Assembly: GCF_002240055.1 (NCBI RefSeq)
Contig: NZ_CP016753.1
Coordinates: 1,922,001 to 1,986,000 of the forward strand
Direction of reading: 5' to 3'
DNA: 64,000 nucleotides
Source: Leptotrichia sp. oral taxon 498
GTDB taxonomy: Bacteria > Fusobacteriota > Fusobacteriia > Fusobacteriales > Leptotrichiaceae
Shown here: piece by piece, positions 1 through 64,000 of the stretch
Position numbering within the stretch: the first letter of the stretch is position 1
How the letters are laid out: each line of letters begins with the position of its first letter
Translations under genes and position numbers: made by a program
The notes under the pieces: model-generated
Told to the model about the DNA's origin: nothing
The model's input: the letters and a program-made list of their open reading frames with translations, nothing else
The model's database searches: none

Positions 1-1
1 G

Positions 2-304
2 AAATATACTGGAATTGCTAAAAATAACGATATGATAAATATGGAAATAAAAGATTTGTATGAAGAATATAATTCCAATGGAACAAAAAAAATGAGTTGT
101 AAAGAAATCGAAACTGATAAATGGAGCTGCGAATACTATAAAAAAAATGGAGAACTAAAAATTAGAAAACAAATTAAAAAGGATTTTTCTAAAAATTTAG
201 CTACTTCAAAGTATATCTATGATAATGAGCCTGGAATGAATTTTTTAAAATCTGTGGGAGAAGGAATAGGAAATATATTTTTGATGATTTTAGAAGGAAT
301 ATAG
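2..304 (+). CDS. Hypothetical protein, 5' end outside the window
   Basis: The reading frame is open from the first codon of the window and ends with TAG at 302-304. The first internal ATG is at 32, but codons before it are also open, so the true start is probably upstream. The visible part is about 100 residues, rich in Lys/Glu/Asn, with a short hydrophobic C-terminal stretch (IGNIFLMILEGI). It has two cysteines and no motif I recognise. It lies 51 bp upstream of a lipoprotein gene on the same strand, so it may be the end of the same transcription unit. Function unknown. Confidence 0.5.
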   Translation, partial: KYTGIAKNNDMINMEIKDLYEEYNSNGTKKMSCKEIETDKWSCEYYKKNGELKIRKQIKKDFSKNLATSKYIYDNEPGMNFLKSVGEGIGNIFLMILEGI

Positions 305-355
305 ATGTATTTGAGTTTAAATAATAAAAAATTTTAATCGAAAGGATCTGTTCTT

Positions 356-1741
356 ATGAAAAAAATATTTTTAATTTTATTGCTGTTATTTACCATTGTA
401 TCTTGTGAATTAAAAAAGGCACAAGAGGCGTATGATAATAAAGAATATATAAGAAGCATATATCTTACTTTGAGTTATTTTGAGAAACATCCAAACAAAG
501 TTGAAAAAATTAAACCAGATATTAAAAATGAAATTATGGAAAAGTTTTCTAATATTGTAAATTATTATAAAACAGAAGCTGGAAGCAGTAATTTAGAAGA
601 AAGACAAGATGGTTATGAAGGACTTTATAAAATTTATGCACTATTCGATGTTTACTCTCAATCTTCAAATTTTACTGATTTTTTGTCAAAATATGATGGC
701 GATGAACTTTTAGGCGAAATTTATAAAATTATAGATGAACGTATAAAAACAGGAGAATTGGAAGGTAAATATTCTAGAGATATTATTTCAATACTTGATG
801 AATATTACAGAAATATGATTGGTTATACTAAAGAATTAAGTGAAATAAAAAAAATAGATGAAAATAAAATTTTAAAATATGAATCAATATCAAGAAAAAT
901 GTCTCAAGCTGAAGCTGATAAACTCATAGAATATGCCAATATAAAAGAAAAAGCTGAAGAATACCGTGAAGCACAAAAATTAAATGAAGCAGCACAAGAA
1001 ACTTATGGACAATATCAGAAAAATTATAAAAATATGTATATAAAAATTAGAGAACTCAAAAAAAAAGCTGATTATCAAGAAGCAGACAAGCTTTACCAAA
1101 GTGCTGTACGAACTTCTGGTGCTGTAACTAAACATGGATACAGAGAATCAATAGAAAAATTAAAAAAGGTACAAGAAATTATCCCTAATTTTAAAGATTC
1201 AAAAGAGAAAATTGCAGAGTATTCTAAAAAAGCCTACGTAAAATATAACATTTCTGGTTGTGATAATAGCCATGTCCCTGCATATATAAATGGTCATTTA
1301 TCCAAAGTTGGAGTTTATACAAAATATTCAAGTGAGGCTGAAGTCCAAATAAATTGTAAAGTTACAGATAATTATCAAGTTTCTACGTATCCTAGCCAAA
1401 TAAAAAATTTATCTCAAGTAAAAGATGTTAAAAATAGCGATGGACAAACGGTAAAAAAAGAATTTATATTTCAGGAAAGTAAAACTAAGTCAGTTGAAAA
1501 ACTAGATTTCAGTTATGAAATAGAACTTTCTGGATATGTGAAAAAAAAATATTCAGGTAATGCATATAAACAACACGAAATAAACTCGTTACAGTATTTA
1601 GGAAATGTTCCGTCTGAGTATTCTGGCAAAGATAAAATTGAAAAACTTTGGGGAGAAAGTGAAATGAGAAGAAAAGTTTATGATAGTGCATCTTTTTTTA
1701 AAGATCTTGAAGATATAGTTAAGGAGTTGGAAAAATTATAA
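356..1741 (+). CDS. Predicted lipoprotein with helical/coiled-coil middle
   Basis: This is a 461-aa protein with a lipoprotein signal peptide: MKK, a hydrophobic run, then a lipobox ending VSC with Cys17 as the lipidated residue. Residues about 20-300 are charged, helical and partly repetitive (KAxEYREAQKLNEAA-like), suggesting a TPR-like or coiled-coil array; the last 150 residues look beta-rich with three cysteines. AAAGGA about 9 bp upstream supports the ATG at 356. It is expected to be membrane-anchored and exposed to the periplasm. I do not recognise a named family; the envelope location is inferred from the lipobox. Confidence 0.7.
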   Translation: MKKIFLILLLLFTIVSCELKKAQEAYDNKEYIRSIYLTLSYFEKHPNKVEKIKPDIKNEIMEKFSNIVNYYKTEAGSSNLEERQDGYEGLYKIYALFDVYSQSSNFTDFLSKYDGDELLGEIYKIIDERIKTGELEGKYSRDIISILDEYYRNMIGYTKELSEIKKIDENKILKYESISRKMSQAEADKLIEYANIKEKAEEYREAQKLNEAAQETYGQYQKNYKNMYIKIRELKKKADYQEADKLYQSAVRTSGAVTKHGYRESIEKLKKVQEIIPNFKDSKEKIAEYSKKAYVKYNISGCDNSHVPAYINGHLSKVGVYTKYSSEAEVQINCKVTDNYQVSTYPSQIKNLSQVKDVKNSDGQTVKKEFIFQESKTKSVEKLDFSYEIELSGYVKKKYSGNAYKQHEINSLQYLGNVPSEYSGKDKIEKLWGESEMRRKVYDSASFFKDLEDIVKELEKL

Positions 1742-1743
1742 TT

Positions 1744-1848
1744 ATATATAAAAATAGCGAATTGAAAAAATCTGACAAAAATGGGAAATTAAAATATATA
1801 AAAATAGATGGTGCACTTGAAAATAACATATCTTGCTCTTTGAATTAA
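1744..1848 (+). other. Possible decayed coding remnant in the intergenic gap
   Basis: The gap between the lipoprotein gene and the next gene holds an open stretch of about 34 codons. It has amino acid composition like real protein from this genome (Lys/Asn/Ile/Asp rich, reading ...NGKLKYIKIDGALE...) and ends in TAA at 1846-1848. It has no convincing start codon or ribosome binding site. It could be the 3' remnant of a lost gene or chance in AT-rich DNA. Confidence 0.15.
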
Positions 1849-1935
1849 TAAAACAATATTAATAGTATACTTAAAATTTATACTTTACTAAAAGAGCTTT
1901 TAGTGAATTCATAGTAAAAAAATTTAAATGTATTT

Positions 1936-1944
1936 TGGTATAAT
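1936..1944 (+). promoter_or_regulatory. Extended -10 promoter for the 2002 gene
   Basis: TGG followed directly by a perfect TATAAT (1939-1944) forms an extended -10 element 58 bp before the ATG at 2002. No good -35 is seen, which is usual for extended -10 promoters. It would drive the three-gene set 2002-3822. Confidence 0.5.
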
Positions 1945-2001
1945 GCTTGTATTTTTTTTATTAAAATGTTATCATAATAAACGGGAGAAGGACAAAAAAT
2001 T

Positions 2002-2616
2002 ATGAAAAGGAGTAAAAAATTGAAAACGGTCAAAACAAAATCAAAAAGCATTAAAAATAAAGAAATTTCTTTAAAACAGATGCTTAAAAGTGTAGATGAT
2101 GACTTAAAAAGAGAAGAAATAATACATATGCTGTTAGAGCAAAAAGTTTCTAAAGTTATAAAAGAAGAAAAAGATGAAAAAATAAAAATTTCAAATAAAA
2201 TTTCAAGATTTATTGGAAGCAAAAAATTTATTAACTTGGTTATCGCAGTTGTGGCAATCTGGCTTTTTATAAATTTGATATTTATATTTAATAAACAGTT
2301 TGACTCTTATTCTTTTGTAATTTTAAATGCAATTTTGTCTTTTGTTATGCTTTTATTTTGTTCACTTATTATAATTAATCAAAACAAATCAAAGAAACTT
2401 GATGAGAAAAAGTCTTTGAATGATTATAAAGTGAATTTAAAAAATGAGATTGTAATTGAAGATTTGCACTACAAGTTAGACGAGTTAATAAAAAAACAAA
2501 ATGAAATGGCACAAAGAGTGGCACAATTGGAAAATAAAAAAGGGAAAAACAATAAAAAAGAAAGGACATTTAAATTTATAGATATTACAGAAACTGAAAA
2601 GGAACACGATAGTTGA
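2002..2616 (+). CDS. Membrane protein with two central transmembrane helices
   Basis: This 204-aa protein has a Lys-rich cytoplasmic N terminus (about 70 residues), two hydrophobic helices at about residues 75-95 and 99-122, and a charged C-terminal coiled-coil tail with a KLDELIKKQNEMAQRVAQLE segment. A GGGAGAAGG element lies about 12 bp upstream of the ATG. It ends one base before the next start region, so it is probably co-transcribed with the cupin and the 2956 gene. No family recognised. Confidence 0.6.
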   Translation: MKRSKKLKTVKTKSKSIKNKEISLKQMLKSVDDDLKREEIIHMLLEQKVSKVIKEEKDEKIKISNKISRFIGSKKFINLVIAVVAIWLFINLIFIFNKQFDSYSFVILNAILSFVMLLFCSLIIINQNKSKKLDEKKSLNDYKVNLKNEIVIEDLHYKLDELIKKQNEMAQRVAQLENKKGKNNKKERTFKFIDITETEKEHDS

Positions 2617-2623
2617 GGTGAAT

Positions 2624-2938
2624 ATGAACATTTTTGATTTGAAAAAATTTGAAAATTTTGAAAATAATGAAGAAATTATAACAATTTTGGAAAAAAATAA
2701 AAATATAAAAATCGAAAGAATTATTTCAGAAGGTCAAACTACCGACTGGCAAAGTTGTGATAAGAATGAATTTGTAATTTTGGTGCAAGGAAATGCTGAA
2801 ATAACTTATTTTAAAAATTCTGAAATTGTAAAATTATCGAGTGGTGATACGCTTTTGATAAAAAAAAATAAAAAACATAAAGTGAGTTATACAAGTAAAA
2901 ATCCGCATTGTGTGTGGATTTGTATTTTTTATAATTAA
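2624..2938 (+). CDS. Small cupin-fold protein
   Basis: A protein of about 104 residues with a single cupin_2-like beta barrel. The pattern is VILVQGNAEITY, then SGDTLLIKKNKKHKVSYTS, typical of small cupins that bind a metal or small ligand. The usual metal-binding His pair is only partly present, so catalytic activity is doubtful. A GTG at 2618 is also possible, but GAGGTG fits better as the ribosome binding site of the ATG at 2624. It follows the membrane-protein gene almost without a gap, consistent with an operon. Substrate unknown. Confidence 0.65.
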   Translation: MNIFDLKKFENFENNEEIITILEKNKNIKIERIISEGQTTDWQSCDKNEFVILVQGNAEITYFKNSEIVKLSSGDTLLIKKNKKHKVSYTSKNPHCVWICIFYN

Positions 2939-2955
2939 AAGGGAGATGATTTTTT

Positions 2956-3822
2956 ATGGTAATGATGATAATGTTACTTATATTTTCACTAGTTGTAGCA
3001 ATTTTGGCAGGGATTCCATACATAAAAAAAACTGTGGAAGACAATAAAAAATTAAAGGAATTTGTTGAAAATGGAATGGGTAAGAATGAGGCAAAAGGAA
3101 AATTGAGAGATGAAAAGACTTCGACTGATAAAGTTATTTGCTATTTGTTTTATTTTTCTTTTGTAGTTTTTGTAATAAGTGGAGTTTACAATATCTATTC
3201 ACTTACTCAAAATAATGGCATGGGATCTGACAGCACAGCTCAGACTCAACTGCAGCCAACAAGTTCGATGCCTGAAGTTTCAACTGGACCAAATGGAGAA
3301 ACTGTACAAAGTCATAATAACACTAATTCTTCTGACTCTCAAAATATCCCTGCAACTAACAAGAATTTAAATAGTTCATCCGAAAATGAAAACGATGCAG
3401 CTATACAAAATAATGTAAGAAGAGAACAAAATAGAATAAACAAAATGTTTGAAGAAAGTGAAAGAAATACAAAGGATTTACTTAGCGCCTTTACTCGAAA
3501 TGTTCAGAATAAAGAAGCTGAAGAAGGCATAAAAAATGGAGAAAAAGCTCTTAAAAATGTAAAAAAATCCAATGAAATGTTTAAAAACGCTCAGTGTGTT
3601 CAAACAGGCGACACAAGTTTTGACAAAGAATGTCCAAAATTGTTGGAACAAGGAAAAGAGTTATATTCTTCAAAACAAGTGACAGTTGAAAAAGCATTAG
3701 AAATGCTAAAAAGTATTGAGAAAGGAATAAAAGATGTTCAATCTAGCCAAATTGGACAGGAAGTGATGAAAAAAGGCGAAGAGCTATGGGATAACATTAA
3801 GAAAAATATAAATGGTAATTAA
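2956..3822 (+). CDS. Membrane protein with Ser/Asn-rich linker and helical C-terminal region
   Basis: A 288-aa protein with an N-terminal transmembrane helix (residues 1-22) and a second one at about 58-78. A low-complexity Gln/Ser/Thr/Asn linker (about 85-145) is followed by a charged helical domain with a Cys pair near residue 215. GGGAGATG lies 9 bp upstream of the ATG. The topology suggests an extracytoplasmic helical domain held off the membrane by a flexible linker. Last gene of the plus-strand set; no known family recognised. Confidence 0.6.
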   Translation: MVMMIMLLIFSLVVAILAGIPYIKKTVEDNKKLKEFVENGMGKNEAKGKLRDEKTSTDKVICYLFYFSFVVFVISGVYNIYSLTQNNGMGSDSTAQTQLQPTSSMPEVSTGPNGETVQSHNNTNSSDSQNIPATNKNLNSSSENENDAAIQNNVRREQNRINKMFEESERNTKDLLSAFTRNVQNKEAEEGIKNGEKALKNVKKSNEMFKNAQCVQTGDTSFDKECPKLLEQGKELYSSKQVTVEKALEMLKSIEKGIKDVQSSQIGQEVMKKGEELWDNIKKNINGN

Positions 3823-3842
3823 TTAAAATATATTTATTAAAA

Positions 3843-3881
3843 AATAGGGAAACTTAAAAATATAAATTAAGTTTCCTTATT
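3843..3881. terminator. Bidirectional rho-independent terminator
   Basis: A 15-bp stem (AATAGGGAAACTTAA pairing with TTAAGTTTCCTTATT, one G-U) with a 9-nt loop sits between the convergent 2956 gene and metH. T-rich DNA follows on the plus side and A-rich DNA precedes it, so it can act in both directions. Confidence 0.8.
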
Positions 3882-3936
3882 TTGTTTTTTTATTCTTAAA
3901 ATATTTTCAATAAATAAAATATAACTAAATAAAATT

Positions 3937-6900
3937 TTACATATTAAAATATTTGCAAAATGGCTGTGAAAATACGATAGCACTTACAGATGCTTCAGGA
4001 TACATCATAAATTCATCAGTAAGTTTTATTCCATAAATTTCAGGTTTTAACAATTTAAACAATTTTTTCTGGTCGCTTAAATCTGGACACGCTGGATATC
4101 CAAATGAATAACGGTTACCTTGATAATTTGCTTTTAATATATCTTCCGTTTGCAATTCTTTATCAATAATTCCCACATCTTTTCTCATAATTTGGTGAAT
4201 ATACTCAGAAGTAGCTTCCGCAAGTTCCAGTCCTATCGAATTTACCAAATGTCCTTTATAAAACTCACCTTTTGCTTTTAATTCGTTAGACACAATTCTT
4301 GACTTCTCTCCAGCTGTTGCAACAAAAAATCCTACATAATCTATTCCATCAGGATTTACATAATCGTTTAATGACAAATATTGACCGTATTTCTGTCTTG
4401 GAAAATTAAATGTTTCGATAACTTTACTCGAATCATCGGATAAAATTTCCAACGAAAATTCGTTTTTTTCTTTACCATATTTTCGCCGCACAGGAAAATA
4501 TTTGTAAATTGCAGTTATATCAAAATATTCATCGCCGTGTTCGATAATATCTTTAATTTCATTATATATTTTTACTGTACGAGGATCTTGTTTTTCAAGC
4601 ATTTTTCCAACAATCCATTTAAGACCCAGATGTTTTCCAATAAGCATTTGTAAATTGATAAACGGAAATACATCTTTTGCCTTTATATTTGTAATAATTT
4701 GCTTGTTCAAAGTTTCAGGCTTATAAATTTTCTCAAAATTATATTTTGGAATTTCAATTTCAGAATAGTCAAAAGTTCCGTCTTTATCTTTAATATCGCT
4801 AACTGTCTGTTTTACTTTTAATTTTTGCAGTTCTTTTTCATCTTTTATTAAAAGTAAATCTCTTCGCTTTTGCAAATATTCCCTAAATTCTTCAAATTTC
4901 TTTTCGTCAATCATTTTATTCAAGTCAGAAAGTGCTGTCATCGCATCTTTTGAATAAATTACAATATTATTTTCATAAGCTGGTTCAATTTTATTAACTG
5001 TAAATTTTTCTGTAAGAGCGGCTCCTCCAACGAAAATCGGTATAGAAATTCCCGCTTCTCTCAACACAGCAACAGTATTCACCATTTCAGCTGCAGATTT
5101 TACCAGAAGTCCTGAAAGTCCTAAAAAATCAGCTTTTTCTTTTACTACAGCATCTCGAATTTTTTCCGCAGGAGTATTAATTCCCAAATCAATTACTTCG
5201 TAGCCATTGTTTCCAATAATTATTCCAACCAAATTTTTCCCGATGTCATGCACATCACCCTTTACAGTTGCCATAATTATTTTACCTTTCACAGAAGACT
5301 CATCTTTTTCCATAAACTGCTCTAAATGTGCCACACTCGCTTTCATAACTTCCGCACTTTGCAAAACTTCCGCAACGATTAAATCATTTTTGTTAAAAAG
5401 TCTTCCAACTTCGTCCATTCCAGTCATCAAAGGCCCATTTATTATTTCAATTGGAGTATATTTTTTCAAAAGTTCATCAAGTAAAACTGTCAAATCCTTT
5501 TTACTTCCTTCAACAACCAAATTTGAGACTTTTTCTTCCGCCGTCAAGTTACTTACATCAACTTTTTTCTTAGTCGCCTTTTTATCTCTATAGAAATTTG
5601 CAAATTTTGAAACATTTTCATCATCTGTATGAAACAATATATTTTCTGACAGCTCTTTTTCTTCATCTGAAATTTCATCCATCGGAATAATTTTTTCAGT
5701 ATTTACAATCGCAAAATCAAGCCCAGCTTCATAGGCTTTATTCATATAATAAGTATTTAACACTTCTCTTCCCGCAATTGGCAATCCAAATGAAATGTTA
5801 CTCACTCCCAAAATTGTTTTAACATTAGGCATTTCTTTTTTTATTTCTCGAATAGCTTCAATTGTCGCACTTGCAGAACCAATATATTTCTGGTCTCCTG
5901 TCGCAACCGGGAAAACAAGCGTATCAAAAATTATATCTCTTTCATCAATTCCATATTTTTTTGTAAGCAGCTCATAACTTCGTCTTGCCACCTTAATTTT
6001 CTTCTCAAGCGAAACAGCCATTCCTTCTTCGTCAATAAGCCCCACAACAACCGCAGCTCCAAATTCTTTGATAACTTCAGCCATTTTCTTAAATTTTTCT
6101 TCCCCGTCTTCCAAGTTTATCGAATTAATAATCCCTTTTCCCTGAAGATAAGTCAGCCCTTTTTCAACAACATTTATATCAGTCGAGTCAAGCATTATCG
6201 GCACTTTTGCAAATTTTGAAACCTTTTCCAAAAATGCTTTCATATCGGCAACTTCATCTCTATCTGGATTTGCAAGACAGACATCAATTACATCGGCATC
6301 CCCTTTAATTTGAAGCCTTGCAACTTCAGTCGCTTCATCAAATTTTTCCTGTGCAATAAGATTTTTAAAAATTCTTGAACCTATTACATTTGTTCGTTCT
6401 CCCACATAAATTGGTCTATCTTTAGGAGTTTCAAGTGAAATTAGACCAGACAAATTATTAAAATTTTTATCTTTATCAATATTTCTAGGTTCATAGTTCA
6501 CAGTTTTCTCTTTAATCTCTTTAATGTAATCTGGCGTGGTTCCACAACAGCCACCTACGATATTCAAATATTTATTTTTGAAAAAAGGTTCTAATTTATT
6601 TGCCAAAGTTACTGGAGTTTCTTCATATTCTCCATCTTCATTTGGAAGCCCTGCGTTTGGATAAACAGAAATGTAAGTATTTGAAATATCATTTAATGTT
6701 TTTAAAAACTGAGTCATAAATTCAGGTCCTGTTGCGCAGTTTAATCCGACAGAAAATGGATGCATATGATTTACAGCGTAATAAAAGGCATCCGCAGTTT
6801 GCCCGGCAAGTGTCGTTCCTGTGCTTTCAATCGTAAATGACAACATAAGCGGCACGGTATAATTTTCTTCCATAGCCTTTTTAAGCCCTAAATACGCAGC

Positions 6901-7446
6901 TTTTAAGTTTCTTGTATCTTGAATTGTCTCAAACAGGATTAAATCCACTCCCCCAGCTAGAAGTCCTGAAACAGCTGTATAATATGTATGGACAAGTTCA
7001 TCAAAAGTAACTCCTCCAGTAACACTAATTGACTTATTAGATGGTCCTAAAGCTCCTGCAACATAAAGATGCCTAGTATCATCAGGATTTTCACTTCTAT
7101 ATTCTAAAATTGCCTCATTTACAAGCTCTGCCGCTCTTTTGCACATTTCAAAAGCTCTGTCTTCCAAATCATAATCTTTTAGAACAATGTCCAAAGCTCC
7201 AAAACTATTTGTTTCAATGATGTCACTTCCAGATTTCAAATATTCTTTATGAATATTTTTAATAATTTCAGGTTTTGTCAACACAAGATAGTCGTTACAC
7301 CCCTCATATTTTTCGCCGCCAAAATCATCCGCAGTCAAATTCTGCTTTTGAATCATTGTCCCCATAGCTCCATCTAGCAGTAAAATTCTATTTTTTAAAT
7401 CATTTTGTAAAAAATCATATGAATTTTTATATTGTGATGTTGCCAT
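3937..7446 (-). CDS. metH: Cobalamin-dependent methionine synthase
   Basis: A full-length 1169-aa MetH, which transfers methyl from 5-methyltetrahydrofolate to homocysteine through B12. Domains in order: homocysteine-binding domain (1-315) with zinc ligands Cys237 and Cys300-Cys301 (GGCCGTTP); pterin-binding domain (about 345-600); B12 cap and B12-binding domain with the DVHDIG motif at 731-736 (His733 is the expected cobalt ligand); and the C-terminal AdoMet reactivation domain (about 890-1169) with the PACPD motif. AAAGGAGTG precedes the ATG. It lies 53 bp downstream of the chrA pair, probably in one transcript. I saw no SAM or B12 riboswitch in the short gap before it. Confidence 0.97.
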   Translation of the reverse strand: MATSQYKNSYDFLQNDLKNRILLLDGAMGTMIQKQNLTADDFGGEKYEGCNDYLVLTKPEIIKNIHKEYLKSGSDIIETNSFGALDIVLKDYDLEDRAFEMCKRAAELVNEAILEYRSENPDDTRHLYVAGALGPSNKSISVTGGVTFDELVHTYYTAVSGLLAGGVDLILFETIQDTRNLKAAYLGLKKAMEENYTVPLMLSFTIESTGTTLAGQTADAFYYAVNHMHPFSVGLNCATGPEFMTQFLKTLNDISNTYISVYPNAGLPNEDGEYEETPVTLANKLEPFFKNKYLNIVGGCCGTTPDYIKEIKEKTVNYEPRNIDKDKNFNNLSGLISLETPKDRPIYVGERTNVIGSRIFKNLIAQEKFDEATEVARLQIKGDADVIDVCLANPDRDEVADMKAFLEKVSKFAKVPIMLDSTDINVVEKGLTYLQGKGIINSINLEDGEEKFKKMAEVIKEFGAAVVVGLIDEEGMAVSLEKKIKVARRSYELLTKKYGIDERDIIFDTLVFPVATGDQKYIGSASATIEAIREIKKEMPNVKTILGVSNISFGLPIAGREVLNTYYMNKAYEAGLDFAIVNTEKIIPMDEISDEEKELSENILFHTDDENVSKFANFYRDKKATKKKVDVSNLTAEEKVSNLVVEGSKKDLTVLLDELLKKYTPIEIINGPLMTGMDEVGRLFNKNDLIVAEVLQSAEVMKASVAHLEQFMEKDESSVKGKIIMATVKGDVHDIGKNLVGIIIGNNGYEVIDLGINTPAEKIRDAVVKEKADFLGLSGLLVKSAAEMVNTVAVLREAGISIPIFVGGAALTEKFTVNKIEPAYENNIVIYSKDAMTALSDLNKMIDEKKFEEFREYLQKRRDLLLIKDEKELQKLKVKQTVSDIKDKDGTFDYSEIEIPKYNFEKIYKPETLNKQIITNIKAKDVFPFINLQMLIGKHLGLKWIVGKMLEKQDPRTVKIYNEIKDIIEHGDEYFDITAIYKYFPVRRKYGKEKNEFSLEILSDDSSKVIETFNFPRQKYGQYLSLNDYVNPDGIDYVGFFVATAGEKSRIVSNELKAKGEFYKGHLVNSIGLELAEATSEYIHQIMRKDVGIIDKELQTEDILKANYQGNRYSFGYPACPDLSDQKKLFKLLKPEIYGIKLTDEFMMYPEASVSAIVFSQPFCKYFNM

Positions 7447-7499
7447 TAAATCACTCCTTTTATTTTATTAATTTTATTAATTTTTAAATTTAATTTATT

Positions 7500-8075
7500 T
7501 TATTGAAATTTGAAAATTATTCCTGCAATTGCCGATAATACAATTAAAAGTATGGGATTAAACTTAAACTTTGTAAGTATTGCAATAATTATTGCCAAAA
7601 TAATGGATTTGTAATCAAATAAATTGACAATATTTTTTGACAAATTGTATTTTTCTATATCAAATAAAGACCCTTTTGCTACACTAATCCCAGCTGTTAC
7701 AATAAGTGCAATAGAAGCTGGTCTCAATCCATAAAAAATATCTTGCACCAAAACTGAATCCTGAAATTTTCTTAGTGCGTTAGAAATCATAATAGTTATT
7801 ATTATCGATGGTATTGTAAGTGCAATTGGCGCAATTACTGCTCCCCATAGTCCCGCTATTGTAAATCCAACTGAAGTTGCCATATTAATTCCCATAGGTC
7901 CAGGTGTTGACTGAGAAATCGCTATCATATCCGACACATCATTAGCAGTAAACCATCCTGTTCTCTGTCCCATATGATAAAGAAACGGCAAAGTCGCAAG
8001 TCCTCCACCAACTGAAAAAAGTCCAACTTTTCCAAATTCAATTGATAAATGCAATAATTTCATTATTTCATTCAT
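7500..8075 (-). CDS. chrA: Chromate transporter ChrA, half-size subunit 2
   Basis: A 191-aa membrane protein of the CHR family in its short (single-domain) form. It shows the typical N-terminal pattern FGKVGLFSVGGGLATLPFL and the QSTPGPMGINMATSVGF motif, followed by about five hydrophobic helices. Short CHR proteins usually work as pairs encoded by adjacent genes, as here. Its ATG overlaps the stop of the preceding half-gene by one base, which implies translational coupling. The family exports chromate or related oxyanions; the actual substrate here is not shown. Confidence 0.9.
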   Translation of the reverse strand: MNEIMKLLHLSIEFGKVGLFSVGGGLATLPFLYHMGQRTGWFTANDVSDMIAISQSTPGPMGINMATSVGFTIAGLWGAVIAPIALTIPSIIITIMISNALRKFQDSVLVQDIFYGLRPASIALIVTAGISVAKGSLFDIEKYNLSKNIVNLFDYKSIILAIIIAILTKFKFNPILLIVLSAIAGIIFKFQ

Positions 8076-8668
8076 TATTCTCTGCCTCCATTTCCTATTT
8101 TCTGACTATCTTCGTCACTTTTTTTACCATCTTTTTTTCTTGTAAAGTTTTTAATAATAACTCCTGTTACTCCCGCCAAAATCACAAGTAAAGTTGGATC
8201 TAATATATTCGTAACTGAAAATATAATTACAAGAATAAATATTACGATACAAATTAAATCAGGCAATGATTTTTTTGCCATCATAAATATAGCTTGAAAA
8301 ACTTGCACACAGACACACGCACGGATTCCATTAAAAGCGTATTTTATAACCATCAGATGGGAAAAATTTTTCAAAAATATAGCAATCAAAGTAATAATTA
8401 TAATAGGGGGAACAATCATTCCCATCGTTGCAAATATAGATCCGATAAGACCTTTCACTTTGTGTCCTACAAATGTTGCCGTATTTACTGCAATAACTCC
8501 AGGGGTTACTTGTCCTATCGCATAATAATCCATAATTTCATCTTCTGTAGCCCATTTATTCTTTTCAACAACTTCCCTTTTTATCATTGGAAGCATAGCG
8601 TATCCGCCACCAAATGTGAAAAGTCCCATTTTTGCAAATGAAAAAAATAATTTAAATAATGTTCCCAT
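8075..8668 (-). CDS. chrA: Chromate transporter ChrA, half-size subunit 1
   Basis: The first half-size CHR-family protein, about 197 aa from the start MGTLFKLF. It carries KMGLFTFGGGYAMLPMI and GQVTPGVIAVNTATFVGH, the paired signatures of the family. A more upstream in-frame start adds 15 residues, but AAAGGAAA is correctly placed for the ATG at 8668. It is expected to pair with the following half-gene in the inner membrane. The C-terminal tail is charged (RKKDGKKSDEDSQK). Confidence 0.9.
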   Translation of the reverse strand: MGTLFKLFFSFAKMGLFTFGGGYAMLPMIKREVVEKNKWATEDEIMDYYAIGQVTPGVIAVNTATFVGHKVKGLIGSIFATMGMIVPPIIIITLIAIFLKNFSHLMVIKYAFNGIRACVCVQVFQAIFMMAKKSLPDLICIVIFILVIIFSVTNILDPTLLVILAGVTGVIIKNFTRKKDGKKSDEDSQKIGNGGRE

Positions 8669-8684
8669 TTTAATTTCCTTTCTT

Positions 8685-8696
8685 TGCTTATAAGCA
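8685..8696. promoter_or_regulatory. 12-bp perfect palindrome, candidate operator
   Basis: TGCTTATAAGCA lies between the -10 of the chrA promoter and the chrA ribosome binding site, where a repressor would block transcription. No regulator gene is adjacent, so the binding protein is unknown. Confidence 0.35.
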
Positions 8697-8704
8697 TATA
8701 TTTT

Positions 8705-8733
8705 ATTATACAAAATATAATTTTAAAAATCAA
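8705..8733 (-). promoter_or_regulatory. Promoter of chrA-chrA-metH
   Basis: On the minus strand TTGATT (8733-8728), a 17-bp spacer and a perfect TATAAT (8710-8705) form a near-consensus sigma-70 promoter 37 bp upstream of the chrA start. Confidence 0.8.
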
Positions 8734-8759
8734 TATATTTTTATTTTATCATTAATTAA

Positions 8760-8785
8760 AAAAAGAAAGCTCTTACACTTTCTTT
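8760..8785 (-). terminator. Terminator downstream of the CRISPR array (minus direction)
   Basis: On the minus strand AAAGAAAG, an 8-nt loop and CTTTCTTT are followed directly by a T run. The site lies between the array and the chrA promoter, where a leftward CRISPR transcript would need to stop. This supports minus-strand transcription of the array. Confidence 0.65.
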
Positions 8786-8811
8786 AATTTAATAAAAATA
8801 TTCGAATAATA

Positions 8812-9450
8812 ATTTTAAACCTTGTTTTAATGGATACACTACTTCAACTGAAATTGTTTCAAACATAACTCAATTCAGAGATTTGTTTCAATCCTTGTTT
8901 TAATGGATACACTACTTCAACTAAAAGATTTCAGCAGCAAGGAGATTGCTCAGATTAAGTTTCAATCCTTGTTTTAATGGATACACTACTTCAACCAGGT
9001 TACATCTATGAAGGAAACAAAGAGAAAGTTTTTGTTTCAATCCTTGTTTTAATGGATACACTACTTCAACAAAAAAGCAGGAGCAAATAACACAAGATTA
9101 GTGAGAAGTTTCAATCCTTGTTTTAATGGATACACTACTTCAACGAGTATATTCAGTATCAAAAGAAACAACTAAAGGACGACGTTTCAATCCTTGTTTT
9201 AATGGATACACTACTTCAACTTTTCTGATGATTGTAATGTATGTCCGAATTATTGGGCGTGTTTCAATCCTTGTTTTAATGGATACACTACTTCAACACT
9301 TGAATAAACTTCTTAAAAGAATGTTCTTAATCATGTTTCAATCCTTGTTTTAATGGATACACTACTTCAACACTCGAAATATATTATACTGATGGTAAAA
9401 GAAAGTACCGTCTGTTTCAATCCTTGTTTTAATGGATACACTACTTCAAC
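8812..9450 (-). CRISPR. CRISPR array, 9 repeats of 37 bp and 8 spacers
   Basis: Repeats start at 8812, 8885, 8959, 9034, 9108, 9184, 9261, 9335 and 9414. Each is 37 bp (plus-strand form begins GTTTCAATCCTTG and ends CTACTTCAAC). Spacers are 36, 37, 38, 37, 39, 40, 37 and 42 bp. Eight repeats look identical; the leftmost (8812-8848) has three mismatches in its first nine bases, as expected of the leader-distal end. The minus-strand repeat ends in ATTGAAAC, the 5' handle commonly seen in type I-B and III systems. So transcription is inferred to be leftward from a leader on the right. No cas gene is present in this window. Short open frames across the repeats are artefacts. Confidence 0.98.
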
Positions 9451-11848
<2,398 letters not shown>

Positions 11849-11851
11849 TAT

Positions 11852-11888
11852 AAAAAAGGGAGAAAAAGACGTTCTCCCTAATTTTTAT
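11852..11888 (+). terminator. Terminator of ligA
   Basis: GGGAGAA (11858-11864), a 7-nt loop and TTCTCCC (11872-11878) are followed by TAATTTTTAT just after the ligA stop codon. Confidence 0.85.
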
Positions 11889-12018
11889 CTCAAATTTTGG
11901 GTGTGTAAAAATTTTTTGTATGCAAATATTTCAAAAAATCGCTACACTTGACAGTTTTGTATACAAATTTACATAAAAATTCTGAATACTCTCATTTTTT
12001 TATTCTAAAATTGTTTTT

Positions 12019-12504
12019 TTATTCCATTTCAGTTGCTTCCAAAAAGATTTTACCATTTGAATTTAAAAATACAAGTTTTTTTAATTTTGTGTCATAAGCA
12101 TAGACCATACTGTTATCGTCATCTTCTTTTACAAGCGCAAAATTTTTATAAACTTTTAATCTTCTTACTTCCTTTTCTGCTTGAGCATCTTCATTATCTT
12201 CATCGTAATAGTAACTTATGACATAATATCCTTTTGCATCTTTTTTTATTTCAAATTCATCAGAAGTATCAGTATATCCAAATTTTTTATTAAGAAATTT
12301 ATCTTCGTGAAGTTTTCCGTCAGTTGTAAAATCACGATTTTCTCCGTCACCATAAGAAGCTTTCAATTTTTCTTCACTTTCTTTCTCTGTTTTAGAAGAA
12401 AAATCATTTACTTTTTTACTTTTATTTTGATTTCCACAAGCTATCACACTTATAGAAATTGCCAAAACTAAAAACATAATCCCAATTTTTCTAATTTTTT
12501 TCAT
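12019..12504 (-). CDS. Small predicted lipoprotein
   Basis: A 161-aa protein with a lipoprotein signal (hydrophobic run ending VIAC, Cys23, then GNQNKSKK). The mature part is acidic and Lys/Asp rich and looks beta-stranded towards the end (LKKLVFLNSNGKIFLEAT). GGGAGTGG precedes the ATG, and a separate extended -10 promoter lies upstream, so it need not depend on the nrd operon next to it. Function unknown. Confidence 0.65.
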   Translation of the reverse strand: MKKIRKIGIMFLVLAISISVIACGNQNKSKKVNDFSSKTEKESEEKLKASYGDGENRDFTTDGKLHEDKFLNKKFGYTDTSDEFEIKKDAKGYYVISYYYDEDNEDAQAEKEVRRLKVYKNFALVKEDDDNSMVYAYDTKLKKLVFLNSNGKIFLEATEME

Positions 12505-12548
12505 ACTTAGCCACTCCCAAACTCAAATTATTTTTAATTTTCAGTATT

Positions 12549-12559
12549 ATTATACCACA
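12549..12559 (-). promoter_or_regulatory. Extended -10 promoter of the 12504 lipoprotein gene
   Basis: On the minus strand TGTGG is followed directly by a perfect TATAAT (12554-12549), 45 bp before the ATG. No clear -35 is seen. Confidence 0.5.
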
Positions 12560-12626
12560 TAACTCAAAAAATTAAAAATTTTTAAACAATAATTTTAATG
12601 TATTTTTATTTTTAAAATTTTTAGAA

Positions 12627-13634
12627 CTATATATCAAAATCATCATCATCGTCGTCATCAAATCCAAAGTCATCATCATGTAAATGCACAACTTCCAGTG
12701 CTTTTTCATAATTTGTAGATTTTTTAGAGAAAAAATCGTGTTGAGTAGTTTCCACATTAAGTCCATTTAGCACAATCGGATTAACATTTTTTACTTCAAA
12801 CTCTTCTTCAAATCCCAAATTCATAAGCGCTTTGTTGGCGTTATATCTGATATATTCCTTAACATCGCCTGTAAGCCCAATATCTCCATATACTTCGTCG
12901 GTATATCTGCATTCATTTTCATACAAGTCGTAAAGCAATGTCTTTAATTCATCTCTCATTCCTTTTTTAGTTTCTTCATCAAATGAATTATATAATTCTT
13001 GGAAAAGCAGTCCAACAAATACTCCGTGAATCGACTCGTCCGCAATAATTTTCTTAATTATATCACAACTTGCCACCATTTCTCCCTGTCCAGCTAACCA
13101 AAGCGGTAAAAAGAATCCGCTGTAAAACAAATAAGTTTCCAAGTAAACCGAAGCCGCCAAAGACATCGCAATATCTCTTCTTGAAGCTTCTGGATTATTC
13201 ATCTTTTGATAATAATTGTCAATTTTATTGGCTTTGTACTGCAAATGTGGATTTTCCTGAACCCAGTTAAATGTTTCATTTATTTCACGAGTTGACGCTA
13301 CTGTTGTAAATATTGTTGAGTAAGATTTTGCGTGAATCGACTCCATCATGCACATATAAGAAAGCACTGACCGATTCTGCAGTGAATCAATGTGATCAAT
13401 AATTTTAGGCATTCCAGTATGACTTTGCAATGTATCAAGCATTGTAAGTCCTCCAAGTGCATGTAAATAAGCCAATTTCATTTCAGGCTTAAGCGCATTC
13501 CAGCTGTCAATATCCCTTGACGGAATATATTCCGTATCAATCCAAAATTGTCTTATATTTTGTTCCCAGAAAGTTTCCACATAATCATTTTCAGGGGTAT
13601 TCCAGTTTACTGCTTTGTATATTTTCTTTTCCAT
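12627..13634 (-). CDS. nrdF: Class Ib ribonucleotide reductase, radical-bearing beta subunit
   Basis: A 335-aa NrdF. All the metal ligands and the radical tyrosine expected for class Ib are visible: Asp67 (LTMLDT), Glu98 and His101 (MESIHAKSY), Tyr105, Glu166 (VYLETYLFYSGF), Glu200 and His203 (ADESIHG). So it is not the metal-free class Ie type. It supplies the radical used by NrdE to reduce NDPs. The C terminus, which in this family docks onto NrdE, ends in an unusual run of seven Asp residues followed by FDI. AGGAGAAG precedes the ATG. It is separated from nrdE by a 4.4-kb restriction-modification module, so read-through or an internal promoter must express it. Confidence 0.95.
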   Translation of the reverse strand: MEKKIYKAVNWNTPENDYVETFWEQNIRQFWIDTEYIPSRDIDSWNALKPEMKLAYLHALGGLTMLDTLQSHTGMPKIIDHIDSLQNRSVLSYMCMMESIHAKSYSTIFTTVASTREINETFNWVQENPHLQYKANKIDNYYQKMNNPEASRRDIAMSLAASVYLETYLFYSGFFLPLWLAGQGEMVASCDIIKKIIADESIHGVFVGLLFQELYNSFDEETKKGMRDELKTLLYDLYENECRYTDEVYGDIGLTGDVKEYIRYNANKALMNLGFEEEFEVKNVNPIVLNGLNVETTQHDFFSKKSTNYEKALEVVHLHDDDFGFDDDDDDDFDI

Positions 13635-13685
13635 TTTTTGACTTCTCCTAATTTTTATTTTTTTACTTAAACTTAATACAATGGT

Positions 13686-14964
13686 TTAATATTTTATTTT
13701 TTTGTTCATTTTTATTAAACTTTTATATTTATTATTTGCAATAAAATCACTATAAAAGTAATCAATTTTTCTTATAATTTCAGAAAAATCAAGTTTCTTG
13801 ATATTTTCAAATATATCTGTTTTTAATCCAGTATTTAAAACATGTATATAGTCATCAAAATCATATATTTTATTTTTTTCTTCTCCAAGTAAATTTTCTC
13901 TTATTTTCGCAGCTTTACTGACTAGACAAATATACTGAAAATCTTTATTAATATATTGTGTTTTATTATCTGGATGAGCCATTCCAAAATGTTGATTTGG
14001 AGTCAGCATTATTATATTTTCTAGATAATTTGATATTTCCGGGACTTCATTTTGAGGAAATATGTGATGTGCCTGTGTTGCTTTTATTGAACTAAGATAT
14101 TCAGAAATCTGATAGACTTCTGATTTTCCATTATACATAATGTCATTAAATTTTCGAACTATTTTTTTAGCTTTATTTACTTCATAATTAGCCATTGCTT
14201 TTGTTTTTAAATTATTTTTCTCAATAAATTCATATTCTGAACGAGTCAATGATTTTTGTTTTCCACTTAATTCATCTCTCCAATTTGAACGATTATACTG
14301 CAAATCATTTAATGTTATCGGATTTTTTGAAATTTTTCCTCTTTCTGTACCACATTTTTTTAATTTATAGGCTATCGGATTAATTATCTTTGCAAAAATT
14401 CTTCCACATTCAGTTTCTCCATTTATGTTGGTATATTCAATTGTAAATTTTGTAAATTTATCTTTTACCATTTCATACATTTCTTTTGTTTGAAATTTAA
14501 AAAAATCATCAAAGATACTTATTAAATTACTATCATCCAGTACTTTCAAAATATATTCATAAAGAAAATTTAAGGCATTCATTGGTCTTAATGCAATTTT
14601 TCCTAAAATTTCCCTGTTATTTATAGAATAATAATATCTATTTTTTTCTTTCCTTGTGTTTAAAATTTTACTATAACTTAATAATTTTATTGGTTGACCA
14701 AAATATTTATCATATTCACTTCCCACTTTCAATTCAGGATCTGGTTTTGAAAAAATTTCAATAACATTCTCTCTCGCATAATTGCTATGCCAAATATCTG
14801 AAACAGTAAACTCACTTATAGAACTACTATCAACATATTCTAATATACAATCTGAAATGATAGATATTACATCATATGTACACTTTTGGTCTATCCATCT
14901 TGCATCTCTTGTTTTTTCTTATATCATAATCGAAATTATTTAAAAATTTTGTATAAATACTCAT
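13686..14964 (-). pseudogene. HNH restriction endonuclease, frameshifted
   Basis: The gene starts at an ATG at 14964 preceded by AGGAG, reads about 17 codons (MSIYTKFLNNFDYDIRK), then hits a T6 run at 14912-14917 (A6 on the coding strand). Beyond it the good reading frame is shifted by one base. Removing one A restores a continuous protein of about 425 residues that goes on TRDARWIDQKCTYDV, a segment I associate with type II restriction enzymes. The C-terminal part has an HNH (beta-beta-alpha metal) motif: AHHIFPQ, then ENIIMLTPNQH. It lies next to a DNA methyltransferase, consistent with the nuclease of an R-M system. As read here, only an internal TTG start (14732) would give the 348-aa C-terminal part. 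Confidence 0.75.
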
Positions 14965-14992
14965 AATATACAACTCCTGTTTCTTTTATAAT

Positions 14993-15493
14993 TTATAGAT
15001 TCCATCCTTCAAAAAAAACTCTTTTAATTTCATCTGATGAAATTTCTTTAATTTTATTTATTAAGATACTTAAAATAGTAGTGTTATTGAGAGATGGCAA
15101 TACATTTTTTACGTAATCATTTCCTTGTACAACAAAATTGAAATCATTTATTAAATGATTGATATATAAATTAGAATTTATTCTTAAACTTATACTCCCA
15201 ACCCCTGCACTTTTTGCATTGTATAATGAAACTAAGACAGAATTTAGTTGAGCTTCATCTTTGTAATAATGAATTCTGCATTCTTCATTCCAAGCACCAT
15301 CTACATCATTTCCTTCTACATGCATACTAATACTTTTATCAAAATAACTTATACTTTGATTTAATGAAGTGTTTTTATAATGTCTAATATTAGACAAAAA
15401 ACCTAATGTTTTAATGTATTCATATAAATTATTAAAATAAATTCCTTTTAATCCCCATCTTGGGTTATTCGTCCTATAATCTAAGTTAATCAT
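14993..15493 (-). CDS. Hypothetical protein within the restriction-modification module
   Basis: A protein of about 166 residues between the methyltransferase and endonuclease genes, with about 28-bp gaps on both sides. It is probably part of the same system. The ATG at 15493 is preferred to one at 15502 because AAGGAG is correctly spaced only for the former. It is Asn/Ile/Tyr rich with no catalytic motif I recognise. It could be an accessory specificity or control subunit, but it lacks an obvious helix-turn-helix. Confidence 0.6.
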   Translation of the reverse strand: MINLDYRTNNPRWGLKGIYFNNLYEYIKTLGFLSNIRHYKNTSLNQSISYFDKSISMHVEGNDVDGAWNEECRIHYYKDEAQLNSVLVSLYNAKSAGVGSISLRINSNLYINHLINDFNFVVQGNDYVKNVLPSLNNTTILSILINKIKEISSDEIKRVFFEGWNL

Positions 15494-15530
15494 TTTAATC
15501 ATCTCCTTAAAATAATTTAATAAAGTTTTT

Positions 15531-18038
15531 TTATATTTCAGTGTTTATACCAAACCAATAACAACTTGTTTTATCTATATTTAAAGAGCGTGTTTGGTAA
15601 TTTCTTGCTATTTTATAAAAAGCTCTAAATTCATCACTTGAAATATATCTTTTTTGAGCTTCAGTTAATTCAAATTGATATTTTGGAATTAAAATTGCAA
15701 CTGAACCATTAACAATATAGCCTTTTTCTTTCTTCATCAATCTGGGATTATATGTCATGTTTGGTGTAAGATAAACTTTTTCATCATTTAAATATTTTTT
15801 TACCTGAAAATTTTGCAAATCATTTTTATTTATGTAAGCGTCATAATTTTCAATATTTTCTATTTCTCCATCATTAGAAATATTTCTAGATTTTATAACT
15901 CTAATATCATTATCACTTAATTTTCCTATATGAGAGTTTGAATTTGTTATTTGCCTATCACGAAATACTTCAAATACTCCAAATATCATTTTACCATAAA
16001 TTTTATCAAAATCAAAATTTCTATATATTATCCAATAAGGTAATTTCTGATCAAATATATAATTTTGATTTTGTATAACTTGTTCTTTTCTTGTTATTGA
16101 TATAATTTCTGTTTTTTTAGGAGGTAATTTCATATTTATAGCTAAATTTACTGTTTCTATCAATACATCTTTAAATCCTTTTTCTCCAAAGTCAATTATA
16201 CTTTCCACTTTTTTTTTAGATAAAATTTCTCTTGTCTTTTCATATTCAGGAGTATTTAAAATATTTTTAGGCATTATCAATGAGATATTATCTGCTATTT
16301 TCATTGCTTTTTCTAAAATTAACTCCGCTAAATTTTTTGTTTCTTTATTATGATTTTTTTTTATTTTTTCTTTTAAATAATTTCCTGATAATTTAGTAAA
16401 TGGTGGATTTCCTACTACTAAATCTACTTTTTCTGTTTCAGAATAATCTAAAAAATCTTTATTTATAAACTCTATATTAAAATTTTCAGGTATTTCAATT
16501 TTAGAAATTAATAATTTAAGAATTTCTAAAATATTCTTATCAATATCTATCAATTTTAAATTAACTTTTGATATATTTTCATATTTTTTAAAAATAAATG
16601 GTATAAAGTTCCCAATTCCTACTGATGGTTCTAATATTGTTATTTCTTTATTATCAAAATTTGGTAGTTGTTTGAATATTTCCTGTATTATAAATTTATT
16701 AGTATAATAAGCTGAATGTTTTTCTCGCTTAGAATTAGACAATTCGATTATTTTTGATAAAATAGAAAAATTATATTTTTCGTAATTTTTTTCTATAAAT
16801 TTCTTTATGTCTTTTTTTGTTTTCAAAGTTGTTGATATATTTTTTATTTCTGAACCAGACAGATTATTCTTTTCTAAAAATTTACTTATTTTTCTAGCTA
16901 TCTGTCTAAAAATTTCTGTAGGAACTGCTTCTCCAATACTTTGACGAATATTCATTTCTTCTTTTTTAGATACTTTTCTTTTTTCTTCTAAAGTTAAATT
17001 ATTTAATTCTTCCAATTCTAAATTTAACCATTTAAAGTTATCTGGAATTGTCATCATTTTCATTAATTCTCTAATAGAAAAAACTCTATCTTCTTTAGGA
17101 TGAATAGTGTTTTGACTTGCCATTTGATCATTCCTTGTATGAATACAAGGAGCAACTTTATCAAATATCTGTCTTCTATATTTATCTCCATTTTTTGATT
17201 GATTAATAATAATTTCTCCATTTATTATTCTATGAGGTTTTTTTAAATCTTCTTTATTGTCAAATGCACTTTCACCTTCATTAATTTCTTTAATCCATTC
17301 TCTCATATGTTTAGGATATATTCTAAAATTATGATAAAAATCATTTTTATCGTATTCTCCCCATCTTAATGATGGCATATTACCAATTATTTCTCTTAAA
17401 GTTCTTTCTTTTCTATAATCTGGAAATAATTCCACTGGAGATATCTCATCAGAAAATTTATTGAGAACACCTATAACTAAAGTTCTTGTACGTGAAGAAT
17501 TTGAACCGTAATTTTTAAAATTTATAACATCTTTATATAATGAGTATTCTTTTCCTAATTCTTCTGTTATCATTTCTCCTATTGAAATAATTTTTTTAGC
17601 CTTATCTATGCATCCTGTTTTCCAAAATGTGGAAACATTTTCAAAAATAAAAAATTTAGGTTGAATTTTTTTTATTATTTCAACACTTTCATTTACCAGA
17701 CTATTTCTATTAATTTCATCTTTGGATTTTTTATGATTAACAACACTCATCCCTTGACAAGGAGGAGTTGCAATAACTACATCAATATAATTTTTTTGAA
17801 CATTACACCATTTTTTTATTTCATTATATATTTTCTCTTTTGTTTCTTCGTTTCGAATATCTCCACAAATATACCCTGTTTCTAATTCACATTTGTTATT
17901 TATTTTCTGTATGTTTAATCTTCTTTCTATAATTTCATTAGTTGCAACACATTTAAAATTTTCTTCTTTAAATCCGAAACAACCTACTCCTGCTGAAGAA
18001 AACAAAGAAATATACGTATGTTGCCTTTTGTTTCTCAT
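15531..18038 (-). CDS. Fused C5-cytosine and N6-adenine DNA methyltransferase
   Basis: One 835-aa chain carries two methyltransferases. Residues 1 to about 390 form a C5-cytosine enzyme: SLFSSAGVGCFG (motif I), TPPCQG with catalytic Cys94, FENV at 132-135, SRTRT at 182-186, and motifs IX and X (VFSIRELMKMMTIP, IGEAVP). Residues about 430-835 form an N6-adenine enzyme: SAYYTNKFI, ILEPSVGIGNF (SAM binding) and NPPF at 544-547 (catalytic), followed by a putative target-recognition region. Such a fusion could methylate different bases on the two strands of an asymmetric site. AGGAG precedes the ATG. With the next two genes it forms an R-M module inserted between nrdE and nrdF. Confidence 0.92.
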   Translation of the reverse strand: MRNKRQHTYISLFSSAGVGCFGFKEENFKCVATNEIIERRLNIQKINNKCELETGYICGDIRNEETKEKIYNEIKKWCNVQKNYIDVVIATPPCQGMSVVNHKKSKDEINRNSLVNESVEIIKKIQPKFFIFENVSTFWKTGCIDKAKKIISIGEMITEELGKEYSLYKDVINFKNYGSNSSRTRTLVIGVLNKFSDEISPVELFPDYRKERTLREIIGNMPSLRWGEYDKNDFYHNFRIYPKHMREWIKEINEGESAFDNKEDLKKPHRIINGEIIINQSKNGDKYRRQIFDKVAPCIHTRNDQMASQNTIHPKEDRVFSIRELMKMMTIPDNFKWLNLELEELNNLTLEEKRKVSKKEEMNIRQSIGEAVPTEIFRQIARKISKFLEKNNLSGSEIKNISTTLKTKKDIKKFIEKNYEKYNFSILSKIIELSNSKREKHSAYYTNKFIIQEIFKQLPNFDNKEITILEPSVGIGNFIPFIFKKYENISKVNLKLIDIDKNILEILKLLISKIEIPENFNIEFINKDFLDYSETEKVDLVVGNPPFTKLSGNYLKEKIKKNHNKETKNLAELILEKAMKIADNISLIMPKNILNTPEYEKTREILSKKKVESIIDFGEKGFKDVLIETVNLAINMKLPPKKTEIISITRKEQVIQNQNYIFDQKLPYWIIYRNFDFDKIYGKMIFGVFEVFRDRQITNSNSHIGKLSDNDIRVIKSRNISNDGEIENIENYDAYINKNDLQNFQVKKYLNDEKVYLTPNMTYNPRLMKKEKGYIVNGSVAILIPKYQFELTEAQKRYISSDEFRAFYKIARNYQTRSLNIDKTSCYWFGINTEI

Positions 18039-18084
18039 TTACAACTCCTAATTAACTTAAAATTATTTATTAATAAAAATTTTA

Positions 18085-20184
18085 TTATACTGAACATGAA
18101 ATACACTCCTCAATCGTAGCTTTCCGAGTTCTAGTATAATAAAGTGATTTTAACCCCAATTTATGCGCATAAATATAAAGTTTTGAAATATCTCTTGTAG
18201 TATCAGAGCTCTTTGTGTGAAGAATTATTGAAATTCCTTGATCCACATGTCTTTGGATTACTGACATTAATTTTAACACATTTTTTTGATCCATGTCGTA
18301 AGCTGATTTATAAAAGAAAAAGTTATCATTTGTCAAGTATGGCATTGGGTAAAAAGTTTTACTGTCCCCATATTCTCTCACTTCTATCATGTCAACTATT
18401 GGCATAACTGAAGCTGTCGAATTCATAATATACGATGTTGACTGATTTGGTGCAATTGCCAGTCTATAAGCATTATAAATTCCGTATTTCATAATTTGAT
18501 CTTTTAATTTTGCCCAGTCTTCTGTCGTCGGAATATACATTCCTTCAAACAACTCTTTCACTTTATCAGTTTTTGGCTCATAATTTTTTTCCAAATATTT
18601 GTCAAAATATTTTCCATTCGCATATTCTGATTTTTCAAAATCTTTAAATGTTTCGTCTCTCTCTTTTGCAATTTCCATAGATCTTTCTAACGAATAAAAA
18701 TTTACCATCATAAAGAAAACGTTACAAAAATCAAGTGCTTCACGGCTTTCATACATAATGAAGTTTTTAGCTAAAAATCCATGTAAATTCATTGCTCCAA
18801 GACCAACAGAATGTAATTCCTCATTTGCTTTTTTAATTGTCGGAACAACATCAATATTTGTCAAGTCTGAAACCATTGTAAGTGAATCAATCGCAGCTTT
18901 TGTTACTTCTTTAATTCTTTTATTTTCCATAACTGTTGCGATATTTAGTGAACCTAGATTACATGATATTCCTCTTCTTATCGTATCTTCTTCGTAATAA
19001 GCATTAATGTCTGAAACTTCTGATAATTGACATATCTCGGTACAAAGATTTGAAAATTTCACACTTCCAATTCTTTTCAAAGCATGTTCTTTATTTGCGT
19101 TATCTTTAAAGAAAATATACGGATAACCACTCTCTTTTTGAGATTGTGAAATTTTTACTAAAATTTCTCTTGCATCAACTTTTTTCTTTTTGACATTTGG
19201 ATTATCGATTAATTTTTCATACATTTCGTTCATATCCATCTCATCTAAATATTTTCCATATTCCAAAAATACTGTATGCGGATTAAATGTGTAGCAAACT
19301 TCCCCTTCCTTGGCAAGTTCCAAAAATTTGTCTGGAATTATTACTCCTGTTGAAAGTGATTTTATTCTCACTTTTTCATCGACATTTATCTTTTTACAGT
19401 CCAAAAATTCGTTTATATCCGAATGGAAAACATTTAAATAAACAGCTCCTGCTCCTGCTCTTTGTCCCAATTGATTTGCATAAGAAAAAATATCCTCTAA
19501 AATCTTCATAATCGGCAAAACTCCAGAAGCTCTTCCTTCCACACCTTTTATCGCTTCTCCTCTTGCTCTTATTTTCGACAAGTTAATTGAAACTCCTCCT
19601 CCAAGTGAAGAAAGCTTCATTGAAGAGTCAAAAATGTATCCAATTCCGCTCAAATTGTCTCCCATTTCATCTAAAAAGCAAGAAACAAGTTCTCCTGCTC
19701 TTTTTTTTCCAGAGTTTAAAAATGTCGGCGTCGCTGGCTGATATTCCTGATTTATTAACATAAGTGCATATTCTTTTGCTTTTTCCACATCTCCTTGCGC
19801 TAAGAATAGCGAAACGATTGCAATTCTGTCTTCATATCTCTCTAAAAATTTTTGTTCTGTGTCATCTTTTAACGCATAGCTTTGATAAAATTTTGAAGCA
19901 CTCATAAATGATGCAAATCTAAATTTTTTGTCATAGACCAGTTTAAAGACTTCCTTAATTTCATCATGCGAGTACATTTTGTAAAAATCAATATAATAAT
20001 CGTTTTTTATTAAATATCTCATTTTTTCTTCCAAATTATGAAAAAAAACTGTATTTTTGTTGACATAATCCACAAAATATGAATAAACTGCTTCTTTGTC
20101 TTTTTCCAGCTGAAAATCCTCACCTTTTTTAATCATTATTTCATTATTTAGATAAATCCATTTTTTTGCTCTGTTATCTACCAT
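18085..20184 (-). CDS. nrdE: Class Ib ribonucleotide reductase, catalytic alpha subunit
   Basis: A 699-aa NrdE that reduces ribonucleoside diphosphates. Visible features are the first redox cysteine (ELVSCF), the catalytic Asn-Cys-Glu set (SNLCTE), the glycine-rich NLSGIGYIFDSS region, the PNQSTSYIMNSTASVMP signature, the radical-transfer tyrosine pair (SLYYTRTRK) and the C-terminal swinging-arm cysteines (EECISCSV). It lacks an N-terminal ATP cone, as is typical of class Ib. It lies 82 bp after nrdI in the nrdHIE operon and needs NrdF, encoded 4.4 kb further on. Confidence 0.96.
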   Translation of the reverse strand: MVDNRAKKWIYLNNEIMIKKGEDFQLEKDKEAVYSYFVDYVNKNTVFFHNLEEKMRYLIKNDYYIDFYKMYSHDEIKEVFKLVYDKKFRFASFMSASKFYQSYALKDDTEQKFLERYEDRIAIVSLFLAQGDVEKAKEYALMLINQEYQPATPTFLNSGKKRAGELVSCFLDEMGDNLSGIGYIFDSSMKLSSLGGGVSINLSKIRARGEAIKGVEGRASGVLPIMKILEDIFSYANQLGQRAGAGAVYLNVFHSDINEFLDCKKINVDEKVRIKSLSTGVIIPDKFLELAKEGEVCYTFNPHTVFLEYGKYLDEMDMNEMYEKLIDNPNVKKKKVDAREILVKISQSQKESGYPYIFFKDNANKEHALKRIGSVKFSNLCTEICQLSEVSDINAYYEEDTIRRGISCNLGSLNIATVMENKRIKEVTKAAIDSLTMVSDLTNIDVVPTIKKANEELHSVGLGAMNLHGFLAKNFIMYESREALDFCNVFFMMVNFYSLERSMEIAKERDETFKDFEKSEYANGKYFDKYLEKNYEPKTDKVKELFEGMYIPTTEDWAKLKDQIMKYGIYNAYRLAIAPNQSTSYIMNSTASVMPIVDMIEVREYGDSKTFYPMPYLTNDNFFFYKSAYDMDQKNVLKLMSVIQRHVDQGISIILHTKSSDTTRDISKLYIYAHKLGLKSLYYTRTRKATIEECISCSV

Positions 20185-20266
20185 TATTTATTTTTCTCGC
20201 TTTCTTTTTTATTTTGTAAAATTTATCTTTCCCAGAAAAACTTTTAAATTTTAAAATAAAGTTTTT

Positions 20267-20638
20267 TTATTTATTATTTTTTTCAACATAATCAATAAAA
20301 TGTTTCACTTCTCTATTTGTTCCAGATAATTCAAATTTCATACAAACTGGAATTCCATATTTTTCTTTTATTTTGTCTGCAGCAACCGCAAAATATACTC
20401 CCCAGTTCATATTTCCGCTGGAACTAATTGATTTTATATATTTACTGTTCTTTTCCAAAAATCTAGCTGTAGTTTCTGGAACTTCACCTATTTTTGTCGT
20501 AAATGTAACAAAATGCCCATCTTTTTTGACTTCCAAATCAGAACTAATTTTAATAATTTCCCAGTTTGGTCTTTCGCCTTTTATTTTTTCCATAAATCTT
20601 TGAACATTTCCAGTTTTTGAGTCATAATATATAACCAT
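20267..20638 (-). CDS. nrdI: Flavodoxin-like NrdI
   Basis: A 123-aa flavodoxin-like protein with the N-terminal FMN phosphate loop (YYDSKTGNVQRF) and SSGNMNWG. It supplies the oxidant needed to assemble the manganese-tyrosyl cofactor of NrdF. It sits in the usual place between nrdH and nrdE, 11 bp after nrdH, and GAGGAGA precedes the ATG. Confidence 0.92.
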   Translation of the reverse strand: MVIYYDSKTGNVQRFMEKIKGERPNWEIIKISSDLEVKKDGHFVTFTTKIGEVPETTARFLEKNSKYIKSISSSGNMNWGVYFAVAADKIKEKYGIPVCMKFELSGTNREVKHFIDYVEKNNK

Positions 20639-20649
20639 AAGATTCTCCT

Positions 20650-20889
20650 CTACAATTCCGAAGCCATTTCGTTTAATTCTTCCATTTTGAATCCCATAAC
20701 TCTTTTTACTTCAGCGTCATTTTCCATCAAAATCACAGTTGGAACTGTTCTCACCCTAAACTTCATAGCCATTTCTGGATTGTCAAAAGCATTTATTCTT
20801 TCATATTTTACACCTTTTTTATCTAAAAACTTCGACACCATCGCACATGGATTGCAGTCATTTTTTTCAAATTTAATTATTTTTTTCAT
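20650..20889 (-). CDS. nrdH: Glutaredoxin-like NrdH electron donor
   Basis: A 79-aa thioredoxin-fold protein with the redox motif CNPC at 12-15 and the cis-Pro segment VRTVPTVIL. It is expected to re-reduce NrdE. It is the first gene of the nrd operon. AAAGGAGAATG precedes the ATG, and two NrdR boxes lie 55-102 bp upstream. Confidence 0.88.
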   Translation of the reverse strand: MKKIIKFEKNDCNPCAMVSKFLDKKGVKYERINAFDNPEMAMKFRVRTVPTVILMENDAEVKRVMGFKMEELNEMASEL

Positions 20890-20943
20890 ATTTCATTCTC
20901 CTTTTCTTATTTTTAAGTTTAATATTTAATTTCAAACTAAAAA

Positions 20944-20991
20944 ACACAATATATTGTGTTTTCTTTTTAAAAAAATTCATATATGTAGTGT
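20944..20991 (-). promoter_or_regulatory. Tandem NrdR boxes of the nrd operon
   Basis: Box 1 (20944-20959) is the perfect palindrome ACACAATATATTGTGT, which fits the NrdR consensus ACACWATATMTWGTGT. Box 2 (20976-20991) keeps the TATAT core and one full half (TAGTGT). The boxes start 32 bp apart, the three-helical-turn spacing known for NrdR. Box 1 contains TATATT, which could be the -10, so NrdR binding would block RNA polymerase. No nrdR gene is in the window. The rest of the gap up to 21165 is AT-rich with nothing else that I can see. Confidence 0.85.
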
Positions 20992-21164
20992 ATCTTATTT
21001 TTTAAAATTTTTCAATAAGATTATTTTTAAAATTAAATTAAGAAGTTTGCCAATTGTCTTAAATAAAGATTTTTTTTAATATATATATTTTATATATTTT
21101 TGAAATAAATTTTTGATAATTTAACTAATGAATTAATGTTTATAATTTTTTTTATTATTTTTAT

Positions 21165-21205
21165 AAAAAAAATTAAAAAAAGAGAAAATCAATTAAAATC
21201 TTCTC
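21165..21205 (-). terminator. Terminator of the rRNA methyltransferase gene
   Basis: On the minus strand an 8-bp stem (GAGAAGAT with ATTTTCTC, one G-U) and an 8-nt loop at 21182-21205 are followed by a T7 run and further T-rich DNA, 13 bp after the stop codon of the 21218-22654 gene. Confidence 0.7.
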
Positions 21206-21217
21206 CCTATTAATATT

Positions 21218-22654
21218 TTATTTTTCAATCTTTCTCAACCTTGATACAACTTCCATATGCTGTGTAACCGGAAACATATCAACAGTAACCATCTTTACTA
21301 GCTTATACCCATTTTCCTGCAAAATCTTCAAATCAATATTAAATGTTTTTGGATTGCAAGACACATAAATTATATCTTTCACATCGTATTTCAGCAATTT
21401 ATTAAGCGTCTTTTCACCAACGCCTGCACGGGGTGGATCTAAAATTATAATATCTGGCTTGATTCCATTTTTATCAAATTCATCTAATTTTTCAAAAACA
21501 TCTCCTGAGATAAAATGAGCGTTTTCGATACCGTTCAATTTTGCATTTTCATTTGCTTTTTCAACAGCCTCTTCCACAAGCTCAATTCCATAAACTTGTT
21601 TTGCCCTTTTTGAAACAATTTGCCCAATCGTACCTGTTCCACTGAATAAATCGAAAACAACTGAATTGTGAATATTTTCCCCTTCAATTTCATCTAAATA
21701 ATCCAATACTTTTCCATATAGTTTTGCCACTGTTTTTGAATTTGTTTGAAAAAAACTGTACGGACTAATTTTAAATTTTAATCCTAAAATTTCTTCTTCC
21801 AAATCTCTTTTTCCAAAAAGAATTTCCTCACTTTCAGAAACAACCGAATCAGAAAAATTATCATTAAATGTATGTAAAATTCCTGTTATTTTGAATTCAT
21901 TCTCCAGCTCCAAAGCCAACAATCCTTCAACTAAACCTTTTTGAAATTCCAATTTTTTCTCATCTTCAATTTGAGTTGTCGTAACCATATTTACCAAAAT
22001 TTGTTTCGTAAAATCCGCTTTTCTAATAACTAAATTTCTAAAAAAACCAATATGATCCAATCTGTGATAAAAATCCAGCCCTGTCGCTTTTGAAAATTCA
22101 TTACAAAAAACATAAATTTTATTAAAGCTATCATCCATCAATTTCAATCCATCTACTTCAACAATATCATGAAAACTGTTTTGTTTATGAAGTCCCAAAA
22201 TCATAGGCCCGTCTTTCATAGCATTTCCGTAACTAAATTCCATTTTATTTCGATATTTTTCCACTTCGACACTTCTAACTGGCTCTTCAAAAGTAAAATC
22301 ATATTTTGCAATTTTCTTCACTTCTTTTTCAATGTTAAAATTTTTCATCGCAAGTTGCTCATCATATGAATAATACTGATAATTACAACCACCATTTTGT
22401 CTAGCAATTTCGTCATAAATCGCATTTTTTCTTCCTGCAAAATCAATAATTTCACATCGAATCAATTCATATTTTCTTCTTCTTTTCACAAAAATACCTT
22501 CAACAATTTGTCCTTCAGCAGCATTTATATTTGGAAAAATCCTATTTTCATCATCTCCATAAAAACCGTACGCACGACCTTTCGTATTAAGTCCTGCTAT
22601 TTTCAGCTGTATTTTATCACCTTTTTTTAAAATTTTTTTCTCTTTATTTTCCAT
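21218..22654 (-). CDS. rlmD: 23S rRNA (uracil-5)-methyltransferase, RlmD/RlmCD family
   Basis: A 478-aa TrmA/RumA-family enzyme that makes 5-methyluridine in RNA with SAM. An N-terminal TRAM domain (GDKIQLKIAGLNTKGRAYGF) is followed by the SAM fold (VFDLFSGTGTIG, YGIELVEEAVE), LDPPRAGV and the catalytic loop VSCNPKTF. The four cysteines that bind the 4Fe-4S cluster in E. coli RlmD are not present (only one Cys in GGCNYQYY). It therefore resembles the Gram-positive RlmCD type, and which uridine it modifies cannot be told from sequence alone. Confidence 0.9.
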   Translation of the reverse strand: MENKEKKILKKGDKIQLKIAGLNTKGRAYGFYGDDENRIFPNINAAEGQIVEGIFVKRRRKYELIRCEIIDFAGRKNAIYDEIARQNGGCNYQYYSYDEQLAMKNFNIEKEVKKIAKYDFTFEEPVRSVEVEKYRNKMEFSYGNAMKDGPMILGLHKQNSFHDIVEVDGLKLMDDSFNKIYVFCNEFSKATGLDFYHRLDHIGFFRNLVIRKADFTKQILVNMVTTTQIEDEKKLEFQKGLVEGLLALELENEFKITGILHTFNDNFSDSVVSESEEILFGKRDLEEEILGLKFKISPYSFFQTNSKTVAKLYGKVLDYLDEIEGENIHNSVVFDLFSGTGTIGQIVSKRAKQVYGIELVEEAVEKANENAKLNGIENAHFISGDVFEKLDEFDKNGIKPDIIILDPPRAGVGEKTLNKLLKYDVKDIIYVSCNPKTFNIDLKILQENGYKLVKMVTVDMFPVTQHMEVVSRLRKIEK

Positions 22655-22702
22655 TCCATCTCCATTTTCCTATAAAATTTTCTCACTTTAATTAAAAATA
22701 AA

Positions 22703-22737
22703 TTTGGTAATCCCATCATTTATACAAGATTACCAAA
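22703..22737. terminator. Terminator of the aminotransferase gene
   Basis: A perfect 10-bp stem (TTTGGTAATC with GATTACCAAA) and a 15-nt loop are followed on the minus strand by TTTATTTTTAATT. Confidence 0.8.
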
Positions 22738-22779
22738 CAAATTTTCTGCAATTTTAAAAATTAATTTCTATTTTTATTT

Positions 22780-23928
22780 TTATTTAGATTCAATATATTT
22801 TTTCAATCTCGCAATCGCTTCTTCCAATACAGGCAAGTCATGCACAATCGAAAATCTCACATATCCTTCCACTTGAAATGTAATTCCTGGAATTATTGCT
22901 AATTCAGTCTTTTCCAACAAATCCAAAATAAAATCAAAAGAACCTACATTTTTAAACTTATCAATTGTTTTGTATGTCGCAAATACATAAAATGCTCCTT
23001 TAGGCTTCAAGCACTTAAATCCTAATTTTTCCAATTCTTCCACAAAATAGTAAACTCTTTTTTTGTAAATTTCTGATAATTCAGTCGTGTCTGAACAGTA
23101 ATCTAATGCTGCAATTGCTCCATATTGTGACAATGTCGAAGCACTTGTAACTGTATATTGGCTAATTTTTTTCACTTGTGACTGTAAATTTTCACTAGCA
23201 ATCGTATAACCTAATCTGTATCCTGTCATCGAATGTGATTTTGAAAAACCATTAACAACTATCAATTGCTCCTTCAAAATATCGCTATATTTTGCAAACG
23301 AAGTGAATTTTTCAAATGCAATTTGAGCATAAATTTCATCACTTAAAAGATAAATTTCTTTATCCTTCAAAAATTCAACAATTTTTATCATTTCTTCTTC
23401 TGGAAGCGTTATTCCTGAAGGATTATTTGGATAAGTCAAAATTATTAATTTAGTTTTTGGTGTAATATATTTTTCCAAGATTTTCTCAGTCAAAATAAAA
23501 TTATTTTCTTCCAAATCCATAAAAATGGTTTTTGCTCTTGCAACTCTAATTAATGGCTCATATCCAACATACGCTGGAGTTGGAATTAACACTTCGTCAT
23601 CTTCTGCAAGAATTGTTTTAAGTGTAGAAGAAAGTCCTTCAGTCGAACCAACTGTAACTAAAACATTGTCTTTGTTGTAATTTCCTCCAAATTTTTCATT
23701 ATAAAATTTTGCAATTTTCTCTCTTAATTCAGGCATTCCACCCACAGGTGAATATTTGATTGGGCTGTTTAAAGCATGATAAGCGATTGCTTCCTTTACT
23801 TTTTTCGGTGCATCCGTATCTGGCTCCCCAATTGTCATATTTATTACATTTTTATAAGCTGACAATCTTTCGTGAATTTTTCTTATATCTGATATTTCTA
23901 TTCCTTTTATTATTGGATCTATGTACAT
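22780..23928 (-). CDS. PLP-dependent class I/II aminotransferase
   Basis: A 382-aa fold-type I aminotransferase of the aspartate/aromatic group. Visible motifs are MTIGEPDTDAP near the N terminus, YPNNPSG (substrate binding), LSDEIYAQIAF, and the PLP lysine in NGFSKSHSMTGYRLGY. The C-terminal Arg that binds the substrate carboxylate is in VRFSIVHD. It resembles PatA/AspC-type enzymes; the exact substrate is not clear. AGGAAGT precedes the ATG. It is a single gene with its own terminator. Confidence 0.9.
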   Translation of the reverse strand: MYIDPIIKGIEISDIRKIHERLSAYKNVINMTIGEPDTDAPKKVKEAIAYHALNSPIKYSPVGGMPELREKIAKFYNEKFGGNYNKDNVLVTVGSTEGLSSTLKTILAEDDEVLIPTPAYVGYEPLIRVARAKTIFMDLEENNFILTEKILEKYITPKTKLIILTYPNNPSGITLPEEEMIKIVEFLKDKEIYLLSDEIYAQIAFEKFTSFAKYSDILKEQLIVVNGFSKSHSMTGYRLGYTIASENLQSQVKKISQYTVTSASTLSQYGAIAALDYCSDTTELSEIYKKRVYYFVEELEKLGFKCLKPKGAFYVFATYKTIDKFKNVGSFDFILDLLEKTELAIIPGITFQVEGYVRFSIVHDLPVLEEAIARLKKYIESK

Positions 23929-24048
23929 TTATTTACTTCCTTTCTAAATAAAAAAATTATTTTTATAATTTTTTTAATTATAACATATTTTTATTTATAT
24001 TTCTAATTTTATAATAAAAAAGGAAACAAGGTAATTTATTTATTTTTT

Positions 24049-27000
24049 CTAAATTAATTCACTAGACACAATTTTTTTCTTGTCAGCTTCTTTAATATCT
24101 TCACAAATCACATACTCAATTGTATTTGGATTTTTCAATCTAATAAAAAGACTTCCACTCTCATCATCTTGTACCAAAATCCGTATTCTCAAACATTCTG
24201 AAGCTGGAAATTCTTTTCCCTCTGCTCTTGTATCTCCCGAATAAAGTACTTCTATACTATTTTCATTTTCAATATCGTCATATTTTATCCACTCATTGTA
24301 TTTTGTATTAAAATCAATAATTGGAACAAATCTTCTTTTCTTACTATATCCTATGCAATATTTAAAATTAATTTCTTCATTTTTAGTGATATTTCTAAAC
24401 GGTATATACTCAACTTCTCCATTACCTTCTCTCAATTCTACTAATCCAAAGGCTACTCCTGTTTTAGAATTTAATCCTATAACTTCTCCTTCTGTTTCAT
24501 TTTCTATTGAGTAAGCATCTTTCAAAATAATATTATACTTTTGTTTAAATTCTTCTGTTAATTCATTTTCAAATATTTCTTCCACAAATTTACTTTTTGA
24601 AGAATTTCCTGCCAAGAAAATATATATTTCTTTCAATTTTTTACCATCAAATACCACTTTGAATTTTTCTAAAAATGATATTACGCCATTATAAATATTT
24701 TTTTTCAAAATTTCATCTAATCTGTTATAATCAATATCCAATTCTTCATTTTGATACTGACCTGATTTGTTTGAAAGATAAATCGTTTTTTTCAATTTTT
24801 CTTTTTCTGTTTCTTCCAATTTTCCTTCCCAATAATCTCTCATTGATTCCATTATTTTTTTCATATTGTACTCAGCTTGATTTGACTCAGACACAAATGT
24901 TTCAAACCCTATTTTAGATTTTTGATTTATTGGCAATGAAATTTCATATCCCTTCTCAAACATCTTTTCTCTATTTTGCAAAAATACATCAAAAGCAATT
25001 AATGATAACAAATTTTCTCCACCTAAATATTTATCTCCTCCACTTTCAAGTTCCTGTATTTCATAATCATATTTTCTAGAATTTTCTTTTTCACGATAGA
25101 TTCCATAAGAAAAATCTGTTGTTCCTCCACCAAAATCAAATACTGAATATCCAATTTCATTTTCCAAGTCTGGTTCTACACAGAATTTTTTCAATGCAGT
25201 TATCGCATAAGAAGCAGGTTCACTTGCTCCAAATTTCACTCTAAAATTCTTCATAATTTCTTCGTCATTTAAAATTGAATTTGGAAGTGACTTCATAATA
25301 CCTTTTCTAAAACTATTCAATATTTTATTTTTTACTTCCAGTTCATAAGTTACTGGGAATGATAAAATGTATTCTAAAAATATCGAATATTGTCCCATAT
25401 TATTGATTCTACAACCAATATAGTAAGCATAAATTTCTATTGGATCAAACTCATTTTCATTTAATTCCAAATAACCATTTAAAATTATTTCTTTTCCAGT
25501 TTTATCAGCTATTGTTTTTTTCTTATTTTTATTTGCAGACCATTGTTTTAAATCTAACATAAACTCGTTTATATCAAAATTATTTTGAGTTCTTTTCAGT
25601 TCATTTTCAGCATCAACCGAAACTTGAATATCATCATAATGCGTATATGGTCTACCTTCTGAAGACAAATACTCCGTTATAAATTTTTCAATATTATCAA
25701 AATGAATAATTGTAGCATTTTCATAATTTTCGGTTCTTTCAATAGCATCTAAATTCCCAGAAATTCTAATTGGCAAAGTTTTACTACCATTTATTCCCTC
25801 ATTATCATCTTTATACGAAACAACAACCGTACTTTTAGTCCCAAAATCAATTCCAATTACCCCTGATTTAACAATGTCATTTTTAGGATTTCTGCTATAA
25901 ATTTTCCTATCTAAGATGTCTTCATTTATTTTTTCTCCATCAATAACAACATCATTGTTTTCATCTGTGGCTTCAAAAATATCCCAGCTTCCTTTGTTTC
26001 TGTCATATATTTCTGTAGTATATTTTTTACTTCTGAATCTATCATAATCTTTGTCAACAAAAATTGAAACTAATTTTTTGATTCTAATTTCTTTTTTCAT
26101 ATTTTCTAGTTCGTTTGGTAAAATTTCTTGAAATTCTTTTAATTCTGTTATAACTTTTTCTTTTAAATTTTCAGCCTCCCGGACTGTTATCTTTTTTAAC
26201 CCTTCAATATATATCCCACCTTTTTGAATATAATTCTTTATTTTAGACAATCCTTCTTCATCCAATTTTTGTATAGCTTCTTTTTGACTATTTTTTAAAA
26301 TTTCAACTTTATTTTTATTAAACTCTTCTTTTAAAATTTTTTCTTTTTCATTTTCAATAAATTCATCAATTTTTTTAAAATTACTATTATAAATCATTCT
26401 AATTTCTTTTATTTTTTCATCAAATTCATTCTCGATATTTGAAAATTTTAATATTTGTTTTCTTACATTTTCTTCTTTTGATTCTGCCTCTCGTAATATT
26501 TTTTCTTTTGTTTTAAAATATTGCTCTTCAGCCATTTTTAAAATTTGTAATTTTTTTTCAACACTAGGATTGAATATTTTCATTTGAACAAAATCACCAG
26601 TATAATATCTTAAAAACATATTTTCAATTAAATATGAAACTTCCATGTTTGTTCTACTTTTATTTCTGTCATATGCCTCTGAAGATAAACAAATATATTT
26701 TTTCTTACCTATTCTATCTTCCCAAATCATTTTTGTATTTTTTATAACTATATTCTCCAAAATATTCGGAATTCTTTTTACTAAATTTACAAATTCACCA
26801 CTACCTTTTGAAGAAACTTCTCTCAGTTTTTTTAATATATCTTTTATTTCTTCTTGTTTTTTATTATTAAATTCAATTTCAATATCGCCATCATAATAAC
26901 AATAATAAAATAATTTCTTTTGCAACCACAATATATCTTTATTATAAACATCTTCTTCATAATAAGCTATATCATCATTATCATACTTCTCATTATCCGA

Positions 27001-27192
27001 AAAATATACAGTTAATTTTCTATCAGTAAAATTTTCATATAATTTTTTACTACCTAGTATTTCTACCTCCCCAACATCTCCTATTTGACTTAAAATATCA
27101 TTGTAAGTTTTCTTATAAGACTGATAAGCCTTTCTAATTCCATTTTGATAACTTTCTGGTATATCTACTGATATTCTCAATTCTTGATTCAT
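24049..27192 (-). CDS. Large Hsp70-like ATPase with long N-terminal coiled-coil extension (copy 1)
   Basis: A 1047-aa protein whose Hsp70/actin-type ATPase core starts only at residue 445: GIDFGTKST (phosphate-1, 448-455), FDFGGGTTDF (phosphate-2, 685-694) and LAGNSSKS (adenosine loop, 859-866). Residues 1-210 are unrecognised, and about 215-370 is strongly coiled coil. A GSWDIF motif (401-406) and YSRNPKND (432-439) precede the core, as in its paralogues here. After the core there is no classical substrate-binding domain. Instead there is a shared 120-aa C-terminal domain (GYSKKRRF...EWIKY, ending NTIEYVICED). From residue about 430 onward it is nearly identical to the neighbouring copy 2. 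It is the last gene of the 20-kb locus. Its substrates are unknown. Confidence 0.85.
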   Translation of the reverse strand: MNQELRISVDIPESYQNGIRKAYQSYKKTYNDILSQIGDVGEVEILGSKKLYENFTDRKLTVYFSDNEKYDNDDIAYYEEDVYNKDILWLQKKLFYYCYYDGDIEIEFNNKKQEEIKDILKKLREVSSKGSGEFVNLVKRIPNILENIVIKNTKMIWEDRIGKKKYICLSSEAYDRNKSRTNMEVSYLIENMFLRYYTGDFVQMKIFNPSVEKKLQILKMAEEQYFKTKEKILREAESKEENVRKQILKFSNIENEFDEKIKEIRMIYNSNFKKIDEFIENEKEKILKEEFNKNKVEILKNSQKEAIQKLDEEGLSKIKNYIQKGGIYIEGLKKITVREAENLKEKVITELKEFQEILPNELENMKKEIRIKKLVSIFVDKDYDRFRSKKYTTEIYDRNKGSWDIFEATDENNDVVIDGEKINEDILDRKIYSRNPKNDIVKSGVIGIDFGTKSTVVVSYKDDNEGINGSKTLPIRISGNLDAIERTENYENATIIHFDNIEKFITEYLSSEGRPYTHYDDIQVSVDAENELKRTQNNFDINEFMLDLKQWSANKNKKKTIADKTGKEIILNGYLELNENEFDPIEIYAYYIGCRINNMGQYSIFLEYILSFPVTYELEVKNKILNSFRKGIMKSLPNSILNDEEIMKNFRVKFGASEPASYAITALKKFCVEPDLENEIGYSVFDFGGGTTDFSYGIYREKENSRKYDYEIQELESGGDKYLGGENLLSLIAFDVFLQNREKMFEKGYEISLPINQKSKIGFETFVSESNQAEYNMKKIMESMRDYWEGKLEETEKEKLKKTIYLSNKSGQYQNEELDIDYNRLDEILKKNIYNGVISFLEKFKVVFDGKKLKEIYIFLAGNSSKSKFVEEIFENELTEEFKQKYNIILKDAYSIENETEGEVIGLNSKTGVAFGLVELREGNGEVEYIPFRNITKNEEINFKYCIGYSKKRRFVPIIDFNTKYNEWIKYDDIENENSIEVLYSGDTRAEGKEFPASECLRIRILVQDDESGSLFIRLKNPNTIEYVICEDIKEADKKKIVSSELI

Positions 27193-27229
27193 TGTTTTTC
27201 CTTTCTAAAAATTATATTTTTAATTCCTA

Positions 27230-29340
27230 TTACAACTCTCTCTCTACAATTTTCCCCTCATCAATCTTCTCAACATCTTCACAAATTACATATTCAATCG
27301 TACTTGGATTTTTCAATCTAATAAAAAGACTTCCTTTGTCGTCATCTTGCACTAAAATTCTTATTCTTGAACACTCTGAAGCTGGAAATTCTTTTCCTTC
27401 TGCTCTTGTATTTCCTGAATAAAGTACTTCTATTATTTTTTCATCTTCTACATCATCATATTTTATCCACTCGTTGTATTTTGTGTTAAAATTAATAACT
27501 GGAATAAATCTTCTCTTTTTACTATATCCAAGGCAATATTTAAAATTAATTTCTTCATTTTTGCAATATTTCTAAATGGAATATACTCTACTTCTCCGTT
27601 ACCTTCTCTCAATTCTACTAATCCAAAAGCTACTCCTGTTTTTGAGTTTAAACCTATAACTTTCCCTTCTGTTTCTTCCTCTATCGAATAAGCATTTTTT
27701 AAAATGATATTATATTTCTGTTTAAATTCCTCTGTTAATTCATTTTCAAATATTTCTTCCACAAATTTACTTTTTGAAGAATTTCCTGCCAAGAAAATAT
27801 AAATTTCTTTTAATTTCTTATTATTAAATACTGTATCAAATTTTTCTAAAAATGAAATAATTCCTCCATAAATATTTTTCTTTAAAATTTCGTCTAATCT
27901 ATCATAATCCACATCAAGCTCTTCATTTTTGTATTGATTTTCTTTATTTGAAAGATAAACTGTCACTTTCCCTGAATCCTTCAAACTTTCTTCCAATTTT
28001 CCTTCCCAATAATCTCTCATCGCTTCCATCATTTTTTTCATATTATACTCTGCTTGACTCGCTTCTGACACAAATGTTTCAAATCCTATTTCTGATTTTT
28101 TATTCGCAGGTAATGAGATAAAATATTTACCATTAACTAATTTTTCTCTATTTTGCAAAAATACATCAAATGCAATTAATGACAATAAATTTTCTCCACC
28201 TAAATATTTATCTCCTCCACTTTCTAATTCCTGTATCTCATAATCATATTTTCTAGAATTTTCCTTTTCACGATAAATTCCATAAGAAAAATCAGTCGTT
28301 CCACCACCAAAATCAAATACTGAATACCCAATTTCATTTTCCAAATCTGGTTCTACACAAAACTTTTTCAACGCAGTAATCGCATAAGAAGCAGGTTCAC
28401 TCGCTCCAAAAACTACCCTAAATCTCTTCATAACCTCTTCGTCATTCAAAATTGAATTCGGTAGTGATTTCATAATTCCTTTTCTAAAACTATTCAATAT
28501 CCGATTTTTTACTTCCAATTCATAAGTTACTGGAAACGAAAGATAATATTCCAAAAATATCGAATATTGTGCCATATTATTAATTCTACAACCAATGTAG
28601 TAAGCATAAATTTCTATTGGATCAAATTCTCCTTCTTTCAAATCCAAATACCCATTTATCGTATGCAAAAATCCTCCTTCATCTCTAATTTTTTTCTTTT
28701 TATTTTTACTAGAGGCCCATTGTTTCAAATCTAACATAAATTCATTAATATCAAAATCTTCTGTATTTCTTTTCAATTCATTTTCTGCTTCTAATGATAC
28801 TTGGATATCTTCATAAAATGTATAAGGTCTTCCTTTAGATAAATTATACCACTCAATAAATCTTTCTAAATCACTAAAATGAATAATTGTAGCATTTTCA
28901 TAATTTTCTGTTCTTTCAATATCATTCATATTTCCAGAAATTCTTATTGGTAATGTCTTACTATTGTTAATCCCTGCATTATCATCTCGATAAGATACAA
29001 CTACTGTACTTTTCGTTCCAAAATCTATTCCAACTACTCCTGATTCAACAATATCATATTTAGGATTTCTAGCATAAATTTCATCTTCTATTTCTATAAT
29101 TTCATAATTTTTTCCTTCTCCAATACATAAATTTCCTTCTCCATCTAAATCATCAAAAATATCCCAACTTCCTTTATTTATATCTTTAATTTCATTTTCA
29201 TAAGTTTGTCCATTAAATCTTTCAAAATCTTTTTTTATATAAGCAGGAATTTTTGAATTCTCTTTCCCTCTTATTTCTATAAATTTATCCAAATTTTTAA
29301 TTCTCATCGTTTTTTTATTTCTAACTTCTCTATTTTCCAT
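27230..29340 (-). pseudogene. Hsp70-like ATPase (copy 2), frameshifted near the C terminus
   Basis: A short-N-terminus version of copy 1. It has GSWDIF at 57-62, DFGTKST at 107-113 and FDFGGGTTDF, all intact. A one-base loss in a T5 run (27558-27562, A5 on the coding strand) after RNIAK shifts the frame and ends the protein at 27463 (625 aa) with an unrelated tail. Adding one A restores the copy-1-like C-terminal domain to a stop at 27230-27232, about 703 aa. The ATPase part should fold, so the truncated form may still work. The N-terminal 100 residues differ from copy 1, showing that the duplicates differ mainly in their N-terminal module. Either a decayed gene or a base-calling error. Confidence 0.75.
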
Positions 29341-29456
29341 TTTTATTTCTTCCTTTCATTTTTTAGTTACTTATTCCAAATTCAATATTTATTGTAAATT
29401 TTGCCACTATAAAATCTATAATTAATATAAAAAATTTTAATTTCCTTCTTTTTACT

Positions 29457-29487
29457 AAAAATCACAGCTAAAATAAACTGTGATTTT
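29457..29487. terminator. Terminator after the RelBE pair
   Basis: AAAATCACAG, a 10-nt loop and CTGTGATTTT form a 10-bp stem just after the relE stop. T- or A-rich tails flank both sides, so it can act in both directions. It would limit read-through from relBE into the Hsp70 copies. Confidence 0.75.
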
Positions 29488-29492
29488 AATTT

Positions 29493-29759
29493 TTATTTAT
29501 AAATCTTACTTCTATGTCCAAAATCAATAGCCACTATTACCAAAATATCATCCTGAATATCCACAATAAGCCTATAATCCATTATTCTATACCGCCAAAG
29601 CCCTTTTAAATTTCCTGTCAATGCTTTTCCTTTTATTCTTGGATTTTCCACATCTACAAGATTCTTTTTTATATATGAATATAGTGTTCGTTTAGTAGAT
29701 TTATCTAACTTTTTTATTTTCTTATTTAACTCTTCCGAAATTTCTACTCTAAATCCCAT
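29493..29759 (-). CDS. relE: RelE/ParE-family toxin
   Basis: An 88-aa toxin of the RelE/YafQ superfamily, which usually cleaves mRNA on the ribosome. The pattern FRVEISEELNKKIKKLDK, GLWRYRIMDYRLIVDIQDD and VIVAIDFGHRSKIY matches the family, with the C-terminal HRSKIY catalytic region. Its start overlaps the antitoxin gene by 16 bp, the usual antitoxin-then-toxin order. The pair sits inside the Hsp70 locus. Confidence 0.88.
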   Translation of the reverse strand: MGFRVEISEELNKKIKKLDKSTKRTLYSYIKKNLVDVENPRIKGKALTGNLKGLWRYRIMDYRLIVDIQDDILVIVAIDFGHRSKIYK

Positions 29760-29971
29760 TCTTTAGCTGCCTCCTCAAATGGAATTGTTACTAACTTCCC
29801 TTCTTCCTTTGCTTTTAAATACTCTTTACATATTTCCAAATCATATTCATCTTCTATTTTCTCAAATATTAGATCTTTAATATATTGAGATACCGAAAAT
29901 CCTTTACTCTCAATAAATTTTTTTATTACTTTTTCCTCTTCATCATTAAATCTAATTGAAATTACAGACAT
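29744..29971 (-). CDS. relB: RelB/DUF6290-type ribbon-helix-helix antitoxin
   Basis: A 75-residue antitoxin starting MSVISIRFNDEEEKVIKKF. The N terminus is a ribbon-helix-helix DNA-binding fold of the kind seen in RelB-like antitoxins paired with RelE toxins, and the acidic C-terminal tail (EEAAKEWDLE) is expected to wrap the toxin. GGAGAG lies 8 bp before the ATG at 29971; a GTG three codons earlier is less well placed. It is likely autoregulated through the palindrome overlapping its promoter. Confidence 0.85.
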   Translation of the reverse strand: MSVISIRFNDEEEKVIKKFIESKGFSVSQYIKDLIFEKIEDEYDLEICKEYLKAKEEGKLVTIPFEEAAKEWDLE

Positions 29972-29991
29972 TAATATCACTCTCCTTTTTT

Positions 29992-30026
29992 GTTTACATT
30001 GTAAACTAAAAAAATAAATAAGTCAA
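29992..30026 (-). promoter_or_regulatory. relBE promoter with overlapping operator palindrome
   Basis: On the minus strand TTGACT (30026-30021), a 17-bp spacer and TACAAT (30003-29998) form the promoter. The -10 lies inside the palindrome GTTTACATTGTAAAC (29992-30006), so RelB bound there would shut off transcription. Confidence 0.8.
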
Positions 30027-30048
30027 TTTTTTATCTTTCTATAAAAAT

Positions 30049-30948
30049 TTAATCTAAAATAACAAGTGACTGTTTAACAATATCACCTTTCCTATTTTTA
30101 TATCCTTTAAATACAACTTTTTTTACTTCATTTTTTGTATAACCAGTATTTACTGGAATTGATGTTATAGGATTATATCTATCTCCTATTTTATTATCTA
30201 AAAATGTATAAACAGGTGCTGAAAATAATAAATTATATAATTCAAAAAAGTAATAGTATGTTTCTATCAAAATTTCTGTATCTTTTGGATTTTCATTTTT
30301 TTGGATATTAAATTCAATTTGTTCCCATAATAATTTTAAATTTGATGCTTGCAATCCTAGTCCTAAAAATATTTCTTTTCCTTTTTTTTCTGTAATTATA
30401 ACTTCTATTCGTTTTTTTTCATTTTCAGAAATTTTCTTAAAATCATTAAAGATTTTTTCAAAATTATCATTAAAACTTTCATTTGATGAACTATTTTTAA
30501 CTACTTCTTTTGCTTTTTGTTTTTCTTGATTCAACTCTTTTTCCAACTCATCTATTTTTAAAGTCAAATTTTTTTCTTTTTTCTCTGCTTCATTTTTCAA
30601 ATTTTCTTTTTCAGAATTTAATGTTTTTATTTGTTGCTCAAGTTTTTCCTTTTCTCCATCATTTCTATTACTTTCAAATTTTTTTATTTTCTCATTCAAT
30701 TTTCTAATTTCATTTTTCAATGTTTCTTCATTTGATGAACTACTTTGTAAACTTCCCAATTGACTTCTTAAATTTCTAATTTCTATTTTTAATCCATCAT
30801 TCTCTGCTTTCATTTTTGCTTCATTTACAATTCCACTTTTTTTCAACATTTGATTTCTTTTACTTTTTAAACTTTCTGATAAGTTTTTTATTACCCATAA
30901 TAAAAAGATAATTATCGCTATTAATATTACTATTATTACTGCTGCCAT
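30049..30948 (-). CDS. Membrane-anchored coiled-coil protein with GrpE-like C-terminal domain
   Basis: A 299-aa protein with an N-terminal transmembrane helix (residues 3-19), a long coiled coil (about 45-155) and a globular C-terminal part. The last 45 residues match the beta domain of GrpE in pattern: GDRYNP, then VKKVVFKGYK followed by QSLVIL. This compares with GEPFDP, then VVEV.QKGYK followed by RPSMVKV in GrpE, the nucleotide-exchange factor of DnaK. A soluble relative is encoded at 35594-36799. AGGAGG precedes the ATG. Lying directly after the Hsp70-like genes, it is best read as their exchange factor held at the membrane. The homology is by eye and needs a structure check. Confidence 0.7.
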   Translation of the reverse strand: MAAVIIVILIAIIIFLLWVIKNLSESLKSKRNQMLKKSGIVNEAKMKAENDGLKIEIRNLRSQLGSLQSSSSNEETLKNEIRKLNEKIKKFESNRNDGEKEKLEQQIKTLNSEKENLKNEAEKKEKNLTLKIDELEKELNQEKQKAKEVVKNSSSNESFNDNFEKIFNDFKKISENEKKRIEVIITEKKGKEIFLGLGLQASNLKLLWEQIEFNIQKNENPKDTEILIETYYYFFELYNLLFSAPVYTFLDNKIGDRYNPITSIPVNTGYTKNEVKKVVFKGYKNRKGDIVKQSLVILD

Positions 30949-30965
30949 AATATTTTCCTCCTAAA

Positions 30966-33317
30966 TTAATCCAAAACTTCCGTCCTAATCTCTTCTAATT
31001 GTTGTCCTCTCTTGTTAATTACTGTGTAATCAATGGTGTCTTTTCCTCTTGATTTTATAAAAATATCTGCATCTGCATAACTTCTTTCTATTTCTAAAAT
31101 CAAATTATATATTTCACCTTTTTTATTCATAAAATTCAGACATATTTCTTTCTCATCTGCTGATAAAGTTTTAATCCATTCTTCTTCACTATTATTATCT
31201 AGTAATACTTGAAATTCTTCATTTCTTTTTATCCCAACCTTATACAAAAATTCTTCTTCATCAACAATTTTTTCTTTATACATTTTTATCCATCCACTTC
31301 TTTGACAAAGAAGAAGACCATAAACTTTAAAGAAATTTTTATTTAATTCAATCCCATTTTCTAAAACAATTTTATCTCCCTCAAAAATTTCAATTATATC
31401 AATTTCAAATTCGTACTCTTCCATTTTTTTAAAAACTTCACCAATAACAAAATCTTTAAATTCAGGCATAACATCAAATATTATTTTTACTTTTTTAGAA
31501 AAAATATTTTTGTTATTTTCAATATCTAAAAATAAAATTTCTAATTTTTTCCAGATAAGTTCTTGTATTTCCCAAAACTCTTTTCCATCAAATTCTTTAT
31601 TCAAAAATCCGTTTGCTACTTTTTTATTAATTTCTAAATCGTATCTCTCATTATCTAATATTTTTTTATAGTATCCCATTGAATAAGTATATTCATTTTT
31701 ATCTAATTTTAAAACAATATAATTTGTTGGAATATCTGATATTTCTATTTTTTTACTGCTTTGCTCACTTAAAATTCCAGCAAGTAAAGATGTTGTATTT
31801 TCCACTCGATACTCTACTTTATATTTGCTCATTACTTTATCTTTTAATACTGAAGTTGGGATTGATTTTCTTATACCTTTTTCAAAATTGTATTTTATAA
31901 AATCAAGTTCCTCTTTTGTTCTAATATTTGAAAATGACAATGAATATCTCAAAAATATTTTTTTATCAATTTCATTATTCAAATAAAGTCCCAAAGTATA
32001 TGCAAATATTTCAATTAAATTTATTTCTTTATCTATTTCTTCCAAATAAATTGTATTTTTAAATGGGTTTTGAAAATCTATCCAATAAAAATTTTCTTTA
32101 TTTTCAGTATTTTCATATTCTTTAAAAGCATCATAAGAAAACAAAATATCATTTTTTGAAGTATTTGGTCTGCTCTCAAATTTTTCATAATCTTCCAAAA
32201 ATTTTTTAATATTACAAAATTTCATAATACTCAAATTTTCTATAGAATCCTCATTTCTTTTAGAAAAAATACTTTTAGGATATATTCTACCATCTGAATC
32301 TTTTATTAATACTCTAACCATTTCATTGTCAAATTCTATCAATACTTGTGCATTTTTATCCACGTTATTAAGCGGATTTTCTCCGTAAATACTTTCATCA
32401 GAATACACTTTTCTAAAATCTTCACTTTTAGAAAATTTTCTTTTATCATAAATTGACCATAATCCTAAATTCATATCTTTTAGATTTGGTTTTAAATATT
32501 CAATTTTACTTTTATCATTTTCTTCTTCTAAAATTTTATCCTCGAGAAATCCCTTTTCAAAAATAATTTCTCCCTTTTCAATTAATTTTCTTAAACCCTT
32601 CACATTTTTCACAATAACTACATATTCATCGGTTCCTTTTTGAGCCATTCCTATAATATTAAAAAACATCATATTTGCCAAATTTTTAGAAATATCTAAT
32701 TCTCGATCAAAAATATAAAATTTCCCATTTTTTCTTTCAATTAATAAATTTAATATTTCTATCGTAGCATTCGTATTCAACGATATTTCTTTTATCGGAA
32801 ATATTATAGAATTTCCTTCTTCTTCAGTAAACATTTCAAATTCTATATTATAAATTTCATAATTATTATTTCGATTCATCAATATTTTTTGAAAATTGTT
32901 ATTACTTATTCTTATTTTCCCATTTTCAAAAATTTTTCTTTGAATATAATAATTTTCATTCTTAATTTGTTTAAATAAATATTCATTAGGAATTGAAGAA
33001 TTGAAATCTAAAATTCCATATTTTGACAATTCCTCTTCGTATTCTTCTTTTCTTTCAATTATTTCATTTTTGTTTTTCACAAAAATAGGATCTTTTAATT
33101 TGTAAATTATCAGTTTTCTTTTTATATCTATTATTTTAGTTTCTGTCTCTACTTTTGTATTAAAATATTCCAAATAAAGTCTTTTTTCAATATTTTTAAA
33201 TAACTCTATTATTTTTTCTTTATTATCAATATATAACCTAGAAATATAGTTATATAATTCTTCTTTTTTTATAGTATCCTTATGCAAATACACGACCTTA
33301 TTGTTTACTTTTAACAT
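30966..33317 (-). CDS. Catalytically degenerate Hsp70 paralogue
   Basis: A 783-aa protein colinear with the Hsp70-like neighbours over its second half. It has the pre-core motif GLWSIYD (285-291) and YGENPLNN (311-318), then FAYTLGLYLNNE, FLRYSLSF and EKGIRKSIPTSVL, which align with FAYYIGLNLNNM-type segments of the active copies. The nucleotide-binding loops are lost: phosphate-1 reads VLIEFDNEMVRVLI (325-338) and no FDFGGGTTDF remains. The C-terminal domain is shared (VGIKRNEEF...EEWIK, ending DTIDYTVIN). It is thus likely a non-hydrolysing structural or regulatory partner. Residues 1-270 are unrecognised. Confidence 0.75.
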   Translation of the reverse strand: MLKVNNKVVYLHKDTIKKEELYNYISRLYIDNKEKIIELFKNIEKRLYLEYFNTKVETETKIIDIKRKLIIYKLKDPIFVKNKNEIIERKEEYEEELSKYGILDFNSSIPNEYLFKQIKNENYYIQRKIFENGKIRISNNNFQKILMNRNNNYEIYNIEFEMFTEEEGNSIIFPIKEISLNTNATIEILNLLIERKNGKFYIFDRELDISKNLANMMFFNIIGMAQKGTDEYVVIVKNVKGLRKLIEKGEIIFEKGFLEDKILEEENDKSKIEYLKPNLKDMNLGLWSIYDKRKFSKSEDFRKVYSDESIYGENPLNNVDKNAQVLIEFDNEMVRVLIKDSDGRIYPKSIFSKRNEDSIENLSIMKFCNIKKFLEDYEKFESRPNTSKNDILFSYDAFKEYENTENKENFYWIDFQNPFKNTIYLEEIDKEINLIEIFAYTLGLYLNNEIDKKIFLRYSLSFSNIRTKEELDFIKYNFEKGIRKSIPTSVLKDKVMSKYKVEYRVENTTSLLAGILSEQSSKKIEISDIPTNYIVLKLDKNEYTYSMGYYKKILDNERYDLEINKKVANGFLNKEFDGKEFWEIQELIWKKLEILFLDIENNKNIFSKKVKIIFDVMPEFKDFVIGEVFKKMEEYEFEIDIIEIFEGDKIVLENGIELNKNFFKVYGLLLCQRSGWIKMYKEKIVDEEEFLYKVGIKRNEEFQVLLDNNSEEEWIKTLSADEKEICLNFMNKKGEIYNLILEIERSYADADIFIKSRGKDTIDYTVINKRGQQLEEIRTEVLD

Positions 33318-33334
33318 CTTTACACCATTTCTTC

Positions 33335-35485
33335 CTATTCATTTGATAAATCTATCTCTTTTGGCTCTTCTATATATTCATCTTTTTTTATTTTTTCACT
33401 ATTAGAAACGCAATACTCAATTTTATTTGGAGAAATACTTCTTATATAAATATATTCGTCATCATCATATTCATCATCTAAATCAATCATAATTGTTTTT
33501 ATATTTTCTAATTCAACATCTTTCAATAAGTTAGAATAATTATCTGTAAAGTAAATTTCATTTTCTATCTCATTTGCTACAATATATTTTTTCCACTCAT
33601 CATACCCAATTTTTTTATCCAAAATATTTTTAAATTCTCCATTTCTCTTTCTTCCAACAATATAATTAAACGGAACTTCTTCTACTGAACTCTCTGTTTT
33701 TATTTCTCCATTTTTTCTAAGCAAAATACTTCCATAAGCAACCCCTGTTTTACCATTTGGAATAAATTTATTTCTATCAATCACATATCCCATTTCTCTT
33801 TGTTTTTCTTCAGCTTCTTCTGTCCCTAGTGGCGGAAATATCTTTACTTTTTCACTAAATTTTTCATTTCCATCTACCATTTCTACTTTTTTTGCTTCAA
33901 AAATTTCTTTAATATATTCAGATTTACTTGAATTTCCTGCCAGAAATATGTTAATTTCATTTATTGTTTTACTTTCTACTGTTGAAATTAGATTTGCAAA
34001 AAACTCATTTACTCCTTTTTTTATCATTTCTCTTATTCGATTTTTTAATCTATCAATATCCACTATTAAATTAACTGTAGTTTGATTAGAAAATTTATCC
34101 AATAAATTTATTGACAATTCTCCTAAATCATCATTGTAATTATCAGGCATATCACTGTTTTCCCAAATAAATCTTAATCCCTCAGCTATTTTTATTAAAT
34201 TACTTTTAGCTTCTTTTGTTTCATTTATCATATCATAATTTTTCAATGGCACTTTTTTGTTTAAAGGTAGAGAAATTTGAAAATTCCCCTTTCTCAAATT
34301 TTCAATATTTTCTTCTGACATAAATGTTTCATATGCTAATGCACTTAAAATATTTTCTCCTCCTAAATACTTATATCCACCCGATGAAATACTTTCCATT
34401 TCATATGAATATCTATCATCATCTTCAAGTTTTCTAAAAATCCCAAAATCAAAATCTGTTGTTCCACCACCGAAATCAAATATACCATAAAATACTTCTT
34501 CATCTTTTACCCTATTAAAAAAATTATATTGTTCCAATGCTGTGGCCGCATAACAAAATGGCTCACTATTAAAATTTCTTACAGAAAATTTTTTCATTAT
34601 TTTTTCATTGTTTAAAATCGTTACAGGTAATGATTTTTTTATTCCTTTTTCAAAGCATAGTCTTATTTTTTCTCTTATAGCTTTTTCATAAGTTACAGGA
34701 TAACTCAAAATGTATCTTAAAAATATTTTTTTATTACACATATTATTAAGATTTAATCCAATGTAATAAGCATACAATTCAACAGGAGTAATATCGTCTT
34801 CTGAACCTTCTAAAAATTTTTTTATACTATACTCATTTCTTCTATCTTTTATATTAATTTTTCGATTTCCACTCGCCCATTGTTTTATATCTGACAATAT
34901 TGAATTCAGTACTTCAGGTTTATTTGAATTTACAAAATCATTTTGTGCATGATGTGATACTTGAAGATCATTCCATTCAGTATAAGGACGCCCTTCTTTT
35001 TCTTTATACAATCTTAAGAATTTCTCAAAGTCTCCAAATTCAATCATTGTCGGATTTTCAAAATTCTTTTCTTTATAATTTTCATTAGCACTATTCGAAC
35101 CTATTTCTAATGGATATATAGTTTCTGCATTATCTCTATAAATTGCAACTGTACTTTTTGTTCCAAAATCTATCGCTACAATTGCACTTTTTTCTACATC
35201 ATTTTTTGGATTTCTCCCATATACTTTTATATTCTCTTCCTGCACAAAAGGCACACTTTCTGACCCTTTCACATCATCAAAAACATCCCAATGCCCACCA
35301 TTTATATCAGTTAATTCTGATTCTAATAACTCATTTAAATTTGCTCTTTTATATTCACTTTTTTTATAATATTCTTTTATTTTAATATCATTCATAAAAC
35401 AATTCTCTCTTTCTGCTATATTTTCTACCATTCTTTTTATCTCATCTTGTATTCTATTTCTTTCATCGCCAAATTTTTTACTCAA
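33335..35485 (-). CDS. Hsp70-like ATPase with minimal N-terminal extension
   Basis: A protein of about 716-721 aa. The Hsp70 core has AIDFGTKST, FDFGGGTTDF and FLAGNSSKS, all intact, and is preceded by GGHWDVFDD and YGRNPKND as in the paralogues. The C-terminal domain (VGRKRNGEF...YDEWKKY, ending NKIEYCVSN) replaces the normal substrate-binding domain, and an acidic run EYDDDEY lies within it. Several TTG starts are possible (35500, 35494, 35485); GGAG is best spaced for the one at 35485. It follows the soluble GrpE-like gene across a 108-bp gap holding an inverted repeat. Likely an active ATPase of the locus. Confidence 0.85.
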   Translation of the reverse strand: MSKKFGDERNRIQDEIKRMVENIAERENCFMNDIKIKEYYKKSEYKRANLNELLESELTDINGGHWDVFDDVKGSESVPFVQEENIKVYGRNPKNDVEKSAIVAIDFGTKSTVAIYRDNAETIYPLEIGSNSANENYKEKNFENPTMIEFGDFEKFLRLYKEKEGRPYTEWNDLQVSHHAQNDFVNSNKPEVLNSILSDIKQWASGNRKINIKDRRNEYSIKKFLEGSEDDITPVELYAYYIGLNLNNMCNKKIFLRYILSYPVTYEKAIREKIRLCFEKGIKKSLPVTILNNEKIMKKFSVRNFNSEPFCYAATALEQYNFFNRVKDEEVFYGIFDFGGGTTDFDFGIFRKLEDDDRYSYEMESISSGGYKYLGGENILSALAYETFMSEENIENLRKGNFQISLPLNKKVPLKNYDMINETKEAKSNLIKIAEGLRFIWENSDMPDNYNDDLGELSINLLDKFSNQTTVNLIVDIDRLKNRIREMIKKGVNEFFANLISTVESKTINEINIFLAGNSSKSEYIKEIFEAKKVEMVDGNEKFSEKVKIFPPLGTEEAEEKQREMGYVIDRNKFIPNGKTGVAYGSILLRKNGEIKTESSVEEVPFNYIVGRKRNGEFKNILDKKIGYDEWKKYIVANEIENEIYFTDNYSNLLKDVELENIKTIMIDLDDEYDDDEYIYIRSISPNKIEYCVSNSEKIKKDEYIEEPKEIDLSNE

Positions 35486-35520
35486 TATTCTCAACTCCAA
35501 AATACATTTTTACAAACAAA

Positions 35521-35578
35521 ATAACTTTAAATCTTTCTAAATATATTTTTCAACATTTTTTAGATTCTTTAAAGTTAT
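35521..35578. repeat. Inverted repeat inside the Hsp70 locus, possible attenuator
   Basis: ATAACTTTAAA (35521-35531) pairs perfectly with TTTAAAGTTAT (35568-35578) across a 36-nt loop. It lies between the GrpE-like gene and the Hsp70 gene. On the minus strand it is followed by TTTTGTTTG, so it could be a partial terminator setting expression ratios. Confidence 0.4.
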
Positions 35579-35593
35579 CTTGCTCTTTATTTT

Positions 35594-36799
35594 TTATTTT
35601 AATAAAACAATAGATTGATACAATAATTTTTTGTCTCTTTTTCTTTGATACCCTTTCACAATAACTCTAGCTACATCACCATTGCTCACACTATTTGAAG
35701 ATGGTATTTGAGAAATTGGATTGTATCTTTCACCAATTTCAGGATTTACAAACTCATACACTTCTTCATCATACTCTTTATTCATCACATTAATTACATA
35801 GTCATAGATTTTAACTAACACAGCATAAAAATCAGCATTCTCAATAAAATCATTTTTTAAAAAATCTTTATAATTTGAAAATTTTGTAGTTACCAAATAT
35901 AAAAACATATCTTTTCCCAAATGTGGTTTTAATATCGCGTCATATTTCTCTCTATCATTTTCAGGAATTTTCAAATACTCGCTATAAAGAGCTTCTAATT
36001 CTTCTAAGTCTTTAAAATCCGCTAATCTTGATATTAAGTTATTCTTATCATTTTTTAATTCATTATTATCTTTTTCTAATCCAAAAATTTTATAATCTCT
36101 ATTTTTCACATCTTCTGTCAAAGAACTAACTTGATTTTCCAAACGAGTTATCGATTGATTTTTAGAAAGAATTTCTCTTCTTAAGTCATCAACATTTTTT
36201 TCTAAATTAGTTTTTTCTCTCAACAAATTATTTATTTTGAAGTTTAAATCATTTATTTTAACATCTCTAGATTTAATTTCTCCATTTAATTTTAAAAATT
36301 CATCTTCTGCTCCCTTTTTAAAATTTGAAAATTTTGTTTCTAAATTATCGAAATTATCTTTTTCTTGATTTAAATCTTTACTTAATTTTTTAATTTCATC
36401 AATTTTCTCATTTTTTTCTTCTTCTAATTTTTTATTTTTTTCTTCCAATTCAGTATTTTTTTCTGTTAGTTCTGATATTCTTTGATCTTTTTCTTCTATC
36501 TCTTTTATTTTTTCATTTTTTAAATTTTCTAATCTTTCCTTTAAATCTAGATTTTCTTCTTTTAATTCATTTTCTTGATTTTCATTTCCAAAATTTAAGT
36601 TATTTTTCTCTTTTACTTCTTTTTTATCTTCATCAGAAATCGTTTCTTTTGGAGAATAAATATTATTTAATTTCTCAATTTCAGATATTCTCTTTTCTAA
36701 TCCATCAACTCTTGTACTAATTTTGGCTATAATCGATAAAATACCTTTTATTTTCTCTATACTATCATTTAAAATTTTTCCTGTTTGTCCATCATTCAT
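35594..36799 (-). CDS. Coiled-coil protein with GrpE-like C-terminal domain
   Basis: A 401-aa soluble protein. Residues about 60-275 form one very long Glu/Lys/Asn-rich coiled coil; the globular part starts near 285. The C terminus reads GERYNPISQIP, then VARVIVKGYQRK and QSIVLLK, matching the GrpE beta-domain pattern (GEPFDP, VQKGY, RP.MV.V) and the C terminus of the 30049-30948 protein. GrpE also has a long helix followed by a small beta domain that opens the Hsp70 nucleotide cleft. So this is inferred to be the nucleotide-exchange factor for the Hsp70 encoded just downstream. Its coiled coil is far longer than in ordinary GrpE (about 200 aa in total). Confidence 0.7.
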   Translation of the reverse strand: MNDGQTGKILNDSIEKIKGILSIIAKISTRVDGLEKRISEIEKLNNIYSPKETISDEDKKEVKEKNNLNFGNENQENELKEENLDLKERLENLKNEKIKEIEEKDQRISELTEKNTELEEKNKKLEEEKNEKIDEIKKLSKDLNQEKDNFDNLETKFSNFKKGAEDEFLKLNGEIKSRDVKINDLNFKINNLLREKTNLEKNVDDLRREILSKNQSITRLENQVSSLTEDVKNRDYKIFGLEKDNNELKNDKNNLISRLADFKDLEELEALYSEYLKIPENDREKYDAILKPHLGKDMFLYLVTTKFSNYKDFLKNDFIENADFYAVLVKIYDYVINVMNKEYDEEVYEFVNPEIGERYNPISQIPSSNSVSNGDVARVIVKGYQRKRDKKLLYQSIVLLK

Positions 36800-36811
36800 T
36801 TCTATCTCTCC

Positions 36812-37369
36812 TTAATTTCCTTTCAACTTCTTAGCAAATATTGAACTCAAATTCACTTCATCTTTTGCTACTGTATTCAAATTTTCTTTCTTTTTAGAAA
36901 TCACTTTTGACCTTTTAGCATTCACTTTAAAAAAATTTTCATTATTAGTCTTTACAAAAATTTCATTTTTAAAATTTTCTTCTTCTTTTGTTCTAATAAA
37001 TTGTTTTCCTTTTTTAGTTATGAAAATCTTTTCGTTTTCATTATTAGAAATTTTCAAAACTACATTTTCTTTTAAATTCACATTTTCAAGCAAAATTTTT
37101 TCCAAAGTCTCTAAAGTGAAATTACTATCTTCTAAAACTTCAAAATCATTAAATCCATTATAAATTTCTTTAACTTTTTCAAAATCTGTACCAAAAATCA
37201 ATAAATCAAAAACATTTTTTGAACGAAAATTTTTTTTTAACCACGATAAAAATTCTTTTACTTCCCTATTACAAAATTTTTCTCCTTGATATTTTTTTAC
37301 ATTTCCATTATATTCTGTCAAAATTCCCTGTTCAGAAACATAAATCGCAATCGAAATTTTCACTGTCAT
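36812..37369 (-). CDS. Hypothetical protein of the Hsp70 locus
   Basis: A 185-aa protein, 12 bp upstream of the GrpE-like gene. The N-terminal half (residues 1-95) alternates beta and alpha (ISIAIYVSEQGI, VFDLLIFGTD); the C-terminal half is Lys/Asn/Glu rich and low in hydrophobics. There is no J-domain HPD motif, so it is not an ordinary DnaJ partner. GAGGAG precedes the ATG. Function unknown; its place suggests a component or adaptor of the same system. Confidence 0.6.
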   Translation of the reverse strand: MTVKISIAIYVSEQGILTEYNGNVKKYQGEKFCNREVKEFLSWLKKNFRSKNVFDLLIFGTDFEKVKEIYNGFNDFEVLEDSNFTLETLEKILLENVNLKENVVLKISNNENEKIFITKKGKQFIRTKEEENFKNEIFVKTNNENFFKVNAKRSKVISKKKENLNTVAKDEVNLSSIFAKKLKGN

Positions 37370-37456
37370 TTTTCTCAGCTCCTCTCAATTATTCTTTTGC
37401 TGTTTTTTCTATATTTTTTTATTCTGATATAATTTCTAATCAATATATGTTCTTTA

Positions 37457-38077
37457 TTATATTTTTTCGTTTAATTTTTCAAGTTCTTCATCCATCTTGT
37501 CTAATTTCTCTTTTAAATAATCATACATTGCAACATCATCATCTGCGTCTAATTCATTATTTAAATATGCATCTATATTTGTTGTAGGAATTTTACCATT
37601 TTTATGATCTTCTAGCATTTTTTTAAATTCATTTGCATCCATTTTTATTTCAGCTGCTCCTTTTATTGTTCCAAATGAAATAGGTTCTTCCAACCCTAAA
37701 TCTTCACCAAAAGCCTGAAATATTGTTGAAATTGTATTTGATTTATGTTTTTTCTTCTCTGTTTCATTTAAATTTTCTAATTTATGTTCTTCTTCAGGAG
37801 TTAATTCTTTCATTGATTCTTTTACAGCATTTATATAACTTGCAACACTTTCATAGTTCTCAGGTTTTATATCTCTAACTTCTGCTGTATAAGAGAATCT
37901 TTCATAATCTCTTGGCTCTATTTGGCTTTTTGGACTTAACAATTTTACTATACCTTCAGCTAAATTCGCTATTCCGGAAAATAGTGCTCTTCCTACACCA
38001 GCTATTGCAGTTCCCACCGCTCTAATTGCTCCTGTTATTGCATGTCCTACCCCACTAAGAAAACTCCAAAATCCCAT
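37457..38077 (-). CDS. Protein with glycine-rich amphipathic N terminus (paralogue A)
   Basis: A protein of about 206 residues starting MGFWSF. Residues 1-45 are hydrophobic and rich in Gly/Ala (VGHAITGAIRAVGTAIAGVG), like a membrane-inserting or glycine-zipper segment. The rest is soluble and acidic, with the block QIEPRDYERFSYTAE, IKGAAEIKMD and a C-terminal DADDDVAMYDYLKEKLDKM. It is a tandem paralogue of the next gene. GAGGAG is spaced for the ATG at 38077 rather than 38086. No family recognised. A membrane-active effector or substrate of the Hsp70/ATPase system is a hypothesis only. Confidence 0.65.
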   Translation of the reverse strand: MGFWSFLSGVGHAITGAIRAVGTAIAGVGRALFSGIANLAEGIVKLLSPKSQIEPRDYERFSYTAEVRDIKPENYESVASYINAVKESMKELTPEEEHKLENLNETEKKKHKSNTISTIFQAFGEDLGLEEPISFGTIKGAAEIKMDANEFKKMLEDHKNGKIPTTNIDAYLNNELDADDDVAMYDYLKEKLDKMDEELEKLNEKI

Positions 38078-38154
38078 TTTATTCATCTCCTCTTATTAAT
38101 TTTTATTACTATTTTTTTCTTTCTTATATTTTTTTATTTTACTTTAATGATGTA

Positions 38155-38742
38155 TCATCCCATTTTATCCAATTTTTCTTTTAAATAATCATACATCGCT
38201 ACATCATCATCTGCATCTAATTTATTGTCTAAATACGCATCTACATCCATTGTAGGTATTTTATTATTTTTATAATCCTCTACCATTTTTTTAAATTCTG
38301 TTGGATTCATTTTTATTTCAGCTGCACCCTTTATTGCTCCAAATGAAATTGGTTCTTTCAATCCTAATTCTTCTCCAAAAGCCTGAAATATTGTTGCTAT
38401 CGTATTCGATTTATATCTTTTCTTTTCTGTCTCACTTAAATTTCCTAATTTTTGTTCTTCTTCAGGTGTCAATTCTTTCATTGAATTTTTTACATCACTT
38501 ATATAACTTGAAACATCCTCATAATTTTCAGGTTTTTTATCTTTTATATTAGCTGTATAAGAAAATCTTTCATAATCTCTTGGTTCTATTTGATTTTTGG
38601 GACTCAATAATTTTGCTATACCTATAGCTAAATTTACTATTCCAAGAAACGGACCTACTCCTAGACCAAGTATAGAACTTCCTATCGCGCTAATTGCTCC
38701 TACAACACCACTTATTGCTGATGCTATCAAACCAAATACCAT
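38155..38742 (-). CDS. Protein with glycine-rich amphipathic N terminus (paralogue B)
   Basis: A 195-aa paralogue of the neighbouring protein. The N terminus is hydrophobic and glycine-rich (IASAISGVVGAISAIG, then LGLGVGPFLGIVNLAIG). It shares LLSPKNQIEPRDYERFSYTA, MKELTPEEE, SNTIATIFQAFGE, IKGAAEIKM and DADDDVAMYDYLKEKLDKM with it. The two N termini differ in sequence but keep the same Gly/Ala hydrophobic character, so that property seems to be what is selected. Its ribosome binding site overlaps the stop of the ATPase gene, so the two are translationally coupled. Confidence 0.65.
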   Translation of the reverse strand: MVFGLIASAISGVVGAISAIGSSILGLGVGPFLGIVNLAIGIAKLLSPKNQIEPRDYERFSYTANIKDKKPENYEDVSSYISDVKNSMKELTPEEEQKLGNLSETEKKRYKSNTIATIFQAFGEELGLKEPISFGAIKGAAEIKMNPTEFKKMVEDYKNNKIPTMDVDAYLDNKLDADDDVAMYDYLKEKLDKMG

Positions 38743-38744
38743 TT

Positions 38745-41700
38745 TTACTCATCTCCTTTTCCTAATTTTTCCATTGCTAATTTTTTTATTTCTAAAGGAT
38801 CTCCACTATCTATTTTTTCATCTGTTATTTCTTCTGACAAAAATTCTATTATATTTTTCTCTAATTCTTCTACTCTATTAATTTCTTCTAATTTATGTTT
38901 TTTCTTAACAAAATATTTTTCTTTTAAATATTTTGCTAATAGATTTTTTTCATTTTCTGTTGCAATTCTTATATTTTTTACATATTCTTTGTTAGCTTTT
39001 TTAAAAATATTTGATCTATCTCTTATATCCCTTATAGAAAAATTTTCCAATGCTGCATACATATTTTTGAAACTACTTAGCAAGTCACTTCTGCTAAATT
39101 CTATAATAGTTTTCATTTCCTCAAAAGTCGGCTCCCTATCAAAAATATTACTTTCTGAAAATATTTCTCTTCTATAATTTTCTCTATAGTAATTAATGCA
39201 ACTATCTTTCAATATTTGTTCATCTACTTCTTCATCCGAAGTTGTATTTGTCAATAATTTTATTTGAACTTGTACTGCTTTTGACCATCCTTGAGAAAAA
39301 ACAACTGCTCTTCCTGTTGGCAAACTAGATAAAAATTCTTTTTGTTCTTTTTCCAAAATCATTGTATTTCCAACCGATTCTTTATCATCTTCTGCAAACA
39401 ATTTATGAATTATTTTTGTATTCGTATTTTTCAACACTTCAGGAGTTAATTTATTCGGAATTTGATCAGCAATTATTAACGATTCTCCATATTTTCTAAC
39501 TTCAGCAAGCATGTCAGCAAAAATTTCCACACCTTGTTTTTTATTAACCGAATCTCCTGGCTCAAATTTACTAAGTAGTCTATGTGCTTCTTCAATCAAT
39601 GTAATATGTTTAAAATGTTTATTTTCTTTATATTTTGCTCTTAATGCTTCTCTTAAATTCGTCATTATAAGTCCCATTACAAAAGATTTTTCTCCAGTAT
39701 TTTTTACTTCTTCTATTTCTAAAACAACTTTTTTATCTAATAATCCCACAAAATCAATACTTCTCGGTGTATTTAACATAAGTCCTTTTGAACCTAGAGT
39801 CAAACTTTGTAATCTAGCTTTTATTGAACCAATATAGTCTTTTTTCAATCTTTCATCAAATCCTTGTTTCTCAGCTACAGCATCCACTTTTTTCAATATA
39901 TCATTGAATGTAGGAAATGCGTAAACATCATCTGCAAATGGATTTTCAAATTTTGTATTCTTATTCGTATTTACATTCCAACCATAATCTTTGTAACATT
40001 CATATATTGTTGATTCAATTAATTGTGGTATAGCTGCTTCCATATCAAATGAGGCTTCAATAGCAGCTTTTATCATATCTACTCTCGAAGTTAAACTTTC
40101 GTGTGGAAAAAACTCGAATGGATTCAATCTAAATGGTGCAATATTATCTTGACCTAAAGTAAAAATTACCATATCTTCTGTTTTTTTACTAAGTTTCATA
40201 ATTCTATATTCCGTTTTAGCTGGTTCCACTACCAAAAATGGCATTCCACTTTCAAGCAAAATTCTTTGACAAGTAGTCGTTTTACCTGTTCCTGTTACTC
40301 CAGCAACAAAAATATGTTTATTCAAATCTTTTTTATCAATATTTACTTCTGAATTTTCTAATATTTTCCCACTTTGTACCAAATTTCCTAGTTCCAATGG
40401 TTCTTTCATTTTTTCATCAGTTGTATTTAATCCAAATTCCACTTGTTTTGTTACTTTTAATCCGTTTACTTCTTTTCTAGGAAGTCCTGCAATCAACGAT
40501 AATTCTTTCGATGAATAAAAATCATTAACAAATCCATTTCCTATTTCTATTGAATTTACAGTATAGAACTCATCTTTTTCAATATCATTTTGAATTTTAT
40601 TCATTTGAAAATTAACTAAATTATTTATTATTTTTTTATCTTTCACATTATCTAATCTGTAATATTCCAATGGCCTTTTATTCCCTTTTTTCCCAGAAGA
40701 TAATGATTTCAATGTATTTCCCAATTTAAGCAAAGTTGCAGAATTATCAGCAAAAATATATGTATTTACTCTAAATAACCCTTTTCCTTTTCCATAATCA
40801 ATTATTGGCAATAAAGTTTCATCAATATATGAAATCCATGAATGAATTTCTTTTTTTATAATTTCAATATTTTCTGTTTCAGATGTTCCTGTACTAGAAC
40901 CACTATTTTTAGTTGTACTGTTATTTTTTGTAGTTCCAATTGTCTTATTTTCCGAAGTTCCTGATGTTTTGCTAGTTGAAGTTCCAGTAGCTTTACTCAA
41001 TGAAGTTCCTGATGTTCTACTTGTCGATGTTCCTTTAGCTTGGCTAAGGTTACTTCCTTCTGTGATTGTTTTACTTCCTCCTTCTGATTTATTTTTATTT
41101 GTTCCCCATGATGTTCCAGCACTTTCCCCTGTTGAAGATGATTTACTACTTGTAGAAGAACCATTACTCGTTCCTGTTGTCGTACTTTTACCTGTATTTT
41201 CTGTTTTGTTAGATCCCTCAGAATTACTCCAGGTATTTCCAGTAGCTTTATTATAATTCGTTCCTTTTGTTTCACTTTCATTAGAACCTTTAGTATCACT
41301 AGCACTGCTTCCTTCTGTTTTTGTCTCACTAGATCCACTAGTCTCATTACTACTTTTACCTTTTGCTGTACTCTCACTAGTCCCACTTCCTACAGTAGCA
41401 CTCTCCCCAGTATTATTACTTTGATTTTCCCCCAATTGATAACTTCTCTTATGAACTGTATTATAATAATTATACTGTTTATAAATATCCTTCTCAATCT
41501 CTACAATTTCCTCTTTCTGAATTGGATTAGCATAAATCACAAGTCCAAATGTCCCTTGATTTCCCACGCTCATTATGTCAATTAATCTGTCAATTCCCTG
41601 AAAATCACTTCTATCTTCAGATTCATTTATTCCAGGATTTCCTTCAAAATATGCATATTTATTCCCTTGATTTCTTATAACCTTCAAAACTTCTTCTTTT

Positions 41701-42125
41701 TCATCAGAAATAATTTCTTTTATCTTACTTCCTCTAAAATTCCCTTCAATACTCGGTTTTAAAATCATATCTCCAACATCTTGCAATTCCAAAATGCTAT
41801 TGCTTGAATCAATATAACTGTTTTTCGCAACTCCAAAATAAATCGAAACTTTTTCTTTCGTCCCCAAAATAATGTACAAAAAATTATTAAAACTATCCCT
41901 CAATGCTCCCAAAACATTCTCAAAAGCCTCTCTTCTCGGTGCTTTTTCTTCTTCTTCATAAGTAATCTCATTAATCTTATAAAGTGCAATATCCCCAAAA
42001 TTCTCCTCTAACAAATCAAAATCCGTCACTTCATAAATATCAGTAAATAAATCTTGTTTTTTTACTTCATTCACTAATTTTGTGTCAATTTCTTTTAAAC
42101 TTTCTATTAAAGTTTCTTTTTTCAT
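38745..42125 (-). CDS. HerA/DUF87-type ATPase with Ser/Thr/Gly-rich linker
   Basis: An 1126-aa protein in three parts. Residues 1-232 are an unrecognised globular domain. About 235-418 is a low-complexity Ser/Thr/Gly/Lys/Asn linker with near-repeats (GTSxSxTSGTS). Residues 420-1126 hold a HerA/FtsK-like P-loop ATPase: Walker A GVTGTGKTT (609-617), then VVEPAKTEYR, Walker B ITLIEEAHRLL, and the DUF87 motifs EVRKYGESLIIADQIPNKL and KNTNTKIIHKL. Such ATPases are hexameric motors acting on DNA or protein. The linker suggests the N-terminal domain reaches a distant partner. The gene precedes and is coupled to the glycine-rich paralogues. Confidence 0.85.
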   Translation of the reverse strand: MKKETLIESLKEIDTKLVNEVKKQDLFTDIYEVTDFDLLEENFGDIALYKINEITYEEEEKAPRREAFENVLGALRDSFNNFLYIILGTKEKVSIYFGVAKNSYIDSSNSILELQDVGDMILKPSIEGNFRGSKIKEIISDEKEEVLKVIRNQGNKYAYFEGNPGINESEDRSDFQGIDRLIDIMSVGNQGTFGLVIYANPIQKEEIVEIEKDIYKQYNYYNTVHKRSYQLGENQSNNTGESATVGSGTSESTAKGKSSNETSGSSETKTEGSSASDTKGSNESETKGTNYNKATGNTWSNSEGSNKTENTGKSTTTGTSNGSSTSSKSSSTGESAGTSWGTNKNKSEGGSKTITEGSNLSQAKGTSTSRTSGTSLSKATGTSTSKTSGTSENKTIGTTKNNSTTKNSGSSTGTSETENIEIIKKEIHSWISYIDETLLPIIDYGKGKGLFRVNTYIFADNSATLLKLGNTLKSLSSGKKGNKRPLEYYRLDNVKDKKIINNLVNFQMNKIQNDIEKDEFYTVNSIEIGNGFVNDFYSSKELSLIAGLPRKEVNGLKVTKQVEFGLNTTDEKMKEPLELGNLVQSGKILENSEVNIDKKDLNKHIFVAGVTGTGKTTTCQRILLESGMPFLVVEPAKTEYRIMKLSKKTEDMVIFTLGQDNIAPFRLNPFEFFPHESLTSRVDMIKAAIEASFDMEAAIPQLIESTIYECYKDYGWNVNTNKNTKFENPFADDVYAFPTFNDILKKVDAVAEKQGFDERLKKDYIGSIKARLQSLTLGSKGLMLNTPRSIDFVGLLDKKVVLEIEEVKNTGEKSFVMGLIMTNLREALRAKYKENKHFKHITLIEEAHRLLSKFEPGDSVNKKQGVEIFADMLAEVRKYGESLIIADQIPNKLTPEVLKNTNTKIIHKLFAEDDKESVGNTMILEKEQKEFLSSLPTGRAVVFSQGWSKAVQVQIKLLTNTTSDEEVDEQILKDSCINYYRENYRREIFSESNIFDREPTFEEMKTIIEFSRSDLLSSFKNMYAALENFSIRDIRDRSNIFKKANKEYVKNIRIATENEKNLLAKYLKEKYFVKKKHKLEEINRVEELEKNIIEFLSEEITDEKIDSGDPLEIKKLAMEKLGKGDE

Positions 42126-42154
42126 ATTTTTTTGCCTCCAATTTTTTAAAAATT

Positions 42155-42862
42155 TTAATAGATGTCTCCAAAATAATTTTTAACTTCAGCTGATTTTGCA
42201 TTTTTTTCATAGATTAAATCTATTAAGAAGTTCATGAAATTTAATGTGTCATTTAAGTCTATTTTGAAAGTATAATATCCATTTCCTTTATCATTATTAT
42301 TATCAGAATATTGATAATACCATCTCATTTTTAAATATATTTCTCCTGTTTTTTCTATTTTTAAATTATAATGCCCATCAATAGAATACCATTTTGCATC
42401 ACTATTATTCCCATGATAATTTGTATACTGATAATCATTATAATCATATGAACATCTCTCATTCTCCCAACCTAAAAACGACCCCTCATACACATAAGAC
42501 ATCGGCAACTCCCTTACAATATTATCCTCAGTCTCTTTCTCATTCGGCTTATCCCCATACTTTCTAAACTTAAATTTATAATTCGCTAACTCCTCTTTTG
42601 TTTTCCAAGTTTCTTTCAAAATATCTCTCAACGGAACTGCTCCACCCGAAATAAATCTCATTTTCAATAACTTCTCAATCCCACTTCTATCACTTATCGA
42701 ATACAACAACTCCATAAATTTCTCATCATCTGTCAAATATTCTTCCGCATTCTCCCTCAAATAATCTACATTTAACTGCACCACTTTCAATGCCTTAGTA
42801 CTCTCATCATTCATTGTTTCAACTTCTTGCACATCTTCAATCACAATAATATCATCACTCAT
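42155..42862 (-). CDS. Hypothetical protein, tandem paralogue 3 of the Hsp70 locus
   Basis: A 235-aa protein, one of three paralogues in a row. All share an acidic N terminus (IVIED), DDEKFMELLYSISDRSGIEKLLKMRF, a charged middle (FRKYGDK) and a C terminus reading DTLNFMNFLIDLIYEK and YFGDIY. The middle of this copy is Tyr/Asn rich (CSYDYNDYQYTNYHGNN), which is where the copies differ most. No known domain recognised, no signal peptide, so probably cytoplasmic. It lies 29 bp upstream of the ATPase gene. Confidence 0.65.
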   Translation of the reverse strand: MSDDIIVIEDVQEVETMNDESTKALKVVQLNVDYLRENAEEYLTDDEKFMELLYSISDRSGIEKLLKMRFISGGAVPLRDILKETWKTKEELANYKFKFRKYGDKPNEKETEDNIVRELPMSYVYEGSFLGWENERCSYDYNDYQYTNYHGNNSDAKWYSIDGHYNLKIEKTGEIYLKMRWYYQYSDNNNDKGNGYYTFKIDLNDTLNFMNFLIDLIYEKNAKSAEVKNYFGDIY

Positions 42863-42940
42863 TAAATTTTCTCCTCATTTTAAAATTTCTTTTTATTATC
42901 TTTTATCTAATTATTATTTACATTTTGAAAATAAATTATA

Positions 42941-43624
42941 TCAATAAATATCTTCAAAATAATTCTTCAAATTATCCGCCTTCACATTTTTCTCATGAAT
43001 TATATCAATCAAAAAATTCATAAAATTTTCAGTGTCATCTGCATCTATCTTGAAAGTGTAATGACTATTTCCTTTACCAAAAGAACTATAATAACAATAC
43101 CATCTCATTTTTATATATATTTCTCCTGTTCTCTCCATTTTTAAATTATAATGTCCACCAATAGAATACCATTTAGCGTTGGAATTATTACCTCTATAAG
43201 TGTTTTTAAAATTAGCAGTATCATACAAACATATCTCATTTTCCCAACCTCTAAAACTCCCTTCCAAAACATCCGACATCAATAACTCCCTCACAATATT
43301 GTCTTCCGTCTTCTTCTCTTCAGGTTTATCCCCATATTTTCTAAATTTCACTTTATAATTTGCCAATTCTGCTTTAGTCTTCCCACTTCTCCACAAAATA
43401 TCTCTTAATGGTACTGCTCCGCCTGATAAAAATCTCATTTTTAATAATTTTTCTACTCCGCTTCTATCGTTTATTGAATATAGCAAATCCATAAATTTTT
43501 CATCATCTGTCAAATATTCCTCAGCATTTTCTTTCAAATATTCCATATCTAATTGAATTACTTTTAACGGATTATTACCATTTTCTTTTACTGTTTCAGC
43601 TTCTATAATTTCTTTATCACTCAT
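42941..43624 (-). CDS. Hypothetical protein, tandem paralogue 2 of the Hsp70 locus
   Basis: A 227-aa protein closely similar to the 42155-42862 product over its whole length (LTDDEKFMDLLYSINDRSG, GGAVPLRDIL, FRKYGDKPEEK, FKIDADDTENFMNFLIDIIHEK). The pair is clearly the younger duplication of the three. Conserved ends with a variable Tyr/Asn/Trp-rich centre suggest a fold whose centre adapts to different partners. That is an inference; function unknown. Confidence 0.65.
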   Translation of the reverse strand: MSDKEIIEAETVKENGNNPLKVIQLDMEYLKENAEEYLTDDEKFMDLLYSINDRSGVEKLLKMRFLSGGAVPLRDILWRSGKTKAELANYKVKFRKYGDKPEEKKTEDNIVRELLMSDVLEGSFRGWENEICLYDTANFKNTYRGNNSNAKWYSIGGHYNLKMERTGEIYIKMRWYCYYSSFGKGNSHYTFKIDADDTENFMNFLIDIIHEKNVKADNLKNYFEDIY

Positions 43625-43669
43625 ATTCTTATCCTTTCTCGCATTTCACATTATTATCATGTAATCTTG

Positions 43670-44311
43670 CTAAAAAATATCTCCAAAATAGCATTTTAAT
43701 TTATTTTCTTTAACATTTTTCTCATAAATTATATCTATCAAAAAATTCATAAAATTTAAAGTATCGTCAATATCTATTTGAAAAAAATATTCTGATGAAT
43801 CCCCACAAGTCATATTAAAATATAATTCCCAACTCTTATCCAATTTCAAATTAAAATTATCAGGCGACCGCCAAGTTCCATTCCCCACATATCTTTCACC
43901 TGACCAAACTCCAAAAGTTCCTAAAAAGATAGCCGCCATTGATAATTCTCTTACCACATTATCCTGCGTAATTTTTTCATTCTCTCCAATTCCATATTTT
44001 CTAAATTTTACTATATATTCTTTTAACTCTTCCCTATTTTTCCCGCTTCTCCACAAAATATCTCTAATTGATACCCCTTTTCCTAATAAAAATCTCATCT
44101 TTAATACTCTCTCTACACCACTTCTATCAGCCATTGAATAAAGTAAATCCATATATTTCTCGTCATCTTCAAAATATTCTTTTATATTATTTTTCAAAAA
44201 TGGCACATCTAATTGAAGTTTTTTAAGTACACCATCATTATTTTTGTCGAATTTTCCCACATCAGATGATTCTCTTACTATAATTTCATCTTCGACTATA
44301 ATATCTTCCAT
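43670..44311 (-). CDS. Hypothetical protein, tandem paralogue 1, first gene of the Hsp70 locus
   Basis: A protein of about 213 residues, the most diverged of the three paralogues. It keeps DDEKYMDLLYSMADRSGVERVLKMRF, VSIRDILWRSGK and IDIDDTLNFMNFLIDIIYEK, and ends YFGDIF. GAGGAG is correctly spaced for the ATG at 44311; a start 12 codons upstream is less likely. It is the first gene after the strong promoter at 44450-44477. Function unknown. Confidence 0.65.
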   Translation of the reverse strand: MEDIIVEDEIIVRESSDVGKFDKNNDGVLKKLQLDVPFLKNNIKEYFEDDEKYMDLLYSMADRSGVERVLKMRFLLGKGVSIRDILWRSGKNREELKEYIVKFRKYGIGENEKITQDNVVRELSMAAIFLGTFGVWSGERYVGNGTWRSPDNFNLKLDKSWELYFNMTCGDSSEYFFQIDIDDTLNFMNFLIDIIYEKNVKENKLKCYFGDIF

Positions 44312-44449
44312 CTCACACTCTCCTCTACAGTTATGCAAAAGCTGCATTTAAACTTTCGTTTTTCTAATTTTAATAAAAAAGATAAACTCTTTTACTTTCT
44401 AAATTTTTATTTTTTTATTTTTTAATATATTATCTTTAAACTTATTAAT

Positions 44450-44477
44450 ATTATAACTTATTTCTGTTATTTTTCAA
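44450..44477 (-). promoter_or_regulatory. Promoter of the Hsp70-HerA locus
   Basis: On the minus strand TTGAAA (44477-44472), a 16-bp spacer and a perfect TATAAT (44455-44450) lie about 140 bp upstream of the first gene. This leaves a long AT-rich untranslated leader in which I see no other clear element. Confidence 0.75.
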
Positions 44478-44492
44478 ATTATTTTAATAAAA

Positions 44493-44515
44493 AAAATCCC
44501 TTTCCCAGAGATTTT
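44493..44515 (-). terminator. Terminator of the polysaccharide operon
   Basis: On the minus strand AAAATCTCT, loop GGGAA and AGGGATTTT (9-bp stem, one G-U) are followed by more T residues, 11 bp after the stop of the 44526 gene. It separates the polysaccharide operon from the Hsp70 locus promoter. Confidence 0.85.
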
Positions 44516-44525
44516 TAAATTACTA

Positions 44526-45323
44526 TTATTTCTTTTTAATCCAATATCTAGCCACAATCCTAGATAACTTCACAATCTTTTTTATTCCTTTCAAATGTTT
44601 CGTTTCCAAAAAAAGACTTGCAGATAAGCTGCTCCAGCTGTCATTCCACCAATGAATTCCATAAGTTTCAGGTTTTATGCAATCTTCTGTGTATTTTTCG
44701 TGATAACCGTATGGATAAAAGTATTCTTTCGGAAAAATTACAATTTCTCCATCTTTTAAAATATTTTCTCTTTTTTCGCTCAAATTATATTTTTTCTCAA
44801 AAACATAAGTAAAAATCTTTGGAATCGTCCAAATAGGCTTTTCCCAAATGTCAGCTTCGTAAAACTCCATTATTTCTTTTAAAATTTCATTATGTTTCGT
44901 TGTCCCAAAAATACCTACACTTATGTGTTTTTTGTCTTCGTAGCCAATAAAAAATTCCATTTTTTTTGAAAGTTTATCTTTTTGATTTTGAAAAAAAGAA
45001 ATTTTTTCTTCCAAAATTGGTGTCAAATCTTTTATTATTTCCATATCTGTGTCCACATAAATTCCTGAATTCTCATACATAAAATGAACTCTCATGTAAT
45101 CTGAAACATATGCCCACAATTTTTTCTCATAACATTCACGAAAAAATCTGTTCTTTTTTAGATGTTTTTCCATATCAAAATTTTTCTCGTTAATCTCAAT
45201 TATCTCAAAATCTGGTAAATTCTTTTTCCAAGATTCCAAGCATTTGTAAAAAATCTCTGGCTTTTTTGCATTTCCTATCCAGACATAATATATTTTTTTA
45301 TCTATAATTTTTTTTTCTGACAT
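44526..45323 (-). CDS. Glycosyltransferase with DXD motif (GT32-like)
   Basis: A 265-aa sugar transferase of the Gly_transf_sug family. Motifs: KKIYYVWIGN near the N terminus, SDYMRVHFMYENSGIYVDTDME with the DXD metal site, and GIHWWNDSW near the end. Family members transfer a sugar from a nucleotide-sugar onto a lipid-linked oligosaccharide at the inner membrane. It is the last gene of the surface-polysaccharide operon; donor and acceptor are unknown. Confidence 0.88.
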   Translation of the reverse strand: MSEKKIIDKKIYYVWIGNAKKPEIFYKCLESWKKNLPDFEIIEINEKNFDMEKHLKKNRFFRECYEKKLWAYVSDYMRVHFMYENSGIYVDTDMEIIKDLTPILEEKISFFQNQKDKLSKKMEFFIGYEDKKHISVGIFGTTKHNEILKEIMEFYEADIWEKPIWTIPKIFTYVFEKKYNLSEKRENILKDGEIVIFPKEYFYPYGYHEKYTEDCIKPETYGIHWWNDSWSSLSASLFLETKHLKGIKKIVKLSRIVARYWIKKK

Positions 45324-45406
45324 TTTTTCTCCTATTTTTATTTTTAAATAAAATTATATTAAATTTTTAAATATTTTTATCAAAAATTTTATAATTTTTT
45401 TTATTT

Positions 45407-46813
45407 TTAAACTTTAATTCTCTCCAATTCCCTTTTTTTCTCAATTTGCTTATACATGTAGTCAATACTTGTAACAATTGCATAAACTGCCACTAATAGC
45501 GCCATATTTTTGATTAATCCATCTCCAAAGAATGAACCTCTTGGAATGTAAAATAAATTTGGGATGAAATAATAGCTTGTAAGCAATAAAAATCTGTTTT
45601 TTACAACATATTTTTCATATTTTATGATTGCAATTCCCAATAAAATTGAGATTATAATTAGCCAAATATATCCTAAATCATACATTTCAGCGATATAGTT
45701 TGAACCTATTCCTTCTCCTTTTAAATATGCCGTTGGATCTAGCTCGTATGTCAATCTGTCGGCTAATGAATTTGTCATGTAAAGCGTGTCCATTGACTGT
45801 GGCTTGAATCCAAAAAGTCCTTGTAAAATGTAAGGATATGGACCTGCACCCACAATTTTGCCTTTGAAATTGACTGTGTATCCTAAAACTAAGTAACTTA
45901 CTCCTTGTGAGAATAAAAAGTTGCAGATTGAATTTATTAAGTCGAAACTGAATATTTTTTTACTTCTGAATGAGACCAGAAATTGGGAAAAAATTACTGT
46001 AAAAGCCGTTAATTTGACCATTGTCTTTGGTTTTATCTTTATTCCATAAACTTTTGCGTAATACCACATAACGAATAATAATTGAGTTAAGAAAATCGCT
46101 CTTGCTCCTTTGAATGAATCCAATAATTTTACCATTAAATAAAGTGCTGAAACGAATAAAAATTTCTTTTTTTTAGGAATGGAAATTAAAAATATTAAAA
46201 ATCCGATTGTCATTATTGTTCCGCTTCCTTTTGTAAAAACGGGATATTCGACATTTTTTAAAATTCCTGTGTAATATGCTTCGTATCCAGCACTTAAAAT
46301 TACTTTTAACTGAAGCAACATCTTGTAAGCTAGAGCGGGTAACGAAATTATGAATAAGAACATTCCTAAATTTTCAAAAATGGGATTTTTTTGAAGTGTT
46401 ACGCTGCTTTTTAATTCATAGATTTCTTCATTCATAATTCCAATAAAAAATCCTAGATGTGTAAATAGCAAAACTAATAAAAATATTGTTATAATTTCTA
46501 TTCGGACATCGTAATAAAAGTAAAAATTGGCAAATTTTGTTGCCCAGCCGAATTCACGGTAATTTACAACATCTAAAAAAATTCTCGTAAAATTGAATAA
46601 GAACGTGGTGTACAAAAAAATCATATAGGAATTTAGCCAATCTAAATAAACTTTTGCTGTTAAGAATACATAAATATAGACAAACATAAGCAAAACTTCT
46701 AAAAATTTCATATCTGACTTTATGTTTTCAAAATGTACTGCCACTTTTAAAAATAACACAAAAGCTATTACAAATATATGAAATATTAAAAATAACAGTT
46801 TATCTCTTCTCAT
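45407..46813 (-). CDS. wzy: Predicted O-antigen/oligosaccharide repeat-unit polymerase (Wzy-like)
   Basis: A 468-aa integral membrane protein with about 10-12 hydrophobic helices and a large loop near residues 320-370 (GAGPYPYILQGLFGF, then TAYLKGEGIGSNYIAEMYDLG). This arrangement is typical of Wzy polymerases, which link lipid-bound repeat units in the periplasm. Wzy proteins share little sequence, so the call rests on topology and context between glycosyltransferases and a flippase. Confidence 0.75.
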   Translation of the reverse strand: MRRDKLLFLIFHIFVIAFVLFLKVAVHFENIKSDMKFLEVLLMFVYIYVFLTAKVYLDWLNSYMIFLYTTFLFNFTRIFLDVVNYREFGWATKFANFYFYYDVRIEIITIFLLVLLFTHLGFFIGIMNEEIYELKSSVTLQKNPIFENLGMFLFIISLPALAYKMLLQLKVILSAGYEAYYTGILKNVEYPVFTKGSGTIMTIGFLIFLISIPKKKKFLFVSALYLMVKLLDSFKGARAIFLTQLLFVMWYYAKVYGIKIKPKTMVKLTAFTVIFSQFLVSFRSKKIFSFDLINSICNFLFSQGVSYLVLGYTVNFKGKIVGAGPYPYILQGLFGFKPQSMDTLYMTNSLADRLTYELDPTAYLKGEGIGSNYIAEMYDLGYIWLIIISILLGIAIIKYEKYVVKNRFLLLTSYYFIPNLFYIPRGSFFGDGLIKNMALLVAVYAIVTSIDYMYKQIEKKRELERIKV

Positions 46814-46939
46814 TTTTTTATTTTTCTCCTTTTTTTATTATTTTTATTTTTTTTATTTTATAAAAATTTATAAAATTTAATATTTGACAAGATGGCTTGA
46901 ACCTTTGCTGTTATTATAAATTTTAATAATTTTTCTTTT

Positions 46940-47818
46940 CTAAAAATTTTTTTTATCTTTCGACCACATAATAAATCCTAAAAAACTTCCCAAAACAAAA
47001 AATAACTTGCTGTTGCACTCTTTAAAAGATTTTAAGTAGCTATAATTTGAAAATCTGCAAAATTTATAATAAACTGCGTTATTTAAAAGCCTTTGCTTAA
47101 AAGATAATTTTTCAAAATTTATTTCGTTGTGATAAAGCGCCTGTCCCTTTGGATTTTTTAGCAGCAAATTATTATATTTTGCCGTTAATCCATCTTTTTG
47201 ATAATCTTTAATTTCAATTTTTTCATTGACATAAAGCATTTTATAATTTCTGCAAATTCTGTTATAAACAACAGCTTCGGTTATAAATTTTTCACCGTCA
47301 AATACAGGAAATGGAAATTTTTTTATAATTTTTGTAAAAAATGCAAGCCCTTTATCTCCTGTTACGCCGTATTTGTTATAAACTTCAAACTGTGTCGCAA
47401 TTAATTCATCTTTTGGAAAAGCGCTTCCTATAATTTTTCCGTTTGGATAAGTTGAAAGATAGCCCATTCCAGCTAAATTCTTGTTATTTTCATATTTTTT
47501 TAAATATTTTAAAATAATTTCAAGCCCATAATTTTTGTATTCATCGTCAGAATCAAGACAGATAAACAATTCTCCTTGTGCTTTTTCCAGCGCAAAATTA
47601 TACGCCCTCTGTTTTCCGCCATTTTCTTTAAAAAAATATTTTATATCGAGTTTTTTTTCTTTTAAAAAATCTTTTACAAGTTCATTTGTTCCATCATTTG
47701 AGCCATCGTCGACAATCAGCCATTCAAAATCTTTGAAAGTCTGATTTTGCAATGAAACATATAATTTTTTTAGTAATTCTTTTCGGTTGTAGGTCGGTGT
47801 AAAAATTGTAAATTTCAT
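46940..47818 (-). CDS. Family 2 glycosyltransferase
   Basis: A 292-aa GT-A fold transferase. It starts FTIFTPTYNRKELLKKLY, has DDGSNDGT for nucleotide binding and the metal-binding LDSDDEY. The C-terminal end has a hydrophobic stretch (LFFVLGSFLGFIMW) that may tie it to the membrane. It is expected to add a sugar to the growing repeat unit in the cytoplasm. It lies 18 bp after the flippase gene in the same operon. Confidence 0.92.
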   Translation of the reverse strand: MKFTIFTPTYNRKELLKKLYVSLQNQTFKDFEWLIVDDGSNDGTNELVKDFLKEKKLDIKYFFKENGGKQRAYNFALEKAQGELFICLDSDDEYKNYGLEIILKYLKKYENNKNLAGMGYLSTYPNGKIIGSAFPKDELIATQFEVYNKYGVTGDKGLAFFTKIIKKFPFPVFDGEKFITEAVVYNRICRNYKMLYVNEKIEIKDYQKDGLTAKYNNLLLKNPKGQALYHNEINFEKLSFKQRLLNNAVYYKFCRFSNYSYLKSFKECNSKLFFVLGSFLGFIMWSKDKKNF

Positions 47819-47836
47819 AATTTTCTCCTATTTATT

Positions 47837-49285
47837 TCATCTTTTCAAAAATTTTTTAAAAATATTTTTTATTTTTTCAGCAACTTCTTTATTAATAAGT
47901 ATTTTTGCGATGATTCCCAAATAAACTATTTTTAATGCAAATTTCATCCACGAAACTTCATGATTTGACAGATAAAAAATCGCTGGATTTAATAAAATTA
48001 TCAAATAAAAAAACATTTTTCTGTAATTAAAAGAAATATGATATTTTCTTTTTATGACGACCATTTCGGCAACTGCTCTCAATAAAAATGCCAAAATTGT
48101 TGTCCACAATGCAATAAATACCCCATAACTTTTAAAATTTGGAATCAAAATTAAATTTCCAATTAAATTAAAAGCCATCGCAAAAACTGAAAAATAAAAA
48201 ATATACATACTGTCTTCATGAAAATGAAAAAAATAATCCAGACAGACAAGCGCCTGTATCACAATTCCCGCAAGAACATATGGGATAAAGTCAATTGCAG
48301 CGGCATAACTTTTTGGAAAAATAAGTTTTATTGCTTCTGGTGCAAAAAGCTGCGCAATTACACATGCAAACGAAATTATTCCCAAAAATGTTTCAAGACT
48401 TTTTGTAATTTTTGGATTATTTCTATCCGTTTTCATTGCTTCATAAAACTCTGGAGTCCAGCTGTTTATAAACGATCCCGTTATTACTGAAAGCGCCCTT
48501 CCACCAGTAAATGCAAGGCTGTAAGCTCCAACAATTGCAATTGGAATAAATTTTCCCAAAACAATTCTGTCGCTAAAATTTACAATTTGGTCAGTTAATT
48601 CAATGAAAATTAGTGGCAATCCATTTTTTAGTGAATAATTTACATATTCTTTCTTAAATTTAAAATTAAATTTTCCAAAATAATCTTTAAAGCAATAAAT
48701 CAAAAGCAAAACTACAGCCGCAAAATTTGCAATTTGATTTCCAAGCGCTCCTAACTTCATATATTTTATAAAATATATCGCTAAGAAATAATTTGAAAAA
48801 AGTTTGATTAAACTTCCAAATGCAACTTTTCTGTACATCTTTTTCATTCTAAAAAGCGTTATTGCAAGTGTATTTAAAGCATTTACAAATCCTATTACAA
48901 TTGTTAAAATAATCAGTGAATTGTAATCAATTTTGTTTAAATCAATTATATATGAAAATATTTTTTTTGAAAACGGCGTTATTAAAAATAAAAAAACTAA
49001 TAAGTTAAAAACTATTATGACAAAAAACGAAGAAAACAAGAAACTTCCAAATTCTTTTGGATCATCTTTTAAATCCACATATTTTTTCATTTGCGCATTA
49101 TAAATTCCAAGTCCTAAAAATACTGCAAAAAGCGTGGCAATTGGTTCTAACATTCCGACAATTCCATATTCTTCAACGGTCAAAAGCCTTGTGATTATCG
49201 GCAAAAATACGAGTGATCCCATTTTTGTGACAACATTTGAGAGCGTGTAGACAAGTGTCCCTTTTAATAAACTTTTATTATCCAT
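47837..49285 (-). CDS. wzx: Polysaccharide flippase (Wzx/MATE-like)
   Basis: A 482-aa protein with about 12-14 transmembrane helices. Its start MDNKSLLKGTLVYTLSNVVTKMGSLVFLPIITRLLT is typical of the polysaccharide-synthesis (PST/RfbX) exporters that move undecaprenyl-linked repeat units across the inner membrane. It sits between kdsD and the glycosyltransferases in one operon. The substrate glycan is unknown. Confidence 0.9.
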   Translation of the reverse strand: MDNKSLLKGTLVYTLSNVVTKMGSLVFLPIITRLLTVEEYGIVGMLEPIATLFAVFLGLGIYNAQMKKYVDLKDDPKEFGSFLFSSFFVIIVFNLLVFLFLITPFSKKIFSYIIDLNKIDYNSLIILTIVIGFVNALNTLAITLFRMKKMYRKVAFGSLIKLFSNYFLAIYFIKYMKLGALGNQIANFAAVVLLLIYCFKDYFGKFNFKFKKEYVNYSLKNGLPLIFIELTDQIVNFSDRIVLGKFIPIAIVGAYSLAFTGGRALSVITGSFINSWTPEFYEAMKTDRNNPKITKSLETFLGIISFACVIAQLFAPEAIKLIFPKSYAAAIDFIPYVLAGIVIQALVCLDYFFHFHEDSMYIFYFSVFAMAFNLIGNLILIPNFKSYGVFIALWTTILAFLLRAVAEMVVIKRKYHISFNYRKMFFYLIILLNPAIFYLSNHEVSWMKFALKIVYLGIIAKILINKEVAEKIKNIFKKFLKR

Positions 49286-49310
49286 AATTTCCTTTCTTTC
49301 TCTTTCTTTC

Positions 49311-50300
49311 CTATTTTAACCCAACCAAATCGTGCACTCTAATAATTCCAATAACTTTTCCATCTTCTGTAACTGGAAGCACTCCAATTTCATTTTTTCT
49401 ATTTTCCATAAGTTTCAACGCTTCCAGTGCCATCGCTTCTTTATGAATAAAAATAGGCGATTTTGTCATAATGTCCTTTGCCTTGTAGCCAAAAAACTTT
49501 TCTTTGTGCTGCAATGCTCGTCGTATATCTCCTTCTGTTATAATTCCTTTAAGTTTTCCATTAATTCTTCCATTTTCAGAGATACAGACAGCTCCCATCT
49601 TCTTTTTTGTCAAAGTCATAATGACATTTTCTATCGGATCATCTTCACAAAGTACAGGTAATTCATCGCCAATGTGCATTAAATCTGACACATGCAACAA
49701 AAGTCTTTTTCCAAGACTTCCACCAGGATGATATTTTGCAAAATCATTTTTTGTGAAATTTCTAAGTTTCATAAGACTTGCTGCTATTGCGTCTCCCATG
49801 ACAAGTGTTACAGTTGTCGAACTTGTCGGCGCTTGACCAATTGGGCACGCTTCCTTGTCAACTCCGATATTTACTACAACTTCAGAATGTTTCGCAAGCG
49901 CTGAATTTTTATTTCCAGTAAGGCTGACAATTTTTGCTCCAATTTTTTTTATTGGATCCAAAATGCTCAAAACTTCATCTGAATTTCCGCTATTTGAAAT
50001 TGCTATGACAATATCCCCACAGCTTATCATTCCCAAATCGCCGTGAAGCGCTTCTGCTGAATTTACAAAAATGGCACTTGTTCCAGTTGAAGCCAAAGTC
50101 GCAGCTATTTTTTCTCCAATTATTCCAGATTTTCCAATCCCTGTAATTATAACTTTATTTTTTTCTAAATTAAAAATCATATTCACAAGTTTTTCAAAAT
50201 TTTCATCAACTTTATTTCTAACTTTTTTTAATTCGTCTATTTCAATTTCAAAAACTTTTTTTCCTTCATCAATAACATCAATTTTATTTTTATTTTTCAT
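49311..50300 (-). CDS. kdsD: D-arabinose 5-phosphate isomerase (KdsD/KpsF family)
   Basis: A 329-aa enzyme with an N-terminal SIS domain (ITGIGKSGIIGEKIAATLASTGT, then HGDLGMI and ISNSGNSDEV) and two C-terminal CBS domains (about 205-329). It converts ribulose 5-phosphate to arabinose 5-phosphate, the first step to Kdo. Its place beside manC and the flippase suggests a link to LPS core or capsule. The conserved KYHPGGSLGKRL segment before the CBS pair is intact. Confidence 0.93.
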   Translation of the reverse strand: MKNKNKIDVIDEGKKVFEIEIDELKKVRNKVDENFEKLVNMIFNLEKNKVIITGIGKSGIIGEKIAATLASTGTSAIFVNSAEALHGDLGMISCGDIVIAISNSGNSDEVLSILDPIKKIGAKIVSLTGNKNSALAKHSEVVVNIGVDKEACPIGQAPTSSTTVTLVMGDAIAASLMKLRNFTKNDFAKYHPGGSLGKRLLLHVSDLMHIGDELPVLCEDDPIENVIMTLTKKKMGAVCISENGRINGKLKGIITEGDIRRALQHKEKFFGYKAKDIMTKSPIFIHKEAMALEALKLMENRKNEIGVLPVTEDGKVIGIIRVHDLVGLK

Positions 50301-50315
50301 CTTTCTTAAACTTCC

Positions 50316-51434
50316 TTAACTTTTATTTTTTTCAATTTTATCCAGTATCTTTTTAATTTCCTGACTTTTATCCTTATGACAGACCAGAAGTGCATCTTTT
50401 GTATTTACAATAACAATATTTTCCAGTCCAATTGTTGCAATCATTTTATCATTTTCCTTGTTGATGATAATGTTTCCTTCAGAGTCAATTTTCTCAAATT
50501 TTTCAGATTTTACAACATTTCCCTTGTCATCTTTGGAAAAAATATCTCCCAGTGACTTAAAACTTCCAACATCATTCCAACCAATATTCACAGGAATCAC
50601 ACTCACAGATTTTGTATGCTCCATCACGCCAAAGTCAATCGAGATTTTTTCAAAATTTTTAAATTCATCTCTGACATAACTACTCAATTTTTCTCCATGA
50701 AACTCTTTTAAATCAACTTTCTCAAGTAATTTTTCAATATTTTCCAAAACACTTTTGTGCGAATCCATATGTTTTTTTATCTCGCTCAAAATGAACTTCG
50801 TCTTCCAGACAAATATTCCGCTATTCCATAAAAAATTTCCCTGCTCAATATATTTTTCCGCAAGTTCCTTATTTGGCTTTTCCCTAAATCTCTTAACCTT
50901 GTATATGCAAAGCCCATCTTTTTTCTCGCAACTTTTATTTTTTTTCACATATTCAATATATCCGTACCCAGTTTCAGGATACGAAGGTCTTATTCCAAGC
51001 GTAATAATCCTGTCTCCCTTTGCCGCCTCAAATGCAAATTCAAGGCTTTTTAAAAACTCATCTTCCTTTTCAATCAAATGATCAGACGGCAACACAGCCA
51101 TAATGCTATTTCCCATAATTTTGTCAATTATTTGCGAAGCATACCCAATACAAGCTGCAGTATCCCGTGCCATTGGCTCAAAAATAATATTCCTTACAGG
51201 TATTTGCGGCAATTCCTTTTTTACAATTTCCAAATAATTTATATTTGTTGAAATAAATATATTTTCACTTGGTATCAGTTTCAAAATTCTGTCAACTGTC
51301 TCTTTAATCATCGTCTTTTCCGACACCAAGTCCAAAAATTGCTTCGGCTTTTCATTAGTCGACAAGGGCCAAAATCTAGTACCACTTCCTCCCGCCATAA
51401 TCAAGGCAACTCTATTAATTTTTTTCGTTTCCAT
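50316..51434 (-). CDS. manC: Mannose-1-phosphate guanylyltransferase
   Basis: A protein of about 372 residues that makes GDP-mannose. The nucleotidyltransferase signature AGGSGTRFWPLS, KPKQFLDL, LPSDHLI, ETGYGYIEY, FREKP and WNSGIFVW are all visible. The short C terminus means it lacks the phosphomannose isomerase domain found in bifunctional ManC. AGGAG is correctly spaced for the ATG at 51434; a TTG two codons upstream is less likely. First gene of the polysaccharide operon. Confidence 0.94.
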   Translation of the reverse strand: METKKINRVALIMAGGSGTRFWPLSTNEKPKQFLDLVSEKTMIKETVDRILKLIPSENIFISTNINYLEIVKKELPQIPVRNIIFEPMARDTAACIGYASQIIDKIMGNSIMAVLPSDHLIEKEDEFLKSLEFAFEAAKGDRIITLGIRPSYPETGYGYIEYVKKNKSCEKKDGLCIYKVKRFREKPNKELAEKYIEQGNFLWNSGIFVWKTKFILSEIKKHMDSHKSVLENIEKLLEKVDLKEFHGEKLSSYVRDEFKNFEKISIDFGVMEHTKSVSVIPVNIGWNDVGSFKSLGDIFSKDDKGNVVKSEKFEKIDSEGNIIINKENDKMIATIGLENIVIVNTKDALLVCHKDKSQEIKKILDKIEKNKS

Positions 51435-51476
51435 TTTCAATTTTCTCCTAATTTTTTTTACTAAAATTGCACTTTA

Positions 51477-51485
51477 AGTATATCA
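51477..51485 (-). promoter_or_regulatory. Extended -10 promoter of the polysaccharide operon
   Basis: On the minus strand TGA is followed by TATACT (51482-51477), an extended -10 about 43 bp before the manC start. No clear -35 is seen. Confidence 0.5.
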
Positions 51486-51543
51486 CAAATTACTGAGTTA
51501 TTCCATCGTTTTTAAAAAATAAATTAACTGTAAAAAATAAAAA

Positions 51544-51584
51544 AATAACTCAATATGAATTCTAAAATTTATAAAGAGTTATTT
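51544..51584 (-). terminator. Terminator of the autotransporter gene
   Basis: AATAACTC and GAGTTATT pair across a 24-nt loop. On the minus strand the stem is followed by a T-rich run. It lies 31 bp after the autotransporter stop. Confidence 0.65.
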
Positions 51585-51614
51585 TTTTATTTTACTGTAT
51601 TTTCAAAAATTTAA

Positions 51615-54600
51615 CTAATAAATCAATCTAAATCCAAGTCCACCTCTAATATTTTCTCCTCTTGTATCGTATCCTAAGTTTGCTGTAACTCCAAATCTAG
51701 TATTGTCAACTCCAACGTTTAAGTCAAATTTTCCACTTCCTCGTCTATCTTCCTTCTCACTTCTTATTCCAAACCAGTCGGCCTCTGTGTATCTTACTCT
51801 TGCCTTGTTCTTACCGTTTGCAACTCTTCCCAATTCATTTTCATACGCTGCTGCAAGTCCTACTGACAAGTTTGTTTTTAGTGCCATTGGCTGTACATAC
51901 TTGAATTCCAATCCAACTTCCGGTTTTACTGAGAAATAGTCGTTTCCGTCAACCTCTAGTCTGATTTCCCCTGAATCTTCTTTAATATCAGTAAATCTTC
52001 CATATTCCATCTTCAACGCTCCATATGGTCTTAGGTGTGCTCTTTCACTTAAACGGACATCATATCCCAAATCTGTCTTGAATGCCGCACCATATGATGT
52101 GTAGTCAGCTTTTGCATTAAAGATGTCATCAACTACCAGGAATCTACGTTTCATTTCATTTCTTCCTGCAAATACATCTCCTGCTATTGTCCATCTAAGT
52201 GAACCATTGTGGTCAAAAGATGGAGACATTGTTTTAAAGACTCCCGCTTTTATCATAGTTTGATTTTCTCTTGATTTTCCTATATCTTTGAATTTAAATC
52301 TGTTGTTTACTGCTCCTGCATACCATCCAGAAGAATTTCCCAATCTTACAGTTTCATCTTCATGAACGTAAGCCACGCCGTAGGCGTTACTTGTATAATC
52401 AATTATTCCTGCTGTATCAGTCTTGTATTCATCTCTTTGACCAAATACTTTAATTTTGTTGCTTTGTTTAGATGAATTTTTCCAGTTATCATGCAAATAA
52501 GTAAATTCCTTGTCCAAAGCATTTCCTGTGGAATTTATTCTCTGTTGAACATTTCCATATTGGTGTCCCATCATTTCGTCGAATGCTTGGTACAGTAATA
52601 CTTCCTCGTTGTTTCCAATTCCATTCAATTTGCTGAATACCTGTCTTTCCCTAGTTCCTAAAGCTTCAACTCCGTATCTTTGCTCAAGCCCGTCTGCAAA
52701 GTTGTATGTATCTGTGCTGTCTACTGGCGTAGCCTGTCTTCCTGCCCATTCTGTATACGGTATTTTTGCCATATATAGGCTTGTTATTGAACCGTCATTC
52801 GGATCTAGTGTTGGAGTAGCTATCCAACTTATTGAACCTGAGTACACATTCCACTTAATGTTTGGATTGCTTAGCATTGCTGTTTTATACGGATTTATTA
52901 TATTAGGATCGTTTACTAATATATATTTGCTGTTTGTTGACTCAGCCGCTTCATTACCAATAATTAAGTCTGCTTCACTTGTCAAGTTTTGCAATCCGTC
53001 TATTGATCTTGTGTAGTCAACTCCTGATGTATTTACATACAGTCCAATACTTGAAGCTGATACTGTTATCGGGTTTCTACCTTTTGTATTTACTACCACT
53101 GGTGTTTGCGGCACTCCATTTAGTGTGATTGTAGCAGTCTGAGCTCCTGCCGGTGCATCAATTGCTACTCCGCCTACACCTTTTCCTGTTTCAGGCACTG
53201 TAAATTGGTATATTATGTTTCCGTCCACATCATTGTTATTTGTTTTAGAAGCACCATTTACTGTGATTGTTCCGTAGTTTGCTACTATTCCACCTTTCAA
53301 GTAAACTCCCACACCGTTCTTGGCATTTATGTTAATTGTTGCGCCTTTGTTATTTATCAGTTTAGAATCTTTTCCAAGATATACCCCTACTGCATTTGTG
53401 TAAGTTCCTGAACCAGTCGTAATTGATTTGTTATTAATTGCTGTCGCTCCATTGTCAACGTAGATACCTGTCGTGCTGCTTGCATTCAATACAATGTTTC
53501 CATCATTTGTCGCCGTACTTCCTGCTCCACTTGCATACATACCTATGCTGTGTTTTCCATTTACATTAATTGTTCCTTTATTTACAATGTTTCCTGTATC
53601 AGTTGTAGAATATCCTGCACCCATACCTATTGAGTAAAGGCTGCTTGCAACATCTGACTCCCCTACCGTAATTGTCGCATTATTTGTCGCAGTTCCACCT
53701 TTTATACTGTAAACTGCCACACTTCCTTTTCCGCTTGACAAATTAATATCTGCATTATTTGTTACTGTTCCTGCTGAATAGATTCCATAGTTCTGTTCTC
53801 CAGTAGAAGTTATTTTTGTAGAGTTTGTCACAGTTCCTGCCGTATCATTTGAATACATGTACACATTGTTGTCCCCAAGCCCTACATTTGAAATGCTTGA
53901 AGTTATTGTATTTCCTGTCCCGACGTTTACAAATCCAAATGAGTTGTTTCCAATGTTGAATGCTGTTCCGCTGTTTGTAACAGTTTGTCCGCTTCCCACT
54001 GTGTAAACTCCAACTGCCTCATCTGTTCCAGTTGTAATTGTTCCTCCTGTTAAATTAACATTTCCGCTTTGAGAGTAAATTCCAATTGCAGCATTTCCTA
54101 CCTTCAAGTCACCTGAATTTTCTACATTGTGTCCATATACTCCAATTGTATTGTTTCCAGATTCTATTTTTCCTGTATTTTGCAATGGTACACTATTATG
54201 ATCTGTGTAAAGCCCGACATTAGGACTTGTAATTGATGCCGAATCTCCCAATGTGATTGTTCCGCTGTTTTTAGCTGTATATCCTGGTGTTCCTGTTGCA
54301 TAAACTGCTGTATTTCTGTCACCTGTCATTGTGATTTTTCCTGTATTTTCAAGCACTGTTCCTGAACCAAGTCCCGCATCTGGCTTGTAGGAAATCGCAA
54401 CCGAATCATTTCCAGACGTTTCTATAGTTCCTGTATTTTTTATTGTCTGTGATGTGGAACCTTCTGAATACAGTCCTGTAGAATTAGAACCTATTGTGAT
54501 CTTACCTGCATTTTCAATTAATGAATCATCAATACCATAAATAGCAGTTGATTTGTCACCTATTGTCATAACTCCTGTTGCTTTATTATACAATTCTCCA

Positions 54601-57600
54601 AACTTGGCATACATTCCTGTAGAACCTGTACCGCTCAAGTTAATTGTTCCTTCATTTGACAAGACAACATCATTTCTATGATATAAAGCCTTATCATTTT
54701 CCTGAGCCATTGCAACCTGATTAGCCTTTGTTCCTGTGATAGTCTTAGTATTTGCATTTGTTATTGATGAATTTGAAATTTCAAGCTGGTTATATGCGTC
54801 AGTTGCATCATCTAAATTTACATCCTGGTTGATTGCAAGTTTGCTTAAATACAGCATGAATGTCTTATAGTCAGTTCCATTTATATGTGCACCTGTAGCA
54901 GTAGAAACTGTATTTCCAGTCGTATCAGACAGGTCCATCTTAACATTTTGTGCAATGAACAGTCTTGAACCGCTGTTCATATTTAATGTTAAGTGCCCTA
55001 AAGTTGAATTTGTTCCATCTCCAAAGTTATTCTTTGCCCAGTTTTCAATTTGAGATTTCCCAAAGTCTCCACCATTTCCTACATAAAGAAAAGCGTTACC
55101 TCTAGTATTAGGAGTTGTTCCACCTTCAACGGTTGCTGTCATAGTTCCATTTATTAAAACTTTTCCTTGGTTTGCATTATCTGACCCTGTATAGAACAGC
55201 AATGACTTTTGCCCTGTAGTTGCAGTTCCTGTTCCTTTTAATGTTATAGTTGAATTTTTATCAGCATCATAGTTTACAGCACCATCGTATGCTTTTACTG
55301 TATGATCTTTAACATCTAATTTAGCATTTTCACCAGTATATAGTCCAACTGATTCTTGTCCTTTTACATTAATATCAGCATTAATATCGTGAGTTCCATC
55401 ACTTACAAGTTTTGAATCTTTACTTACAATAATACCATAAGAACCTTGTTTCTTCTTATTAGCACCTTCCATATATTCATAAACTCCAGCAGATGTTGAT
55501 GTTCCATTATTTACAGTTACTGTACCATTTTCTTTTACTGTTGCTTCAGCCTTACCATTTTTATTATCTCCAATAATTATTCCCGAAACTCCATTTCCTG
55601 TAACTGATACATTTCCACCATATTCTAAAGTGGCTGTTGCAGGAGTTGCTGTGCTTGTTGAACCATTAATTAATACTCCTGTTGAGCTATCTCCTGATAC
55701 TGTTATCGCACTGTTTTGCCCTAACTTACCTGTTGGGTTATACATAGTTTTAACATGTGTAATTGGATCTTCATATTCATAGTTATTTAAAAATACTCCA
55801 ATATTTTTTGTAACTCCACTTCCAGTTATTTTTATAGTTCCGTCATTATCAAGTATCCCTCCTAAAGTAGACATTCCAACAGAATTTTTTACATCACCAC
55901 TAGTTATTATCTTACCACCATTTTTATTTGTAGCTTTAGAAACTCTTGCTAACTGTCCTATTGCAAAATTACCTTTCAAACTAATTTCACCAGTAGTATC
56001 ATTTATTACTTCAGCATTTAAACCAACATTTTGAGTTCCTCCATGCCCAGTTCCATAATCAGCTCTCATTGCTACGTTCATAGGTTGATCTGTATCAACT
56101 TCAGCTATATCTGAATCTATTTGAATTTTACCTTTATTTGTCATATCTGAGTCTATATTGACAAACATTCCTAATGAATTTTGTACTCCGCTAAGTTTAA
56201 TAGTTCCTGTTGTTGTATTGTTCACAGCCTTTCCTCTATCCAAACTTACATCATTTCTGACACTCGTATCTTCCATAAGTGCCATTGCTGCCGAATTGTC
56301 TGCTTTATCATTACCAGCAGGGTTTACTCTAAGTTCAATAATTCCATTATTAGTCATTTCAGCTGCTGGATCAGAATGAGCAGCTAATTTCATACCATAG
56401 CTTTCTGCTCCACTTAGTTGAATTTTTCCATCTGTTGTATTTATCATTTTTGCATAAGTTACGAAAGTATCATAACTTGATGCTTGTTTAGGAAGATATA
56501 TATATATTCCTATAGAACGTTCTCCTCTAAAATCAATAGTTCCGTTATTTTCTAATCTTTGATTTTGAACTTGAGCCCAAACAGCTGATCCCCAACCAGT
56601 TCTACTATTTTCTTCAACTTGTGCTATTCCAACTTTATATCCAACATAACCATCTCCACTTTTTTTACATAATATTGACTATTATTAGGTCCATAAATTA
56701 ATTTATAATTTTTCCCCGCATCATAATTCATATTTACTATGTAACCATCATTTTTTTCATCTACATCTGTTATTGTACCACTATTTTTAAGTGTTGCTCC
56801 ATTTTCTTGAGAAACCATTGCTAATGTTAAAATTCCTCCAAGACTTACAGTTTTTCCATTAGGAATTTCAAAAGTACCTGTTCCCGAATAATTATCTATT
56901 TCCCAAAATCTAGAACCTCCTATAAAAAAATACTGATGGTTTCTATCAGTTCCTTGTGAACTTGCAACTCCGCCGCCAAATTCTTTTATCCCACCAAAAT
57001 TATAAGAATTAAAATAATACGTATTCCCAGTTAGTAGAGCTGGTAATGTTGTTGTATTTGTCTCTTTATACATTTTAAAAGCATAAGACATTTCAGCTAA
57101 ATTATTGTATGGCCAAGTATAATGTAAAATAGTGTCTATATTTTGACTACTAGTATTATCACCTGAACCTAAAAACCCACCTCTTGTATTTTGTCTAGGT
57201 GTAGCACTACTACTATTACCATTTTCATTATAATCCGCCCCTAGTATTACTGCAAATGTTGGTGGATTTGGAGTAAATGGATCTTTTGGAATACCAATAA
57301 CTGGTTTTGGCGGTGTAAAGCTAATTGCTTCTGGCAATGTAGGTGTAACTGCCGTCTTATCTGCTATTCTTATTGCTGATTTATTTATGCTTCTTGGACG
57401 TATCCCTGCGTTCACTTCAAATGGTACAATTGGCTCCTTAACAGGTTTGAAACTTCCTATACCGTATCCAGCGGCTGAACCCAAGGCAAAATTTGGTCTT
57501 CTGTTTCTGCTTAACAGTCCGTATTTGTCACTGTCTGGAGAAACTGATCTCTCGTAAATGTCCAAACTTCTCTGATAAACCCCTTCATAAGGATATTTTG

Positions 57601-57991
57601 CCTTTTTATCTCCACGACCTTTATAAGTTCCTTGCCAGTCGTTATACACATAATTCATTCCATATTGCCAAGAGCTCCAAGGTGATTTAACTACGTGGTC
57701 TCCCTGTTCCATTAATTGAATTAACTCAAGATTTGTCGTACGTAACAGTCTATTATTTTCCTGTCTTGCCCGCTTAAAATCCTTTTGTAATTGTAGTATT
57801 GATGTATTTATAGCATGTTCCTGTGTCTTAATTTCATCTTCAGCAGAATAAAGATTAAATGAGATGCCACCAATTCCTATCATTCCTGTCAACAGAAATA
57901 CGATAAGTGCTGAATCGGTATATTTAAAATCTTTAACTCTTTTTGCAAAAGCTTTCAGTTCTTTTTTTAAGACTTTTAAATTATTTGTCAT
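51615..57991 (-). pseudogene. Giant autotransporter adhesin, interrupted by a poly-A frameshift
   Basis: The 5' part (57991-56624, 455 aa) has the fusobacterial autotransporter N-terminal domain: a basic start, a membrane-spanning signal (SALIVFLLTGMIGIGGISF), a coiled coil and SPWSSWQYGMNYVYNDW. The 3' part (to 51615) is a repetitive beta-helix passenger of NxGxIxxxGxxSxGxY-like units, followed by a C-terminal outer-membrane beta barrel of about 280 residues ending GGLGFRLIY. A T7 run at 56660-56666 (A7 on the coding strand) lies at the break. One extra A would join both parts into a protein of about 2125 residues, continuing KKSGDGYVGYKVGIAQVEEN. It may be phase-variable, decayed or a sequencing error. 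GAGGTAAAAG precedes the ATG. Confidence 0.85.
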
Positions 57992-58024
57992 AACTTTTAC
58001 CTCTTTTCATTTTATTCAAAATTA

Positions 58025-58099
58025 AGGAAACTAGAAAGCTATTATAGAATAATTTAAAATAAATGAGTGAGTGGGTGATATTAAAACTTTAAGTTTCCT
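58025..58099 (-). promoter_or_regulatory. Long 5' UTR hairpin of the autotransporter mRNA
   Basis: AGGAAACT (58025-58032) pairs with AGTTTCCT (58092-58099), and inner AAAG/CTTT extends the stem past a small bulge. It lies between the promoter and the ATG at 57991, so the transcript would carry it. It could affect mRNA stability or translation. No known riboswitch fold recognised. Confidence 0.45.
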
Positions 58100-58118
58100 A
58101 AATTTTTTCAGCAATGTT

Positions 58119-58147
58119 ATTTTATCAGAAAAATCAAGAAAAAACAA
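58119..58147 (-). promoter_or_regulatory. Promoter of the autotransporter gene
   Basis: On the minus strand TTGTTT (58147-58142), a 17-bp spacer and TAAAAT (58124-58119) lie about 130 bp upstream of the ATG. The remaining gap up to the hicB terminator (58148-58286) is AT-rich with nothing else I can support. Confidence 0.6.
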
Positions 58148-58286
58148 GTATTTTTTTAAGATTTTTCAAAAAATTTGTATATTTTTTACTTATTAATAAA
58201 GATAAAACAAATATAAAAGGGAGAATTAATAGGTATAAATAATATAATTTTGTATTCGTTTTAATAAAGGAATCTTTTCTAATATA

Positions 58287-58317
58287 AAAAAAAGACACAT
58301 TTATTTCAGTGCCTTTT
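58287..58317 (-). terminator. Terminator after hicB, copy 1 of a 31-bp direct repeat
   Basis: The stem AAAGGCAC/GTGTCTTT (minus strand, one G-U) with a 10-nt loop is followed by a T run. The whole 31 bp recurs at 59137-59167 with one mismatch, so identical terminators bound the hicAB pair. Confidence 0.8.
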
Positions 58318-58379
58318 ATATTTTAAATTTAAAATACTTTAAATTGCAATTATAAACAAGAAATTTCCTCTCTATTCTA

Positions 58380-58811
58380 TCAATATTCTATCCCCAACTC
58401 ACGTTTTAGAGCATCTTGCAATATTTGAGAAAAATTTATGTTTTGTTTTTTTGCCATTTCATTTAGCCAGCTCGGTACTGACACATTCTTTCTAATTGTC
58501 GTTTTTTTACATTCATTTACATACTTTAACATATCTAATGCAATTAATGTTTTAAAACTCTCCCCTTCCACATAAAAATCTTTTTCATCTTCTGGGATTT
58601 CAAGAGAGACATCATTCAATTTACTCGGAGTCGGTAATTTTTTTTTGTTTACAAAATCGTCATATAACCAAGTCCCAACATAGTCCTCTGCCATTTCCAT
58701 CGCTTCCTCCAATGTTTTTCCTTCAGTCGCTCCACAGTCAAAATCTGGAAATACTACAATGTATCCTTCTTCTCTTGTTTTATGAAATATTGCTGGATAT
58801 ACTACCAACAT
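58380..58811 (-). CDS. hicB: HicB-family antitoxin
   Basis: A 143-aa antitoxin. The N-terminal HicB fold reads YPAIFHKTREEGYIVVFPDFDCGATEGKTLEEAMEMAED. The C-terminal part (RKNVSVPSWLNEMAKKQNINFSQILQDALKRELG) is a ribbon-helix-helix DNA-binding domain that would repress its own promoter. AAGGAGTG precedes the ATG. It follows hicA by 36 bp, the normal toxin-first order. Confidence 0.93.
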   Translation of the reverse strand: MLVVYPAIFHKTREEGYIVVFPDFDCGATEGKTLEEAMEMAEDYVGTWLYDDFVNKKKLPTPSKLNDVSLEIPEDEKDFYVEGESFKTLIALDMLKYVNECKKTTIRKNVSVPSWLNEMAKKQNINFSQILQDALKRELGIEY

Positions 58812-58847
58812 TACTTATCACACTCCTTTTGTGAGGCACAAGCTAGA

Positions 58848-59039
58848 CTATTTTAATCCAGCCTGTTTTAAAATTTTATGTTCCAAACCTTTCCCAAGTT
58901 CTTGTTTATGATCTGGAACAACTGTTAATCTGCCTGTAATCTTGTTATAAAATTTCTTATGTGAACCTTTTCCACCTGCAACTTGTACAAAGCCATTTTT
59001 TTTAAGAAATTTTATCATTTGCGTAGATGTCATCGGCAT
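58848..59039 (-). CDS. hicA: HicA-family mRNA interferase toxin
   Basis: A 63-aa double-stranded-RNA-binding-fold toxin that cleaves mRNA. It has STQMIKFLKKNGFVQVAGGKGSHKKFYN with the catalytic His in GSHKKF, then TVVPDHKQELGKGL. TGAGGTG precedes the ATG. It is of typical full length for the family and appears intact. Confidence 0.93.
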   Translation of the reverse strand: MPMTSTQMIKFLKKNGFVQVAGGKGSHKKFYNKITGRLTVVPDHKQELGKGLEHKILKQAGLK

Positions 59040-59056
59040 TTTATCACCTCAAAATT

Positions 59057-59085
59057 ATTATACTTAAAATTATGTATAAAGTCAA
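59057..59085 (-). promoter_or_regulatory. Promoter of hicAB
   Basis: On the minus strand TTGACT (59085-59080), 17 bp and a perfect TATAAT (59062-59057) lie 18 bp before the hicA ATG. A HicB operator is expected here, but I cannot define a palindrome with confidence. Confidence 0.85.
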
Positions 59086-59136
59086 TATTTTTTATAAGAT
59101 TTTTAGATTACCAATTATTTGACAAGCTTGTTACAC

Positions 59137-59167
59137 AAAAAAAGACACATTTGTTTCAGTGCCTTTT
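59137..59167 (-). terminator. Terminator after the 59179 gene, copy 2 of the 31-bp direct repeat
   Basis: Same hairpin and T run as at 58287-58317, with one mismatch in the loop. It ends the transcript of the small membrane protein gene 12 bp upstream of it. Confidence 0.8.
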
Positions 59168-59178
59168 TAAATAATATT

Positions 59179-59538
59179 TTAATCCACAAACAGCAGATTA
59201 CTTATCTCGTCTATTTTCGGTATTTCAAATTCTTTTCCTAAAATTGAAAATACTGCCGCTACAGCTTGCAATATTAATATAATTGCAACAATTATAAAAA
59301 ATAGTGCAGAGCCAATTTTCATTATTATATTTAATGGCAGTGCCACAATTATTATGACATTTAGTGAAAGTGTCTGTTTTGAATATTTTCTGACAAATTC
59401 GTTTTCTGGTTCTAAAATTAATACGATTAAAGAAAAAATTAGTCCAACTCCCACGAAAGTGCTTAAATTCGTTAAAAATGCCACAGCATTAGCCCTTAAT
59501 CCAGCTATTGATCTCTGATTTTTAATATCTAAATCCAT
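59179..59538 (-). CDS. Small membrane protein, DUF4870-like
   Basis: A 119-aa protein with three predicted transmembrane helices (about 18-42, 56-76 and 77-98). The pattern ANAVAFLTNLSTFVGVGLIFSLIVLIL, PENEFVRKYSKQTLSLNVI and VFSILGKEFEIPKI resembles the DUF4870 (Tic20-like) family, whose function is unknown. AGGAGG precedes the ATG. Confidence 0.7.
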   Translation of the reverse strand: MDLDIKNQRSIAGLRANAVAFLTNLSTFVGVGLIFSLIVLILEPENEFVRKYSKQTLSLNVIIIVALPLNIIMKIGSALFFIIVAIILILQAVAAVFSILGKEFEIPKIDEISNLLFVD

Positions 59539-59562
59539 TTTTTACCTCCTAAATTTTGTATG

Positions 59563-59591
59563 ATTTTAACATATATTTAAAAAAAAATCAA
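59563..59591 (-). promoter_or_regulatory. Promoter of the DUF4870-like gene
   Basis: On the minus strand TTGATT (59591-59586), a 17-bp spacer and TAAAAT (59568-59563) lie just downstream of the recombinase gene. Confidence 0.65.
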
Positions 59592-59598
59592 TTTAAAC

Positions 59599-60603
59599 TT
59601 ATTTCTTTGCCAAAGGATGCGTATTCATGTAAATATCCCGCAGTAGATTTTTATTCACATGAGTATACATCTGTGTTGTTGAAAGGGAACTATGTCCTAA
59701 GAGCTCTTGTAAATATTCCATATCTATTCCTTTATTTAAAAGCTCTACTGCAAATGAATGACGAAATACATGTGGGGTTATTTCCTTTTCTATTCCCGCA
59801 TTTTTTGCATGACCTGAAATTAATCTTCTGAGCGACCGTGTAGTCAGTTTTCTGCCTTTACTATTTACAATTATCGCATCTGGCGTGTAATTTTTATACT
59901 GTTTTTGTTTTTCTGCAATATATTTTATCAGCCATTTTTTTGCAGTTTCACTAAAAAAAGTAAACCTTTCCTTGCCACCTTTTCCAATGACACGGATTTC
60001 ACGTTCCTCAATGTCAACCATATATTCACTTAAATTTATGAGTTCTACCGAACGAAGACCGCTGGAATAAAGAAGTTCTATGATAAGCCTGTCCCTTAAT
60101 CCAAGAATTTTACTTGTGTCAATCACATTCCTCAACTTTTGCAGCTCATCTCGATTTATAACATCTGGCAGTTCTTTTTCAAATTTTGGCATATTTATGT
60201 AAATAACTTTATTTGTCTTTACTACTTTAATTTCCTGCAAATATTTAAAAAATGTTCTGAGAGCCGATATTTTACGATTTATGCTTCTTTTAGAAACTGG
60301 CTTAATCTCTTTTTTTCTACCCAAAACATCTTTTTTGTCAGATTTATTTTCTTTTCTTTCTGGAGAATTTAAAAACATGATAAATGACCTAAAAGTCATC
60401 ATTTCAATTTGCTCAAAATCATAAATTTTTTCATATTTAAAAAGATATTCTGCAAACTGAAGCAAATCCCTTTTATAACTTCTAATCGTATTATAACTTT
60501 TACCCATCAGCACTTCCTCATAATACAAAAATTTATCGACATAGGAAAGAAGAGCTTCGCTTTTCTGCTGCTTTAAAATGTTATTTTTTTTCTCATTTTC
60601 CAT
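59599..60603 (-). CDS. xerC: Tyrosine recombinase of the XerC/XerD family
   Basis: A 334-aa site-specific recombinase. It has an N-terminal SAM-like DNA-binding domain (SYVDKFLYYEEVLMGKSYNTIRSYKRDL) and a C-terminal catalytic domain with the set Arg (LLYSSGLRSVELINL), Lys (IGKGGKERF), His-x-x-Arg (PHVFRHSFA), His (LLGHSSLSTTQ) and nucleophile Tyr (MYTHV). It resembles Xer proteins that resolve chromosome dimers. Its place after dprA and topA matches the gene order seen in many Firmicutes and Fusobacteria, so it is more likely housekeeping than a phage integrase. XerC versus XerD is not certain. Confidence 0.9.
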   Translation of the reverse strand: MENEKKNNILKQQKSEALLSYVDKFLYYEEVLMGKSYNTIRSYKRDLLQFAEYLFKYEKIYDFEQIEMMTFRSFIMFLNSPERKENKSDKKDVLGRKKEIKPVSKRSINRKISALRTFFKYLQEIKVVKTNKVIYINMPKFEKELPDVINRDELQKLRNVIDTSKILGLRDRLIIELLYSSGLRSVELINLSEYMVDIEEREIRVIGKGGKERFTFFSETAKKWLIKYIAEKQKQYKNYTPDAIIVNSKGRKLTTRSLRRLISGHAKNAGIEKEITPHVFRHSFAVELLNKGIDMEYLQELLGHSSLSTTQMYTHVNKNLLRDIYMNTHPLAKK

Positions 60604-60657
60604 TTTTTAATTCTCCTTTTTGAAAATTTTTCAAAATTTTTAATGATAAATTAAATA

Positions 60658-63042
60658 TTATTTTTTTGTAATTGACTTTTTCGCAGTTTTCGCTTTTGTT
60701 TTTCTAGTTGCAGTCTTCTTTTTAGTTGTCGCTTTTTTTGCTGTTTTAGCTGCTGATTTTGTCTTATCTTTTGTTTCAGTTTTTTTGTCAGAAGCAACCG
60801 TTATTTTCCCAGTTTTTATATTTTTAATTGTCTTGCAATCTGGATAACCTGTACAAGCTAGAAATTTTCCAAATCGTCCATTTTTTATTTCAAACGGTTT
60901 TCCACAATTCGGACAAACTCCGGCTTCTTTTACAATCTTCTCATTTTCTTCTAAAATTCTAGTCATTTCTTCGTTAATTTGCAAAATATCATCAACTTCA
61001 ACTATTGCTCCCTTTTTAAACTTTTGTTTCAATTCTGGTGGCAACGACATTCTTTTTTCATCTTTTTCATAATTTTCACTTTCCAAATACTCCCCAAATC
61101 GCCCACTTTTCAATAAATAACGGCTCCCATCTTCCGTAAAAAAATCTGTCAAAATTCCTTTTTTTGTACTCTGAATTTTTTCGACTTCCTCTTTTACAAA
61201 AATTTGTCCATTTTCTAGCTGCTCTTGTGGAATAACGACTTTTTTCAATGAAACTGTTTCTTTTTCATTACTCTCGCTTACCAGATATTTTCCATAAAGC
61301 CCTGTTTTTAAAACCATAGGAGCTCCCTTACTATCCAGCACATCCGAAACAATTCGTTTACTTTTTATCTTTTCAATTTCAATTTCAAATTTTTTAATAT
61401 CTTTTTCCAGCGAATCATAAAAATCTGACAGAAGCTGTACCCATTCAACTAGACCTTCTTCAACTTTGTCGAGATCTTTCTCCATATTTGCTGTAAATTT
61501 TACATTTATTATATTTCTAAAGTTTTTAACTAATTCATCTTTTACTTCATAGCCCAAATAAGTTGGGAAAAATCGCTTGTCAACGACTTCGACATATTCC
61601 CTTGCCTTTAGTGTTTCAACTATCGTAGCATAAGTCGACGGTCTTCCAATTCCTTCAGATTCAAGTTTTTTCACAAGAGTCGCTTCCGAAAATCTTGTCG
61701 GTGCTTTTGTTATTCCTTCCTCAATATTTAATTTTTCAATCGGATAAATATCATTTTCTTTTAATTCTGGAAAATCCCCTGTTTTTATTTCATCCTCGTC
61801 TTTAAAAATTTTGTAATAACCGTCAAAAACTACTTTATTAATCGTCCCACGGAATTTGTAGTCGCCATTTACTGCATTAATTTGCATCTGCTCATATTTC
61901 ATCGCCGCAAACTGTGAAACCAAAAATCTGTCCCAAATTAATTTATATAGTTTATATTGCTCATTTGTCAAATTGTCTTTTATCGAATCTGGTGTAAGCT
62001 CGATGTAGGACGGTCTAATTCCTTCGTGCGCATCTTGAACATTTGATTTTGAATTTCGTGTCACATATTTTCCAACATATTTTTCACCGTAATTTTGAGT
62101 TATGTAATCTTTTGCCATATTTATCGCATCGTTTGAAATCCTTGTCGAATCTGTTCTCATGTATGTGATAAGCCCTTTATTTTCGCCATCTATTGACAGT
62201 CCTTCATAAAGTTGCTGTGCAATTCTCATAGTTTTAGTTGCGCCGTAACCCAAATATGATGAAGCCAGTTGTTGCAATGTGCTTGTTTTAAAGACAAGTG
62301 GCGGTCTTTGAGATTTTTTCTTAACTTCGATTTTGTCAAGCGTAAGTTTGCCATTTTTCAAATCTTTTTTCAACTTTTTTATCACTTTTTCATCAAAAAT
62401 TCTGTCAACTTTTTCATCGGCAATCTTTATTAAATTAAGATTTATATTTTTTTGAATAGACGCGCTGACTTCCCAGTATTTTTGCGGCACAAATGCTTTT
62501 ATTTCATCTTCCAGGTCACAAATTAATTTTAGTGCAACCGACTGAACTCTTCCAGCACTCGCATTTCTGCTTATGATTTTCCACAAAAGTGGACTTATTT
62601 TGTATCCGACTATTCTATCTAGCAGTCTTCTTGCCTGTTGCGAATGGACAAGATTTTTATTTATTACTCTTGGATTTTTTATCGCATTGGTTACGGCATT
62701 TTTTGTAATTTCGTTAAATTCTATTCTTTTAATTTTGTCTGGCTGATTTATGTAATTTGCGATATGCCAAGCTATTGCTTCTCCCTCCCTGTCTTGATCG
62801 GACGCAAGATACACAACACTTGCCTTTTTTGATTTTTCCTTTAAATTTTTTAAAATTTCACCTTTACCTTTTATAACCTTGTATTGCGGTTCAAAATTGT
62901 TTTCTATGTCAATTCCCAATTTTGTTTTCGGCAAATCAATCACATGTCCATAAGATGCTGTAACTTCATAGCCTCTTCCTAGTATTTTTTCAATAGTTTT
63001 CGCCTTTGATGGCGACTCCACAATTACTAACTTTTTTGCCAA
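60658..63042 (-). CDS. topA: DNA topoisomerase I
   Basis: A 794-aa type IA topoisomerase that relaxes negative supercoils. The Toprim domain starts KLVIVESPSKAKTIEKILG and has ASDQDREGEAIAWH. The active-site tyrosine is in ITYMRTDSTRIS. A C-terminal zinc ribbon (CPNCGKPFEIKNGRFGKFLACTGYPDC) precedes a tail of about 45 residues of almost only Lys/Thr/Ala, probably for DNA contact. The start codon is TTG at 63042 with AGGAG upstream. It lies 16 bp after dprA in one operon. Confidence 0.97.
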   Translation of the reverse strand: MAKKLVIVESPSKAKTIEKILGRGYEVTASYGHVIDLPKTKLGIDIENNFEPQYKVIKGKGEILKNLKEKSKKASVVYLASDQDREGEAIAWHIANYINQPDKIKRIEFNEITKNAVTNAIKNPRVINKNLVHSQQARRLLDRIVGYKISPLLWKIISRNASAGRVQSVALKLICDLEDEIKAFVPQKYWEVSASIQKNINLNLIKIADEKVDRIFDEKVIKKLKKDLKNGKLTLDKIEVKKKSQRPPLVFKTSTLQQLASSYLGYGATKTMRIAQQLYEGLSIDGENKGLITYMRTDSTRISNDAINMAKDYITQNYGEKYVGKYVTRNSKSNVQDAHEGIRPSYIELTPDSIKDNLTNEQYKLYKLIWDRFLVSQFAAMKYEQMQINAVNGDYKFRGTINKVVFDGYYKIFKDEDEIKTGDFPELKENDIYPIEKLNIEEGITKAPTRFSEATLVKKLESEGIGRPSTYATIVETLKAREYVEVVDKRFFPTYLGYEVKDELVKNFRNIINVKFTANMEKDLDKVEEGLVEWVQLLSDFYDSLEKDIKKFEIEIEKIKSKRIVSDVLDSKGAPMVLKTGLYGKYLVSESNEKETVSLKKVVIPQEQLENGQIFVKEEVEKIQSTKKGILTDFFTEDGSRYLLKSGRFGEYLESENYEKDEKRMSLPPELKQKFKKGAIVEVDDILQINEEMTRILEENEKIVKEAGVCPNCGKPFEIKNGRFGKFLACTGYPDCKTIKNIKTGKITVASDKKTETKDKTKSAAKTAKKATTKKKTATRKTKAKTAKKSITKK

Positions 63043-63058
63043 CTTTCTTTCTCCTGTT

Positions 63059-64000
63059 TTAAATAATTCTTATATATTTTGAGCCATTCGTTTCGGTAAT
63101 CAAACCTTTTATTTCTAAACTCATTATTATTGAAAATAATTTTACTCTATCCACTTTTTCATTCGTTTTATTAATTATTTCTTCAAAGCTTGTCTCTTCC
63201 GTTATCGCTTCAAACACGATTTTCTCTTCTGAACTCAATTTTTTTAGTTTGCTTTTCTCTTTTTTTATGTCCCACAAAAACTCTTTTGCTATATCTTCAG
63301 CACTAGCCACAAGTTTAGCTTTGTTATCTCTTATTAAATTATTACAGCCCTCAAACGACGGATAATTGATGCACCCTGGTATTGCAAAAATTTCCCTGTC
63401 CATAGAAAATCCAAGTTCTGCTGTTATGAGCGAACCTCCAGATTTAAAACTTTCAGCAATTAAAATTCCGTCTGACATTCCAGCTATGATTCTGTTTCTT
63501 CTAGGAAAAGTCCACCTTGTTGGCTGAGTTCCCAGCGGATATTCACTCACAATAGTCCCAATTTCACTAATTTTTTGCCACAAATCTCGATTTTCATAAG
63601 GATAGACAACATCTATTCCGCTTCCCACGACAGCTATGACTTCCATTTCACATTCAATAGCCTTTTTTTGTGCAATCGAGTCAATTCCTTCTGCAAGTCC
63701 GCTTATTATTGTGACATCGTAACTCGACAGTTCCTTTACTATCTTTTCACATGCACTTTTCCCAAAACTTGTAAATTTTCTCGTTCCAACGACAGCAATA
63801 TTTCGTTTATTATCCACAAAGATTTTGTCCTTGTCTATTTTTATTCTGTCATATTCTTTTATTTTTTTTCCTTTTAAATATAAAAATACGGGAAAATCTT
63901 TTATCTCTTTCAGTCTTTTGGGATATTCCACATCGTTTACGCTCACTATCCTCACTTTATTACGCCTATAGAGCGCAAGTCTTTCTTCCAAATTAATTTT
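63059..64000 (-). CDS. dprA: DNA processing protein DprA, N terminus outside the window
   Basis: The Rossmann-fold DprA/Smf core is clear: VVGTRKFTSFGKSA, ISGLAEGIDSIAQKKAIE, VGSGIDVVYPYENRDL, EYPLGTQPTRWTFPRRNRIIAGMSDGILIAES and GSLITAELGFSMDREIFAIPG. A C-terminal winged-helix-like segment follows. DprA loads RecA on incoming single-stranded DNA during transformation. The reading frame is open to the window edge and the protein lacks the usual N-terminal 40-60 residues, so the true start is beyond 64000. Confidence 0.95.
   Translation of the reverse strand, partial: KINLEERLALYRRNKVRIVSVNDVEYPKRLKEIKDFPVFLYLKGKKIKEYDRIKIDKDKIFVDNKRNIAVVGTRKFTSFGKSACEKIVKELSSYDVTIISGLAEGIDSIAQKKAIECEMEVIAVVGSGIDVVYPYENRDLWQKISEIGTIVSEYPLGTQPTRWTFPRRNRIIAGMSDGILIAESFKSGGSLITAELGFSMDREIFAIPGCINYPSFEGCNNLIRDNKAKLVASAEDIAKEFLWDIKKEKSKLKKLSSEEKIVFEAITEETSFEEIINKTNEKVDRVKLFSIIMSLEIKGLITETNGSKYIRII

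Follow-up and report, generated by a model that had tools for sequence, protein, structure and literature searches.

The two adjacent Hsp70-like genes at positions 24049-27192 (A) and 27230-29340 (B) of the window, which is the 64,000-nucleotide stretch of the Leptotrichia sp. oral taxon 498 genome analyzed here, may well be tandem copies within a widespread head-and-motor Hsp70 system, in which the N-terminal head would recruit the motor and for which a role in biological conflict is the likeliest. Sequence comparisons indicate that tandem copies have exchanged the head that precedes a conserved connector, and that in ATPase-carrying loci this head evolves much faster than the motor. The system is apparently undescribed: the literature covered, mostly titles and the beginnings of abstracts, with passages from articles including PMC8195603 and little from subscription journals and bioRxiv, gave no account of a GrpE/Hsp70/HerA family with head exchange.

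Gene content of the operon

The window contains four Hsp70-like genes, two GrpE-like genes, one HerA/FtsK-type ATPase gene, and genes for two glycine-rich proteins, arranged as follows.

24049-25869, minus strand: motor of A (residues ~442-1047), Hsp70 nucleotide-binding domain (NBD) and SBD-beta-like domain without alpha lid (AlphaFold2 model, Foldseek, VIA-align)
25960-26157, minus strand: connector of A (residues ~346-411), WDIF motif included (profile match)
26158-27192, minus strand: head of A (residues 1-345); residues 146-366 are the most divergent from the orthologue
27230-27580, minus strand: C-terminal remnant of B in a shifted frame (77% identical to A residues 931-1046 by tblastn)
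27463-29340, minus strand: copy B, short head, connector, and motor; 625-aa reading frame cut by a one-base frameshift
29493-29759, minus strand: ParE-type toxin gene, flanked by B and the second GrpE-like gene (Pfam PF05016, E=7.8e-12)
30049-30948, minus strand: coiled-coil gene, the second one belonging to the GrpE-like cluster c1
30966-33317, minus strand: copy C, degenerate Hsp70-like gene without the DFGTKST and FDFGGGT motifs
33335-35500, minus strand: copy D, short-headed Hsp70-like gene (matches the motor profile, itself built in part from D, with E=0)
35594-36799, minus strand: GrpE-like coiled-coil protein with a long helix, short helices, and a C-terminal beta wing (model mean pLDDT 80.8)
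37457-38086, minus strand: glycine-rich protein with a hydrophobic N terminus (cluster c3, found in 27 loci)
38155-38742, minus strand: paralogue of the preceding glycine-rich protein (cluster c3)
38745-42125, minus strand: ATPase of the HerA/FtsK type, carrying a long insert rich in Ser, Thr, and Gly (cluster c2; matched by HerA models and, with E=2.5e-28 but under the cut-off of the model, by NCBIfam NF033849)
42155-44347, minus strand: three paralogous genes of ~225-235 aa, with a patch of divergence (43072-43210) in the middle one

The first-pass annotation described two genes, A and B; C and D are further paralogues. Of the four copies in this genome, A is intact and long-headed, D is short-headed, C is a pseudo-ATPase, and B is short-headed and disabled by a frameshift. 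In the sister species, C has an interrupted reading frame. The ParE-type toxin gene may lie outside the system. Neither a nuclease or other established effector nor a J-domain gene was recognized in the operon, and the only PADLOC match among the four copies is a weak one for C that looks like chance. The product of 35594-36799 is predicted from sequence and model to have the GrpE fold, as GrpE accounts for seven of the eight top PDB matches of its model in Foldseek (best E=2.2e-3) and is the commonest Pfam family among its relatives (7/53).

Age and integrity of the tandem pair

The pair had been described as recent duplicates that are nearly identical from the WDIF motif to the end, with mostly synonymous changes. 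The shared region is indeed as proposed, since homology between A (1047 aa) and B, both encoded on the minus strand, extends from just before WDIF to the C terminus (1996 aligned columns from A nucleotide 1141), and divergence is not uniform along the whole genes. However, the motors share only 82% nucleotide identity and about 80-82% protein identity, and their differences over 510 codons comprise ~140 synonymous and ~148 non-synonymous changes (derived from pS, pN, and site numbers). Recent duplication was rejected, because dS between A and B is 0.77 (dN 0.13), five times the value between the motors of A and its orthologue in the sister species (0.147). The resulting dN/dS of ~0.17 indicates purifying selection.

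Gene conversion had been offered as the process that keeps the motors alike. Across both species, 294 motor sites group A and B with their orthologues, whereas 2 show a concerted and 3 a cross pattern. The motor likeness maintained since the species split is therefore attributable to purifying selection, and conversion was discarded as its present cause; conversion older than the split is possible.

B had also been taken as a single gene spanning 27230-29340, but its frame is broken near 27573, where one base is missing relative to A within a run of A nucleotides. This loss restricts the B reading frame to 27463-29340 and places the last ~115 residues in another frame. The orthologue of B in the sister species is intact (L015:5824-7935, 703 aa), so the frameshift either arose recently or reflects an error in sequencing.

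Heads and connector

The WDIF motif is preceded by ~402 residues in A and 58 in B; the distinction between a long and a short N terminus thus holds, with the lengths of ~440 and ~100 residues given earlier revised. The long coiled coil ascribed to the N terminus of A corresponds to predicted long helices at residues 209-289 and 337-379, with low model confidence before residue ~340. A connector of ~60 residues is common to A (~346-411) and B (15-60), both covering positions ~229-292 of the family N-terminal profile. Matches to this profile comprise A residues 340-411 (positions 229-292, E=1.6e-7) and D residues 6-72 (positions 227-288, E=1.7e-9), whereas A residues 1-340 gave none at maximum sensitivity (E=4). 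The profile was trained on 87 sequences, including tandem copies later classified with it, and recovered 42, 43, and 42 of 44 sequences in a held-out test. Hence the N termini, first called unrelated, prove homologous by profile over the ~60 residues up to and including WDIF and show no detectable homology upstream of the connector; full-length homology of the heads was rejected.

The ~345 extra residues of A upstream of the connector have no detectable relatives outside the species pair, and this head occurs in 2 of the 98 genomes of the phylum, both belonging to that pair. No PDB fold could be assigned to it (the model is of low confidence there, and the VIA-align rows cover residues 442-1047 only). 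A phmmer search with A alone produced five weak matches, all to type III effector chains (residues 206-318 of A; E about 0.1), which were judged to be chance.

The motor as a lidless Hsp70

The motor is best interpreted, from sequence and model, as a lidless Hsp70 (NBD plus SBD-beta) that has kept the nucleotide-binding motifs. The top Foldseek match of the A motor model is DnaK without SBD-alpha (E=7.7e-20), all 50 of the 50 matches listed are Hsp70-family chains or complexes, and VIA-align superimposes A residues 442-1047 on DnaK with a Z of 24.5. In the model, the strand-rich residues ~927-1045 represent the substrate-binding beta domain, with an alignment to DnaK that reaches about its residue 500; A ends after this domain, so that the alpha-helical lid of canonical DnaK is absent. 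At the sequence level, a profile of 57 motors matches mortalin/DnaK among PDB sequences (E 3.6e-6), and the DFGT, EP, GGGT, and LGGE motifs, which hold columns invariant in the 57 sequences, align with mortalin. A profile built from 7 motors found no Hsp70 in the same PDB sequences, and a Pfam scan of A-D gave no Hsp70 match.

Divergence of the heads between sister species

The sister species carries the whole operon. Motor identity between the two species is 97-98%, in comparison with 56% for A residues 146-366 and 46% for the first 40 residues of B. Most 150-column alignment windows of the locus are ~93-100% identical, with sharp valleys at A residues ~146-366 and the B N terminus, as well as a patch in an upstream paralogue and the locus ends. 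Substitutions in the head of A differ from those in the motor both for residues 1-145 (Fisher p=1e-7) and for residues 146-366 (2e-9). In residues 1-145, dN roughly equals dS, which is at background level. The dS of 0.64 in the low-identity tract is consistent with a single recombination import without selection; in the same two genomes gltX is 97% but ligA 77% identical, and thus imports occur elsewhere too.

Head exchange and head rates across the family

The head-exchange pattern is general among the 78 named loci surveyed. In at least five lineages, tandem motors that are sisters differ in the type of head (canonical, transmembrane, coiled coil, or none), and other heads in the family contain WD40, biotinyl-lipoyl, and Lcl_C domains. 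Among the top 25 Pfam families of 69 heads, WD40 was found in one head and Biotin_lipoyl in three, with no family common to the rest; the Lcl_C head scored below gathering and is represented by two plasmid copies only. One sequence set comprised 51 of 52 listed proteins (without L099), and 15 redundant loci were left out of another set and of the neighbour set. Two Photobacterium alleles with motors 90% and heads about 40% identical would constitute a natural head-swap pair. Comparison of N-terminal modules among relatives, which the first-pass annotation had advised, thus revealed divergent heads on constant motors both in the sister species and in the family; its central proposal of a constant motor with an exchanged N-terminal module is borne out by the sister-species valleys and by the differently headed tandem motors.

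With the two sister species counted separately, operon partners in 83 loci include GrpE-like (66), HerA-like (33), and c3 (27) proteins. Clade medians of the head rate range between 2.68 and 39.7 in the five clades where all loci have the ATPase and between 1.20 and 2.40 in the six without it, and are 3.07 and 4.36 in the two mixed clades. The ATPase counts as absent where it does not lie on the sequence stretch examined (the contig ends at several loci), and the rates come from pairs with at least 0.70 motor identity, 120 head codons, and 3 motor replacements. Head dN reaches up to 40 times that of the motor in ATPase-containing operons. Fast head evolution accordingly appears confined to clades with the ATPase in the operon, a split seen post hoc.

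Strong matches were found in 5 of the 98 genomes of the phylum, a patchy distribution. Relatives were detected in 2 of 72,556 plasmid records, in none of 50,697 phage records, and at none of 71 pattern stretches in viral contigs, which suggests modest mobility; a phage or viral origin was rejected. No copy was found in E. coli at the DNA level with a Vibrio motor as query. The plasmid cassette has the order WYL-ATPase-GrpE-like-Hsp70-Hsp70-HEPN-dynamin-integrase. WYL domains occur in 6 of 116 neighbours, as against 36 matches in 21 whole genomes.

Relation to known systems and proposed function

The window proteins share with DnaK/Hsp70 and GrpE the NBD and SBD-beta fold, the motifs alignable to mortalin, and a GrpE-fold operon partner, but differ in lacking the alpha lid, a recognized J-domain gene, and Pfam Hsp70 matches for A-D, and in having a long exchangeable head with a conserved connector. 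GAP1-N2 GTPase systems are predicted conflict systems that likewise combine HSP70 and GrpE genes, some with a second HSP70 gene, according to the parts consulted of PMC7159879; here, a HerA/FtsK-type ATPase and an exchangeable head are present and no GAP1-N2-type GTPase was recognized among the operon proteins scanned. The PilZ-DnaK chaperones CsdK1/CsdK2 of Myxococcus xanthus, which are linked to regulated cell death, are also paired copies of DnaK with an extra domain; the added domain is a different one, and the abstract mentions no GrpE/HerA operon (PMC10313047).

The arms-race pattern of the heads, together with WYL, HEPN, and integrase neighbours, makes a conflict role (anti-phage or anti-mobile-element) the most likely, and genomic context and head evolution suggest an immune or defence-type function. 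In the proposed mechanism, the head would choose the target, bringing the motor to one specific partner or location, be it a foreign protein, a membrane, or a scaffold. Binding of this partner would drive the ATP cycle, for which no J-domain partner has been found so far, and the GrpE-like protein would reset it. The conformational change of the motor would be relayed to the ATPase and the glycine-rich protein, which would act on DNA or the membrane. More tentatively, these operons could encode Hsp70-based recognition receptors in which an engine of lidless Hsp70 and GrpE stays invariant and is coupled to a glycine-rich effector and a HerA-type ATPase. The exchangeable, fast-evolving head, whether of the Lcl_C, WD40, transmembrane, coiled-coil, biotinyl-lipoyl, or a family-specific type, would then set what is sensed, and tandem duplication would yield paired detectors with different heads.

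We consider it rather unlikely that the operon encodes a specialized proteostasis or envelope machine, whose heads localize a housekeeping-type Hsp70 to a membrane, scaffold, or client and change through relaxed constraint or client co-evolution. Transmembrane and biotinyl-lipoyl heads do resemble localization modules, and some loci consist of GrpE-like and Hsp70-like genes only, with head rates close to that of the motor; yet the rarity and patchiness of the system within the phylum, the WYL/HEPN/integrase context, and the extreme head dN of ATPase-containing operons argue against such a machine. An unlikely affiliation, too, is that with CoCoNuT-type systems, as a branch or stand-alone extension in which the Hsp70-like proteins are relatives of CnuD and the ATPase corresponds to the EccE3-HerA-type accessory of Type III-A CoCoNuTs. 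In the consulted passages of PMC11090510, Type III systems have Hsp70-like proteins with NBD and SBD, in many cases bearing coiled coils, as well as an FtsK/HerA enzyme whose beta insertion varies in length and which adjoins a small helical protein, all features with counterparts here. McrB/McrC, however, were recognized neither among the operon proteins scanned nor in the top 25 families of the 116 neighbours, a GrpE-like partner is present here (the word GrpE has no occurrence in PMC11090510), and DFGT and GGGT are kept, in contrast to the degenerate Walker-A-like motifs of CnuD, which was compared by its description.

An ordinary old duplication of no functional meaning, in which B lost its head by a plain deletion and A acquired a recombination tract free of selection, seems improbable. 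A simple 5' deletion could explain the missing head of B, the high dS of the A tract is as expected from import, and B is frameshifted; this explanation is already weakened by the retention of the arrangement in both species, in one of which B is intact, by the equality of dN and background-level dS in A residues 1-145, and by the independent recurrence of the pattern elsewhere. If the head-and-motor interpretation is correct, Hsp70, otherwise mostly a generalist, would here serve as the constant engine of a system specific for its targets, which would be chosen by a replaceable front module. This would provide a testable mechanism for the Hsp70/GrpE components of predicted conflict systems, and natural head-swap pairs such as the two Photobacterium alleles would be useful for finding what the heads sense.

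Organization of the operon

In the window (G000:C1:1922001-1986000; complete genome, 2.15 Mb), an operon-like series of genes runs from 44347 to 24049 on the minus strand:

Start of series, minus: three paralogues, ~225-235 aa each
After the three paralogues, minus: HerA/FtsK-type ATPase, 1126 aa, with a Ser/Thr/Gly-rich insert
After the ATPase, minus: two glycine-rich paralogues, ~200 aa
Between the glycine-rich pair and the GrpE-like gene, minus: 185 aa protein
Before D, minus: GrpE-like coiled-coil protein
33335-35500, minus, after the first GrpE-like gene: D, Hsp70-like, 721 aa
30966-33317, minus, after D: C, degenerate Hsp70-like, 783 aa
After C, minus: second GrpE-like protein
29493-29759: ParE-type toxin gene, flanked by B and the second GrpE-like gene
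27230-29340 then 24049-27192, minus: B then A, Hsp70-like, ending the series after the toxin gene

C no longer has the nucleotide-binding motifs, and the sister species carries it with a broken reading frame; C may be a pseudo-ATPase or a gene in decay. Near the operon, 15531-18038 encodes an 835 aa protein that by eye resembles a C5 cytosine methyltransferase joined to another methyltransferase-like part.

The motor and its GrpE-like partner

The relation of A-D to Hsp70 was missed by family searches. A profile of 57 motors (the Hsp70-like parts) found mortalin and DnaK among PDB sequences (best E 3.6e-6), with the DFGT, EP, GGGT, and LGGE motifs aligned. AlphaFold2 modelled A with a mean pLDDT of 74.6, mostly 85-98 in the motor and mostly 30-70 in the head. 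The best structural match of this model was DnaK without its alpha lid (E 7.7e-20); residues 442-1047 lined up with residues 1-472, or more, of DnaK (449 aligned, Z 24.5, rmsd 7.4), the NBD-centred alignment rows giving 3.3-4.8 Å. On these profile and model matches, the motor of A is an Hsp70 without a lid. The GrpE-like protein has GrpE architecture, and seven of its eight top PDB matches are GrpE, at modest E values (2.2e-3 to 0.26).

Divergence of A and B

Four of 60 relatives (G000 included) matched A in the search, and the whole operon was found in one, the sister species G002. Nucleotide identity between A and B is 82%, in an alignment starting at nucleotide 1141 of A; the 510 motor codons compared give dS 0.77 and dN 0.13. 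The first-pass annotation had described the N termini as unrelated. This holds for the ~345 residues upstream of the connector in A, which are absent from B; the connector itself (A ~346-411, B 15-60, D 6-72) is common to both and corresponds to the last part of the wider family's N-terminal profile. Gene conversion, proposed there to keep the motors alike, did not occur between A and B since the species split, as 294 quartet sites group the orthologues and 2 are concerted. B is broken by a one-base frameshift inside a run of adenines; the intact orthologue in G002 suggests that the break is not ancestral, and sequencing error is a possible source.

The window and G002 are 93-100% identical in most 150-column windows, all those below 82% being tabulated.

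Windows below 82% nucleotide identity to G002
Upstream edge: 76%
43072-43210: 69%, inside a 227 aa paralogue
29155-29451: 75-78%, B N terminus and upstream
26095-26757: 67-80%, A residues 146-366
Last window: 63%

Divergence from the G002 orthologues
A motor: protein identity 97%, dN 0.013, dS 0.147
A 1-145: dN 0.097, dS 0.103
A 146-366: identity 56%, dN 0.277, dS 0.641
B 1-40: identity 46%, dN 0.47, dS 0.41
B motor: dN 0.009, dS 0.163

Replacement ratios differ between the A head (the part before the connector) and motor (p=1e-7 for residues 1-145 and 2e-9 for 146-366). Residues 146-366 have a high dS such as recombination import would give; residues 1-145, with background dS and dN about equal to it, look like fast change in place. 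Identities between the two genomes of 97% for gltX and 77% for ligA indicate imports elsewhere too.

The 43072-43210 patch (69%, against ~97% in its surroundings), which lies in the latter half of the middle tandem ~225-235 aa paralogue, is a second fast-changing part of the operon. The divergence of ligA (9830-11848) from its G002 copy points to imports or replaced genes around the locus; in G002, A is directly followed by ligA, and two tandem near-identical genes, AAA-ATPase-like by eye (550-554 aa; L014:2323-5874), lie upstream of the operon.

Distribution and genomic context of the family

A single scan, covering 84,980 species genomes, yielded 316 confirmed stretches, of which the best 80 (78 loci) were kept; these come from Bacillota, Campylobacterota, Gammaproteobacteria, Zetaproteobacteria, Fusobacteriota, and others. 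Together with the window, G002 (two loci), and the related genomes G044 and G019, 83 loci were obtained, of which 66 contain a GrpE-like gene, 33 a HerA-like gene, and 27 the glycine-rich c3. The usual orders are GrpE-Hsp70-HerA-c3-c4 in several Bacillota, Hsp70-c3-HerA-c3-c6-GrpE in Vibrionales and relatives, and GrpE-Hsp70 alone. Most Hsp70-like proteins are 900-1060 aa long, with heads of ~270-420 residues. Within the phylum, strong matches occur in 5/98 genomes; the other 78 of the 83 genomes matching at E<=0.001 have weak, short matches, as expected of ordinary DnaK.

Pfam matches among 116 non-core neighbours include WYL (6), GmrSD_N (2), and NERD (2), and WYL (7) and NERD-helicases (3) top the PADLOC list, in which many models are generic; these counts stand without a matched control set, and WYL has 36 matches across 21 whole relatives. 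A plasmid cassette in NZ_CP048660 comprises a WYL regulator, HerA-like ATPase, small glycine-rich genes, a coiled coil, two Hsp70-like genes, HEPN, a dynamin-family protein, and an integrase. In G019, of the same family as the window, L017:6605-15632 holds by eye an interrupted divergent Hsp70-like gene, a WYL-like regulator, a NERD/UvrD-like protein, coiled-coil genes with GrpE-like ends, and a radical-SAM-activase-like gene.

Exchange and rate of change of the heads

One fast-diverging family covers most heads (held-out recovery 42, 43, and 42 of 44). Other types are a WD40 head in Ghiorsea (L023:8969-12010; Pfam E 7.4e-89 for one member of head set A5, assigned to this gene via repeats visible in sequence), heads with membrane-span-like hydrophobic segments in Helicobacter (L054:12013, L075:9539, L067:1) and Sulfurovum (L089:12005), a helical head, by eye, in Epulopiscium (L073:9167), Biotin_lipoyl in 3/69 heads (Pfam), and, in both copies on an Acinetobacter plasmid, Lcl_C-like heads (E about 1e-6, under the gathering score). 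Lcl_C is related to C-type-lectin-like folds.

Five lineages contain tandem copies which differ in head type and whose motors group together in the tree, either by themselves or with the equivalent pair from near relatives:

Window/G002
Three Lachnospiraceae loci, one event
Helicobacter
Sulfurovum L089 (motors 73%, heads ~21%)
Epulopiscium L073

Tandem copies share a head type in L041 (Fusobacterium gastrosuis), L053, and L115; in L035 the canonical head is shortened. Between Photobacterium species (L071 vs L077), motors are 90% and heads 40% identical. A separate gene with a membrane segment and WD40 repeats, resembling the WD40 head (Ghiorsea, L023:12473-14140), sits between two Hsp70-like genes with 98% identical motors.

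Head dN was divided by motor dN for 101 close pairs in 13 clades. Clade medians of this ratio are 18.4, 39.7, 3.64, 2.68, and 4.06 in clades with the HerA-like gene at every locus; the two mixed clades have 3.07 and 4.36, and those in which the gene was seen at no locus have 1.80, 1.98, 1.25, 2.40, 1.20, and 1.51. The five all-HerA medians all lie above the six no-HerA ones (one-sided, 1 in 462 orderings), a split spotted post hoc, with synonymous sites saturated in many pairs, one clade resting on very few changes, and several loci ending near the gene.

Functional implications

The analysis establishes a lidless Hsp70 with its nucleotide motifs kept, a GrpE-fold partner, a conserved operon, and heads that are exchanged and fast-changing. 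The head would select the target or place, ATP cycling would pass on the signal, and the HerA-like enzyme and glycine-rich protein would carry out the response. Section 10 of the CoCoNuT paper (PMC11090510) describes a Type III-A accessory, an FtsK/HerA enzyme that has a variable beta insertion and a small helical partner; likened by description, it may be the same enzyme as the HerA-like ATPase of the operon. GAP1-N2 GTPase systems are described as including HSP70 and GrpE genes (Kaur et al., 2020; PMC7159879). The family is best called a variant of the predicted Hsp70-containing conflict systems, and what sets it apart is an exchangeable head on a constant motor.
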